Shown: positions 1-64,000 of the stretch, piece after piece
Layout: each line of letters starts with the position of its first letter
Numbering within the stretch: the stretch's first letter is position 1
Source of the DNA: Branchiostoma floridae
Lineage: Eukaryota; Chordata; Leptocardii; Amphioxiformes; Branchiostomatidae
Assembly (NCBI RefSeq): GCF_000003815.2
Contig: NW_023365750.1
Coordinates: 17,335-81,334 of the forward strand
Direction: 5' to 3'
Length of the DNA stretch: 64,000 nucleotides
The notes under the pieces: generated by a model
Databases searched by the model: none
What the model saw: the letters and a program-made list of their open reading frames with translations, nothing else
Told to the model about the DNA's origin: nothing
Program-made: the position numbers and the translations under genes

Positions 1-792
1 TAGTTGGCACAGATTGAGAAAGGTTGCAAAGGGTTCCGTTTTTTCTTGTTTTGCTATGCAACAGGGTTTTGACATGTATTTTGGACAAAAATTACTAAAT
101 GTCGGATCTATCAATCAATTGTACATGATTTCGGCTACTTTATGGCATTGATACAATGTTATTAAATGAAGTATATCTTTCGAAAATAGATATGAATGAA
201 TTATACTAATTTAATGACTTTATCGGCTAAAATCCAAGATGGCGAACCATGTCCCTGATCAAGTATAACAAACTTATTATCCCTTAAAATTCGTAAGTAC
301 TTTTTAACAATAAACATTCCAATAAACGTTTTTAGTTTTTGTCGATGCATTTTATGATTGTTTGTGACTTAACCGCTGTACGTACTTTGCAGATTTTTCT
401 GACTGCTTACACAAAGGCAGTCATCATCGGACCTATTGTGTGGTCTGTGACCGCTTGTGCTCGGGGAGTTTTGGGGAAGGATTTATCGGACACAGGGCGT
501 TGTCCAATCGGTGTCCTTAAGAAAAAGAGCAGAGAATATACAGGTTTGTCTTCAAAAGTTTCACGTGTAAGACTATAGTAGACTGCCACTACCCTAGTCC
601 TAGTCAATAAGCGGCTTTGTATTTTTTCACTATCAGAGCATGGGGTATAACATTTTTTTTGTATGATTTATTCAAAAGAAGAACAATTAACTAGATAGAA
701 CAACATCTTCAACGTTCTTTTGACAAAATTGAGTCTTTATCTAAAGTATTTCATACAGCTAACGTCATTGGTGTTCTGTATTTCTGATTCAG
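1..792. other. No recognised gene
   Basis: AT-rich sequence with no convincing exon or repeat. It is probably intron or flank of the polycystin-family gene whose first visible exon starts at 793. Short open frames here resemble no protein family I know. Confidence 0.5.
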
Positions 793-1010
793 TTCCCGCT
801 CGGAGGGTTTTACCACCGGTCCCGAGGAAGACCGACCATGACCCGAACTGGACCGAAAGGATGACAACAGGTAGAAACATCCTGGTGCTCCTGGTGTTTC
901 TCCTCATCTTCACTGGAAATGCCTTCTACATCGGGATTCTGGGCTTCGACAGACACGCCTACCATATCAGGACCTCTCTGGAGAACAGCCTGCTATCCGA
1001 GTATGAGGAG
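793..1010 (+). CDS. Polycystin-family exon: TM helix before the TOP/PKD domain
   Basis: This internal exon belongs to a polycystin-1/2 superfamily membrane protein. It opens after a pyrimidine-rich tract ending TTCAG and closes before GTACGG. It encodes a basic stretch (PRKTDHDPNWTER), then a hydrophobic helix (ILVLLVFLLIFTGNAFYIGI), then a lumenal or extracellular start (YHIRTSLENSLLSEYEE). In polycystins this is the layout of the helix just before the large extracellular TOP/PKD domain. The exon ends on a complete codon and joins in frame to the exon at 2876, which carries the W-x-WL signature of that domain. No start codon is needed. Whether it is PKD1-, PKD1L- or PKD2-like cannot be decided from two exons. 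Later exons are missing beyond 3228. Confidence 0.7.
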
Positions 1011-1134
1011 GTACGGTTGCAAAAACTGCTGTTCTCAAGGTGGCCGGCTAAACAGCAATCCGGGCGATAACAGAGTGGTAGAAATGTTTAGAAAATTGAG
1101 CGCCAAATGGCGTTCATTTTACACTATTTTGGTA

Positions 1135-2241
1135 CACAGGCAGTTTAAGGCCTGTGACACCTGTAGATTCTCAGTCGAGCAGTTATATGGCCATAACTTT
1201 TGATGTAACCATCTGTTTTCAACAATTTTTGGCCAGTTAACGTAATTCACCCATATTCAAAATATGATGACAAGAAAATTGTGCATCCTCAATATTTTGG
1301 GTTTAAAAAACCATTTTTGGGTAAAAAATAGGGATGCTATTAAAATGGGTCTGTGCCCACTATGAAATGATTGTCTAACTGAGTCATATTTTCTGGAGTA
1401 ATAGATTATATCTCTGTGATATCTAATATGCCTGGGGATCGTGCCGCTATACCTAGGTAAGGCTCAATTTTGGGCCAAAAACAGAATTTTTTGACATTTT
1501 TTGGGTATTTTTCGTACAAATATCAATACAGCCACGGAAATCAAAGATATTGCAAGAAGACCCGCTTGATTCCTGAAGGTCTAAGGCTTAATGAACCTAA
1601 ATCTGCCCAAAACTCGTAATAAAATTGGTGCCCTGATGTGGGCAGGGGCCGACGAAACACTACTTACCCTACAAGAACTGCACCCAAGTAAGACATGTTT
1701 GACTGTACGTAACGTTAACGTTAACCGATAGTAAAATATGAATGTTTTATGGCTGTATCTGTTAAATCGCTGTTGTATCAATGCGAAATTTCGCAAGCAG
1801 TTAGCCTTATAAGTCATCAGTCAACTGCCATACAATCATTTTGGGCTAGAAATACCGATTTATAGCATTTTTATTTTGCTGTTTCCTTGAAGTATGAGCG
1901 CCTCACTGTTTTCCCGCCACTCCACACCCGGGGGGTCGGAACACATGTTCGGACTGTACCACTTGCAGCTCTCGCGGGGGTGCCCTTTTGTTAACCGCTT
2001 CTAGTTATGCCGATATTTGATAAATACTAGATCAATATCTTTAGCATTCAACATCAATAAGTCTCAAGAAAAGTAGTTAGTGTGGCCCGTGCATCGTAAG
2101 TTCCTGTTTTCGCAGTGTAACATTAGGTACTGACATTGGACCGTTCTAAAAACGCTCCGGCCCGGCGGGGTTACCTGAGGTCACGCAGTGGTTCGAATTT
2201 CATGTTCGACCAAAATTGTCACAGGCCTTAAACTGCCTGTG
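1135..2241. mobile_element. TA-flanked terminal-inverted-repeat element (Tc1/mariner-like, non-autonomous)
   Basis: A perfect 27-bp inverted repeat lies at 1133-1159 and 2217-2243. Taking the outer TA on each side as target duplication, the element runs from CACAGGCAGTTTAAGGCCTG to its reverse complement, about 1.1 kb. No transposase frame is visible inside, so it would be non-autonomous. TA duplication is the Tc1/mariner hallmark, but two bases are weak proof and the superfamily is inferred. It sits wholly inside the polycystin intron. The inverted repeat is itself partly palindromic (CACAGGC...GCCTGTG). Confidence 0.6.
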
Positions 2242-2875
2242 TAAGTTATGGTTGGTTGGTCGGTTGGTTGGTTGGTTTGTCGGCCGTTGGCATAACTGTT
2301 AAATCACCGTTATGCATTACACACCTGTGAGTAGCCGGCGATGATGACCTCTTTGACCATGATGGGCAATGACCCTAATTGACGCAGCCGCAGAAGGCTC
2401 AAAAAGAGTATTTTAGCCTATTTTCGACTTGTAACAGGAAAATGTAAGAAACATTTCATATTGGTGAGGCAGTGTAGGTTGCAGATGTTCAGGTTCATTA
2501 AAAAAAAACTAGGTTTCGGTCCATCTTTTCGGCCTGTGCTGACCCCTAATTTGAAGTAGTCAGTCCCTAAAATGACGTCATGAAAAAGCAAGATGGCGGC
2601 AGTTTTGACCGATGGGATATCTTTCGCTGGTCAGAAAGTTTAAAAATTAGACTTTTGGAAACTTGAGAAAGCGGGCTGCTGTGTGGGGTGAGTTCTTATG
2701 ACCTGGAATGTTCACGGATTAGATTATGACACCCTGAACTTGCTAACTTTTACATTATCGCCTATGCAGATTTCTATTAGTGGTAACTGCTCTGATCTTT
2801 GCAAGCATTGACCATCCCAACAATTAGTCATTTATCAGCAAGTTTATATGTCATGATTTAACACTATCTTCTCAG

Positions 2876-3050
2876 GTCGCCACAGTAGACGACGCCTGGG
2901 AGTGGTTGTCGTCTGAACTGATCCCGTCTCTCCACCCAGAGCGGGGGTACAGCGGGCAGAAGCTCAGCTGGCTGGACAAACAGTTTCCGGCTGGAACAAA
3001 CGCGTTCCGGATCGGTCCTGTTCGCCTGGAGAGAATCACCAAGCATCCAG
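2876..3050 (+). CDS. Polycystin-family exon: start of the TOP/PKD domain
   Basis: The exon begins after CTATCTTCTCAG and ends before GTAAAAAG. Read in phase with the exon at 793-1010 it encodes VATVDDAWEWLSSELIPSLH, then GQKLSWLDKQFPAG, then AFRIGPVRLERI. The W-x-WL motif followed by a (L/I)GP.RL motif is the start of the polycystin extracellular domain (compare the FWxW...LGpPRLRQ pattern known for PKD1 and PKD1L proteins). It is 175 nt long and leaves one base in phase. The downstream intron runs only 177 bp before the sequence changes abruptly at 3228 into piggyBac/rDNA material, so the rest of the channel domain is not in this window. Confidence 0.75.
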
Positions 3051-3227
3051 GTAAAAAGTGTCTTTGGTCCAATGTGGATTAGTTATTCCTCAATCACAGT
3101 GAGCAGTTGAGCTTGTCTCAACCATAAAGTTTCTGACTTAGGGAGAGGAGATGTTGTTAATGTTACATATAAACCGAAACCTCTCAGTGGCCTTAGCGTC
3201 AAACCTTGATGTGACCTTCTGGTTATG

Positions 3228-3718
3228 GCTTTCAGCTCGGTGGTCGAGGTTGGTGACCAACGCGAGCGCCTTTCTTTGCGGAATACCCTTCGCCTCTGCC
3301 GGGCGTACCTATTGGTGCAACGCACGATATACCGGATAAGATACTGGTCCAACACCTCCAGAAAGAAAGACAGTTCATTCCGGTTGTCTTCGGCTCGCCT
3401 CGGGCCGACGGGCCCGGGTGCCCTGAATTTCTGGGGCTTGTACGGATGAACCTCACCGGCACTGACGGATGCCCACGGCCGTTCAGCTCGACCCCTCGCT
3501 TTGTTCCGTCGTGAAAACTCCCCGACTTGGGCACCTCTGACCTGCTTCGTGACGGAATACAAGTCAAAATCGTCGCTGTCGTCGCTGTCGACCTCCCCAG
3601 CGATATTCTGCCCAACAGTTCCATTCGCCCCGGCCGCCTCGGCTCTCTCAGCCACCGCTGCTTCCTGGAGATACATTTCAATGTCCTCCTCTATCTCTTC
3701 GTCGTCCCCGCTTGCCAT
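3228..3718 (-). pseudogene. piggyBac transposase, N-terminal fragment only
   Basis: The frame starts at the same ATG as the intact transposase at 37530 and matches its first ~164 residues (acidic N terminus MASGDDEEIEEDIEMYL, then SDDSDDFDLY, then PYKPQKFRAPGPVGPRR) with a handful of substitutions. Identity stops abruptly after STTELKA at 3228; the frame then runs on into unrelated sequence to a stop at 3083. All three catalytic aspartates lie in the missing part, so no active enzyme can be made. The break has no TTAA or inverted repeat, so it is not a transposon end. Confidence 0.85.
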
Positions 3719-3799
3719 CTCCTAAAACATACGAACATTCCCCTCCTTATTGGTCCGTGAGCAATCAAATCAACATCCCACAACAGCTCACAGATCAAT

Positions 3800-3959
3800 C
3801 GCCCTACCATGAACAATGGACCACGGCTTAACGTCCTGTCCTAAGGACTGCAACCCTTTCCGGTAGCGTGCATGTCGGGTGAACGACACAGCCGGGATCG
3901 AACCCACGGCTTCTAGTTCCAGAGGCAAGGCCGCTAACCACTGGACTACGCGCGCTACC
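3800..3959 (-). repeat. tRNA-derived SINE (copy in block 1)
   Basis: Read on the minus strand from 3959, the sequence has a tRNA-like head with a box A-like TAGTCCAGTGG and a box B-like GGTTCGATCCC about 45 bp later, then a non-tRNA body containing CAGTCCTTAGGACAGGACG. This head plus conserved body is typical of Pol III-transcribed SINEs of marine invertebrates. No full tRNA cloverleaf forms, so it is not a tRNA gene. It lies just upstream of the transposase start and recurs at the same place in block 2. Confidence 0.65.
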
Positions 3960-4734
3960 TAGGTAGGCAGAGCGACCCACGACATGGTCAGACACCCTGT
4001 AGAGCACTTTTTTGAAAAACCACCGAGACACGGTCTCGGGCTTGGTCTCGGCACCGGGAGGCCGAACTAAGGCCGAAAAAAGCGCGCTGCGCCCGCCTGT
4101 AGTGGACACGGCGCCCGCTACGAGGTAGTCATCGGCGGCGAGAGGCGCCTCCAACCGCCGCCGACCTCGTTCCGCCGCCATGAGCTGCCGGTCACCCTTA
4201 TGGCCGACATCCGGTCATGCATCCGATGTAACAAGGCCTGTACAAAGGAACCGTGCCTTGGCGTCACCTCGAGGCTCGGCGGGACCTTCCTGCCACCGCC
4301 GCATCGTGCTCGCTCGCATGGCCAGCCCGGGGCTTCCTCTGACACGATTGCAGTCGGGCGGTGCAAAGGTCACACACCGCCCGCCCAAGGCTTCACCGCT
4401 GCCCGGTGCAAAGCCCGTTGGACCCGCCAAACAGAGAAAAGTCACCGGGCAAGCCCGTCTTTTCACCGTGCGGAAATCTTGCCCGCTCAGCCACGGTCCC
4501 TGTCGACCAGTCCCGGACTGGCCAGCCATCGGCAGGAACCCGTCAGGGTCCGCGGAAGGCTGGCTGACTCCGAACAGGTCAAAAAGCGTCCACTCTCTCA
4601 ATGTAGATTGAGCGACCTACAACATGGTCAGACACCCGGTAAAGCACTTTTTTGAAAAACGCTCCACGGGGTGGGTGCCGGAGCCTGGTGACCTGATCAC
4701 CGCTGGCTATCCGGACCCGACCCGGTCGACCCCG
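3960..4734. repeat. GC-rich spacer with two copies of the GGTCAGACACC/CACTTTTTTGAAAAA motif
   Basis: This spacer between the SINE and the 124-bp array has no coding signal despite open frames on both strands. It contains two copies (near 3980 and 4625) of a ~50-bp motif, GGTCAGACACCC...GCACTTTTTTGAAAAA, which recurs seven more times in the two blocks. The first half is unlike the other spacer repeats. The second half resembles the module at 10690-10830 and 12370-12540. It corresponds to 37772-38536 in block 2. Confidence 0.55.
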
Positions 4735-5560
4735 ACCAAGATCGGAGGAGTCCCCACCGGCGAGCCCGCCTGCCGGGCATTGCCGAGCGGCCTTGCTCGG
4801 CGTGCCGGCCACTGCCCCCGCCGGCGTGCCCCCGGGCTCTCCGTCGGCAACGGGCCCGACCAACATTGGAGGAGTTCTTACCGGCGAGCCCGCCTACCGG
4901 GCATTACCGAGCGGCCTTGCTCGGCGTGCCGGCCACTGCCCCCGCTGGCGTGCCCCAGGGCTCTCCGTCGGCAACGGGCCCGACCAACATTGGAGGAGTT
5001 CTTGCCGGCGAGCCCGCCTGCCGGGCATTACCGAGCGGCCTTGCTCAGCGTGCCGGCCACTGCCCCCGCCGGCGTGCCCCAGGGCTCTCCGTCGGCCTCG
5101 GGCCCGACGAACATTGGAGGAGTTCTTGCCGGCGAGCCCGCCTACCGGGCATTACCGAGCGGCCTTGCTCGGCGTGCCGGCCACTGCCCCCGCCGGCGTG
5201 TCTCCTCAGGCTTGGTCGGCAACGGGCCCGATCAACATCGGAGGAGTCCTTACCGGCGAGCCCGCCTGCCGGGTATTACCGAGCGGCCTTGCTCGGCGTG
5301 CCGGCCACTGCCCCCGCCGGCGTGTCTCTGAGGTCTTGGTCGGCAACGGGCCCGACCAACATTGGAGGAGTCCTTACCGGCGAGGAACGCCTGCCGGGTA
5401 TTACCGAGCGGCCTTGCTCGGCGTGCCGGCCACTGCCGCCACCGGCGTGCCCCCGCGGTCTTGGTCGGCAACGGGGCCCGACCAACATTGGAGGAGTCTT
5501 AGCCGGCGAGCCCGCCTGCCGGGCATTACCGAGCGGCGAGCTCGGGGCGCCGGTCACCGC
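4735..5560. repeat. 124-bp tandem repeat array, about 7 units
   Basis: Units begin near ACCAACATTGGAGGAGT and recur every ~124 bp (for example at about 4861 and 4985). Each carries GCATTACCGAGCGGCCTTGC and GCCGGCCACTGCCCC. The unit is GC-rich, lacks plus-strand stops in all three frames, and its length is not a multiple of three, so long frames arise by chance of composition. Related units occur at 10840-11115, 13400-13675, 15980-16255 and 38537-41250. That distribution on both sides of the 18S resembles rDNA intergenic-spacer repeats. Confidence 0.8.
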
Positions 5561-7910
5561 CCACGCCGGACGTCTGGTCTTCAACAGGCCCGGCCCGCGC
5601 ACCTACCCCTGCCTTCGTACAGCATCGTAACCCTGTAGTCCCTCCGATCTTCTAATCGGCGGAGACACCCCAGTATCGAGGGGTGCCCCCCTGGACACCC
5701 GTGACTCGGGCTCGCAGGGAAGACATTCTACAGAGCACAGTCTCTACCGGGGAGAGCGTCTCCGCCAGGAAGCTGAACACATAGAAAGCCTGTCGTTCGG
5801 CACTATCGTTTCCGAGACGTGGAAGGTGCCCTTCGTGGTGAAGGGCGCAAACGAGCGGAAGGGCTGGGGGTCGCTCCGCGAACCGGGACCCGCTGCGATG
5901 ACCGCCTCACGCCCCCTGAGCATCCCTGCCGGTCGGCCGGACCCGGTTAGACGCAGAGGGGACGGTGACGCCCGCCCTTCTCTTTAAGACCTCGGGGAGT
6001 GTAGCATCCGGTCGAGACCGCCGGTGGCTGGCCGGCGGGACCGAGACAGCAGTCCTCCCCTCTGCCCAAAGGAGGCCTTGGACCGCGGGACGCCCGCTCG
6101 AAGTCCGACGCTTAAGGTTAGGCCACTCGTCCGCAAGACCGATTGCATTGAGTCAGAGACTGAAACGCCACGCCGGGGTGCCGGGGAAGAGCCGTCTCAC
6201 CTAGGCCCCGCCGTGAGACTAAACCGCGACCCCATTCCGCGCAAACCCGCGACGCGTCGCCCCTCCGCCAGGATATAGGCGCTCCCATTTTCGCTCGCCC
6301 GCCCTAAACTTTTCGCCGGGAGGACCTAACTCCGTCCTCGACCAGGCTACTCGGAGCGGCTCGCTGATTGAGTCTGGGGAACGACGGGCGCTCAATGAAG
6401 GCCCCCGACCAACGTTCCAAGGGAGCTGCCGGGTCCCGCCGCCGAGCGGGTCGGCCTGGGCGCTCCTGACTCTCCGCCCGCGCTCGACGTCGTCTTAAGA
6501 CGGACGACAAGCGATTGACGCGAGAGCACCGTCGGAGCGCCACCTTGTCGAGGCGGTAAGGAAGAGTGGGTCGGGGTGGGAGGCCAGGGGCACCGCCCGC
6601 TCCTTGCCACGAGGTGTGCAAAGAGCAACACTAGGAGTGGCGTGCACGTGCTTGTGCGGCCGTCCGTCCGGACGGGCTCGCTTCGTACCCAACGCTCTTC
6701 GCAGTCTCTACTGGGGAGTGCCAGCTCGATTGTCCGGGGCGCAAGTCGGACGGCGGAGTTGCGCCGGGCCCGGTCGGGGTCGCGTGGTGAAACAACTCCC
6801 CACGGCCCATCCAAGCGAGGCGTCGCCAGTCCGAGAAGCATTCGGGTTCGGACGCGAGAGACACCGCAGGAGGGAACTGCGAAAACCTGAACTTCGGAGG
6901 ACGAAGCTACACCGATCGCAGCGTGGACACCAGCTTCGACAGACCCCAGCAGCGCGTCACACCACCGCACTACTAAGAGAGCGGCGTTGTGACGCGATTG
7001 AAGGTAAAACCAACCCTCGTTTTTCATCTTTGATTTCGCAACGAAAGCTTGTCATTTGCCTCTCGGCACCACCGTTTCAGGGACGTGAGTGTCGCCCTTC
7101 ATGGTGAAGGGCGCAAACGAGCGGAAGGGCTGGGGGTCGCTCCGCGAACCGGGACCCGCTGCGAAGACCGCCTCACGCCCCCTGAGCATCCCTGCCGGCC
7201 GAACCCGGTTAGACGCAGAGGGGACGGTGACGCCCGCCCTTCTCTTTAAGACCTCGGGGAGTTTAGCATCCGGTCGATACCGCCGGTGGCTGGCCGGCGG
7301 GACCGAGACAGCAGTCCTCCCCTCTGCCCAAAGGAGGCCTTGGACCGCGGGACGCCCGCTCGAAGTCCGACGCTTAAGGTTAGGTCACTCGTCCGCAAGA
7401 CCGATTGCATCGAGTCAGAGACCGAAACGCCAAGCCGGGGTGCCGGGGAAGAGCCGTCTCACCTAGGCCCCGCCGTGAGACTAAACCGCGACCCCATTCC
7501 GCGCAAACCCGCGACGCGACGCCCCTCCGCCAGGACATAGGTGCCCATTTTCGCTCGCCCGCCCTAAACTTTTCGCCGGGAGGACCTGACTCCGTCCTCG
7601 ACCAGGCTACTCGGAGCGGCTCGCTGATTGAGTCTGGGGAACGACGGGCGCGCACTCAAGGCGCCCGACCAACGTTCCAAGGGAGCTGCCGGGTCCCGCC
7701 GCCGAGCGGGTCGGCCTGGGCGCCCCTGACTCTCCGCCTGCGCTCGCCGCCGTCTTAAGACGGACGACAAGCGATTGACGCGAGAGCACCGTCGGAGCGC
7801 CACCTTGTCCAGGCGGTAAGGAAGAGTGGGTCGGGGTGGGAGGCCAGGGGCACCGCCCGCTCCTTGCCACGAGGTGTGTACAAGTAGACACGAGTGTCTA
7901 CTTTGTATGG
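5561..7910 (-). other. ITS/spacer-like rDNA region with a ~780-bp internal duplication
   Basis: On the minus strand this lies directly downstream of the 18S 3' end, where ITS1, 5.8S and ITS2 would be expected. Two ~780-bp direct copies (about 5837-6614 and 7103-7875) are highly similar and offset by about 1.26 kb; the second abuts the 18S. Between them (6615-7090) is a unique ~475-bp segment. I could not find the conserved 5.8S core or any 28S landmark on either strand. Open frames on both strands are composition artefacts. Region 5561-5836 leads into the 124-bp array. The same arrangement occurs at 41300-43646. Confidence 0.6.
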
Positions 7911-9669
7911 TAATGAACCTTCCGCAGGTTCACCTACGGAAACCGTTACGAGTTTTACTTCCCTTAAATGATCAAGTTTGATCGGTTTCTCAGCGATCCT
8001 CCCGGCGGTTGCCAAAGAGGGCCGACCTCACAAAACCATTCAATCGGTAGTAACGACGGGCGGTGTGTACAAAGGACAGGGACTTAATCAACGCGTGCTG
8101 ATGACACGCATCTACTGGGAATACCTCGTTCATGGGAATTAATTCCAATTCCCAGTCCCTATCACGAAGGCGGTTCAGCAGGTTACCCGCACCTTTCGGC
8201 GAATGCGAAACACTCGCTGATGCCTTCATTGTAGCGAGCGTGTGGTCCCGGACATGTAAGGGCATCACAGACCGTAATTGCTCCATCTCGTCTTTGGCTA
8301 ACAGCCAGCTGGTACCTCTAGTTACGGCGAAATCGAGCGGGATCGCCGAACCAGAGCTAGAGCAACCCCCGTCAACAGCCATGCACCACCATCCACAGAA
8401 TCAAGAAAGAACTCGCAATCTGTCAATCCTTACTGTGTCCGGGCCGGGTGAGTTTCCCCGTGTCGAGTCAAATTAAGCCGCAGGCTCCACTCCTGGTGGT
8501 GTCCTTCCGTCAATTCCTTCAAGTTTCAGCTTTGCAACCATACTTCCCCCGGAGCCCGAAAACTCAGGTTTCCCGGGAGCAACCCGTCGGGTCACCGAAG
8601 CAACGCCGGCGGATCGCTGGTTGGCATCGTTTATGGTTGTGACTATGGCGGTGTCTTATCGCCTTCGCGCCCACAACTTTCGTTCTTGATCAATGAAAAC
8701 ATTCTTGGCAAATGCTTTCGCAGTGGTTCGTCTTGCGGCGATCCAAGAATTTCACCTCTCCCGCCGCAATACGAATGCCCCCGTCCGTCCCTCTTGATCA
8801 TTACCTCACGTTCCGAAACCCAACGAAATAGGAACCGAGGCCCTATTCCATTATTCCATGCACCACAATTCAGGCGCCAGGCCTGCTTTGAACACTCTAA
8901 TTTTTTCAAAGTAAACGCTCCGGTACCTCGAGGCACTCAGTGAAGAGCACCGGGGAGAATCCGGCAGGAAAGGCCGGGGACGAGCAGTGACACGCCTCGC
9001 GGCGGACCGCAAGCCCGGTCCCAAGATCCAACTACGAGCTTTTTAACCGCAACAACTTTGATATACGCTATTGGAGCTGGAATTACCGCGGCTGCTGGCA
9101 CCAGACTTGCCCTCCAATAGATCCTCGTTAAAGGATTTAAAGCGTACCCATTCCAATTACGGGGCCTCGAAAGAGTCCCGTATTGTTATTTTTCGTCACT
9201 ACCTCCCCGAGTCGGGAGTGGATAATTTGCGCGCCTGCTGCCTTCCTTGGATGTGTTAGCCGTTTCTCAGGCTAACTCTCCGGAACCGAACCCTGATTCC
9301 CCGTCACCCGTTGCCACCATGGTAGGCACAGAACCTACCATCGATAGTTGATAGGGCAGACATTCGAATGATCTGTCGCCGGTCCGAAGACCGTGCGATC
9401 GGCTGGGTTATCCAGAGTCACCAAAGGACCAGGGCGAACCCCTGGTTGGATCTTGGTCTAAATAAATGCACGCCAAACCGTGAGGTCGGCGCTTCTTCCG
9501 CATGTATTAGCTCTAGAATTACCACAGTTATCCATGTAGGATGTGACGATCAAAGGAACCATAACTGATTTACTGAGCCATTCGCAGTTTCACTGGGACA
9601 GTTGAACTTGCACGTGCATGGCTTAATCTTTGAGACAAGCATATGACCACTGGCAGGATCAACCAGGTA
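7911..9669 (-). rRNA. 18S (SSU) ribosomal RNA, full length but divergent
   Basis: On the minus strand the gene starts TACCTGGTTGATCCTGCCAG at 9669 and ends with the canonical CTGCGGAAGG then TTCATTA at 7911, about 1759 nt, normal metazoan length. Conserved landmarks in order include CAGCCGCGGTAATTCCAGC, AGAGGTGAAATTCTTGGA, ACTTGAAGGAATTGACGG and CACACCGCCCGTC. It carries changes at nearly invariant positions: CTCGTAACGGTTTCC where eukaryotes have GTCGTAACAAGGTTTCC (three bases missing), GAGGTATTCCC for GAGGAATTCCC, and CCAGTGGTCATATGC for CCAGTAGTCATATGC. It may be a pseudogene or a divergent, transposon-borne lineage. It lies inside the composite element in the same orientation as the transposase. 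Confidence 0.9.
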
Positions 9670-10689
9670 GCGAGGACGCCCTGGTGGCAAGGCGGGCGGG
9701 CGTCACAGTCGCGCCGGGAGACGCTCTAGGCGTCTCGACCGGGACCGCGCCAAGCACCCGAGAACCGCCACCGCCAAAGTCCGTAGCTACAGTAAATTGG
9801 GAATGCGCAGCGGTGCCGCAAACCCACGGGAGCCTGAGCGCAGAACTCCCGACCACACCTGACCGTTGCTTCCCTTCAACGCCCGAGCCGTCCCCGCGAG
9901 GGAACGGTCCCGCACTCTCACGACCTACGCGTCTGCCGAGCAGACGGACGGCCGGGTCTCGAACTGCCAAGACCGCAAGGCGTACTCGCACGCAGACGGA
10001 AGGGGCGAGCCGTCGCCGTTTGGGTCCCTGGTTGACCCGGGCGCTGCCTCCGCGGAGGCCGGCCCCGGCGCTGCTTCCGGACGCCCTCGGCACGGCCGTC
10101 CTCGCCCGCAGGAACGGAGGAACGGCCGCCTTCCTAGCCGGTTGTCGACCTCCGGCTGCCCTCGCGGGGAGTGGCAGCCTGGTCGGTGGGGTAGCAAAAC
10201 GACTGGCGCCTCATAAAGGCAAGTAGGAACGACGGGCGCGCACTCAAGGCGCCCGAACGTGGGGCCCGCGCTTTTTACGGGCCCGACTACGTTCCAAGAG
10301 TGGTTCGGTGCGGGCGGACCGCCCGCTCCATACCACGAGCTCACGTTCTTGCTCAACGACAACAAGAACTTGTCTTGCGGCTAAGAATGCAGGCTGTATC
10401 ACTTCACCTCTCCTGTCTCAAAAACGAGGTGTGCCACAATTAGACACTGTTTGGCAACGCTTGCTCGCACGCAGGTAGAAATGGCGGTGGACCCAGACTC
10501 AGCCTCCGCGGAGGAAGTGTCCGAGGTGCTACTTATGGAAACCGCCGACAAGTAGGATGTCGACCTCCGGCTGCCCTCGCTGGGAGTGGCAGCCTGGTCG
10601 GCGGGGCAGCAAAACGACTGGCGAGAGAGTGTGCGATCACTCGCCACTCGCTGCCGTTTCCCGAGCCAGTCAAAAAACGACCACTCTCT
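9670..10689 (-). other. External-transcribed-spacer-like region upstream of 18S
   Basis: This GC-rich, non-coding stretch lies immediately 5' of the 18S on its strand, the position of a 5' ETS. A ~65-bp segment starting GTCGACCTCCGGCTGCCCTC occurs twice, near 10145 and 10559. It also shares GGAACGACGGGCGCGCACTC with the ITS-like region near 7641. A transcription start cannot be read from sequence alone. The spacer repeats begin at about 10690. Confidence 0.5.
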
Positions 10690-11194
10690 CAAGGTAGATT
10701 GAGCGAGTCACGACATGGTCAGACACCCTGTAGAGCACTTTTTTGAAAAACGCTCCACGGGGTGGGTGTCGGGGCCTGGTGACCTGATCACCGCCGGCTG
10801 TCCGGACCCGACCCGGCTCTCGGTCATCAACGGCACCAACCAACATTGGAGGAGTCTCTGCCAGCGAGCCAGCCTGCAGGGCATTACCGAGCGGCCTTGC
10901 TCGGCGTGCCGGCCACTGCCCCCGCAGGCAAGGCCCCGCACTCTCGGTCGGCAACGGGCCCGATCAACATTGGAGGAGTCCTTACCGGCGAAGAACGCCT
11001 GCCGGGTATTACCGAGCGGCCTTGCTCGGCGTGCCGGCCACTACCCCCGCCGGCGTGTCTCCGCGGTCTTGATCGGCAACGGGCCCGACCAACATTGGAG
11101 GAGTTCTTGCCGGCGAGCCCCACCGAGAGGGGTGGGCCTCGGGTGCCGGGTTAAAAGTCCCCCGCCGGCCAAGCAGGCCCGTCTCGGTTACATA
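10690..11194. repeat. Spacer module: shared motif plus ~2 units of 124-bp repeat
   Basis: The module begins with ACCACTCTCTCAAGGTAGAT, then the GGTCAGACACC...CACTTTTTTGAAAAA motif (10718-10750), then the CTGGTGACCTGATCACCGCC segment. About two and a half 124-bp-type units follow (ACCAACATTGGAGGAGT near 10839). The same order recurs at 13070-13675 and 15650-16255. It is the copy nearest the 18S, so it is the best candidate for a Pol I promoter module; that role is inference. Confidence 0.55.
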
Positions 11195-12390
11195 GCCAAT
11201 ACTTAATGCATTACGCCATGCCTGCAACACGATCAGGGCCGGTACAGTCCACTCCGGCCCCGTGTGCCGTTACTTCGTCCGCCAGTGCGGTCACATGGAC
11301 CTACCTGACACGGCAGCATCGTTCTCTCGTGCCTTGACGGCCCGGGAACTCCACCACCGCGATCGAAGTCGGCTGGAGCCGGAGACACAAACCGCCCGCC
11401 CACGGCTGACAGCTCGGCCGGTGCAGAGCCCGTTGGCACCGCCGGAGAGGGAAAAGTCACCGGACCATCCCGACTTTTCTCTCCGTGGGCGTGTACCCCG
11501 CACACCCACGGTCACTGTCGATCCATCCCGGACTCGACAGCCACCGGCAGAAACCCGTCAGGGTCCTACTACCGCCGTACCATAGCTAATACATGGCCAA
11601 TACTTAATGTATTACGCCATGCCTGCAACACGGTCAGGGTCGGTACGGTCCACTCCGGCCCCGTGTGCCGTTACTTCGTCTGCCAGTGCGGTCACATGGA
11701 CCTACCTGACACGGCAGCATCGTTCTCTCGTGCCTTGACGGCCCGGGAACTCCACCACCGCGATCGAAGTCGGCTGGAGCCGGAGACACAAACCGCCCGC
11801 CCACGGCTGACAGCTCGGCCGGTGCAGAGCCCGTTGGCACCGCCGGAGAGGGAAAGTCACCGGACATCCCGACTTTTCTCTCCGTGGGCGTGTACCCCGA
11901 ACACCCACGGGTCACTGTCGATCCATCCCGGACTCGACAGCCACCGGCAGAACCCCGTCAGGGTCCTACTACCGCCGTACCATAGCTAATACGTGCCCAA
12001 TACTTAATGTATTACGCCATGCCTGCAACACGGTCAGGGTCGGTACAGTCCACTCCGGCCCCGTGTGCCGTTACTTCGTCCGCCAGTGCGGTCACATGGA
12101 CCTACCTGACACGGCAGCATCGTTCTCTCGTGCCTTGACGGCTCGGGAACTCCACCACCGCGATCGAAGTCGGCTGGAGCCGGAGACACAAACCGCCCGC
12201 CCACGGCTGACAGCTCGGCCGGTGCAGAGCCCGTTGGCACCGCCGGAGAGGGAAAAGTCACCGGACCATCCCGACTATTCTCTCCGTGGGCATGTTCCCC
12301 GCACACCCACGGTCACTGCCGATCCATCCCGGACTCGACAGCCACCGGCAGAAACCCGTCAGGCTCCGCGGAAAGCCGAGCTAGTCAAAA
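11195..12390. repeat. 401-bp spacer repeats, three tandem units
   Basis: Units start at GCCAATACTTAATG and recur at 11195, 11596 and 11996, a period of 401 bp (the second is 400). Each contains CTCGTGCCTTGACGGC, CACCACCGCGATCGAAGTCG and GACAGCTCGGCCGGTGCAGA. Frames of about 107 and 132 codons (plus) and 90 codons (minus) recur in each unit but show single-base frame breaks between units and no codon bias. I read them as non-coding rDNA-spacer-type repeats. Confidence 0.8.
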
Positions 12391-13756
12391 AACGACCACT
12401 CTCTCAAGGTAGATTGAGCGAGCCACGACATGGTCAGACACCCTGTAAAGCACTTTTTTGAAAAATGCTCCACGGGGTGGGTGCCGGGGCCTGGTGACCT
12501 GATCACCGCCGGCTGTCCGGACCCGACCCGGTCGACCCCGATCGGCGCCAACCGGCCTTTGGCACCGACACCCGGCCCGCCAAAGCGGTCACTGGGACCT
12601 GCCTTACGTGACCGGGGACCTGCCTTACGCAACCGGGGACGGTCACGGGTTTTGCCTCAGCGCAGAGAGGCTAATACATAGCCAATACTTAATGTATTAC
12701 GCCATGTCTGCAACACGGTCAGAGCCGGTACGGTCCACTCCGGCCCCGTGTGCCGTTACTTCGTCCGCCAGTGCGGTCACATGGACCTACCTGACACGGC
12801 AGCATCGTTCTCTCGTGCCTTGACGGCCCGGGAACTCCACCACCGCGATCGAAGTCGGCTGGGGCCGGAGACACAAACCGCCCGCCCACGGCTGACAGCT
12901 CGGCCGGTGCAGAGCCCGTTGGCACCGCCGGAGAGGGAAAAGTCACCGGACCATCCCGACTTTTCTCTCCGTGGGCATGTTCCCCGCACACCCACGGTCA
13001 CTGCCGATCCATCCCGGACTCGACAGCCACCGGCAGAAACCCGTCAGGCTCCGCGGAAAGCCGAGCTAGTCAAAAAACGACCACTCTCTCAAGGTAGATT
13101 GAGCGAGCCACGACATGGTCAGACACCCTGTAAAGCACTTTTTTGAAAAATGCTCCACGGGGTGGGTGCCGGGGCCTGGTGACCTGATCACCGCCGGCTG
13201 TCCGGACCCGACCCGGTCGACCCCGATCGGCGCCAACCGGCCTTTGGCACCGACACCCGGCCCGCCAAAGCGGTCACTGGGACCTGTCTTACGCGACCGG
13301 GGACCTGCCTTACGCGACCGGGAGAGTTTACGGGCTTCTCCTCGGCGCCTGGAGGCCTGGGCATCCGCTAAAGCATGCGTTTCGCCACAGCTCTCGGTCA
13401 TCAACGGCACCAACCAACATTGGAGGAGTCTCTGCCAGCGAGCCCGCCTGCCGGGCATTACCGAGCGGCCTTGCTCGGCGTGCCGGCCACTGCCCCCGCA
13501 GGCGAGTCCCCGCGCTCTCGATCGGCAACGGGCCCGATCAAGATTGGAGGAGTCCTTACCGGTGAGTCCGCCTGCCGGGCATTACCGAGCGACCTTGCTC
13601 TGCGTGCCGGCCACTGCCCCCGCCGGCGTGTCTCCGCGGTCTTGATCGGCAACGGGCCCGACCAACATTGGAGGCATACTTAGCACGGCTCTCGCCGCCC
13701 GATCTAGAGCCCGTGACGGACATTGCAAGGCTAGCATCGGGTGGGCGACCCCGCTC
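12391..13756. repeat. Higher-order spacer repeat: motif module, 401-bp-type unit, motif module, 124-bp units
   Basis: Two motif modules (12391-12680 and about 13046-13400) flank a 401-type unit starting at 12681, followed by 124-bp-type units to about 13675 and a short distinct tail (GGCATACTTAGCACGGCTCTC). The segment 12681-13754 recurs nearly unchanged at 15262-16335, offset 2581 bp, showing a higher-order repeat. It stops at the 100-N gap. Confidence 0.7.
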
Positions 13757-13856
13757 NNNNNNNNNNNNNNNNNNNNNNNNNNNNNNNNNNNNNNNNNNNN
13801 NNNNNNNNNNNNNNNNNNNNNNNNNNNNNNNNNNNNNNNNNNNNNNNNNNNNNNNN
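13757..13856. other. Assembly gap (100 N)
   Basis: A run of exactly 100 Ns, the usual placeholder for a gap of unknown size, inside the spacer repeat array. Repeat copy number here is therefore not reliable. Confidence 0.99.
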
Positions 13857-16335
13857 GTCCGCCAGTGCGGTCACATGGACCTACCTGACACGGCAGCATC
13901 GTTCTCTCGTGCCTTGACGGCCCGGGAACTCCACCACCGCGATCGAAGTCGGCTGGAGCCGCAGACACAATCCGCCCGCCCACGGCTGACAGCTCGGCCG
14001 GTGCAGAGCCCGTTGGCACCGCCGGAGAGGGAAAAGTCACCGGACCATCCCGACTTTTCTCTCCGTGGGCATGTTCCCCGCACACCCACGGTCACTGCCG
14101 ATCCATCCCGGACTCGACAGCCACCGGCAGAAACCCGTCAGGCTCCGCGGAAAGCCGAGCTAGTCAAAAAACGACCACTCTCTCAAGGTAGATTCAGCGA
14201 CCCACGACCTGGTCAGACACCCTGTAGAGCACTTTTTTGAAAAATGCTCCACGGGGTGGGTGCCGGGGCCTGGTGACCTGATCACCGCCGGCTGTCCGGA
14301 CCCGACCCGGTCGACCCCGATCGGCGCCAACCGGCCTTTGGCACCGACACCCGGCCCGCCAAAGCGGTCACTGGGACCTGCCTTACGTGACCGGGGACCT
14401 GCCTTACGCAACCGGGGACGGTCACGGGTTTTGCCTCAGCGCAGAGAGGCTAATACATAGCCAATACTTAATGTATTACGCCATGTCTGCAACACGGTCA
14501 GAGCCGGTACGGTCCACTCCGGCCCCGTGTGCCGTTACTTCGTCCGCCAGTGCGGTCACATGGACCTACCTGACACGGCAGCATCGTTCTCTCGTGCCTT
14601 GACGGCCCGGGAACTCCACCACCGCGATCGAAGTCGGCTGGGGCCGGAGACACAAACCGCCCGCCCACGGCTGACAGCTCGGCCGGTGCAGAGCCCGTTG
14701 GCACCGCCGGAGAGGGAAAAGTCACCGGACCATCCCGACTTTTCTCTCCGTGGGCGTGTTACCCGCACACCCACGGTCACTGCCGATCCATCCCGGACTC
14801 GACAGCCACCGGCAGAAACCCGTCAGGGTCCTACTACCGCCGTACCATAGCTAATACATAGCCAATACTTAATGTATTACGCCATGCCTGCAACACGGTC
14901 AGGGTCGGTACGGTCCACTCCGGCCCCGTGTGCCGTTACTTCGTCTGCCAGTGCGGTCACATGGACCTACCTGACACGGCAGCATCGTTCTCTCGTGCCT
15001 TGACGGCCCGGGAACTCCACCACCGCGATCGAAGTCGGCTGGAGCCGGAGACACAAACCGCCCGCCCACGGCTGACAGCTCGGCCGGTGCAGAGCCCGTT
15101 GGCACCGCCGGAGAGGGAAAAGTCACCGGACCATCCCGACTTTTCTCTCCGTGGGCGTGTTCCCCGCACACCCACGGTCACTGTCGATCCATCCCGGACT
15201 CGACAGCCACCGGCAGAAACCCGTCAGGGTCCTACTACCGCCGTACCATAGCTAATACATGGCCAATACTTAATGTATTACGCCATGCCTGCAACACGGT
15301 CAGGGTCGGTACGGTCCACTCCGGCCCCGTGTGCCGTTACTTCGTCTGCCAGTGCGGTCACATGGACCTACCTGACACGACAGCATCGTTCTCTCGTGCC
15401 TTGACGGCCCGGGAACTCCACCACCGCGATCGAAGTCGGCTGGAGCCGGAGACACAAACCGCCCGCCCACGGCTGACAGCTCGGCCGGTGCAGAGCCCGT
15501 TGGCACCGCCGGAGAGGGAAAAGTCACCGGACCATCCCGACTTTTCTCTCCGTGGGCATGTTCCCCGCACACCCACGGTCACTGCCGATCCATCCCGGAC
15601 TCGACAGCCACCGGCAGAAACCCGTCAGGCTCCGCGGAAAGCCGAGCTAGTCAAAAAACGACCACTCTCTCAAGGTAGATTGAGCGAGCCACGACATGGT
15701 CAGACACCCTGTAAAGCACTTTTTTGAAAAATGCTCCACGGGGTGGGTGCCGGGGCCTGGTGACCTGATCACCGCCGGCTGTCCGGACCCGACCCGGTCG
15801 ACCCCGATCGGCGCCAACCGGCCTTTGGCACCGACACCCGGCCCGCCAAAGCGGTCACTGGGACCTGTCTTACGCGACCGGGGACCTGCCTTACGCGACC
15901 GGGAGAGTTTACGGGCTTCTCCTCGGCGCCTGGAGGCCTGGGCATCCGCTAAAGCATGCGTTTCGCCACAGCTCTCGGTCATCAACGGCACCAACCAACA
16001 TTGGAGGAGTCTCTGCCAGCGAGCCCGCCTGCCGGGCATTACCGAGCGGCCTTGCTCGGCGTGCCGGCCACTGCCCCCGCAGGCGAGTCCCCGCGCTCTC
16101 GATCGGCAACGGGCCCGATCAAGATTGGAGGAGTCCTTACCGGTGAGTCCGCCTGCCGGGCATTACCGAGCGACCTTGCTCTGCGTGCCGGCCACTGCCC
16201 CCGCCGGCGTGTCTCCGCGGTCTTGATCGGCAACGGGCCCGACCAACATTGGAGGCATACTTAGCACGGCTCTCGCCGCCCGATCTAGAGCCCGTGACGG
16301 ACATTGCAAGGCTAGCATCGGGTGGGCGACCCCGC
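13857..16335. repeat. 401-bp spacer repeats and higher-order copy 2
   Basis: After the gap come a partial 401-type unit (to about 14145), a motif module (about 14146-14455), 401-type units starting at 14460, 14861 and 15262, another motif module (about 15636-15980) and 124-bp-type units (about 15980-16255). 15262-16335 duplicates 12681-13754. Unit-to-unit differences are few, suggesting homogenisation like that of rDNA spacers, or recent amplification. Confidence 0.75.
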
Positions 16336-16548
16336 ATAATCGCCGCCGGAGTTTCACAGCTCTCGCCGGCCCATGAACTCACTAGCTCCCGGGACCCACC
16401 ACAACTTGCTCGGTCATCTTTCGGGGAGGCATGGTCCCAACACCGCCGCTGGCACTTACGGACAGCAATTCCGCGTTGCCGGGAGATGGGACAATGTCAC
16501 CGGGCGATCCCGCATGATTGCCGCCGGGTTTTCCCATTTTTTATTGCG
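16336..16548. other. Distinct GC-rich segment between spacer repeats and element end
   Basis: About 210 bp of unique sequence continues past the last spacer repeat. It holds two related short stretches, CCCGCATAATCGCCGCCGG (16331) and CCCGCATGATTGCCGCCGG (16509). No coding signal is evident. It is the subterminal region of the composite element on this side. Confidence 0.5.
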
Positions 16549-16564
16549 ACTAATAAAGTGTTAA
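16549..16564. repeat. Terminal inverted repeat and TTAA target site (18S-side end)
   Basis: The sequence TAATAAAGTG is followed by TTAA (16561-16564), preceded by TTGCGAC. Reversed, this reads TTAACACTTTATTA, two bases, CGCA. The transposase-side end at 35067 reads TTAACACTTTATTACGCA: 14 exact matches, then CGCA after a 2-bp offset. TTAA is the specific target of piggyBac transposases. GC-rich repeats end here and AT-rich sequence starts at 16565, as expected for an element boundary. Confidence 0.7.
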
Positions 16565-16620
16565 CATCTGCTGCACCTCACTACAAAAATATTTCGAGCA
16601 TCACTATATATCATTTTTGN
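16565..16620. other. Short flank between composite element and mucin gene, ending in a single N
   Basis: 56 bp of AT-rich sequence outside the element, ending in a lone N at 16620 where the mucin coding sequence starts abruptly. The N suggests a join, so adjacency of element and mucin exon is uncertain. Confidence 0.6.
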
Positions 16621-17111
16621 GTCTTCTCTGGCCTGGTGGTCTCAGGATAGGTCTTCTCTGGCTTGGTGGTCTCAGGGTAGGTCTGCTCTGGCCTGGTGGT
16701 CTCAGGGTAGGTGCTCTCTGGCCTGGTGGTCTCAGGGTAGGTGCTCTCTGGCCTAGTGGTCTCAGGGTAGGTGCTCTCTGGCCTGGTGGTCTCAGGGTAG
16801 GTGCTCTCTGGCCTGGTGGTCTCAGGGTAGGTGCTCTCTGGCCTGGTGGTATACGCTTCTGAGATTGTTGTAGAAGAGGGAGTTGTAACCTTCCTGGGTG
16901 TTTTGTATGTTGTTGTATCAGTCTCTGGCTTGGTAGTCTCAGCCGTAGTCCAAGTGGTTGGTGTTGTTGTGACTTCTGGCTGGGTAGTAACAACTACAGC
17001 AGTCGTACTAACAACAACTGGAGTTGTGGTGGTGCAGAAGTTCTCACATCTCAGTTGGTTGTTGTAACAGTCGCAGATATGGCATTCATCTATCTGCTTC
17101 TTTTCACCAGG
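16621..17111 (-). CDS. Mucin exon: VWC-like module then Thr/Pro repeats (truncated)
   Basis: The exon starts after TGTCTCCCTAG. It encodes a VWC-like cysteine module (GEKKQIDECHICDCYNNQLRCENFC), a Thr/Val-rich linker, the recurrent TYKTPRKVTTP motif, and at least six 10-residue repeats of the type RPESTYPETT (30-bp DNA units). It stops at the single N at 16620 without a stop codon or splice donor, so the exon is incomplete. Confidence 0.8.
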
Positions 17112-20100
17112 CTAGGGAGACAGAAATTTCAGAGCATTATCATTCTTCAGGGAGATGTGTAACATAAAATGTAAAAATCATACACATTCTAAGAGAACAA
17201 GGTTGTAGACAAAGGAACTTCAAGTGAGTCTTGCAGAGACAGAACTAAGATTATTCAAACAAACTGTCTAAACAACAAATGTTAATAAATTTAGCGCAGA
17301 ATAGATTTTGGGAGGTTACAATTTAATGTACAATGCACAATGATTCCAGGAAAAATAAAATATGATTGTCTTTTTCCAAATAAGTTGCATGTAAACATGT
17401 ATAATTGCTCTTTGTTGCTTTCCCTAGCACAGAGAGGAATTGCTACTGTTTCATCAGTAATGGCAACAGTTTGGCTTTGGTTGTGTATTAACCAGTAAGA
17501 TACATCAAGATGCGACTAAGTTATTGAGGGGAAAATACAATAATTTATATCAATATACCGGAATGACAGTTCCATCTGCTGTAACACATGGGCATTCAGT
17601 TGGTTTGACACAGTGGTCACGGTCCTTACGGATGTATCCCTTGGGACATGGTGGACATAGACCACATGTAGGCACACAGGTACTTCTGTCGCCGTACATA
17701 CACTGTGTGATCTTAAACCTGAAAAATAACATGGTCGTAAGAAGGTGGTTTGTGGCACTGACTAACTTATCATACAATACTTATATATCAAATAGACCAT
17801 AAAAAAGCATGATGATGTTAAGGCAAACAGATCTGCTGTACAGAAGGATGGTAATGTGGAACTTACGAACCTGTAGCAATGACAGGTTTCCTCACATCGG
17901 AATGAGCAGCCATAGACCTTCCTGTCACATGCAGCTGTGGGGTGTAAGATACATACTATTAGAATTCATGAAACCACCCTGAACAGCACATGATTTCAAA
18001 AGAGTGTTACATAAATTTAATTCCAAAAACCTTAGAGTATCAACGCATCAGCACCTGTAAATATGTGATGTGCCTGATGTAAATGTGTGATGTAACTTTG
18101 TTACACTGATGGGTGTGATGGTCAAGAGAATTTCTTGGGCATCATAATTCTGTTGCATTGTAGAAATATTCAGTTTATGATTTCTGTGAATTCTGGCATG
18201 CAGAAGTGTTGATGATCATGTCACTCACTTGTAAGTTCTGTAGTATACCAAGGCTTGGTTGTTTCTGGCACCGTGGTCCACACCGGTTTAGTTGTCTCAG
18301 GGTAGGTCTTCTCTGGCTCAGTAACCTCTGGCCTGGTGGTCTCTGGGTAGGTCTTCTCTGGTTCAGTAACCTCTGGACGTGTGGTTTCAGTCACAGTCGG
18401 AGTGGTGATCTTTCTTGTGGGCTTGGTTGTCTCAGGGTAGGTCTGCTCTGGCTCAGTAACCTCAGGCCTGGTGGTCTCAGGGTAGGTCTTCTCTGGCTCA
18501 GTAACCTCTGGCCTGGTGGTCTCAGGGTAGGTCTTCTCTGGCTCAGTAACCTCAGGCCTGGTGGTCTCAGGGTAGGTCTTCTCTGGCTCAGTAACCTCAG
18601 GCTTAGTGGTCTCTGGATAAGTCTTCTCTGGCTCTGTAACCTCAGGCCTGGTGGTCTCAGGGTAGGTATTCTCTGGAGTGGTTGCACTTGTAGTAGTTGC
18701 TAAAAAAGTGAAATACACACAGTGAACAATGTGTACACCAAATATACATGTACCAATCATACATGTTCATATGACAGCCATGCTTGACATGTATTATATG
18801 CATAAAATCTACATTCCACACAACATTTCTAACTTACAATGAGGTCCATCATGTCTGGAATATCACCTTCCCATTAGGCTGATTTTAAAGTACTGAGTAA
18901 AATGGTTAACTTTAACAAATCATGCTTTAACATTTTAAGATGTCAACAGTACCTAGTACTAGCATGTGTTCCTATCTAACATAAATCAACATTTATGTCA
19001 ACATTTACAAAATGTAGATTATACCGCTTTTCTTGTTGTGATATTTGGATTATACAAATATCTGTCCTTACTCTTTGAGCATATGGCAACATTAGCATTG
19101 CAGCACAGCAGACGAACTTCATAGTTGTAACAGTAGGGGCTGATTCCTCTCATCATCATCTGGAACTTGCTGGGACCAGTGGCATGAGTACAGACACAGC
19201 CAACCTCACAGTTAGCCACGACATTCTGGCCTGTCTTTGAGTAGTCGATATGTGTTCCCACAGTGCGGCATTGGATTCTGCTGATCTTCTGGTTTGCCCC
19301 ACCAATATTAAAGCCATGGCGACGGAGGCTAGTGAAAGACTCATCGTCACCACTGACAGCTGGTGTTGGGTAGCAGGCATCCATCCAACTGGTCCAGGAG
19401 CAGACCTCATGTTCCTCATAGCATCGTGTGGTGGGTACTTAAAGTATGAAGTAAGTCAACAATGTCATTACATCCAGGCTGAACAGCACAGAGGCTTATG
19501 CTGTATGATCATACTCTTTGCTTGCTAGCAGCTCACTATAAAGACTTTTAAGGCATTCACCTATTAGCTAAATAAAACATTAGTCATCCTTCAACATAAT
19601 CTGCATTTGTGTCAACACTATATCGTGTTGCAATGGTATAAAGCCTGGCTACACTACGCTTGAGAATGAGAGAATCAACCAAACAAATTTAAACAAAGAT
19701 ATGAAGTGTCAGTGAATGTCATTACCTACAAATAATAAAAGCTAAAATATCCAATATTGGATATCTTGGGTAATAGGTCTTATCCTATCAAAATGTATTC
19801 TTAGTCAGCATACCTCTACTTTCTGTTACCATACAATGATGCAATCAAAAGTTAATAGTACCTCCTGTTGTCACTGTTGATTTGGTTGTAGTTGGTGTTG
19901 GAACTGGTGTTGTAACCTTTCTGGGTGTCTTGTACCCAGTGGTGATTGCCCGAGTTGTTGTTGTTGCTGTTGCCTCTGTTGTTGCTGATGTTGTACACAT
20001 GTTGCTACATGTCAATGTGTTCTGGTAACATGTGCACACCTGACACTGCCCAACTTTAACTGTCTTGCCGGCCTGAAATTTTAATATACACATAAAAAGA

Positions 20101-23100
20101 GATGAGGGACATTTTCATACCTGAAGAATATTTCACTCAATAAATCAAGTGAGTTTAATCAAACATCACAATAACTCACCGGCACAACAATGTTTCCATC
20201 TGTGATACAGTCACACTCTGTAGGCTTGACACAGTGATACAGGTCCTTCCTGATGTAGCCTTTGGGACATGCGGGGCACTCACCACAGGTGGGCACACAT
20301 GAACTCCTGTCACCACGCTGGCACTGAGTGATCTTGTACCTGTAGCAGTGGCAGGTTTCCTCACAACGGAAGGAACAACCATACACCTTCTTTGCACATT
20401 CAGCTGAAATGAAATAATACAGTTGTTAAATGATTATGGCTGATTCATGGGGTTGTTAAATAAACATTTTGAACACATAGACATACTCTGTTCTTTTAAT
20501 GTCCAGTACAATGTACTCAAATGATACATGTACTTCCTTCTACAAACTACTGTTGCTCCTATGATCAAAAACAATAAACCTGCATCTGAGACAGAACTAT
20601 ACAAAGTAATGAACTATTGGCTCTGTACAATATTGTGAAAGAGGAGATTTACATACTTGTAACAGTGGTGTATGTTTCAGGCATGGTTGTAGTGACACCT
20701 GGTCTTGTTGTAAATGTCTCAGGCTTGGTAGTGTATGTCTCAGGCTTGGTGGTGTAGATCTCAGGCTTGGTGGTGTAGGTCTCAGGCCTGGTGGTGTATG
20801 TCTCAGGCCTGGTGGTGTATGTCTCTGGGCGTGTAGTTGTACCTGGAGTTGTAACCTTTCTTGGTGTCTTGTAAGTTGTTGTAACCACAGTTGTGTATGT
20901 CTCAGGCCTGGTGGTGTAGGTTTCAGGCTTGGTAGTGTATGTCTCAGGCTTGGTGGTGTAGGTCTCAGGCTTTGTAGTGTAGGTTTCAGGCCTGGTGGTG
21001 TATGTCTCTGGCCTAGTGGTATATGTCTCTGGCCTGGTGGTGTATGTCTCTGGCCTGGTGGTGTATGTCTTAGGCTTGGTAGTGTATGTCTCAGGCCTGG
21101 TGGTGTATGTCTCTGGCTTGGTTGTGAAGGTCTCAGGCCCAGTAGTATATGCTTCAGGTTTGGTGGTGAAAGTTTCTGGCTTTGTGGTGTATGTCTCAGG
21201 CCTGGTAGTCCATGTCTCTGGAGTTGTAGTGGAAGAGGGTGTTGTAACCTTCCTTGGTGTTTTGTATGTTGTTGTTTCAGTCTCTGGCCTGGTAGTGTAG
21301 GTCTCTGGCTTTGTGGTGTAGGTCTCTGGCTTTGTGGTGTATGTTTCTGATGTAGTTGTAACTGTGGGAGTAGTAATCTTTGTTGTTCGGTAGCCAGTTG
21401 TTTCAACCATTGTTGTGGTTGTTATACTTGATGTTGTGCAGAAGTTGGAACATGTCAGCTTGTTGTTGTAGCATCTGCACATTGTACAGTCATCAATTTT
21501 CTTCGTCTCTCCTGCCTGTATCAAACAAATTTAGTGTCTTGTCACACAAAATGTTGTCGGTAAGAAAAATTGTGTGATCATTTTTCAATAAATTCATATT
21601 CAACGTAGGACAAACCAAAGACCTAACATGGAATGAGTTAAAATAAGAATATAATGCCTCAACTTCAGCACCTTTCAGAAAGGAAGGAAGGTAGTTAAGG
21701 ACATGATTTGCCTGTCAGTAAAAGTAATAAATGTAGTATGAGATCAATTTAGCTAGTTCATTCTAACAAGATTTTTAGACAATTAACAAGAAACAGAAAA
21801 TTTGGTCCATACTAAATTTTTGTGCGGGTGCTAGGAGTGGGTACCGGTACAGAAAATTCAGGTCCAGGTCAGGTTCAGGTCCAGATGATCAGGTCCAGGT
21901 CCGGACCTGAACCTGTACCTGATGTAGTATGACTCATACCAATGGTCCATTTCACTACAAAGAAATCTGTTTGGTGTAGTATTAGACTTATACTGGCGTT
22001 TTGAAATCCTACAACGCTAACTGCACCTGTACGATTGGCTGTAAAACTTGGTAGAAATTACTATAAACTCTACTCTACTCTACTTCACTCTTGTTATTTT
22101 CTTCCACCTGCAAGCGCCAAAACGTGTGAATGCCTGATAAAATAATCTGTTAATTTTCTAATCGGTCCAACATCCGGTCCACCTATTTTTTTCAGGTCCG
22201 GTTTTTCTGGACCGGTCCAATAAGAAAAACCGGTTTTGTACCGGTACGCTGTACCGATACCCAGCCCTAGCGGGTGCTATCAGATACAGGTATTGTCCTT
22301 ACCTTGACCACAATGCCTCCATCAGTGATACAGTCACACTCTGTTGGCTTGATGCAGTGGTATTGGTCCTTCCTGATGTAGCCTTTAGGACACTGTGGAC
22401 ATTCCCCACAAGTTGGCACACAGGCTTTAGGGTCATTGCGCTGGCACTGGGTGATTTTGTACCTGTAGCAGTGGCAGGTCTCCTCACACTTGAAGGAGCA
22501 GCCATACACCCTCTTCTTGCATTGTGCTGAAAGTAATAAGAAATAATCATTAAAAATGATTGTAATTGATAACGAATGGTATGCAAATTTGTGAGAGTTA
22601 CAATCTTTTTGGTGCAATCAATTCATATTCTACCAATACTGGTCCCTGAAGGAAAAGGCTTACTTGTGACTATTGGCTCTGATGTAGTATACTCTGGTGC
22701 AGTTGTTTCAGTCTCAGGCTTTGTGGTGTATGTCTCAGGCTTTGTGGTGTATGTTTCTGAAGTTGTTGTGGAAGATGGAGTTGTAACCTTCCTTGGTGTT
22801 TTGTATGTTGTTGTGTAAGACTCTGGCCTGGTGGTCTCAGGATAGGTCTTCTCTGGCCTGGTGGTCTCAGGATAGGTCTTCTCTGGCCTGGTGGTCTCAG
22901 GGTAGGTCTTCTCTGGCCTGGTAGTCTCAGGATAGGTCTTCTCTGGTCTGGTGGTCTCAGGATAGGTCTTCTCTGGCCTGCTGGTCTCAGGATAGGTCTT
23001 CTCTGGCCTGGTGGTCTCAGGATATGTCTTCTCGGGCCTAGTGGTCTCAGGGTAGGTCTTCTCTGGCCTTGTGGTCTCAGGATAGGTCCTTTCTGGCCTG

Positions 23101-26100
23101 GTGGTCTCAGGGTAGGTCCTCTCTGGCCTGGTGGTCTCAGGGTAGGTCCTCTCTGGCCTGGTGGTCTCAGGGTAGGTCCTTTCTGGCTCAGTGACCTCTG
23201 GCCTGGTAGTTGTCCCTGTTGTTGACAATTGTGACACTCATTCAAATATTCTACATACATGTACATAATATTACATACACACAATCATACATACATAAAT
23301 GATATATACATACATATGTAACGGTTACATGTACATATGTACTACACCAAATATCAAAATTTAATGACTGTCCTGGTTTTAATGGATTCACAAAGAAATC
23401 AAATAGAAATGATTTGGTTTTCTTGCCTGGCGTTGTAACCTTCCTTGGTGTACGGTATGTGGTTGTCTCGGGATATGTTTCTTCTGGGGTTGTTGTGGTA
23501 ACAACTGTGGTTGTTGTCCTTATAGTTGTTGGTTTCACTGTAGTCATTGCTGAAAAGGATTGTGTTCATGCTTTTGTAGACTTGTAATAACATATTAACA
23601 CATATATTTGTGGAATAGAATATTTGGAATCAATAATGATCATAGGCAATACATTATACTATGTGTATTTTGGATAACTTAGCAATTAAATCATAGCAAA
23701 AGAACGTTTTTTTGTAGAATTTACTGAAATGTATGTGACAGAGTAAGCTGCAGGGACTTGAGGAGGCCCCAGATAACAATTTTTATGTCATACCTTGGCC
23801 GCGAAAACGTTCAATACAGGTGTTCCGGACCATGTGATAACTTTGCGTATCACACGGGTTCTAAGTTGTATCACACAAGCTTCCTTTGATAATTCGAACT
23901 ATTTCGAACGGGCTGAATACGGCACGGTTGAAATTTGAATACCGGATTCAGACGTTGGAATTGCTGTTGTTACAATCTTTTGTTCAAGGACACAACATTT
24001 TCTCAACTTCTGGCGCACATGGGTTTTCTCAGGTGGGTATGACATAAATAAAATACAACTCGGTCCCAGCCCTCCCGCAGGTCGGATCAACCTCCGGCCT
24101 TCAGCCGTCGGGCGATCCTTCCAGCAGTCGGGCTTGTACCTCAGGTGATACGGAATACACCGTGTTGTATTCTATACAAGGAAAACACTAAGAAAGGGAC
24201 ATGCATACAATTACAATGCAAGTAGAAGTGTGTTAGGTCTACATGTAATTATAGGTCAAGGTCAAATATTCTTAAAATCTCTTTTCAGGATATGTGATCC
24301 TAGATATGTGGATATTAGCCAGAACAAAAGACCATTAACTGACAATTTTCATCATAACACTGCAGGATGTAGATAATTTAACTTACTGCACTCTGCCGGA
24401 TCCACACAACGGTCGGCACCAAGAACCTTTCCTTCTGGGCAGCGGCAGCCCTCTACACATGGATGGCTGCAGCGTCCTGTTACCTTCTTCTGGTAATAGG
24501 CAGTGTTTTCACAGGTTTCAGGACATCCAGAACCACATGGGTCGTAGACGAATGTTGGTGGGCATGTTATTGCTGAAAAAGAGTTAACGATGAATACAGA
24601 CAGTATGATATGTAATGTGTCCCCCATGCCATCAATTGTTGCTAAAGGTAGACAGTACATAAATTGTAACGTGCTCAAATGTAACTCAGTGACCACATAT
24701 TATGATGGCACTTTTAAAATCACACCTTGTACACTTCATATTTTAACACTATGACATCATACTACATGACTACAGCAGCCACTTTACAGGCCTGGTACAT
24801 TTTGATTACATGCTATACTTACGACAGAGTTTGTCGCTTCTCCAGGACAGGCAGATGCCACAGCGTTGGCATGCTTTAGCATAAGCAGTCAGGGTGTCAC
24901 AGAGCTCCTTTCCTGAGCAGACATCATCTCCACAGGCCTAAAGTACCAAGCGGACAATGCAATTATGTACTTGTGACAGCTTATTCACACAGCAGTATTT
25001 ATCATTATTCATTTATTTAAGAGCTATTCAATCAACAGACATCAAAATTATCACATTGTATACCGTATACTGAAATGGAAATGGCATTTGCTCACATTCC
25101 AAGCCTCAACAACTTCTTGGCCTGAACATTAACTTCTTGCTGAAAACAGAATTTCCCATGGCTACATGTAGATTTTTACTTAAGTATTAAGCTTCTATAA
25201 ACCTAAATGGCACCATGAGTGACTGGGGACAACAATTGGAAGACATGATGAGACATACCTCGCGGAAGTTCTTGACATTGACGTATGAGTGGCAAGGTGC
25301 AAATACTGAAGAATGCAGGATGTCGCACACAGAGGACTCCACTGGTGAGCAGGTTGGTGCGGGTGGAGGAAGTGTCTGGCAGTGCTTAGCACCATCATCA
25401 ATGAACCATGATCGGCCAAACTTGTTGAAGTCTGTGACCTTGTACTGTCCATTGCAGACACCTTGGCAAGGAAAAGAACAAAATATATACCATGAAATAG
25501 TGTTTCTTCTGGCCCAACAGTCCATGCAAAACTCCCATAACTACCACATCTTACTCACTCATCATCAATCACACTTACTGCCTAGTCTATCATTCATTCT
25601 CCCATCTTCTGAGAGATAACTCATCAGTAGCACTGCCAGTTTTTTCACATCATGTTCTTACCACAAAGACCCTCAGTGTTGGAGCCATATCGGTCGTTGG
25701 GAACTGTTACACTGAATCCATGGCAAGAGTCGTCGTACTGCACCTCCAGACCATAGCGTTCATAGTTCAAGATCAGGCGAAGACCAACACAGCGCACAGT
25801 CATGGCTCCATTGTTGATAGGGATAGTGACTCCTCTAGGCACCAGCCGGGCAGAGCCATCAATGATAACCTATAGGGAAAAATCAATTCATTAGCCACAC
25901 TAGGCTGCAATAACTGTCTTAGGTTATGTCTGTGGAGCTTTTTCTTATTTAATTGGCTTAATTTCAGTGGAGCAACAATTGAAAGGTTCTAACTGCAAGA
26001 TAATAGTGAACATAAGAATCATGAAAGTAATATGAATTTAAACATAACCCATATGTGAAAACTACTAATCAATCAAAAACATCAGATCTACATTGCATGG

Positions 26101-26942
26101 TGACACTGTGGCTCTACCTTGAATCCTGCCATGAGTTCCACCTGCGTCTTCCCACAGAGTACCTTCACAGACCTGGTGCAGGTGTAGCTTGGGTTATTTG
26201 GACAAGCCTCATTGCTGATGTAGACCTCATAGTCAGGGTTCTTGGCATTGTGACGAGACAGCAGATGTGTGCAGCGTCCGCAGTACTTGTATGAGCGACT
26301 GTCAAAGGTGCTGAAGTGACATTCACCATACCCGAAGCAGAAGCCTGTCACAAAAACAGATACATGTATTCAGATTTTCAGTTGTCATATCAGAACTACA
26401 CAGAATAGCTAGGGCAGAAAACATATCATCCAGAGATGTTAAATAACAAAAGGAACTTTTTTTTAATCTCAGCAACAAATGAAGAAGAACAAAACTAACA
26501 AAAATACTTACATTCCTTGGGTGGTGTGGTAGGTGTGACTGTTGTGGTGATTTGTGGTGTTGTAGTAACCTCTGAAAAGATAGCAGACAATATCAGCCTT
26601 TCTGCATCAAATACCATTGTGGTGAAATCTTTAATTCAGCAATGGATGTAGTTTTCAACTTTCTGTTATAATTTCAATTATATTTTAATACATGTACTGA
26701 AAATAATAAAATATTTCAGACACTGGGTTCAAAAACTTCATAGTACAAGTTGCATAACAACAAATACTTACCACATTCCCTCACACACTGATCATCCTGC
26801 AACATGTATCCCTCTTTGCATTCACATGTTTCTATGTTTTGGCGTGAACAAGTCATGAAACGATGGTAGTCCTTATTGGAGCATGTCAGAGGACAAGCAC
26901 TTCCAGTAGGATTGAAGGTTTTTCCCTTCTCACAATCCAATG
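16621..26942 (-). CDS. Mucin-like secreted glycoprotein gene (partial, ~16 exons)
   Basis: A minus-strand gene for a secreted, heavily O-glycosylated mucus protein. Exon order, 5' to 3': TIL module, Thr/Pro linker, VWD (two exons), C8 (two exons), TIL, Thr/Pro repeats, then three rounds of a Cys-rich TIL-like module followed by a VWC-like module and Thr/Pro repeats, with a WxxW domain before the third. VWD-C8-TIL is the assembly unit of gel-forming mucins, von Willebrand factor and SCO-spondin; long TTRPE-type repeats are O-glycosylation substrates. The visible 5' end begins in a TIL module, so at least one upstream VWD-C8 set, the signal peptide and the start lie beyond the repeats and gap upstream. 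The 3' end is cut at the N at 16620, so no cystine-knot terminus is seen. Orthology to a named mucin cannot be assigned. Confidence 0.85.
17112..17558. other. Mucin intron
   Basis: AT-rich intron between the exons at 16621-17111 and 17559-17718. No repeat or regulatory feature recognised. Confidence 0.7.
17559..17934 (-). CDS. Mucin exons: third TIL-like Cys module (two exons)
   Basis: Two exons (17871-17934 and 17559-17718) encode one Cys-rich module: DRKVYGCSFRCEETCHCYR joined to FKITQCMYGDRSTCVPTCG and CPKGYIRKDRDHCVKPTEC. The donor CAG/GTTCGT joins the acceptor TTTCAG/GTTTAAG to give the same YR-x-KITQC sequence seen uninterrupted in the other copies at 20180-20403 and 22303-22526. The module is therefore split by an intron in this copy only. 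Closest known type: trypsin-inhibitor-like (TIL) modules of mucins. Confidence 0.8.
18229..18699 (-). CDS. Mucin exon: 45-bp Thr/Pro repeats
   Basis: The exon encodes tandem 15-residue units of the type TTRPEVTEPEKTYPE, a mucin domain rich in O-glycosylation sites. Splice sites TTTTTTAG and GTGAGT flank it. Downstream units diverge (KPTRKITTPTVTETT, then VWTTVPETTKPWYTTE). Neighbouring introns contain nothing recognised. Confidence 0.8.
18700..19071. other. Mucin intron
   Basis: AT-rich intron between the repeat exon and the WxxW exon. No feature recognised. Confidence 0.6.
19072..19437 (-). CDS. Mucin exon: WxxW domain
   Basis: The exon reads CYEEHEVCSWTSWMDACYPT, then GDDESFTSLRRHGFNIG, ISRIQCRTVG, and ends with GISPYCYNYEVRLLCC. 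The WTSWMD motif (W-x-x-W), central IQCR and terminal YEVR-x-CC are the signature of the mucin-2 WxxW domain of MUC2, MUC5AC, MUC5B and cartilage intermediate layer protein. The acceptor is TTTAAG and the donor GTAAGG. The domain is full length and in the family it separates Thr/Pro-rich regions, as here. Confidence 0.9.
19438..19861. other. Mucin intron
   Basis: Intron between the WxxW exon and the next VWC-like exon. Nothing recognised beyond AT-rich sequence. Confidence 0.6.
19862..20403 (-). CDS. Mucin exons: second TIL-like and VWC-like pair
   Basis: Exon 20180-20403 encodes a TIL-like module (KVYGCSFRCEETCHCYRYK, then CVPTCGECPACPKGYIRKD, then CVKPTECDC). Exon 19862-20072 encodes a VWC-like module (GKTVKVGQCQVCTCYQNTL, CSNMC) and a Thr-rich tail with the recurrent YKTPRKVTTP motif. 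The TIL-like then VWC-like order repeats three times in this gene, pointing to exon-pair duplication. Confidence 0.85.
20657..21515 (-). CDS. Mucin exon: VWC-like module and 7-residue Thr repeats
   Basis: The exon begins with a VWC-like module (GETKKIDDCTMCRCYNNKLT, CSNFC) and continues into more than 25 copies of a 7-residue unit, TYTTRPE or TYTTKPE (21-bp DNA unit), broken by TYKTPRKVTTP motifs. This is the longest O-glycosylation domain in the window. It ends at the donor GTATGT. DNA repeats stay in frame throughout, showing selection on the protein. Confidence 0.85.
21516..21831. other. Mucin intron, upstream part
   Basis: Intron sequence up to the inserted MITE. The last eight bases (21824-21831, GCGGGTGC) are the left copy of its target-site duplication. 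Nothing else recognised. Confidence 0.6.
21832..22269. mobile_element. hAT-superfamily MITE with 8-bp target duplication
   Basis: A 438-bp insertion in a mucin intron. The ends TAGGAGTGGGTACCGGTACAG and, inverted, TAGGGCTGGGTATCGGTACAG are imperfect ~21-bp inverted repeats. It is flanked by a perfect 8-bp direct repeat GCGGGTGC (21824-21831 and 22270-22277). 8-bp duplications with short TIRs starting (T)AGGG are the hAT pattern. Internal sequence has many GGTCCGG/ACCGGTCC inverted motifs and no transposase. It ends only ~25 bp from the splice donor of the exon at 22303. Confidence 0.8.
22303..22526 (-). CDS. Mucin exon: first TIL-like Cys module
   Basis: The exon encodes KKRVYGCSFKCEETCHCYRY, then CVPTCGECPQCPKGYIRKDQ, then CIKPTECDC, a ten-plus-cysteine TIL-like module. 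It closely matches the module at 20180-20403. Splice sites are TTTCAG and GTAAGG. Such modules follow Thr/Pro domains in gel-forming mucins. Confidence 0.85.
22664..23215 (-). CDS. Mucin exon: 30-bp Thr/Pro repeats
   Basis: About twelve tandem 10-residue units of the type TTRPEKTYPE or TTRPERTYPE, then TYKTPRKVTTP and Thr/Glu-rich units. Splice sites are ACAACAG and GTAAGC. This unit is the 15-residue unit of exon 18229-18699 without the EVTEPE-type insert, so the two arrays share an ancestor. Confidence 0.85.
23216..23426. repeat. Intron with ACAT-rich microsatellite
   Basis: The intron contains a run of ACAT/CATACA-type simple repeats (about 23250-23340). No gene. Confidence 0.6.
23427..23549 (-). 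CDS. Mucin exon: Thr-rich linker with a GC-AG splice donor
   Basis: The exon encodes MTTVKPTTIRTTTTVVTTTT, PEETYPETTTYRTPRKVTTP. The only donor that keeps the frame into the next exon (TP-G-TTTRPEV) is CAG/GCAAGA, a GC-AG intron, a known minor class with an otherwise perfect consensus. No GT donor nearby works. Confidence 0.65.
23550..24386. other. Mucin intron with unidentified GC-rich insertion-like stretch
   Basis: An AT-rich intron with a GC-richer part at about 23750-24170 (for example CGGTCCCAGCCCTCCCGCAG). It looks like an interspersed repeat, but I found no terminal repeats or target duplication. No coding signal. Confidence 0.4.
24387..24572 (-). CDS. Mucin exon: TIL domain
   Basis: The exon encodes CPPTFVYDPCGSGCPETCEN, then CSHPCVEGCRCPEGKVLGAD, then CVDPAEC: the classical TIL domain that follows VWD-C8 in mucins and von Willebrand factor. 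It ends at donor GTAAGT. Confidence 0.9.
24823..25461 (-). CDS. Mucin exons: C8 domain (two exons)
   Basis: Exon 25259-25461 encodes VCNGQYKVTDFNKFGRSWFI, then C-x-TLPPPAP-x-C and SSVCDILHSSVFAPCHSYV. Exon 24823-24937 encodes ACGDDVCSGKELCDTLTAYA and KACQRCGICLSWRS. The conserved cysteine spacing and F-x-C / Y-x-x-AC pattern match the C8 domain that follows VWD. The 320 bp between the exons is intron. Confidence 0.85.
24938..25258. other. Mucin intron
   Basis: Intron between the two C8 exons. Nothing recognised. Confidence 0.6.
25662..26344 (-). CDS. Mucin exons: VWD domain (two exons)
   Basis: Exon 26118-26344 encodes CFGYGECHFSTFDSRSYKYC, then SNEACPNNPSYTCTRSVKVL. Exon 25662-25869 encodes IIDGSARLVPRGVTIPINNG, then LNYERYGLEVQYDDSCHGFS and NTEGLCG. 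G-x-C-H-x-x-TFD at the start and (T/N)-x-GLCG at the end are the VWD hallmarks; the terminal GLCG continues into VCNG of the C8 exon. A full-length D-type assembly is therefore present. Confidence 0.9.
26345..26511. other. Mucin intron
   Basis: Short AT-rich intron, nothing recognised. Confidence 0.6.
26512..26571 (-). CDS. Mucin exon: short Thr/Pro linker
   Basis: A 60-nt exon encoding EVTTTPQITTTVTPTTPPKE with splice sites TTTTCAG and GTAAGT. It links the TIL module to the VWD domain. Confidence 0.75.
26772..26942 (-). CDS. Mucin exon: TIL module (most 5' exon seen)
   Basis: The exon encodes CEKGKTFNPTGSACPLTCSN, then FMTCSRQNIETCECKEGYML and DDQCV. It is a TIL module, so an upstream VWD-C8 unit is expected but is not in the window. 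Splice sites are TTCTGCAG and GTAAGT. Confidence 0.85.
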
Positions 26943-27099
26943 CTGCAGAAAACAACAAGCAGAGAAATCTGTGAGCAGTCTATTCCACAATATTCACAAT
27001 CAATGAAAGGCACCATGACTAAGTAGATATGATTCATCATAAAGATTATATTTCAGCCATACATAGTATGGTGAAATATATTGTATTCGTAATGTTTCT

Positions 27100-27860
27100 T
27101 CTTTCTTCTTCTTTCTTTCTCCTGTCAAATCTTCAAAGTGATTCATCTCCGCCGTTCCTGGACCGAATGACCTGAAATTTGGCACAGGGGTAGAATGGGC
27201 CAATACCTTGATGCTTGTTTCTCAGTTTTTTTCATATCTGCCTCTAAAATGATTTTATTGAGATTTTTTGGTCAATTTTAGACCAAAACTGTATATTTTG
27301 GCCCCTGTACCCTGGTATTACAACCAAATGAGCTGAAATTTGACAGAGATGTGCCTTGATAATGCCCCCATATAAATTCGATAACACTTTTGGTGTACAG
27401 TACAACAAAATGCTTATTTTTGCGATTTTTTGACCAATTTTTGACCAAAAAATGACACTTTTGGCCCCTGTACCCTGGTATTACAACCAAATGAGCTGAA
27501 ATTTGACAGAGATGTGCCTTGATAATGCCCCCATATAAATTCAATGACACTTTTGGTGTACAGTACAACAAAATGCTTATTTTTGCGATTTTTTGACCAA
27601 TTTATGACCAAAAAAGGACACTTTTGGCTCCTGTACCTTGGTATTGCAACCGAATGAGCTGAAATTTGACACAGATGTGCCTTGATAATCCCTTCATATA
27701 AATTCAATAACACTTTTGGTGTACAGTGCAACAAAATGCTTATTTTTGCGATTTTTGGCCAATTTTTGACCAAAAAAGGACACTTTTGGCTCCTGTACCC
27801 TGGTATTACAATTAAATGACCTGAAATTTGGTATAGATAGGCATTAGCTACTTGGTAACA
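27100..27860. repeat. 163-bp tandem repeat, four to five units
   Basis: Units recur at 27300, 27463, 27626 and 27788 (GGCCCCTGTACCCTGG or GGCTCCTGTACC...). Each includes GAGCTGAAATTTGACAGAGA and GGTGTACAGTACAACAAAAT. A weaker unit starts near 27160 after a CTT-rich tract (27100-27122). Frames running through it on the minus strand are not coding. Confidence 0.8.
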
Positions 27861-28215
27861 AGATTCAAGTAAAATTTTTGACATAAACAACTTTAAAATG
27901 ATTAATTTTGGCACTTTTCTGAGGGGAAATTTGTTTTCTTTTGGCCTCCTGACGTGACCTTCCGTGACCCCGCACAGAGCCACACCTGTGCGCGTCAGCC
28001 GGAGAGTTAATTGAATCAAAGACCTAGCCAATCAGCGAAGAGGAGGCCAAAGGCTAATTAATATTCATAAGCGGGGCCTCATGATCCCGTATATAGCAGT
28101 GTTCCCGCCAGGGGGAGCGAAGCCCGCCTAAGGCTCTCGCATTTTAGACTATTCAGAAGGCTTTATATTGTATCAGTTCTTAGGGGCATATCTATGATAA
28201 TCGCAGCAGTCACTT
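27861..28215. repeat. Repeat-rich stretch with a partial copy of the dispersed repeat
   Basis: 28105-28215 matches part of the ~750-bp repeat at 28745 and 29871 (GCATTTTAGACTATTCAGAA, then GATAATCGCAGCAGTCACTT), running into the gap. 27861-28104 shows nothing recognised. Confidence 0.6.
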
Positions 28216-28713
28216 NNNNNNNNNNNNNNNNNNNNNNNNNNNNNNNNNNNNNNNNNNNNNNNNNNNNNNNNNNNNNNNNNNNNNNNNNNNNNNNNNNNNN
28301 NNNNNNNNNNNNNNNNNNNNNNNNNNNNNNNNNNNNNNNNNNNNNNNNNNNNNNNNNNNNNNNNNNNNNNNNNNNNNNNNNNNNNNNNNNNNNNNNNNNN
28401 NNNNNNNNNNNNNNNNNNNNNNNNNNNNNNNNNNNNNNNNNNNNNNNNNNNNNNNNNNNNNNNNNNNNNNNNNNNNNNNNNNNNNNNNNNNNNNNNNNNN
28501 NNNNNNNNNNNNNNNNNNNNNNNNNNNNNNNNNNNNNNNNNNNNNNNNNNNNNNNNNNNNNNNNNNNNNNNNNNNNNNNNNNNNNNNNNNNNNNNNNNNN
28601 NNNNNNNNNNNNNNNNNNNNNNNNNNNNNNNNNNNNNNNNNNNNNNNNNNNNNNNNNNNNNNNNNNNNNNNNNNNNNNNNNNNNNNNNNNNNNNNNNNNN
28701 NNNNNNNNNNNNN
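28216..28713. other. Assembly gap (498 N)
   Basis: A run of 498 Ns, a sized gap between copies of the dispersed repeat. Confidence 0.99.
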
Positions 28714-28744
28714 AATACGTTAACTTGAAGACTCAGGCCGTACA

Positions 28745-29492
28745 GACTTCTCGCCAGGATTTTTTTAAAGCGTCGGACAGGGGTCCGGGGGCCGCCGAAT
28801 GTCCCTGGCGGGGTCCAGGGGCAGGGCCACTGTGGGGGGGACCCAGGTGGGCGAAGCCCCCCCGGAAGCTCTTGCATTTTAGACTATTGAGAAGGCTTCT
28901 TTTATCAGTTTTTTTAGGGCCATATCTACGATAATCGTAGCAGTCACTTACTTCTCTTCAGCAGTTTGACTTTAAAATATTTCGGGTCAAAGCTTCAAAG
29001 ACAACTAAAACCTCATAAACAACAAACTTTACTTAGCTCAACAGTATACAAAAATATTGTACGGGTTGCCATCCTTAGTTGAAGCGCTTATTTATAGCGC
29101 TAGTATCTTCGCTGCGTCGTTAGCCGCCGTGCGACTTTTGTTGACGGTCTGATATCCCTACGTCGCCGCCTCGCTGATATTCCCACGGACATGTTTCAAG
29201 AAAAATACCCAGCAAAAAACGCTGTTCTGCGTCAAATTCTATTCTATAAAACACGTGGGACTCAGTGTTACAGTCTAAATATTTTGTAGAAGCACCGCTG
29301 TAGGAAAGAAGGTCCAAGCAATGTAAAACATCACGTAGCATGAAGTTCGCTGTCAACTGGCACACAGCACATGACTGTTTGAAACTCTAAGTCTAATCAA
29401 CAGCCGTGTTTGATTGATAGCCGGCGGTCCTTTGATGAAGTCGGCGAAAGGTGCGTTAGTTAGAAAATCTGCGTTTAGTTCTGATACGTAAT
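28745..29492. repeat. ~750-bp dispersed repeat, copy A
   Basis: Matches 29871-30618 at offset 1126 almost base for base, starting GACTTCTCGCCAGGATTTTT and ending near TGATACGTAAT. The first 130 bp are GC-rich (GGGTCCGGGGGCCGCCGAAT). Both copies hold an 81-codon minus-strand frame (MCQLTANFMLRDVLHCLDLL...) differing by one residue. The ends show no clear inverted repeats, and the element class is unknown. Confidence 0.75.
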
Positions 29493-29870
29493 ATAAGTAG
29501 ANTCACATTCATTGCCAAAGCGAAAAGTTTCAGTATCTTTTTCGGGACTCGTCGTGGGACGAACACACCGTCACATTCTTGAATTTCTGTTGGTGACCTA
29601 CAACTCATGTAAAAGTCTGAAGAACCGTTGCATAATAGCCCGGATCTACGACTGAATGGGCAAAATTGAACGTACGCAGCCATTTTCCCGCCATTTTTAT
29701 ATCTACGCTAGCAGTAAAGTGTTACGTCACAGCGGTTGTGACGGACAAAAGTTCTTGACAGTATACGTCCGTTTTCTCATGACATTTTGTATGCTCATGC
29801 CGGTTTATGTTTTATGCATTTACTAACATAAAAGAAAGGAACATCAGAGGATGTATAAAGGTACATAAAG
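29493..29870 (-). other. Spacer between repeat copies, with a possible small exon
   Basis: A minus-strand frame starting at an ATG at 29683 reads MAAYVQFCPFSRRSGLLCNG, then SPTEIQECDGVFVPRRVPKK, and meets an N at 29502. The sequence GGGAAAATGGC gives a reasonable start context. I recognise no family. It could be a first exon or repeat-derived; coding is not established. Confidence 0.25.
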
Positions 29871-30618
29871 GACTTCTCGCCAGGATTTTTTCAAAGCGTC
29901 GGACAGGGGTCCGGGGGCCGCCGAATGTCCCTGGCGGGGTCCAGGGGCAGGGTCACTGTGGGGGAGACCCAGGTGGGCGAAGCCCCCCCGGAAGCTCTTG
30001 CATTTTAGACTATTGAGAAGGCTTCTTTTATCAGTTTTTTTAGGGCCATATCTACGATAATCGTAGCAGTCACTTACTTCTCTTCAGCAGTTTGACTTTA
30101 AAATATTTCGGGTCAAAGCTTCAAAGACAACTAAAACCTCATAAACAACAAACTTTACTTAGCTCAACAGTATACTAAAATATTGTACGGGTTGCCATCC
30201 TTAGTTGAAACGCTTATTTATAGCGCTAGTATCTTCGCTGCGCCGTTAGCCGCCGTGCGACTTTTGTTGACGGTCTGATATCCCTACGTCGCCGCCTCGC
30301 TGATATTCCCACGGACATGTTTCAAGAAAAATACCCAGCAAAAAACGCTGTTCTGCGTCAAATTCTATTCTATAAAACATGTGGGACTCAGTGTTACAGT
30401 CTAAATATTTTGTAGAAGCACCGCTGTAGGAAAGAAGGTCCAAGCAATGTAAAACATCACGTAGCATGAAGTTCGCTGTCAACTGGCACACAGCACATGA
30501 CTGTTTGAAACTCTAAGTCTAATCAACAGCCGTGTTTGATTGATAGCCGGCGGTCCTTTGATGAAGTCGGCGAAAGGTGCGTTAGTTAGAAAATCTGCGT
30601 TTAGTTTTGATACGTAAT
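29871..30618. repeat. ~750-bp dispersed repeat, copy B
   Basis: Second copy of the repeat at 28745-29492, with only scattered substitutions. It contains the same 81-codon minus-strand frame (30246-30491). Confidence 0.75.
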
Positions 30619-32184
30619 TATAAGTTAGACAGTGGCGAGAATGATTATTTTCTCATCAATATTTCTCTTCAGAATTATTTGAACTTAATTGTACATCTAA
30701 ACAATTGGCTTACCTGTGCAATGTTTATATGATTAATGATCAGTGTACTGAAATCATGTGTAACGTATGGCTCCTAGTCAATAGATCAGCATTTTCTCTA
30801 TAGTGACCACCTGTCTATAGTGGCCACATTTCCTAGTGCTGTTGTTGTTTGACATAAACTTTGAACATTTAAATTGTAAGTAACTTTAAACTGCCAGAGT
30901 TTCAGCCCAATAAAACACTCTCAGCGCCAGGGTATGAACAGACTGACCAGACAGACGAAAATAAATCCTCGAACAAGGTTCAATCGTATCTTCCGGGTCT
31001 GGCAGGAAGTCGTTAAACTAAAATAAGAATAGGCTCGATGGCTGATTGCATACAAAGTAAAACAGTTTAACAGTTTTACAGCTTGAAGAAAACAAACGCT
31101 CCTACAGTACCTGCACCTGCTTGATAATTATTAACTCGTATGCCCTACTTGAATAAAAAAAGTTCACTGCAATAATAAATGTACCCACATCACAAGGAGC
31201 TTATACTTTTTTAAACTTACACCTAGTTATCGTACTGAAAATTGTTAATGACATTACATGAAGTCATTCAACAATTTTCAGTCATGATGAAAATTTTCTG
31301 AATGGAAGGTGTGATTATTGTCATTTTCTGAAAAATAGAAGCAAGCTCTGTTTTTACCTGGAATCAATTCACAATACCAGTCCACTGTGGGGAATAATGT
31401 ACTGTTAAGAGGATGTTCCATTTTTGCGCAGGGGTGATTTGGAACAGTCCAATGTTGCGTGGGAAGGGGTATGGCTGAAATATGCTGTATTTGCTCTTAA
31501 GCAAATGTCAGCCTTTCTAGTGAGAATTTCATTTTGTTACTCAACGTAAGTTTGTAATTGGTCTTTCTAAATCAGTAAATGGATTATCAATATGAAGTAG
31601 CTCTATGCCTATGACTGTGATTTGTATCTTAAATGTCCATACAGAGCCCTTCTCATTATTGACCAGACTAAATTTACACAATGGTTTAGTAAGTAACATA
31701 CCGCTCTACATAAAAGAGCAACGATAAAATGTGTAAAACCAACCTAATTCCTTTTCAAATGTCTTTATATACCCCATGTACAACCCAAATCAATGTAGTT
31801 TTATGACAGTTACGTGTGGTTTTCACAAAGGCTCACAGCTACACAAAAAGTCTCCATAACTTACCTCCATAGGGAAGCATCACAGCCTGATTTATCATGG
31901 TCCCAAACCCCACAAAGCCATGAAGTACACTGATATGGCTCGCCTTATACATACATTTCACGGGATAGCGGAAAGGATTGTTTCGCGGTGTTTTAAGTTC
32001 GCGGTTGAAACGATATCGTAGTACACGCCGGGATCCTTACTGACCACAAGTCGGACACCATGATGGCACATGACCTCGAATTGTTTATCACGTCTCAAAC
32101 GGAACTTAAAGGACTCTTGGTATATATGCAAACGGTGGAGCAGGGCATGTAGTCTACCATAGGGCATCGAGGTTTGATACACGA
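30619..32184. other. No recognised gene
   Basis: AT-rich intergenic or intronic sequence. Short frames do not resemble known proteins, and no terminal repeats or structured elements were found. Confidence 0.5.
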
Positions 32185-32900
32185 TAGCAACACATTTCCA
32201 ATTAGATCTCCCTCTGATTCAATTCCAACACTATATTAATCATACTAAGAATAGTTACGCTTATGATGTTGATTATGAAGTAGCAGTTATTTAAAAGTGT
32301 AATATCGTTTTTATTTCCTCTATATATGAGATTACACAACACAGCATGGCTTTTAGCGTCCAGATCTACATGTAACAGATATGCCTGTGCGTGACTTCTT
32401 CAACACTGATAATTATCTGGTAAACAAACATTCATGCCATGAATATTTGTGCACAGGCTGTTACTGACACGACAATGGTCATGGTCATGGTCATGGGAAA
32501 AAATAGTAAAAATTTGCGACCTACATACCGCTACTGTAGCATATCTCCCGCTCGGTTCTGCTTTTGTATCTTGTAATGTTTACATAAATAAGGACAGTAC
32601 CGAAAATGCTGATAGCAACACATTTCTATTAGATCTCCTTCTGATTCATACTTGGTTAAATCTAAGATACTGATAATGAATTAGAATTAGAAGCTATCTA
32701 AAGGGGTAATATCGTCTTTATTTCTTATAAATGAGATACTAGCACTATGCGTAAAACTGAATGGACTTGCTCCTTGCCTTGTTTGGAATGTCCAGATCCA
32801 ACAGATACCCCTGTACGTGACATCTCCTTCACTGATAATGATCTATTAAACAAACGGCCGTGCCATGAATAGGAGTGCATGGGCCGTAACTGCCACGGAC
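32185..32900. repeat. Diverged direct duplication, two ~285-bp copies
   Basis: About 32185-32470 and 32610-32900 share blocks in the same order at an offset of roughly 423 bp: GCAACACATTTC, AGATCTCC(C/T)TCTGATTCA, GTAATATCGT, CCAGATC, ACTGATAAT, AAACAAAC and TGCCATGAATA. The copies are well diverged, so the duplication is old. Element type unknown. Confidence 0.6.
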
Positions 32901-33338
32901 CATAGCCTGTATAAAATGCCGTGCAGCTCACTTGTCATCTGTACATAAAGTAAAGTACAGAATTCTTCTTGTGCTGCAGTACTGTACGGCGTAATTCTGT
33001 TCAAGCATCTTACGTTCGTATCTTCAGATCCATGAGGGCAGCCATCGCAATTTCAGTAATTTTCGGCCATATGATAAACTTGATTTTCGAGGGCCTCTTA
33101 ATAAGCAAGGCCACGATTTGGCGTGCTCGTTGATGTATCAAAGGTGACGTGTCAAAGTGGAAGGACTTTGTATCACCAAGGGCCTCAACTTTGACATATT
33201 ACCCACAATGCATCAATGCGCAAACCATGAACCTTATTACAGCATCATTTTCACTTGAAAAGAATCTGCCTGAAATATCTTCGTTGTGCTTCGAACTGTT
33301 CACCCGCAAAATGCTTCGAAGACCTATCAGAAACATTG
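32901..33338. other. No recognised gene
   Basis: AT-rich spacer before the LINE tail. Nothing recognised. Confidence 0.5.
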
Positions 33339-35066
33339 TTTTTTTTTTTTTTTTTATTGATTTTCAAAGAAACGAAACACATACAAACACATGCATGGCA
33401 CGTAAATCGTAAACAGAAAGAGACATGTGTGAACCTATAAAACTGATAAGTAAAACACAGTGAACTTAATAAGAAATGAAGTTCAAGAAATTATACCCCA
33501 ATTACCGTTGCAGTAGTACATGAGACATATCAAATTATATATAACCAATCAATTTACCCCATTTACCAATATGCTTTTTAGTTTTGTTTAGTCTTCTGGC
33601 GATGATATTTTCTAATTTAAAATAATATGACATATATGAAATAAATGATTCTAGGCTAAGACGTCTGTTGCGGTATTTGAAAATGAAATGTTTACCTAAC
33701 AAAATAACAAAATTGGACAAAGCTGGAACACGATCACTTATGATACCAAATAACACATTAAACAAAGTAAGATGTAAATAATTCCCAGTGTGCTTAAAAT
33801 ACCAATCCTGTACCTGTATCCAAAATTTTGTAACAATCCTACAATCCCAAAATAAATGAATGTCTGATTCTTCCTCTTCTGTGCAATAACTGCAAAGTGA
33901 TGTATCTATTACCCCCCACCTATGCAATATCTTATTGGTAGTTAGAAATTTAAATAGTAACTTGTATTGAAACATGCGTAGTTGGGAATCAATGGTAACT
34001 TTATAGGGTAAACTGTATACTATTTTCCATTGTATGGGTGTGTTTAAGTATTCCCCCCACGAGTATTGGATCCGGTCAGAGATATCCCATAGCCTGGCGT
34101 CAGACATGAAAAATGAATACAAATGTTTATTGATGTTTGGAAATTGAAGCCAGTTTATGTTTCTACACGCCGGAACACAAACCCTTAACTCTGGTGACAC
34201 CTGTCGTAGTAAATGTTTCCAATTGCTAGGAATTGCTGATATGATTTGATTATACTTAAACTCTGCACATGTGTCCCCAAATTTTAATAGTAAGTCTTGG
34301 AAAGTTAAAAGCTTATTTTGTGAGTCTAAAATATCATTTACAAAGACTACCCCCCTGTTGTATAGTGACATCAAAAAGCATGGTTTTCCGGATATGCGAA
34401 TGTGTGAATTTAGGCAGATAGGCTGTTGTTTCACTTCCTGTGCAGTCTCTGGAGGGCGTAGTTGAAACTTTAGCCACGCCTGTATGACATGCCTAAAGAA
34501 TTGACTGATTTGGGCCTTTTCTTTCATAACTATTTCGAAATCACGAAGTGTGAGTTGCGAAAAGGGAAATACATTAGTTGTAAATAAAACACTTGAGCAA
34601 AGTAGCAGTTTAGAGCAGAACCATTTATCATTATGGTACAACTTGGGCACCCAAGAAGCCTTCAGGGTAAGATCAACAGCCTGCAAGTTCCTAAGTTTGA
34701 GACCGCCATATTCGTAGAGATTATAAACTGTTTTTCTTTTCACTCGTTCTGGTCCACCACTCCACAGAAACTTAAATATTTTTTTCTCAAACCTCTCGAA
34801 GAAAGAGGGAGGTGGAGAAGGAAGGGATTGAAACAAGAAGATAAATTGCGACACTATCAGGGAATCAATTAGAGTAACCTTACCTAGAAGAGAAAGTAGT
34901 TTTCCTTTCCAGGGATTTAAAAGCTTATCTATCTTTGATTCTTTTCGGTCAAAATTCAAAGCAACAATATCTGATAGATACTTGGGGATATGGATTCCTA
35001 AAATGTCTACAGGGCCATCTGTCCACTGTAATGGTAGTAAGCAAGGAATAAAGAAGTTGGTGTCTC
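33339..35066 (-). mobile_element. 5'-truncated LINE (L1/Tx1-like), C-terminal ORF2 with poly(A) tail
   Basis: A continuous minus-strand frame of about 510 codons (ending 33535) encodes the part of a non-LTR retrotransposon ORF2 that follows the reverse-transcriptase core: LGIHIPKYLSD, WKGKLLSLLGKVTLIDSLIV, a tryptophan-rich middle, and a CCHC knuckle C-x2-C-x7-H-x4-C (LCSYCTEEEESDIHLFWDC). The arrangement matches L1/Tx1-type elements. The 3' UTR ends in AATAAA merging into a ~17-A tail (33339-33355 on the minus strand). The frame is intact, so the copy is young. Its 5' side is cut exactly at the TTAA of 35067-35070, so the piggyBac element appears to have inserted into its ORF. Confidence 0.85.
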
Positions 35067-35088
35067 TTAACACTTTATTACGCAGAGT
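35067..35088. repeat. TTAA target site and terminal inverted repeat (transposase-side end)
   Basis: Reads TTAA (35067-35070), then CACTTTATTACGCAGAGT. It is the inverted counterpart of the end at 16560 (CACTTTATTA, 2 bp, CGCA). It sits between the LINE frame and the first 127-bp repeat, 0.5 kb beyond the transposase stop codon, as expected for a piggyBac end. Confidence 0.7.
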
Positions 35089-35583
35089 ATCGGTATTTGT
35101 CGGTTAGACACAAAGTTGCCATCGGACAGAATCGCATCTTCTCCCAGTAACTTTACAACCGTTTGCCGGTCTTGCAACACATTTTCTTTAGTCCTATAAC
35201 TTTACAAGTCGGATTATCGGTAGTTGCCGGTTAGACACAAAGTTTCCACCGGACATAATCGCATCTTCTCCCAGTAACTTTACAACCTTTGGCCGGTCTT
35301 GCAACACATTTTCTTTAGTCCTATAACTTTACAAGTCGGATTATCGGTAGTTGCCGGTTAGACACAAAGTTGCCACCGGACAGAATCGCATCTTCTCCCA
35401 GTAACTTTACAACCTTTGGCCGGTCTTGCAACACATTTTCCTTAGTCCTAAAACTTTACAAGTCGGATTATCGGTAGTTGCCGGTTAGACACAAAGTTGC
35501 CACCGGACAGAATCGCATCTTCTCCCAGTAACTTTACAACATTTGGCCGGTCTTGCAACACACTTTCCTCGGTCCTAAACCAT
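35088..35583. repeat. 127-bp subterminal tandem repeats, four units
   Basis: Units begin ATCGGTAGTTGCCGGTTAGA at about 35088, 35216, 35343 and 35470 (period 127-128 bp). Each contains CGCATCTTCTCCCAGTAACT and GGCCGGTCTTGCAACACA. The last unit runs up to the transposase stop codon. Subterminal repeats commonly serve as transposase binding sites; that role here is inferred from position. Confidence 0.8.
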
Positions 35584-37530
35584 CTATGCATCGCCCTGCA
35601 TGTCCTGCAAGTGCTCACGCCAACACTCGGGGCGCAAACTGACGTGGCATACGGACACGTTGCACATCTCGCATTTGTAGACAGTCTCGAACGGTCTGCA
35701 CCGTTTCGCTCGTGGCATATGACGGCCAGCTTTTGCGCAGTAACGACAGGCTTTAGTGGGTTTCCCTTGGCTTATCTGCCGGTGGTTGCCGATGACTCCT
35801 GGCAGGGCCACGCTCGCAGTGGGTGTTCGGTGCCTTGCGGAGAAATTGCCGATTAGCTGCCGCACTAACGCCCGTCGAAAGCTCAGCTGGGCAACCCTAT
35901 GTGCTGGGAGATCCTGTCTGACAGCAGTGTATGTCTTCCAGTTCAAGAAGGCGTTCACCACAGCTTTGTCCATGGCGTACCAGAAGATTTGCCTGTGCCA
36001 TTTCTTCGAAGGCCGACCGAATTCGTACCCTGCCCGGAGCTGGTCGGCTGTGTCCACCGCCTTGTAGTGGAGATTGTACATGTTCATCGCTGCAGGACAT
36101 GTCACCTCTAGTCGGGTAGCACCACTGGGACCCTTGCATCGCCTGGTGGTTAGTTCGTCGGGAGCACAGACACTAGTTCCCGTAGAAAGCAGTATGAGCG
36201 ATTTGGTGTCTTGCCATTTCACAACCGTTACCGGCCCGTCGTGGTACCGGACAGAGGTGCCTCTCGGTACACTCTTAGGATAGGGGTCTGGGAACTTCAG
36301 CAATGGCGGCCTGCCTGGCCCAGGCCTAGGTTTGCGTGGAACGGGATGCCCTTCCGTCGGTAGGCCTGACGCATTTCGTCTCACCGTCCCCACAATGTAA
36401 GTGTCTTTGGTGAAAAGGTAATCTGCCAGTTGGACTCCTGTGTAGTAGGAATCGCAATAAACGGTGCGGTAGCATCCCTGAAATGGCATCGTCAGTCTAT
36501 TGACGACTCGGGCGGGCTTCAGATCAAGAGGGCTGACATATTCGTCACCAATGCCGTGCATGCATCTTTCGTCCGGCGACATGTCCTCTGGGTCCGCACG
36601 CCCTCCACACACTTCGTCGGACAATATGTAGCCGTCTGTCTCAGCCAGAGCTCGGAGACAGTATCCATACTTTGTCGGCTTCGAAGGGTTGTAGCGCCGA
36701 AGACTGTGCCTTCCCCTAAACGCTACTGTCGCTTCGTCAACTACGAGATGCTCGCCGACATGGCGGGCACGGCAACTATTCCGACTGACCCTCTCCATAA
36801 CTTTGCGTACCTTCATAACTCGGTCCAACTTCTCCCTTGCTTTAAAACTCTTCAGACGCTCGCTGCCAGGAGGACAGAACCCTTCGGGGGAGTAGTGAAG
36901 GTACCGCAAGATTTGACGAAAACGATGAGAAGGAAAAGTCCTTTTCATCAGCGTACACCCAACGTCATCGTCATCAGACCAGTACAAATCGAGTCTCGGT
37001 TGGTACGTGTAGCCGGCGCATATCATGCAGCCCAAAAAGGCTTTCAGCTCGGTGGTCGAGGTGGGTGACCAACGCGAGCGCCTTTCTTTGCGGAATACCC
37101 TTCGCCTCTGCCGGGCGTACCTATTGGTGCAACGCACGATATACCGGATAAGATACTGGTCCAACACCTCCAGAAAGAAAGACAGTTCATTCCGGTTGTC
37201 CTCGGCTCGCCTCGGGCCGACGGGCCCGGGTGCCCTGAATTTCTGGGGCTTGTACGGATGAACCTCACCGGCACTGACGGATGCCCACGGCCGTTCAGCT
37301 CGACCCCTCGCTTTGTTCCGTCGTGAAAACTCCCCGACTCGGGCACCTCTGACCTGCTTCGTGACGGAATACAAGTCAAAATCGTCGCTGTCGTCGCTGT
37401 CGACCTCCCCAGCGATATTCTGCCCAACAGTTCCATTCGCCCCGGCCGCCTCGGCTCTCTCAGCCACCGCTGCTTCCCGGAGATACATTTCAATGTCCTC
37501 CTCTATCTCTTCGTCGTCCCCGCTTGCCAT
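35584..37530 (-). CDS. piggyBac transposase, intact (648 aa)
   Basis: An intact cut-and-paste transposase of the piggyBac superfamily, which excises and inserts at TTAA. The ATG at 37530 opens an acidic N terminus (1-60). The DDE-type core follows with the three expected aspartates: D265 in LVVDEATVAFRGR, D360 in VYCDSYYTG and D493 in YNLHYKAVDTADQ. The C-terminal domain is cysteine-rich (C595, C598, C611, C620, C623, C628, C636), the ring-finger-like DNA-binding domain of piggyBac proteins. Length is typical (about 600). No frameshift or stop is present, so it may be active. It is followed by 127-bp repeats and a TIR, and preceded by a SINE, rDNA-like repeats and 18S in the same orientation. 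Confidence 0.93.
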   Translation of the reverse strand: MASGDDEEIEEDIEMYLREAAVAERAEAAGANGTVGQNIAGEVDSDDSDDFDLYSVTKQVRGARVGEFSRRNKARGRAERPWASVSAGEVHPYKPQKFRAPGPVGPRRAEDNRNELSFFLEVLDQYLIRYIVRCTNRYARQRRRVFRKERRSRWSPTSTTELKAFLGCMICAGYTYQPRLDLYWSDDDDVGCTLMKRTFPSHRFRQILRYLHYSPEGFCPPGSERLKSFKAREKLDRVMKVRKVMERVSRNSCRARHVGEHLVVDEATVAFRGRHSLRRYNPSKPTKYGYCLRALAETDGYILSDEVCGGRADPEDMSPDERCMHGIGDEYVSPLDLKPARVVNRLTMPFQGCYRTVYCDSYYTGVQLADYLFTKDTYIVGTVRRNASGLPTEGHPVPRKPRPGPGRPPLLKFPDPYPKSVPRGTSVRYHDGPVTVVKWQDTKSLILLSTGTSVCAPDELTTRRCKGPSGATRLEVTCPAAMNMYNLHYKAVDTADQLRAGYEFGRPSKKWHRQIFWYAMDKAVVNAFLNWKTYTAVRQDLPAHRVAQLSFRRALVRQLIGNFSARHRTPTASVALPGVIGNHRQISQGKPTKACRYCAKAGRHMPRAKRCRPFETVYKCEMCNVSVCHVSLRPECWREHLQDMQGDA

Positions 37531-37611
37531 CTCCTAAAACACACGAACATTCCCCTCCTTATTGGTCCGTGAGCAATCAAATCAACATCCCACAACAGCT
37601 CACAGATCAAT

Positions 37612-37771
37612 CGCCCTACCATGAACAATGGACCACGGCTTAACGTCCTGTCCTAAGGACTGCAACCCTTTCCGGTAGCGTGCATGTCGGGTGAACGACA
37701 CAGCCGGGATCGAACCCACGGCTTCTAGTTCCAGAGGCAAGGCCGCTAACCACTGGACTACGCGCGCTACC
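37612..37771 (-). repeat. tRNA-derived SINE (copy in block 2)
   Basis: Matches the SINE at 3800-3959 (offset 33812), with box A-like TAGTCCAGTGG and box B-like GGTTCGATCCC. Same position relative to the transposase in both blocks, so it was already there before the block was copied. Confidence 0.65.
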
Positions 37772-38536
37772 TAGGTAGGCAGAGCGACCCACGACATGGT
37801 CAGACACCCTGTAGAGCACTTTTTTGAAAAACCACCGAGACACGGTCTCGGGCTTGGTCTCGGCACCGGGAGGCCGAACTTAGGCCGAAAAAAGCCCGCT
37901 GCGCCCGCCTGTGGTGGACACGGCGCCCGCTACGAGGTAGTCATCGGCGGCGAGAGGCGCCTCCAACCGCCGCCGACCTCGTTCCGCCGCCGTGAGCTGC
38001 CGGTCACCCTTATGGCCGACATCCGGTCATGCATCCGATGTAACAAGGCCTGTACAAAGGAACCGTGCCTTGGCGTCACCTCGAGGCTCGGCGGGACCTT
38101 CCTGCCACCGCCGCATCGTGCTCGCTCGCATGGCCAGCCCGGGGCTTCCTCTGACACGATTGCAGTCGGGCGGTGCAAAGGTCACACACCGCCCGCCCAA
38201 GGCTTCACCGCTGCCCGGTGCAAAGCCCGTTGGACCCGCCAAACAGGGAAAAGTCACCGGGCAAGCCCGTCTTTTCATTGTGCGGAAATCTTGCCCGCTC
38301 AGCCACGGTCCCTGTCGACCAGTCCCGGACTGGCCAGCCATCGGCAGAAACCCGTCAGGCTCCGCGGAAAGCCGAGCTAGTCAAAAAACGACCACTCTTC
38401 TCAAGGTAGATTGAGCGACCCACGACCTGGTCAGACACCCTGTAAAGCACTTTTTTGAAAAATGCTCCACGGGGTGGGTGCCGGGGCCTGGTGACCTGAT
38501 CACCGCCGGCTGTCCGGACCCGACCCGGTCGACCCC
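37772..38536. repeat. GC-rich spacer with two shared motifs (block 2)
   Basis: Counterpart of 3960-4734, with copies of GGTCAGACACC...CACTTTTTTGAAAAA near 37799 and 38428. The two blocks differ mainly after about 38360, where block 2 follows the version seen in the spacer modules (GCCGAGCTAGTCAAAAAACG). Confidence 0.55.
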
Positions 38537-41250
38537 GACCAACATTGGAGGAGTCCTTACCGGCGAGCCCGCCTGCCGGGCATTACCGAGCGGCCTTGCT
38601 CAGCGTGCCGGCCACTGACCCCGCCGGCGTGCCCCAGGGCTCTCCGTCGGCAACGGGCACGACCAACATTGGAGGAGTCCTTACCGGCGAGGAACGCCTG
38701 CCGGGTATTACCGAGCGGCCTTGCTCGGCGTGCCGGCCACTGCCCCCGCCGGCGTGTCTCCTCAGGCTTGGTCGGCAACGGGCCCGATCAACATTGGAGG
38801 AGTTCTTGCCGGCGAGCCCGCCTGCCGGGCATTACCGAGCGGCCTTGCTCAGCGTACCGGCCACTGCCCCCGCCGGCGTGCCCCCGGGCTCTCCGTCGGC
38901 CTCGGGCCCGACGAACATTGGAGGAGTTCTTGCCGGCGAGCCCGCCTACCGGGCATTACCGAGCGGCCTTGCTCGGCGTGCCGGCCACTGCCCCCGCCGG
39001 CGTGTCTCCGAGGTCTTGGTCGGCAACGGGCTCGACCAACATTGGAGGAGTCCTTACCGGCGAGCCCGCCTGCCGGGCATTACCGAGCGGCCTTGCTCAG
39101 CGTGCCGGCCACTGACCCCGCCGGCGTGCCCCAGGGCTCTCCGTCGGCAACGGGCACGACCAACATTGGAGGAGTCCTTACCGGCGAGGAACGCCTGCCG
39201 GGTATTACCGAGCGGCCTTGCTCGGCGTGCCGGCCACTGCCCCCGCCGGCGTGTCTCCTCAGGCTTGGTCGGCAACGGGCCCGATCAACATTGGAGGAGT
39301 TCTTGCCGGCGAGCCCGCCTGCCGGGCATTACCGAGCGGCCTTGCTCAGCGTACCGGCCACTGCCCCCGCCGGCGTGCCCCCGGGCTCTCCGTCGGCCTC
39401 GGGCCCGACGAACATTGGAGGAGTTCTTGCCGGCGAGCCCGCCTACCGGGCATTACCGAGCGGCCTTGCTCGGCGTGCCGGCCACTGCCCCCGCCGGCGT
39501 AACCCCGGGCTCTCCGTCGGCCTCGGGCCCGACGAACATTGGAGGAGTTCTTGCCGGCGAGCCCGCCTACCGGGCATTACCGAGCGGCCTTGCTCAGCGT
39601 GCCGGCCACTGCCCCCGCCGGCGTGTCTCCGAGGTCTTGGTCGGCAACGGGCTCGACCAACATTGGAGGAGTCCTTACCGGCGAGCCCGCCTGCCGGGCA
39701 TTACCGAGCGGCCTTGCTCAGCGTGCCGGCCACTGCTCCCGCCGGCGTACGCCCGGGCCCTCCGTCGGCCTCGGGCCCGACCAACATTGGAGGAGTTCTT
39801 GCCGGCGAGCCCGCCTACCGGGCATTACCGAGCGGCCTTGCTCGGCGTGCCGGCCACTGCCCCCGCCGGCGTAACCCCGGGCTCTCCGTCGGCCTCGGGC
39901 CCGACGAACATTGGAGGAGTTCTTGCCGGCGAGCCCGCCTACCGGGCATTACCGAGCGGCCTTGCTCGGCGTGCCGGCCACTGCCCCCGCCGGCGTAACC
40001 CCGGGCTCTCCGTCGGCCTCGGGCCCGACGAACATTGGAGGAGTTCTTGCCGGCGAGCCCGCCTACCGGGCATTACCGAGCGGCCTTGCTCAGCGTGCCG
40101 GCCACTGCCCCCGCCGGCGTGTCTCCGAGGTCTTGGTCGGCAACGGGCTCGACCAACATTGGAGGAGTCCTTACCGGCGAGCCCGCCTGCCGGGCATTAC
40201 CGAGCGGCCTTGCTCAGCGTGCCGGCCACTGCTCCCGCCGGCGTACGCCCGGGCTCTCCGTCGGCCTCGGGCCCGACCAACATTGGAGGAGTTCTTGCCG
40301 GCGAGCCCGCCTACCGGGCATTACCGAGCGGCCTTGCTCGGCGTGCCGGCCACTGCCCCCGCCGGCGTGTCTCCTTAGGCTTGGTCGGCAACGGGCCCGA
40401 TCAACATCGGAGGAGTCCTTACCGGCGAGCCCGCCTGCCGGGTATTACCGAGCGGCCTTGCTCGGCGTGCCGGCCACTGCCCCCGCCGGTGTGCCCCCGG
40501 GCTCTCCGTCGGCAACGGGCCCGACCAACATTGGAGGAGTTCTTGCCGGCGAGCTCGCCTGCCGGGCATTACCGAGCGGCCTTGCTCGGCGTGCCGGCCA
40601 CTGCCCCCGCCGGCGTAACCCCGGGCTCTCCGTCGGCAACGGGCCCGACCAACATTGGAGGAGTTCTTGCCGGCGAGCTCGCCTGCCGGGCATTACCGAG
40701 CGGCCTTGCTCGGCGTGCCGGCCACTGCCCCCGCCGGCGTAACCCCGGGCTCTCCGTCGGCCTCGGGCCCGACGAACATTGGAGGAGTTCTTGCCGGCGA
40801 GCCCGCCTACCGGGCATTACCGAGCGGCCTTGCTCGGCGTGCCGGCCACTGCCCCCGCCGGGCAACGGCGTGCCGGCCACTGCCCCCGCCGACCAACATT
40901 GGAGGAGTCCTTACCGGCGAGCCCGCCTGCCGGGTGCCGGCCACTGCCCCCGCCGGCAACGGGCCCGACCAACATTGGAGGAGTTCTTGCCGGCGAGCCC
41001 GCCTGCCGGGCATTACCGAGCGGCCTTGCTCAGCGTGCCGGCCACTGCCCCCGCCGGCGTGCCCCCGGGCTCTCCGTCGGCAACGGGCCCGACGAACATT
41101 GGAGGAGTCCTTACCGGCGAGCCCGCCTGCCGGGTATTACCGAGCGGCATTGCTCGGCGTGCCGGCCACTGCCCCCGCCGGCGTGCCCCCGCGGTCTTGG
41201 TCGGCAACGGGCCCGACCAACATTGGAGGAGTCTTAGCCGGCGAGCCCGC
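38537..41250. repeat. Expanded 124-bp tandem repeat array, about 22 units
   Basis: Same unit as 4735-5560 but about three times as many copies, with higher-order similarity (38545-38930 and 39042-39420 nearly identical, offset 497, four units). A plus-strand frame stays open for 948 codons (38545-41391), and the other plus frames are also long. Because 124 is not divisible by 3, the frames are the same repeat read in rotating phase, the mark of stop-poor DNA rather than a gene. Copies near 40860-40960 are scrambled. Confidence 0.85.
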
Positions 41251-43646
41251 CTGCCGTACCTTACGAGCGGCGAGCTCGGGGCGCCAGTCACCGCCCCCGC
41301 CGGACGTCTGGTCTTCAACAGGACCGGCCACTGCCCCCGCCGGCGTGCCTTCGTACAGCATCGTAACCCTGTAGTCCCTCCGATCTTCTAATCGGCGGAG
41401 ACACCCCAGTATCGAGGGGTGCCCCCCTGGACACCCGTGACACGGGCTCGCAGGGAAGACATTCTACAGAGCACAGTCTCTACCGGGGAGAGCGTCTCCG
41501 CCAGGAAGCTGAACACATAGAAAGCCTGTCGTTCGGCACTATCGTTTCCGAGACGTGGAAGGTGCCCTTCGTGGTGAAGGGCGCAAACGAGCGGAAGGGC
41601 TGGGGGTCGCTCCGCGAACCGGGACCCGCTGCGAAGACCGCCTCACGCCCCCTGAGCATCCCTGCCGGCCGGCCGGACCCGGTTAGACGCAGAGGGGACG
41701 GTGACGCCCGCCCTTCTCTTTAAGACCTCGGGGAGTGTAGCATCCGGTCGAGACCGCCGGTGGCTGGCCGGCGGGACCGAGACAGCAGTCCTCCCCTCTG
41801 CCCAAAGGAGGCCTTGGACCGCGGGACGCCCGCTCGAAGTCCGACGCTTAAGGTTAGGCCACTCGTCCGCAAGACCGATTGCATTGAGTCAGAGACTGAA
41901 ACGCCACGCCGGGGTGCCGGGGAAGAGCCGTCTCACCTAGGCCCCGCCGTGAGACTAAACCGCGACCCCATTCCGCGCAAACCCGCGACGCGTCGCCCCT
42001 CCGCCAGGATATAGGTGCTCCCATTTTCGCTCGCCCGCCCTAAACTTTTCGCCGGGAGGACCTAACTCCGTCCTCGACCAGGCTACTCGGAGCGGCTCGC
42101 TGATTGAGTCTGGGGAACGACGGGCGCTCAATGAAGGCCCCCGACCAACGTTCCAAGGGAGCTGCCGGGTCCCGCCGCCGAGCGGGTCGGCCTGGGCGCT
42201 CCTGACTCTCCGCCCGCGCTCGACGTCGTCTTAAGACGGACGAGAAGCGATTGACGCGAGAGCACCGTCGGAGCGCCACCTTGTCGAGGCGGTAAGGAAG
42301 AGTGGGTCGGGGCGGGAGGCCAGGGGCACCGCCCGCTCCTTGCCACGAGGTGTGCAAAGAGCAACACTAGGAGTGGAGTGCACGTGCTTGTGCGGCCGTC
42401 CGTCCGGACGGGCTCGCTTCGTACCCAACGCTCTTCGCAGTCTCTACTGGGGAGTGCCAGCTCGATTGTCCGGGGCGCAAGTCGGACGGCGGAGTTGCGC
42501 CGGGCCCGGTCGGGGTCGCGTGGTGAAACAACTCCCCACGGCCCATCCAAGCGAGGCGTCGCCAGTCCGAGAAGCATTCGGGTTCGGACGCGAGAGACAC
42601 CGCAGGAGGGAACTGCGAAAACCTGAACTTCGGAGGACGAAGCTACACCGATCGCAGCGTGGACACCAGCTTCGACAGACCCCAGCAGCGCGTCACACCA
42701 CCGCGCTACTAAGAGAGCGGCGTTGTGACGCGATTGAAGGTGAAACCAACCCTCGTTTTTCATCTTTGATTTCGCAACGAAAGCTTGTCATTTGCCTCTC
42801 GGCACCACCGTTTCAGGGACGTGAGTGTCGCCCTTCATGGTGAAGGGCGCAAACGAGCGGAAGGGCTGGGGGTCGCTCCGCGAACCGGGACCCGCTGCGA
42901 AGACCGCCTCACGCCCCCTGAGCATCCCTGCCGGCCGAACCCGGTTAGACGCAGAGGGGACGGTGACGCCCGCCCTTCTCTTTAAGACCTCGGGGAGTTT
43001 AGCATCCGGTCGATACCGCCGGTGGCTGGCCGGCGGGACCGAGACAGCAGTCCTCCCCTCTGCCCAAAGGAGGCCTTGGACCGCGGGACGCCCGCTCGAA
43101 GTCCGACGCTTAAGGTTAGGTCACTCGTCCGCAAGACCGATTGCATCGAGTCAGAGACCGAAACGCCAAGCCGGGGTGCCGGGGAAGAGCCGTCTCACCT
43201 AGGCCCCGCCGTGAGACTAAACCGCGACCCCATTCCGCGCAAACCCGCGACGCGACGCCCCTCCGCCAAAACATAGGTGCCCATTTTCGCTCGCCCGCCC
43301 TAAACTTTTCGCCGGGAGGACCTGACTCCGTCCTCGACCAGGCTACTCGGAGCGGCTCGCTGATTGAGTCTGGGGAACGACGGGCGCGCACTCAAGGCGC
43401 CCGACCAACGTTCCAAGGGAGCTGCCGGGTCCCGCCGCCGAGCGGGTCGGCCTGGGCGCCCCTGACTCTCCGCCTGCGCTCGCCGCCGTCTTAAGACGGA
43501 CGACAAGCGATTGACGCGAGAGCACCGTCGGAGCGCCACCTTGTCCAGGCGGTAAGGAAGAGTGGGTCGGGGTGGGAGGCCAGGGGCACCGCCCGCTCCT
43601 TGCCACGAGGTGTGTACAAGTAGACACGAGTGTCTACTTTGTATGG
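41251..43646 (-). other. ITS/spacer-like rDNA region with internal duplication (block 2)
   Basis: Counterpart of about 5500-7910, nearly identical, with the same two ~780-bp copies (about 41573-42350 and 42839-43611) and the same unique middle segment. No 5.8S or 28S recognised. It abuts the 18S 3' end at 43647. Confidence 0.6.
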
Positions 43647-44152
43647 TAATGAACCTTCCGCAGGTTCACCTACGGAAACCGTTACGAGTTTTACTTCCCT
43701 TAAATGATCAAGTTTGATCGGTTTCTCAGCGATCCTCCCGGCGGTTGCCAAAGAGGGCCGACCTCACAAAACCATTCAATCGGTAGTAACGACGGGCGGT
43801 GTGTACAAAGGACAGGGACTTAATCAACGCGTGCTGATGACACGCATCTACTGGGAATACCTCGTTCATGGGAATTAATTCCAATTCCCAGTCCCTATCA
43901 CGAAGGCGGTTCAGCAGGTTACCCGCACCTTTCGGCGAATGCGAAACACTCGCTGATGCCTTCATTGTAGCGAGCGTGTGGTCCCGGACATGTAAGGGCA
44001 TCACAGACCGTAATTGCTCCATCTCGTCTTTGGCTAACAGCCAGCTGGTACCTCTAGTTACGGCGAAATCGAGCGGGATCGCCGAACCAGAGCTAGAGCA
44101 ACCCCCGTCAACAGCCATGCACCACCATCCACAGAATCAAGAAAGAACTCGC
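43647..44152 (-). rRNA. 18S rRNA, 3' part (cut by gap)
   Basis: The last 506 nt of the 18S, matching 7911-8416, including the same unusual CTCGTAACGGTTTCC and GAGGTATTCCC variants. Both copies share the three-base deletion, so it is not a random sequencing error. The gap removes the rest. Confidence 0.9.
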
Positions 44153-44252
44153 NNNNNNNNNNNNNNNNNNNNNNNNNNNNNNNNNNNNNNNNNNNNNNNN
44201 NNNNNNNNNNNNNNNNNNNNNNNNNNNNNNNNNNNNNNNNNNNNNNNNNNNN
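44153..44252. other. Assembly gap (100 N)
   Basis: 100 Ns inside the 18S of block 2. Sequence after the gap is unrelated AT-rich DNA, so ETS, spacer and far TIR of this copy are missing, and the join to the GPCR locus is unproven. Confidence 0.99.
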
Positions 44253-44458
44253 ACATCGATCAAAAGCGTGCGATCACAAATCAATTAAAAGATATTTGTT
44301 TAGTTTTATTTGTGCCTTTCTGTACTATGTAATACAACACTTCTCAACAAGAATGAGGTCAAAGAATGGATGTCGATGATTTTAGCTTCTGTAAAGACAA
44401 TCATAACCTTTTCGGAACTAGTAAAACGGTAATTTGCATTCGCTGATACAGAAGCTGC

Positions 44459-44600
44459 ACATCATGCTTACAACATAGATGACAAGTATTTTAAATATCA
44501 GCACGTTTATACATCATGTTTACAACATAGATGACAGATACTGTAAATATCAACACGTTTACATCATGTTTACAACATTGATGACAAATATTGAAAATGT
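44459..44600. repeat. ~51-bp tandem repeat, three units
   Basis: Units at 44461, 44513 and 44563 share ATCATGTTTACAACATAGAT and AAATATCA-CACGTTTA. Period 50-52 bp. Non-coding, just 3' of the last GPCR exon seen. Confidence 0.75.
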
Positions 44601-44619
44601 AGTGTAAATGTCTAATCAC

Positions 44620-47600
44620 CTAATCGTTATGAATCCAAAAATCCAGGTAAGTCCGACCAGCACCATGACAGTGATGGCTATGCGAAGCTGTTGCTTGATC
44701 GCATATTTCCTTGGATCAGCAGCTTCCCCTAGGACACATCAAATAATGATAGTACTTTCCAATTTTTGTTTATAAAAACGGACATTCTACTCCAATGGTC
44801 GGGTATATTGGCGCGAGTCTCGGTTTTAGCCATTAGCCACAAAAAAATGCGGAACTTCAACAGTTGGATTGTCCACCTGAGTGCGTCCATCAGCTATGCT
44901 CTTTCCTCAAAGCAGTATGAGGAGTATGTGCTTTTTTTAAATGATCTAAGACATGCAAGACGAACAAACTACTCAATAATGCAACTTGGCAATTGGCTAT
45001 CGTTTATCAAAAATAGTATTGACGTACTAAACATGCTACCCACGATAACCATTTTATGCTGGGTGTACTTTTTTGTATATTACAACTGACCTTTAGCTCT
45101 GCCCCTACTGACCAGTTTCCTGATAACCATGATGTACACGACGGTGTTAAAAAGTAGTACCAGTCCAGCAGGCAACAGGAACCCAAAGTACAGCTGGTTA
45201 CCCTGCAGCCAGCAACTAGCCAGTAACAAAACGTAGCAAACAGAATATATCTTTGACATGGTCATGGAAAACCATAATTTTTGTCAAATACATGTACAAA
45301 AGACAATCACAAGTCGTACACTTCCCATTATATGCTTTAACTATGGTTAGATTAAAAGTAATTCAATCACTATGTTGTTTCTGCTTGTTCGAATGCCGAT
45401 GACTTTACTTTATCTCAGAATGTGCTAAGAGCCATGATGTGTAAAATACTATTCTGTTTGGATGAAATGCATCACGGTGTCTTTTTACCAATATATGGTA
45501 GGTGCTTTACAAAAACAACGCTAATACATCACAGCTCACAATCTGTTGCTCCTGTAGGTCTGTTGTCCTTCGGAATAGTTGCTGGGGACGTCCGCAAGCA
45601 ATGTAATAATGGCAATGACCAAGGGAAGACCTAAAAGATATACAAGCCCACATTAGCGTGACTGTGTAGCTGCGAAAATAAAATCAACCATAACTTTCAT
45701 TTTGACCTTTGCATGTAATACAACATTTTTCGTCCTTTAATTTAAAAAAAAATGATGCGCACAATAGAGTCCATTCCAAGACACCATGAGGGTTTTTAGG
45801 CGATATTTATAATTAGTCTGAATTATTTTGAATAAAAGAATATCTGAGCCACAATAATTAAATTATTTTTAAAAAATTGACTAAGAAAGTACTCATATAT
45901 TTGAATTCCTTTGAATATTTTAGAAACATTTTGAAAGTAACTGTACAAAAATATCTTTATTTAGAATAATTGTGAAACCTCTGTGTGATTATTTCACATT
46001 TACAAAAAATGGTAAACCTCGCCAAATAGTTAAATTAGTTTATTGCCCCCATAAAAGTAAGCCCTATTGTTGTATCTGTATATTTTTAGATTTCACTGGT
46101 GGATCCTTTGTGGTGGGCCATTGTTTCATGGCACCCAACCATACTTTGCAAGGATGTGTGAATTGCTATCTTCCCAGCCCACTGAACCATTTACAAAAAA
46201 TGGTAGATAATGGTAGAATGCTGTTATCATTATTTAGAAACCATTAGAAGTATCCAATTCCACACGATGAATATTCCCAACGTTTTACAGGACCAGGGAA
46301 ATATTTATAAAGTTGAAACAGTGTTACAAATATTTCTGAAGTATCAAATGTCCTAGACATATAATTACAAAACTTTAAAATCAATTCTAAACAATGGCCA
46401 CAAACATCCGCATGGTGTCTTGGAATGGACTCTACTAAGAAAATAATAATCCTAAAACTATCTAGAGTCCAATAAGCAATCGAAAATTCTACCTTTTTTT
46501 TAGCATCGTAATTTCCCAAGTATTTTGACTAAAACGCATTTCGTGTTCTGTAAAGATTATAAAATAAGACTAAAATAATACAGGCATCAAAATGGTACCA
46601 AATAAATGTTTAGAAGTAAAAAAAAACACAATTATAATGTTATTGTACTCACCCCATGCTAAGATGGCTGCCTTTAGGAAGAATCTAGACACATATGTGC
46701 CCAAGACTTTCACGAAGGCCAGGTACATGTTGAAGGCTTCAACTGCCATCCACAGAAATACAGCCAAAAGGAAGTAGTGCAGGAGAAATGCCACGGCAGT
46801 GCAACCGGCGGGAGAACTGGTTGCATCGATGCCTGCCAGGAAGATGATGAGAGTCGCCAGTAGTGCCACACATAGGTTAATCAGGATGCGGTGTGGTCGG
46901 GTCTGACGAAGTTGCCTGGAAACAAAAGACACGTTATTGTCATGGCAGGTACGTACTGTGAGGAAACACAGTAAAGTGTTATAACTCATGTGTAAAATCG
47001 CCAGTTCCACTTCATATACCATTTTAGTCCGGTCCCTTTTTAAAGGCATGCTAACATTACTTAACATTACCATTATATCCCAGTAACCATAGAAATATAG
47101 CTTGAGGTCTAGACCATGTAATACTAACAACAGTTTAAGTATCGTGGAAAAACAAAATTAATGCATTTCCAACACTGCAAAATGCTCACAACAGTTTTAG
47201 TACCATGTTTGCCTGTGGTAAAATTAAATACTAGCATCAGCATAAGCACAATGTGATGCTAAAACCAGCTTCATCACCACAACCTGATAACTTTAGAATT
47301 TATAATCAGGGAATGAAAACCCTAGTTCTATCAACATGCAATAATTACAATAATTCTGGCAGATCGGAAAGTTAGCGGCAATTTGATAATTATAATTATT
47401 TGTCTCAAAAGAATGTTATTCGCAGTACAATTCAAATATATTTAGAGATTACATAAAACATTTGTATCAACGTTCGCTTTTATATTATAGAAATCCATTG
47501 ACAGAAGGAGCCGTATATGCAACTTACTTGAATGCCAGGTAGATAATTAGAGTGATCGCAAGGCCTGTGATGGACAGAGCAATCCCACTCTTACTGATGA

Positions 47601-47637
47601 CGTCCAGTGCAAAGTTGTGCAGGCCTCCGGAAATGTC
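44620..47637 (-). CDS. Adhesion GPCR seven-helix region, exons for TM1-TM6
   Basis: Five exons in phase. 47528-47637: LDVISKSGIALSITGLAITL (TM1). 46652-46915: RPHRILINLCVALLATLIIF (TM2), TAVAFLLHYFLLAVFLWMAV (TM3), FFLKAAILAWG (TM4 start). 45540-45630: LPLVIAIITLLADVPSNYSE (TM4 end, loop 2). 45091-45215: CWLQGNQLYFGFLLPAGLVL, FNTVVYIMVIRKL (TM5). 44620-44728: LRIAITVMVLVGLTWIFGFI (TM6). The conserved cysteine pair of TM3 (AGCTAV) and loop 2 (CWL), AWG-LPL in TM4 and GLTWIFG in TM6 are family hallmarks. TM7 is not found below 44620. Confidence 0.92.
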
Positions 47638-50600
47638 CTGAAATTTAACGTAATGATGTTAGACCACAATCAAACATCCTCAACTTAGATAACAATCCAT
47701 CTATTAGTAACTTAAGTTGCAAGCTTTCTTTAGCAAGCATTATACATATTATAGCGGATGAACGTAACGGTTATAGTTTATCCGCTATAATTTTTTTCTC
47801 ATATTAAATCTTATTTTCACAACACTACATGTTCAACACGTTATGATATTTTTTGCATAAATCTAAGAGTGATAGATCATTATATATTAGGTTTTTTCTG
47901 CCTTTACACTCCGAATCAGGCATCTCTCTAGAATCTTTAAAAACATTTTGTTAAGAGAATGGACGACTTTGCAAGGCTAGAATCAAGTCCAAATCAGTTT
48001 GTTATATCATCTTCATGCCAGCCTGAATTTTTGACGTTTTAGTTTATACGTTAATACATACATTTCTTTATTGACATACCGTTAGAACAGCAAAGTTGGT
48101 GAGATGGTTGCACTCACACACAACCCTGTTAAAATCAAGTCCAACAAAGTCACATCCTTCTGTCGACCAAGCACCTCCTCCACCGTCAACATTGAAGTCC
48201 CAAAACACACAGTTAATGTTACTAACAGTGATGTTCGTGCGATTCTGAACCTGTGAGGGGATTCAAAGCACAGAAATAAAAAAAAAAAAACTGCCCTTTG
48301 CAGCATCAATGCATGGTTTCCTTAATTTTGTTTTTCTCTATTTCAGATTCTGTACATTGTACATTGATTTCAAAGTACTTTTGTATCTGAATGGTGAATG
48401 TTACAAGGGTAAGGGCATATGCTGAATACTAAACTGGCGCAAAGATGGCAAGTATCACATATTAAAATCAAAGACTTAAAAAATCAATATAACAAAGGAA
48501 AAGAATGGATTTTTATTACTTCTGGTAAACTTTGAATCTGGTCGACTTAGTCAATGCCCCCCCCCCCCCCCCACTAGAAATTAAGAAAGGTTCTTTGGGC
48601 TTGTTTAATTCCACTTAAAATATAACAAGTAGTCTTGTTACTACCGGGCTGTAACTTTTTTTTTTCAAACTTAAAAGCCGATTGCAAAACTTTATCGCAT
48701 AACGAGAATCTATGAAATAGGTGCAGACGTTTTTGATTGTTTGAAGATTTTATTGATATATTTACTTACCACCGGAAGGTATCGGGTTACTACTGGGTTG
48801 GTGAGATTGTTGAGTCGATAACCAGCAATTCTACCGGCAATTACCCGGCTGTTCACCCTGGTTTTTGATGAAGCAGTTGTCTGGTTGGACTGGAACAGCT
48901 GGCTGTTCTGGTATATGATGAAACTCACTCGAACTTCCTCATCTGTTGGATTTTAGATATAAAATTCGAAAATTCCCATTTTTCCTACAAATTATATCCA
49001 GAGTTATATTTAAAACGTATACGCTGTAAGTATAAAAACATAAATATACCGAGGACACCATTTATTGAAAATGATATTTTCGACGAGAATTATTCAGATA
49101 ACTATCTAACATGAATGAAACTTGCTAATTTACTTGTAAAGTTATAAGGGTCATCGTGGATGAATGCATTTCTTCCTGATAGCGTAATTACTATTTTCGC
49201 AATCAAATGATTTTGGATGGCAATAAGACAGAGTTTTTCATCATATCTACATTTTGCATTTAAGTATGACTTTCTCTCCTTACCATTTACCTAATATCCT
49301 TAACCAATATTAAACAGCTGAACATGTAAAAACAAACAAACCAGCTGTATTTCCTTCGAAGGAAGCAAGAACTGATCCAAGATCTTCCGGCAGAGCTATG
49401 GAAGCATCCACCTCATCGTTCGGGATAAAGGACGAGTCGGAGTAGGATCTAACCAATTCATCCTCTAAGTATCCACCGCCTTCAAGTGATGCCAAGCCAA
49501 TGCTGCAAAAAGGGACCAAAAAGATTTTTTTTCCTGCGGGGAGAGATATGTTCACTGTACATCTACTTCCACATCTACATCTACATGGTACTGGGCAAAA
49601 TAACAGTAGGCATGGGAATTACGACGTGTTCTAAGTTGTTGATTCCTTTGATCCCGATTAGCAATGTAAACTGCCAAACGTTTGCATCGGCTGGATTCGA
49701 ATGTTGAAATGCAGATAATCTGTTTTCTAAGTGGCCAACAAACTAGTACAATATATATCTGTAACTTTCCATATGACTGTTTAGGAGTTATTACCTGTTG
49801 GTTAGGTCTGCCATTCTTATCAGGAAAGTCTCCACCCCAATATTTTGTTCAATGCGTCGGAAACGGTTTGTTGCCAGATTGACACGGTCGTTGAACTTCT
49901 CGAGTGATTGTATAATTCTGCAAAAAGGAAACTCGTTTAACGTGATATTATGTCCTAAGTATAAACAAGGGTTTATGACCCATCATGAGGTGCTATTATT
50001 TATGATTGGTTACTTCAACCACCGAATGAAGGATTGAACGTAGTAAGATGGTATTATGAACCGACCAAGAATTATAGCACCATGTATACCTAAGAAAATA
50101 GATTCATTACATTGTTGTTTTATAGACATCTTTCTATTCGTAACAGCTACAAATTGATCATTTTCGTATTTCAATGTCTCAGTTTTTGTTCCTTGGTTAA
50201 CGAAACCTGGCTATATAATAGAATATGTAAATTTGACCTTTTTTTAAATAATACCAGGCAATACGAAATTAAAAGCACTGGTGGACAGCAGATTATATTC
50301 CTGGATGCCATGTAATAAACTGGATAAGTATACATAAATTAGATAGCTTAGCAGGTTAAAATTATCTATTATGTAAATCATGCTTACTGATATATGATAT
50401 TGTATTCAGAATTACCTTGAAGGAGCTCGGTTCCTAACTTGACTCTGATAAAGGACGTTATCATCAGCATTCATTATCTGGTCAACGGACACAACGAAGA
50501 AATAGCCAACCTGTAAGTAAAAGTAGACATAAAAAGGCACGTTGTGGATGAAAAGAAGTTTTGCTCAGATGTACATGATGGTCAAATTGAACAAAAAGCA

Positions 50601-53600
50601 ATGTATGAGTTCCTAGCTTAAAGGTCAACTATTTTTCACTGCAAGAAAGTGGCTGATATGCAGACGGACACAGCGGATTCCAATTTGCAACAACAAACAG
50701 ATGCTGACGGATCCCCCTTACCACCCCCACCCCCCCGAAAATGTTTAAAAAATCACGGATCCCACAAACATCCGCAACGCATTCCTTGGTATCAGTAACT
50801 CGCGGTTGACGCGGAATTGGTATTTATCCACCCTAACTGTCGTTAGAAGGTATTGACTTACATTCTCGTCTGCAGTGGTATTTGCTACGTTTTCCAGGAC
50901 AATGGAGGCATCTGTGATGTTTTCTGCCGTAAGCACTGTCCCGTCAAATGTAAGTATTTCTAAATCTGCAGCTACTCCTACCACATTGTCTGGATTAAGA
51001 GGCACCTGGAAAATCAAGAAATAGACATTTTTTACCTACGGTACATTTTATACGAATATGAAACTTAATTCAAATTAATTCAGTTACCCACAATGAGAAT
51101 ATCAGATTGTTTTTCCAAACTATAGTATCATTTGCATTCTAATGAGACAAAATTGTTTAGAAAAAGGATGAGGTCGTTTAACTCTCGCTAGAAATTCAAC
51201 AATGTTAAACTGACATTAAAAAAAAACACTTTGACCTAAAACACGGTAAACGGTTATATATTGTGCTGACGCTGTGTAGTCAAGAAGTAAGAAATCAACA
51301 AAATTCAGTCAGTGCAAATACCTGACGCCTATAACTAAATTTTATGCTGTTTTAGATTTCAACGATTTTAGACAAACATAGTCCGACAGACTTTGTATAA
51401 TTTCACATTACCTGTGACAGTTTGGACAAGTCAAGGTCACAATCCAACAGCTCAGGACTTGCCCAGCTGACCCCAGTCTGAATACTTCCCATACAGCGTC
51501 GGACTGCCAGCGGAAAACCAACTGGAAAATAAAAGAAATTGAAACATCTAAAAACAACAAATCATATTTGGACCATATAATCCTTGACATAAAATCGAAT
51601 TCACTAAATATTTTGCATCAATGGAATTTATTCTTACCACTTTTAGTGTTGTCTGCACACCTTTGAATTGAAAAGGCATGTTTGTCTCCTGAAGAGCTTG
51701 GGAATGTCAGGGTCACATTATTAGATGATGGGTCTGTGGCTGTCACTGTTTCACCGTAACACGTTGCTGTGGAAACAACAGCATATTATCCGTATTTTTA
51801 GGCTTAACAAGAGAAATGCGCATATATTGTCATACCATCCATAGAAAAGAGCAAACATGTAATTGTATACAGTTTTAGACTCATAGAGACTCCTAGATTT
51901 AGTCAGGGTAGGTAGGGATGGTTGGTTCAATTTTAGGCCGGGACTTCCGTATTACGTTCGTAACGAAAAACGAAAACAACCCTTTACGACATGTCCGAGC
52001 CGATTCGACCCTAGGATCGACCTCAGGCCCACACATCCTTTGAATTGGATCCAGATGCATATGGCCAAGCAGCAGGGTTGCTTATGCCGCTCGGCCATTG
52101 AGGCATGCTTTGAGTCTTAGTAATGCTTAGTAGCGACAGAAATGGGTATTTATCACTAGCAAGTTTTTAATTAACTAGTCCTTTTTACGAAAATAAAAAC
52201 AAAAATTTCTAATCACTTCAGAAATAAGATAAAAAAGAATGATAAGGCATACTTGCACTTAGGAGTGTGACACTGTTTGGATCCACCTCAAGAGAGCTAG
52301 GTAACTGGGCAGCTGTCTTCAGGTCATCGTAGATACTATCATAGAGGTCTTTGTCTTGGAGCACTGAATCTTGGACATTTATGCTCTGGATTGCATGGAC
52401 ACTGTCACTTCCTGGTCTGTAAAAAATGTAATAAATAGTGGCAGAATCAAAATAATATTTGGAGAATGTGGCACTAACAATGTTAAACTGCATGAATGAT
52501 ATTTAGTAGGTTTTGTAGCAACGTACGGTCTATGATGTCTTATATGTATACTAATAAGTAAAATTAATGGTATAATTTTATCATTATTACCTTTTTGCCA
52601 GTCACTTGGAAAAATAAAACGTTGATCACTATCTTTTAGTGAACGGTGTTATGTATGATTCACCTACTAGTAGTTGAAAAACTTCTGCCACTGTTTTTTT
52701 TTTCTTATTCATCGAGGAACAAAGTACTACAAACGTAATAATAGAAAACTTACTTTACATCGTTTACCCTGATTGATGCCTGGCCTTGAACCCTACTCAA
52801 AGCTTGCTGATACTGAAATGCGTAAAATAACTCTAGTCAAGATCAGTATTCAATGTATAGACTTCATCACTATAGACAACACTATACAGGCTATAAAAGT
52901 ATAGATACTTCTAATTTAAAAAAAAAAGTATACAAGTAAGGTAAAAGTAACTTATGATAAGGTATTGTACAAAAGTGCGCTCATTCTCGAATGTGGATCC
53001 CCATAAAATATCGAATTGAATAAGAGTAGCATTGTACGACCAGTACAAAATATAAATTGTTGTTTTTGCAGATGTAGGGGAACAGACAGAGGCTTACACC
53101 AGATAAACATAGCAGCGACCCCGACGCGACCTATAGCTAGCGCCTTGAAATTTAGACTCTTTGACATCCAGACTTTAAATGATTTGCTGCCTGTTTTGAA
53201 AGCCAAGTTTTTTTGTTTTTTTTTTTCTGAATGATATTCCAGATATAAAGTTACATATTATATTATATTACATACATCCAATTCAAATTTCAGCAAGGAT
53301 GCAGTATTATGAAGTGAAATTGAGGCCTGGACAGATTAATCAAAGTCAAATGTGTCCAAATATTCAGGCTTTATCTCACAAGTATTCGGGCGCATTGCCT
53401 ACTAGCAGGTTAATGCTACAAGAATAGTTATTGAGTCCTACCTACCCAGTCCACGATCACGCTACTGATATTTCGGAAAGCTGCCGAAGTTGGGTCCGTC
53501 ATATCAGGGGTGAAGTTCCAGTCAGCTATTATGACACTGGAAACAAACCTCACGGTGCCTGGAAAAATCATAGGGAGCGTTTTGATTATTTTGTGTTTAA

Positions 53601-56600
53601 ACCATATGTAATCAGTTTAATTTTGCCTTCTTGCCCATAGATATGATAAAGACACTGCCCTGCATTCCAAGTCTTTCAAACTTAGAACCGTGTTAATAGA
53701 GCAGCATGTATGGTGTGTAAAGGAAGTTTCATGAAAAAGAACACGAACCTTCTGGGAGCACAGTCACAATGCTCTCATCAGACTCCGTCTCACCATCTGA
53801 ACTTGTCACAATACAATTGATGTTGTGAATACCACCCACAGCAACATACCTGTAGACAGATAGATAGCAATTCTTTTGTATGATTAACATTCAAGACCAT
53901 CGATTGACGCTAAAAGTGCTAAAGATTTGATCCATCTTATTAAATGCAACTAAACCATGTACTCCCAAACATTACCTAGAAATTTTAATTGATTAAAACT
54001 ACTACTGAATATAGCCCAGGGGCTTTCATTCAGTAAAGGCGCGGCCACATACGTCGTATGATTTTGAAATATGATTTTGTACGTGTATACAAGTATCTTA
54101 AACAACCTTTTGTGGAGCCAGCCAGCTGAACTTTGCCGCACACAAGCATAAAAATATAAAAAATAAAGTTTTTTTTTCATTCATACATATTTCCTAACTA
54201 ATGTTTTTTAATTGCAAAATATCACACCGTGATTAAAAAATTTATACACAAACCTGAACATAGGCCCTCTTTGGTTTGGTACAACTGTTCCGTCCACTGT
54301 CCACTGGTATGTGTTATCACTAGGAGGCCACGTGGTCTTACATGTAATGGTGACACTCTCCCCAACCAGCAGATCCTGTATCCTTTTAGGGCTTATGCTG
54401 ACTGCAGTGTGAACTTTATGAACACACAAAACAACTAAATAAGATTTTATTTTTTTTTACAATTAGGTGTATGATTAGTATTTAACTATTTAAGGCATCT
54501 CCAAAGCTATCTACATTCGAAATACCATCACCAAAGGGATGATGCAACTTCGCATGGAAAAGTTGAAATCGAATTGGAGGAGTTCTTGCCAACACAAACT
54601 ATACTGTTAGGCAAGCCCATGAGGCGTCACCAAAAACGTTCATTAAAAAGTACCAGATAGGTAGTAACGAATTTCTGGATCTGATCATACTACTAACATG
54701 ACTTGTTCAACATTCTCAAATTTCAACCAATGACGTGATATAGTTAGCATGATTTCTTAATATTCAATTTTAGAATTTATGTGAGAAAATAGGCATTATT
54801 CGTCAAGAACATTATTAAAGAACATTATTAAAACCAGTGAAATATGTAAAATATGAGTTTTAGAAACCAGAGTGCTGCATTGGCAACACGAAGAATTGCG
54901 AACAATCGCCTTACGTGTGCATGTTGGAAGAGGATCACTCCACGTTCCGTCAGCTTGGCACGTCACAGTAGCAGCACCGTCCAAGACATATCCCGAGTCA
55001 CAGGTGAACGTTACTGTGCCGCGGTAGGGAATCGCTCCGTTAGGGCCAGTCCGCGCTCCGTCAGTAGGGGCCGTCAATACCAGACACCTGGCTGAAATTG
55101 ATAGTCTAACATGCATTAAGGAACGGTTACCTTAATTTGACTATGGACTTTTTTGCATTTCTTCACATTAACTTAACATCATTCTAACATGAAATCACTT
55201 TTTTAGTCACACTGTGAATCAAACCTCACATAATGTCACATTTCCGTAACGCCATTTCCGGAGTATTATCAATTACATTATGTCACATAGGTTCACATTT
55301 TCATTTCACATTTTCAATCTAATGATTTGGGATCCGATCATTTCACATTAGTAAATCACGTTTTTTCAAGCATCACATATTTTCACTTACTTTCACATAT
55401 TTTCACTTACTTTTACATATAATCACATTTTATGACTCTTATTGTCTCCAAATTTCACATTTTGCATTTTCACATATTTTACCGAAGTCACATAATAAAT
55501 AATTAAATCGCATTTTCTGATTTTTTTTCGGTTAAATTCACATAAAGATCAAATTTATGACCCTCACAGTGAAGGGATCGACAAAATTACGCTGCATGAG
55601 ATGATATTGATTATAAAAGACATATACGCAACGTCTGGAAAAGTGCAAAAGGGAAAGCACTGCCTACATTTAATTTTAAAAAAATCATTAAGTTTATTAA
55701 CTTCTACTTAGATGTATAGCTATAAACAGAGTTCCGTTACAACTTTTTTATTGGAAAAACGTCGCCTTACGTCTGCATATTGGTACAGGGTTGCTCCATG
55801 TTCCGTCAGCTTGGCAAGTCACAAGTGAGACGCCGTCCAGGTCGTATCCGGTGTTACAGGTGAACGTTATCGTGTTTTGGTACAGGTTCACTCCGGTAGG
55901 TGGCGTCCGTGCTCCGTTAGCTGGAGCCGTCAACACCGGACATTGTCTGCCTGAAATGGTCAATAAGTTTTGTTTATTCAAAGGGTCAATGTATGTTCAG
56001 AAGAAGCAGTAAACACGAAGTTCAATGTATGCCTATCATGTTTTGAACATAGGAAGATCTCATGAGTTCCATCCTAATATATTCTGTTTACAAAATGGGA
56101 AATACTTGTATAATTAAGGTTTAATGACTCAACCCAAGGTGTATATGGTGTGAAAACGTCTGGTCCTCTGCTATAATCACCGAATGAAACCACCCTGTGA
56201 GCGAAGCAAATCGACCACGTATGGTGTCGATTCGAATTCTGACCAATCAGAAGGAGCGATGCACATAATACGACTCAACGGACATTGCAGGCATACATTA
56301 TCGTGCAACTCATCTTACCTGTGCATGTTCCGACAGGGCTGCTCCAAGTTCCGTCAGCTTGGCAAGTCACACGAGATTCTCCGTTCAGCTGGTATCCCGA
56401 GTTACAGGTGACTGTAACCTGGTTCGGGTAGGAGTATGGTCCGGGAGGACTCAGCGCTCCGTTAGTTGGGGCCGTCAACCACTGACATGGTCTGGCTGAA
56501 ATAGTTAATGACATTTTATTACGAGGAATTATTATTATACTAAAGATTGTATTAAATACGTCCGATAACCTATGTCTGCTTTATATTCATATATTATGTC

Positions 56601-59600
56601 ACAGAATTTCCTTGCAGTGCAACTAATGGTCAATAATCTTCTATTTGGGGAATCTCTGTACTGAAAATTAACAAAACAACGACCTTGAATCTATATCATC
56701 TAATTATTATATTTTGATACAAGAAACGCAATCGTTTCTACTCATAAATTTACATTAGGTCACACTAGTTTTATTGATGACATTCGGGCGCGCATTGATT
56801 TTGGCCTGTTCTCAAAAAAATCTGGTCACATATTACACTATAGCATCACTGGTCAATAAGAATTTTATGCTTTCTCAGTTTCTGTAGAATCTGCACTTTA
56901 TGGTAAAGGGGAGCTCATGGTCAGAGAATTGGGCCACAGTGCCCTTGACCCCCTCTTAAACAACAATAGCAATAAAAACATTATTGAAATAGCAACAGTT
57001 AATTATCTCTTACAGTCGTTATGGATGTGAACATTGAACAAACTATGCCTGGCATAAAGGGACTTGATGTTTGGCCATGTGGTTTAGGAGAATTTTTGCT
57101 TTGATATTTTTTTCTTCTTTTTTTTTTTGTCCAGAGTATGCCATCCATAAAATAAAGTCAGGATGGCTTAGTAGCATATGCGAATCTAAAACCCGTCAAC
57201 CGTATTGATAAATGAAGTGATAAATGCAGTGATAAATGAAGTATTTTTCTTCAGTAACGTACATGAAACAATTCACGGATCTTATGCATACTTTGATTTA
57301 AAGGGAATCGTTGGTATAAATCAACAAAAAATCGTCTTACGTGTGCATGTTGGAACAGGATTACTCCATGTTCTGTCAGCTTGGCACGTCAAGGTAGCAG
57401 CGCCGTTTAGGATGTATCCCGTGTTACAGGTGAACGTTACTGTATTCCCTAGGGAGTTCGCGCCGGTAGGGGGCGTTCGTGCTCCGTTAGTTGGGGCCGA
57501 CAACGGCCAGCATGGTCTTGCTGAAATTGTCAATAACCTATTACTATGGGTGTATAATAAAAAAAACGTGCATATCAGATTCATGTCTAATTCTTATATT
57601 TTGAATAATAAAAGGTCAAACATTTTCTCATTCTACCCTCTTACAATCTAGATGTACGATCTGGAGTTCGCTCGACATTACTAGCATCTATATAAACATA
57701 CAAGTCGTCTTACGCGTGCATGTTCCAATAGGATTGCTCCATGTTCCGTCAGCTTGGCACGTCACAGCAGAGGCTCCGTTCAGTTGGTATCCCGGGTTAC
57801 AGGTGACTGTTACCTGGTTTAGGTAGGAGTACGGTCCTGGATAACTCAGCGCTCCATTAGTTGGGGACGCCAGCGTCGGACATTGCCTGGCTAAAATGGT
57901 AAATTAACTATTCATTTACGTATCCAGAAGGTAAAAAACTTTGACACATGTAATTCTACATGCAAAGGCAGAGTTTGTGCAGCCGAGGGTCGCCCTTGTA
58001 GAAAATGAATGAGCGATCGATGTTAACGAGTGGTCAGGAAGAACGGCAGCCCAGCTAACCAGACCGGCTGACTACCGTTAGAGGTGGAAAACATATGTGT
58101 CTAGGGGCAGTATGTCTGTCCACAAACTTTGCTACTTAGCTATGGGACTGAGATGAGAAATTTATGCCTATCGTTCTTTGATGGATGCTAAATGTGTGAA
58201 CGGTTCATCTATGATTATGTAATCAAACGTAAATGTGTTAAGGTAAATCTACCATTGAATTAACATTTAGCATGTATCAACTTGAAACTTACCCGACGTC
58301 TGCACCCTACACTAAAACCCCAAAGAAATTAATAGTGTTTTATATATCAAGCTAAAAGTCATCTTACGTGTGCAAGTTGGAACAGGATTACTCCATGTTC
58401 TATCAGCTTGGCATGTCGAGGTTTCAGAGCCGTTCCGTACGTATCCCGTGTTACAGGTGAACGTTACTGTATTCTCGGAGGGGTTTGCTCCACCAGGCGC
58501 CAGTACTCCGTTAGTCGGGGCCGTCAACGTCGAACACGCTGCAAATGTTCAATGACCTTTACTACGGAGATTTATATCTGTATTAGATACAATACCTTTT
58601 GAGTTTGGCTCATTTTAAAGATGCAATTTCCTTCTGATACTTTTATTACTAGAGACTCAATACATACTACAATTTAATCAACATCGCTTGCAGATATTAA
58701 CCTGATATCAATTTGTCCATATCAAAGGAAGTTGCTAGCATACAAGAACTTAAAAGTCATCTTACCCGTGCATGTTCCAACATTGATGTTCCATGTTCCG
58801 TCAGCTTGGCACGTCACAGCAAAGGATCCACTCAGTTGGTATCCCAAGTTACATGTGACAGTAACCTGGCTCGGGTAGAAGTACGGTCCCGGAGGACTCA
58901 GCGCTCCGTAAGTTGGGGCCGTCAACACAGGACATGGTCTGGCTGTAATAGTAAAAAAGCGCAGCGGAGTTTGGTGTATGGATAACGATCATCGATTGAT
59001 AATTAGGTCGAGTACAAAAGTCGACGATCGACTAGAATTAGAATACAGTTTATACATCAAAGCCACAAATATGTAGTAAGTATGATTGAAACCATATGAA
59101 AAGACACGAACTCACTATGTAAAACATGCCGAAAGTCATAACTTGAAGTATCGATCAGAGAAGTCTTTTAATTTGTGTTTACCATGTGAGAGAAAGGTCA
59201 GTTTATTTGCCTCTCGTACGCTTTCTACTATCTGCTAAATTTTTGTATCATACATTTAAATTGACATTGCTATCATATATGAAATTGTAAGTCGTCTTAC
59301 GCGTGCATGTTGGAATATTGTTGCTCCAAGTTCCGTCAGATTGGCACGTCACAGGAAAGACTCCGTCCAGGACGTATCCCGAGTTACATCTGACTGTAAC
59401 CTGGTTCGGGTAGGAGTACGGTCCGGGAGGACTCAGCGCTCCGTTAGTTGGGGCCGTCAACACCGGACATGGAACGGCTGTAATGGTTTATTATGGACCT
59501 TTAAGATACATACATATGGCGAATATTTTTGTCGAATGATAGATACCAGCTCATCCACCATTATCTAGTGTATGTATATGTAAACTACGATTTGTTTGTC

Positions 59601-62170
59601 ATTTTCCAGGGTTTCAATATTGAGTGTGGCAACTATTCTTAATATTTTCTCATTAGTATTAGAATATTGGTGTCTGAAAACTAAATTTTGCTAGAAATTA
59701 CTGGTAACATTAGACGTCAAACTCAACTTACGTAAACATGTTGGGACAGTGTTGCTCCATGTTCCGTCAGCTTGGCACGTTAGAGTAGAGATTCCGGTTA
59801 GTTGATATCCCACGTGACAGGTGAACGTAATCGTGTTCGGGTAGAAGTTTGAACCGGTAGGGGGCGTACGTACTCCGTAAATTGGGGCCGACAACACAGG
59901 GCACTGTCTGGCTGAAATGGTCAATAACCTTTTATTACGCGGATCTAATAATGTATATACTTTGGTGCCTATAATGCAAAAGGTCACTGGTTTGAATCTA
60001 TTACCGTCTATAATGATTAGAAAGTTGTTTTAATTGCTGTCTTTATCATCTAATAAATGTCAGAATACTACATTTTAGTGAACACCGCTGACATACATAA
60101 ACATGCAAGCCATAGTCATCTTACGTGTGCATGTATGGACAGGGTTGCTCCATGTTCCGTCAGCTCGGCACGTGGCACCAGTAGCGCCGTTCCGTACGTA
60201 TCCCGTGTTACAGGTGTAGCTGACTGTCGCCTGGTAGTTGTACGTACCGGCAGCAGGACTTATCCATCCGTTAGTTGGCGCAGCCTGAGCTGGACACTGG
60301 ATGACTGAAATGGAAAGTACAGAAAAATACACCCTCTATCGGTCTCGTGATCAAAGACACTACGCGGTGTACATATTACAGGATTTTTTATGTTACAGGA
60401 GCTGTGGCCATTACTGTAGAACAATTTGTCGCTAGCATGACCTTCTTCAAAGTCCATACCTCACTTCATAAATGTAATGTGCCATCAAGAGGACTTTCCA
60501 TTAGAAATGGGCTATTCAAACGTGACGTCATTTGCCGGGGTTGACAGAGACTAATTTCGGGCTTAAGTAAAGTTTGCTGCCTAATATTATTTTTCTTAAA
60601 CTTGACTTAAGCGCGATGTGGATTATCGAAGGGATAATAGGAAGTCATAATTTTCAAGGTGATGTGTGAATGTGCGAATCATGAAACTTACGGTTGCATG
60701 TCGGGGGAGTTGCGCTCCAGGCACCATCTGCAAGGCAGGTAAGTCTTGTTGGACCGGCCAGGTTGTACCCCGTGTTACAGGTGAAGGTGATCTGATCCTG
60801 GTACTGACGTCTGTTTGTAGACAGCGAACCGTTCGCTGGTGCAGTCAGGACAGGGCATTGTACAGCTGGAAATAAAAATACACATGAATTATTTGGTATC
60901 TTTTAAAAAGTAAGGCATTAAAACATTATAACAGAGTTTCTGACACGCCCTATTCGATGTCGTATAGAAACGAAATCTAACAGAATGAAGGTTTTGATGG
61001 ATCATTGATTCATGACGAACCTGTGCAGGTGAAACCGTTCCCGACTAACCCAACGTCACACGTGCACGTGTAGGTTCTCCCCAATACTCGGCAGGTGGCG
61101 TTGGCGTGACACGGAAATGGATCGCAAAGGTTAGTCGCTGCAAAGTAAGGTCAACTATTTATACATGGATCTATCTATAATTCTATTTTCACAGAATTTG
61201 ACTACTCCACATTACATTTTTTAAATGATTAAAAAAATTGCTATCAACCGTTTAGAAACAAAGGTGTGGAATGTCTATACTTTTAAAACGACAGGTATAG
61301 ACGTAGGGCATATAAAGTAACTAGGGCATGCTCACCGTTACAAATGTTCTCCCTTATAAATTTGGGGTGCTCGTCACCAATAAGGTTGTCAAAATCATCC
61401 AGCCTGAACACGCTGCTTGGGTCACCAGCAATAGCCTCTAGATAAGCTTGATGACTAATGTCGCTTGTCTTAGCTAGCTTTCACAGCGAACACTGAGCTA
61501 CAAATCTGACGCAAAACGTTCACGTCACCCTCGGGGTTTGCTAGTTAAAGGCAGGGCACAAAATTGACTTGTCAAGCGTTAACTCAGTACTCACCGTTAC
61601 AAATGATCTCCCTTATACGTCTGGGGTGGATTGCATCCACAAGGTTGTCAAAGTCGCTCAGCCTAAACACCCTGTTTGGGGCACCAGAAATAGCCTCTAG
61701 AGTAGCTTGATGGATGTCGGCTTCCGTGCCAATTCCCACAACAAACACGGTGATGCCCATCTGATGTACCAACTGCGCCGGACGAATGACGTCATCCTCG
61801 GAGTCATCGTCGGTAATTACGATCAAGAAATCGAGAGTATCATTCCGCCGGCCGTTTACTTCGAGAAACGAGTTATTGCGCACGTGATCGAGACCAAGTC
61901 CAGTGAAGGTGTGACCTCTGTCGTAGGGAATGTTGTGAATCTCAGTTAAAAGCTCAACTCTGGTGTAATTTTCATTCAGCTTCACGCGTGTGACCTCCGC
62001 GCCAACGTTGCTGTACGTGACAACACCGACCCTTGTGTCGTTTTCTCCGAGTGTGAAATAGTTCACTACATTCATGACGAACGCCTTTGCATCCTCGAAA
62101 CCGCTTGTCCTGAAACTCTCCGAGCTGTCCAGGAGGAAGACCAGGTCTACTGGATAAGGACAGGTTTTGG
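44620..62170 (-). CDS. Adhesion G-protein-coupled receptor gene, mosaic ectodomain (partial)
   Basis: A minus-strand gene of about 30 exons. Order 5' to 3': VWA, EGF-like, 11 CCP/sushi modules (one exon each), Ig-like, SEA-like, hormone-receptor-like, GAIN with GPS, and TM1-TM6. GAIN-GPS-7TM defines adhesion GPCRs, which are self-cleaved at HL/T and signal from the membrane; SEA plus Ig before GAIN recalls the ADGRF group, while the VWA and long CCP run are extra. The start, signal peptide and any upstream exons lie beyond 62170 (a possible micro-exon is at 63327). TM7 and the tail are missing below 44620, next to the gap. Joining of all exons into one transcript is inferred from shared strand and order; a split between a VWA-EGF-CCP gene and a GPCR gene is possible. 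Confidence 0.75.
45767..46432. mobile_element. TA-flanked TIR element (Tc1/mariner-like MITE) in a GPCR intron
   Basis: Ends GAGTCCATTCCAAGACACCATG and its exact reverse complement (46411-46432) form a perfect inverted repeat, each flanked by TA (45765-45766 and 46433-46434). Length 666 bp. The interior is AT-rich with no transposase. It lies in the intron between exons 46652-46915 and 45540-45630. Assignment to Tc1/mariner rests on the TA duplication. Confidence 0.7.
46916..47527. other. GPCR intron
   Basis: AT-rich intron between the TM1 and TM2-4 exons; nothing recognised. Confidence 0.6.
47638..48079. other. GPCR intron
   Basis: Intron between GPS and TM1 exons, AT-rich; nothing recognised. 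Confidence 0.6.
48080..48250 (-). CDS. Adhesion GPCR GPS autoproteolysis motif exon
   Basis: A 57-codon exon between TCACAG and GTATGT encodes ITVSNINCVFWDFNVDGGGG, then WSTEGCDFVG, and CECNHLTNFAVLT. The four cysteines, FWDF, WSTEGC and the HLT triplet match the GPS consensus. The cleavage residues H-L/T are all present, so the receptor should be self-cleaved into two chains. The next exon (47528) starts at TM1. Confidence 0.93.
48251..48769. other. GPCR intron with poly(C) run
   Basis: Intron with a run of about 17 C residues near 48557-48573. Nothing else recognised. Confidence 0.6.
48770..51006 (-). CDS. Adhesion GPCR GAIN domain exons
   Basis: Five exons, in order: 50862-51006 (VPLNPDNVVGVAADLEILTF), about 50414-50512 (VGYFFVVSVDQIMNADDNVL), about 49797-49920 (RIIQSLEKFNDRVNLATNRF), about 49343-49502 (IGLASLEGGGYLEDELVRSY) and 48770-48942 (EEVRVSFIIYQNSQLFQSNQ ... 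INSRVIAG-type). Helical early parts and the VSFIIYQN...S-RVIAG strand pattern before GPS match GAIN subdomains A and B. Some exon ends are approximate, and the first two exons are placed here by position. Confidence 0.75.
51410..51768 (-). CDS. Adhesion GPCR hormone-receptor-like (HRM) domain, two exons
   Basis: Exons about 51650-51768 (ATCYGETVTATDPSSNNVTL, then FSIQRCADNTKS) and about 51412-51525 (FPLAVRRCMGSIQTGVSWAS, then PELLDCD). The end of the pattern (A-x-R-x-C...G..W..P....C) fits the hormone-receptor motif that often precedes GAIN. The first half is less typical, so the domain call is moderate. Confidence 0.6.
51920..52106 (-). repeat. tRNA-derived SINE, Leu/Ser-type head
   Basis: On the minus strand from about 52106: CATGCCTCAATGGCCGAGCG with box A-like TGGCCGAGCGG, and further on box B-like GGGTCGAATCGGC. 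The box A is the form seen in tRNA-Leu/Ser. The body after box B (CGTTACGAACGTAATACGGA) is not tRNA. It lies in a GPCR intron. Target duplications were not identified. Confidence 0.5.
52253..53560 (-). CDS. Adhesion GPCR SEA-like domain, three exons
   Basis: Exons about 53445-53560 (TVRFVSSVIIADWNFTPDMT, DPTSAAFRNISSVIVDW), about 52756-52813 (YQQALSRVQGQASIRVNDVK) and about 52253-52418 (RPGSDSVHAIQSINVQDSVL, then LYDSIYDDLKTAAQLPS). The start matches SEA domains (..I.n..FTPDM.D..S..F), which are strained-fold, often self-cleaved modules found in ADGRF receptors. A GSVVV-type cleavage motif is not evident. Exon ends are approximate. Confidence 0.6.
52814..53444. other. GPCR intron
   Basis: AT-rich intron with poly(A)/poly(T) tracts. 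Nothing recognised. Confidence 0.55.
53747..54405 (-). CDS. Adhesion GPCR Ig-like domain, two exons
   Basis: Exon 54254 to about 54405 (SISPKRIQDLLVGESVTITC, then YQWTVDGTVVPNQRGPMFR) and exon about 53747-53850 (YVAVGGIHNINCIVTSSDGE, then SIVTVLPEG). C...W...C with the typical spacing makes one Ig or PKD-like beta-sandwich split across the exons. The intron at 53851-54253 holds nothing recognised. Confidence 0.65.
54406..54914. other. Intron, no feature
   Basis: AT-rich intron between the Ig-like exon and CCP module 11; nothing recognised. Confidence 0.6.
54915..60865 (-). CDS. Eleven CCP/sushi modules, one per exon
   Basis: Exons in transcript order: 60692-60865, 60125-60304, 59732-59911, 59301-59477, 58766-58942, 58368-58538, 57714-57890, 57341-57520, 56319-56495, 55771-55950, 54915-55091. 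Each is 171-180 nt, bounded by AG and GTAAG, and in the same phase, so modules can be gained or lost without breaking frame. Each has the CCP pattern C....P.NG......Y....TFTC..GY.L.G....TC..DGTWS...P.C. Two sequence subtypes alternate (PPTG-x-N and PPGPYSYPNQVTV), which points to duplication of exon pairs. CCP runs bind proteins or glycans at the cell surface. Module 6 (58368) is slightly shorter. Confidence 0.9.
55130..55560. repeat. Intron with TTTCACAT-rich low-complexity tract
   Basis: The intron between CCP modules 10 and 11 is enriched for TCACAT/TTTCACATTTT, over a dozen occurrences on the plus strand with irregular spacing. It looks like a decayed short tandem repeat. No coding signal. 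Confidence 0.6.
56496..57340. other. Long intron between CCP modules 8 and 9
   Basis: AT-rich, with a T-rich run near 57105-57130. No repeat structure or exon recognised; a twelfth CCP is not present here. Confidence 0.55.
61021..61137 (-). CDS. EGF-like module exon
   Basis: A 117-nt exon between TTTGCAG and GTTCGT encodes TNLCDPFPCHANATCRVLGR, then YTCTCDVGLVGNGFTC. Six cysteines and the G-x-G-x-x-C end fit an EGF module. The calcium-binding D-x-(D/N)E start is absent. It links VWA to the CCP run. Confidence 0.85.
61336..61468 (-). pseudogene. Partial VWA exon duplicate (C-terminal third only)
   Basis: The minus strand reads HQAYLEAIAGDPSSVFRLDD, FDNLIGDEHPKFIRENICNG, then a donor GTGAGC. 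It parallels the end of the full VWA exon (HQATLEAISGAPNRVFRLSD, FDNLVDAIHPRRIREIICNG) with the same donor position. Its upstream edge has AG but no pyrimidine tract and lacks the VWA metal site. It is either a decayed exon duplicate or an alternative 3' exon. Confidence 0.6.
61595..62170 (-). CDS. VWA domain exon
   Basis: A 576-nt exon (TTTTCTTCAG to GTGAGT) encodes one full von Willebrand A domain: CPYPVDLVFLLDSSES at the start, then FVMNVVNYFTLGEN, DTRVGVVTYSNVGAEV, RGHTFTGLGLDHVRNNSF, DFLIVITDDDSEDDVI and MGITVFVVGIGTEADIHQAT. The MIDAS metal site is intact: D-S-S-E-S, the TFTGL threonine and the ITD aspartate. Such domains bind protein ligands in a metal-dependent way outside the cell. 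It is the most 5' certain exon of the gene. Confidence 0.92.
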
Positions 62171-63326
62171 CTGAAGAAAATAAGAAATGTTTAATTTAAT
62201 GTCGTTCATGTCTTTAATAACTATTCCGGCACTTCTTTTGCTAAAATAAAACCCTTTTCATCACTGACATCGGGATATAAAATTATGCTAGAATCGTTAC
62301 GAGACGGTCCCTGATAACTTGATTCGTACTACTTAGAAGAGTCATAAAGTAATGCAAGTGTTTTGTTATAAGCTCGATTATTTTATCTTGGAATGACTGG
62401 GCATTGCCAATGATTTAAAGACGATTCTTATGGGACCTAAGAATATGTTGTTCATATCTTTATAGTCTCGACATGACCATACCCTTGGCAGCTTTTAAGC
62501 TGCCGAGGGTATGGTCATGTTGAAACACGAGTGTATTTCAGAACAACATGGCCAAGTTTCCAATCTCTAGATTGATGGAAAAGGAGTCAAAACGCATTCG
62601 GCTTTGTGTTTAGCTGGCTCTAAATATCACAGCGTACCCTATTCTAGCAGGAACCTTGAAAATTTTCATCATCATCATCCTGGCGTGCTGGTTGCACGGA
62701 TCGACATGACTCTCTTTCTCCATCCTTTTCTATCCTCCATAGCCTTTAGTGAGTAATATGTGGAGTTACCATTATAGTCGGGTGAACTTAGCTTTTTACA
62801 TATTCTATATGTGAATCAGATCTCGAGGAACTTATAGTCTGAAAGATTTCCCCAGGGTATTGTCGTCTTGTGATCAGTTGAAGTGTTACGCCTTATAATT
62901 AGGGTGGTTATCCAGGCTATATAAATATACGGAATTAACGTGGTTCTCACATCAAATTGAGACATAGATTTTAGTCTCAAGTATATCCGTTACGTCCAAT
63001 TAAATTCAGTGAATGAAGAAAAAAAGTTTATATGAAGCCACTTGCAGTACCTTTTGACACCTTGTATACACTCAAGCTGCGAATACTAAGGAGGGTCTAA
63101 GCCATTTGATTTTTCAACCGCAATAGATCAAGGTCATCGTGAAAAAAAATAGCGTAAAAATAACGATGTTATATCAAAGGTTAACCGTCTTTAATTTAGG
63201 CTCGTGTTTAAAGGTGTACAAAGACGATAATTTCTATAATAACCACTTTTCTCAAAGTACGTCTATGTCTTTGCATGCAGTGTCCCACATAATGATTGTA
63301 GAATATGAAGCATTAAAGACACTCAC
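62171..63326. other. Intron or upstream region with one near-perfect palindrome
   Basis: No exon recognised. At 62467-62522 a ~54-bp palindrome (ACATGACCATACCCTTGGCA to its inverted copy) is separated by only a few bases. The rest is AT-rich. Confidence 0.55.
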
Positions 63327-63350
63327 CTAATGGAGGTGGAATCTGGGAAA
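63327..63350 (-). CDS. Possible 24-nt micro-exon 5' of the VWA exon
   Basis: The minus strand reads CTTACAG, then 24 nt, then GTGAGT. In one phase it encodes SQIPPPL, a Pro-rich linker. Both splice signals are strong, but the piece is too short to support on its own. Confidence 0.3.
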   Translation of the reverse strand, partial: FPRFHLH

Positions 63351-64000
63351 CTGTAAGAATGCAATTACATTTATATAATTAATATTCGACATGATGGTGA
63401 CATTTCAACTATATCTGTTACCCTTTACATCCATAGCTAAAATTACACATAGACTCCAACATTCCACATCGCCCAAGTTACCTTGGTCTCACTGCGTTAG
63501 CTGTGATCCGTAAACATCATGGAGATCGGATAGGTGCATAATTGCATTATTTACAGTTAGGTGATCAGCGACGCAAGACGTCTTGATGGTCTTGCATCGG
63601 GATTTAAGATCCTACAAGACACTTCAGATAGTTTGTGTGTAACGCATCTGTAAGCATTTGCCAGACCAACGAAGGGGCTGCCGGACACCGGAGGGGTTGA
63701 TTGGTTAACCCTATTCAGACCGGGGGGGGGGGTTGAGGCCTGCGCTAACTTCGATGTCGTATAACGCCAAAACGGCTTACGCTAGAGCCACCAAATTTGT
63801 TGAGTTTTCCTAAAATATTGTTGGCAATAATATAACGAAGGTTGACAAATTTTCCATTTTTTTCTTGTTGCCATGGCAACCGTTTGTTGACAGGCAGTTT
63901 TGCCAAAAAACACTATTTTTGGTTCTATGTATTTTTCACATTTATTTGCTATATTACTGCGATTTTGTTACATAAATAAAATCTTATATTATCATATCTT
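63351..64000. other. No recognised gene
   Basis: AT-rich sequence with a G run near 63722-63732; nothing else recognised. Confidence 0.5.

Follow-up and report, generated by a model that had tools for sequence, protein, structure and literature searches.

Two blocks in a stretch of Branchiostoma floridae DNA stop at the same short inverted repeat next to TTAA: one contains an 18S rRNA gene and spacer repeats, the other a piggyBac-type transposase. The stretch analysed (64,000 nucleotides, C192:17335-81334) is referred to here as the window. Its structure raises the question of whether the ribosomal DNA is cargo of a transposon or host rDNA with transposons beside it. Searches covered a single genome of 513 Mb in 431 contigs, in which the rDNA lies partly in gaps. 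According to the accessible text of the genome report, the assembly is Sanger-based, and the species has 19 chromosomes and two divergent haplotypes (PMC7269912).

The terminal repeat, TTAACACTTTATTA, is 14 bp long and occurs exactly twice in the window, at 16551-16564 on the minus strand and at 35067-35080 on the plus strand, each time flanked by TTAA. Allowing up to two mismatches revealed no third place in the 64 kb. The 14 bases are followed by GTCGCA at the first end and by CGCA at the second, and the original description of an exact repeat plus a CGCA offset by two bases was correct for both ends. From base composition, 0.0007 exact occurrences of this 14-mer are expected in 64 kb; in shuffled sequences, with up to two mismatches, the mean was 0.50 and two or more occurrences were present in 11 of 100 shuffles. 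In the genome as a whole, 14 exact matches to the 14-mer compare with 18 for a reversed-pattern control. Because the matches do not exceed those of the control, the short repeat alone proves little. It is its position, not its mere occurrence, that lifts it above chance: 11 of the 14 matches are mapped element ends, and the remaining three sit on C5, C11 and C173. Longer end sequences are specific for the element. A 235-bp right end has seven matches in the genome, every one an element end with 99-100% identity. For the 234-bp left end, 21 matches were obtained, comprising five full-length ends at 99-100%, nine shifted matches to 127-bp subrepeats in those five copies and seven weaker pieces elsewhere.

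Pairing of both ends revealed two-ended units at four places, on C15, C10, C2 and C183, with lengths of 9,553-13,230 bp. TTAA is present at seven of their eight ends, the eighth being TTAG in C2. The internal order is the same in all four: left end, 127-bp repeats, transposase, tRNA-like piece, spacer, 124-bp repeats, ITS1-like DNA, 18S, ETS, spacer repeats and right end. Read in the sense of the rRNA, the right end is followed by intergenic spacer repeats, promoter region, 5'ETS, 18S, ITS1, further spacer repeats and a promoter-region box, then by the transposase and the left end. The C10 unit has 211 nt of 18S, and the other three have 1,758-1,759 nt. The expectation that both ends flank one unit was borne out at these four places, with TTAA at all ends except one of the two in C2 and with flanks free of rDNA; the proposed size of at least ~17 kb was too large.

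In the window itself, the two ends do not bound one element, as had been proposed. The right end at 16564 belongs to one broken copy (A) and the left end at 35067 to another (B), and the DNA between them (16565-35066) is not part of the element (Table 1). The left end of copy A is lost inside the transposase at ~3227, where unrelated DNA adjoins that appears by eye to bear exons (3180-3260 area). Copy B and the C183 copy occupy one and the same TTAA in a LINE-like repeat and have ~1.39 kb of left flank in common (99.2% identity); they may be alleles or two insertions into two copies of that repeat. A 6-kb stretch of the right flank of the C183 copy has no match anywhere in the window, and the right side of copy B beyond the gap is therefore not that flank. 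The window contains a single N at 16620 and two contig joins of 100 N (13757-13856 and 44153-44252). Between 16625 and 23187 it holds arrays of 15-, 21-, 30- and 45-bp repeats of the CTCTGGCCTGGTGGTCTCAGG type, perhaps a mucin-like coding repeat.

Table 1 Features of the two broken copies in the window and location of the four complete copies. Positions are those of the window unless a contig is named.
Copy	Feature	Position	Strand	Remark
A	Transposase fragment, residues 1-166 of 648	3221..3718 (C192:20555-21052)	-	Copy A lacks the left end
A	rDNA promoter-region box (61 nt) immediately upstream of transposase	3961..4021	-	1 mismatch to box before C13 18S
A	GC-rich spacer repeats, 124-bp	4731..5569	.	
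A	Two ITS1-like segments	5567..7904	-	
A	18S rRNA gene, degenerate but full-length	7911..9669	-	Rfam match and alignments
A	5'ETS-like DNA	9670..10634	-	Homologous pieces 9670-10208 and 10549-10634, extra DNA between
A	Promoter-region box upstream of 18S	10692..10752	-	5 mismatches/61
A	Intergenic-spacer-like repeats, 124-bp and 400-bp units	10817..16255	.	N gap 13757-13856
A	Further boxes within spacer repeats	12407, 13092, 14186, 15673		
A	Right terminal inverted repeat and TTAA	16551..16564	-	
	LINE-like open frame, host of copy B insertion at TTAA	33535..35073	-	LINE reading by eye
B	Left terminal inverted repeat and TTAA	35067..35080	+	
B	Subterminal 127-bp repeats, 3.8 units	35088..35567	.	
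B	Unbroken 648-aa piggyBac transposase frame	35584..37530	-	DDE_Tnp_1_7, E 1.2e-64
B	Segment resembling a tRNA (SINE-like), located between promoter box and transposase	37641..37790	-	By eye; no tRNA predicted by ARAGORN
B	Promoter-region box upstream of transposase	37773..37833	-	1 mismatch/61
B	Second box	38404-38464		6 mismatches
B	GC-rich 124-bp spacer repeats	38534..41303	.	
B	Two ITS1-like segments	41301..43640	-	
B	18S gene, 3' part	43647..44152	-	Cut by N gap 44153-44252
C15	Complete copy	C15:3498105-3509712		11,608 bp; TTAA at both ends
C10	Complete copy	C10:1232130-1241682		9,553 bp; TTAA at both ends
C2	Complete copy	C2:154149-165407		11,259 bp; TTAA at one end, TTAG at the other
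C183	Complete copy	C183:54725-67954		13,230 bp; TTAA at both ends

In principle, such an arrangement could be an assembly chimaera in which repeat collapse joined rDNA reads to a transposon. Ribosomal DNA is prone to collapse and some copies do contain N gaps. However, one order and one pair of exact ends are found at four places whose flanks differ, and three of the copies (C10, C2 and C183) are free of N; the C15 copy has 761 N, all within the transposase. We therefore regard a chimaera as very unlikely. The same low probability is given to spread by segmental duplication or ectopic recombination of an rDNA pseudogene that already held a dead transposon. The near-identity of the 18S sequences among the copies (99.5-99.7%) would fit such duplication, as would ~1.6 kb of right flank that C3 and C193 have in common. 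Nevertheless, the copies end at TTAA (one at TTAG), no shared flank was seen beyond the ends among the C15, C10, C2 and C183 copies, and four transposase frames are unbroken. C3 and C193 form, together with window copy A, a fifth site at which the right end only is found: the left end is missing from C3 and from copy A, and the C193 copy begins inside the 18S at a contig edge. While copy A retains a full 18S, C3 has none, and the cargo is thus not always kept.

A different explanation is that the rDNA belongs to the host and lies beside or between piggyBac insertions resembling the Daphnia element Pokey. That piggyBac elements can inhabit rDNA is shown by Pokey, as far as the accessible text goes (PMC3849761), and exact patterns for 5.8S and 28S have no match in the assembly, so that the true arrays are missing and a comparison is hard. 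Two lines of evidence speak against host rDNA. First, the DNA outside the ends was searched in 14 stretches of 130 bp to 24.7 kb each, eight from the four complete copies and six from three copies of a second family described below; none had a match to the element or to rDNA (E 1e-5). Second, for each of the four sites the 130-bp flanks were joined over a single TTAA and the resulting 264 bp were searched genome-wide, the evaluated matches (45 in number) stemming from the best 40 of 1,012 candidates. The C183 join was matched over its full 264 bp at no fewer than eight element-free places, with 100% identity in six and 99% in two. At least seven element-free relatives with 77-89% identity span the C15 join, and at least three with 75-83%, located 5-7 kb from the insertion itself, span that of C10. 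No spanning relative of the C2 join was among the matches listed. Related empty sites thus close over one TTAA for three of the four sites. Because these element-free repeat relatives match the joined flanks, the DNA that the TTAAs enclose is an insertion, and the two-ended unit as a whole entered TTAA sites in a single piece. The relatives are repeat copies within the same assembly; the predicted empty TTAA sites therefore exist for three sites, although not as alleles in a population, other individuals or other haplotypes. For the first family the host-rDNA explanation is largely refuted, and overall we consider it improbable. The original idea of a single TTAA-inserting element in which transposase, SINE-like piece, spacer repeats and 18S move together is supported.

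The family-1 transposase has 648 amino acids and matches the Pfam domain DDE_Tnp_1_7 over residues 117-528. At the sequence level it resembles piggyBat (9c0f, E 1.6e-24) and piggyBac (6x67, E 5e-15). Its motifs VVDEA, YCDSYY and YKAVDTADQ align with the Asp-holding motifs of piggyBat; these Asp residues, which we take to be the catalytic ones, are kept in family 2. Judged by transposase domain, Asp motifs and TTAA duplication, the elements are members of the piggyBac superfamily. Stop-free full-length frames are present in four copies (C192, C183, C10 and C2), and among the complete copies that of C15 is interrupted by the N gap. The genome search for the transposase yielded 47 matches, and most older pieces were set aside. 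Older, partly broken relatives lie at C217:191388, on C363 and at C14:3042376, C9:608427 and C19:563774.

As an rRNA gene, the family-1 18S is most likely a pseudogene. A working 18S was rejected on the basis of seven deletions, among them losses of 37 nt (1294-1330 in host numbering), 13 nt (1697-1709) and 2 nt (1781-1782, within the GTCGTAACAAGG motif), and because only four of 13 universal motifs, as we entered them, are kept. The full Rfam 18S model scores it with 1,471.5 bits versus 1,727.7 bits for the C1 gene. Relative to the C1 copy, mismatches amount to 5.1-5.3% in 18S, 7.3-7.7% in ETS and 5.8-7.6% in ITS1. The divergence of the 18S is uneven, with 1.5-8% per 200-nt bin over the first 1,200 nt and 10-19% in the next three bins. 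Uniform decay is ruled out by this distribution, and a part of the gene may have been homogenised with host rDNA. The copies have probably moved recently, since the 18S sequences of four copies differ so little from each other. The 18S search of the genome gave 27 matches, from which 13 shorter fragments were set aside.

The order of family 1 recurs in a second family, whose transposase is related. Three stop-free transposases (C15:1667300, C9:5047002 and C10:3042866) each lie 9.5-10.9 kb downstream of an 18S gene that has the same orientation. They are 63% identical to those of family 1, with pN 0.26 and pS 0.735 over 622 codons. The genome search gave three left ends of this family, each with a right end and with 18S in between, and on the right all three copies stop at one and the same base; the right-end pattern has five matches, namely these three and two further ones on C4 and C14. 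The copies measure 15,090 bp (C10), 15,946 bp (C15) and 15,978 bp (C9). The target duplication is TTAA in C15 and TTAT in C10; C9 has CTAA on the left and a right end without a clean adjoining copy. Spacer repeats, promoter box, ETS, 18S, ITS1, an N gap (7,292 bp in C10), a second box (read in C10) and the transposase follow each other; ITS1 is absent from C9 as assembled.

The 18S of family 2 is 100% identical among the three copies in ungapped columns, with 21 nt missing from C15 and 863 nt covered in C9; it shares 99.2% identity with the genes on C1 and C13. It shows 14 differences from C1, and 11 of these lie at positions 222-265 and 651-793, which are presumably variable regions. Twelve of the 13 universal motifs are present in the C10 and C15 copies, as in C1, and 11 in C13 as assembled; the thirteenth, as typed, is in no copy of any class. 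With an Rfam score of 1,732.2 bits for the C10 copy, this 18S could, judged from its sequence, be usable. A family search for 5.8S gave none over the cut-off among the best 39 of 10,579 candidates. We propose, tentatively and with more doubt than belief, that family 2 might consist of mobile whole rDNA units, with 5.8S and 28S in the 7.3-kb gap of C10, an 18S fit for ribosomes, a transposase driven by an rDNA promoter and new ribosomal loci seeded on other chromosomes. If this were true, the units would provide a direct mechanism for wandering nucleolus organisers.

The transposase and the 18S share an upstream sequence element. A 61-nt box that precedes the C13 18S, with an identical counterpart in C14, is from its position a putative Pol I promoter. 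It is found directly upstream of the transposase in all seven scanned family-1 copies that reach this region, with one mismatch in A, B, C2, C15, C183 and C3 and two in C10. Before the 18S, it has three to nine mismatches in family 1. At 6.5% divergence, the chance probability for a family-1 transposase box with 1/61 mismatches is ~0.09, a weak hint of constraint on the transposase-side box. Family 2 runs opposite: the transposase box of its C10 copy, with seven mismatches, is worse than that before the 18S with two. Just as IGS-derived repeats lie upstream of the transposase in Pokey, the box and spacer repeats found there are common to the spacer upstream of 18S, the host IGS having been read in part for this comparison.

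We consider it very probable that the window holds two broken copies of piggyBac-superfamily elements with a partial rDNA unit as cargo, and this estimate includes the following steps. The element's own transposase would cut at both ends and paste the whole unit in a cut-and-paste manner. Ribosomal DNA could have been gained when an element residing within or next to rDNA made use of a remote end on the far side of an adjacent rRNA unit, or when the far ends of two adjacent insertions in or near rDNA were used and the intervening rDNA was taken along. The promoter box of the rDNA may then have been kept as the driver of the transposase gene, placed at the start of the next rRNA transcript; this is the step of which we are least sure. 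Against the cargo explanation count the fifth site without a left end, the short 18S of C10, the unspanned C2 join and the unclean duplication in C9.

Several known systems show partial resemblance. R2 and other retrotransposons of rDNA insert in 28S and to our knowledge carry no rRNA genes; the point of comparison with the present elements is a possible dependence on rDNA transcription, and they differ in being retrotransposons. The closest known system is Pokey of Daphnia (PokeyA and PokeyB), which according to the accessible text belongs to the piggyBac superfamily, averages ~5.1 kb and contains IGS pieces of ~200 bp and ITS2 pieces of 50 bp (PMC3849761). It sits at one 28S site and elsewhere, with 88.13% TTAA, 5.93% TTAT and 0.85% CTAA among its targets; both of its families retain, on the upstream side of the transposase, IGS repeats for which the authors favour a role in transcription (PMC3849761). 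Superfamily, TTAA target with minority variants and two divergent families with spacer upstream of the transposase are common to both systems. Unlike Pokey, for which the accessible text mentions no rRNA gene, the elements described here carry 18S, promoter region, ETS and ITS1 and at 9.6-16 kb are ~2-3 times as large; family 1 alone, at 9.6-13.2 kb with 18S, does not fit an element of ~5.1 kb with rDNA spacer pieces only. We therefore file them under the piggyBac superfamily and not under Pokey, set apart by the published description of the latter. Since two transposase families both carry rDNA beside the transposase, in parallel to Pokey, we suggest that the rDNA sequence does something for the element. 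Teratorn of fish, a 41-182 kb element that combines piggyBac with a herpesvirus, is likewise enlarged with foreign cargo, which is however viral; the words rDNA and rRNA are absent from the main text of the respective review on giant transposons (PMC6431247). Among the titles and beginnings of abstracts listed in a literature search that covered neither preprints nor most subscription papers, none named a DNA transposon with an rRNA gene as cargo.

Ribosomal DNA can accordingly be moved as transposon cargo. Shifts in the chromosomal position of rDNA loci between related species are described in the accessible parts of two reports, and transposition has been proposed (PMC9261981, PMC11354594). 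This idea becomes directly testable with an element that carries an rRNA gene, has defined ends and related empty sites, and keeps its transposase frames unbroken.

Some further 18S loci have a different structure. The genes at C13:1272201-1277900 and C14:138201-143200 are 100% identical to C1 in ungapped columns and have a spacer of their own; no transposase was listed beside them in the transposase search. One of the four stretches that cover these loci (L040, L041, L050 and L051), L050, turns from AT-rich to GC-rich at ~1370. These loci may be nucleolus organisers or a third element family. In the region of C1:32000330 (L037:760-1330), a C13/C14-type 18S gene adjoins LINE-like sequence at a shared 5'ETS start (L037:772), which may represent a pre-rRNA-derived insertion or an rDNA-LINE junction.
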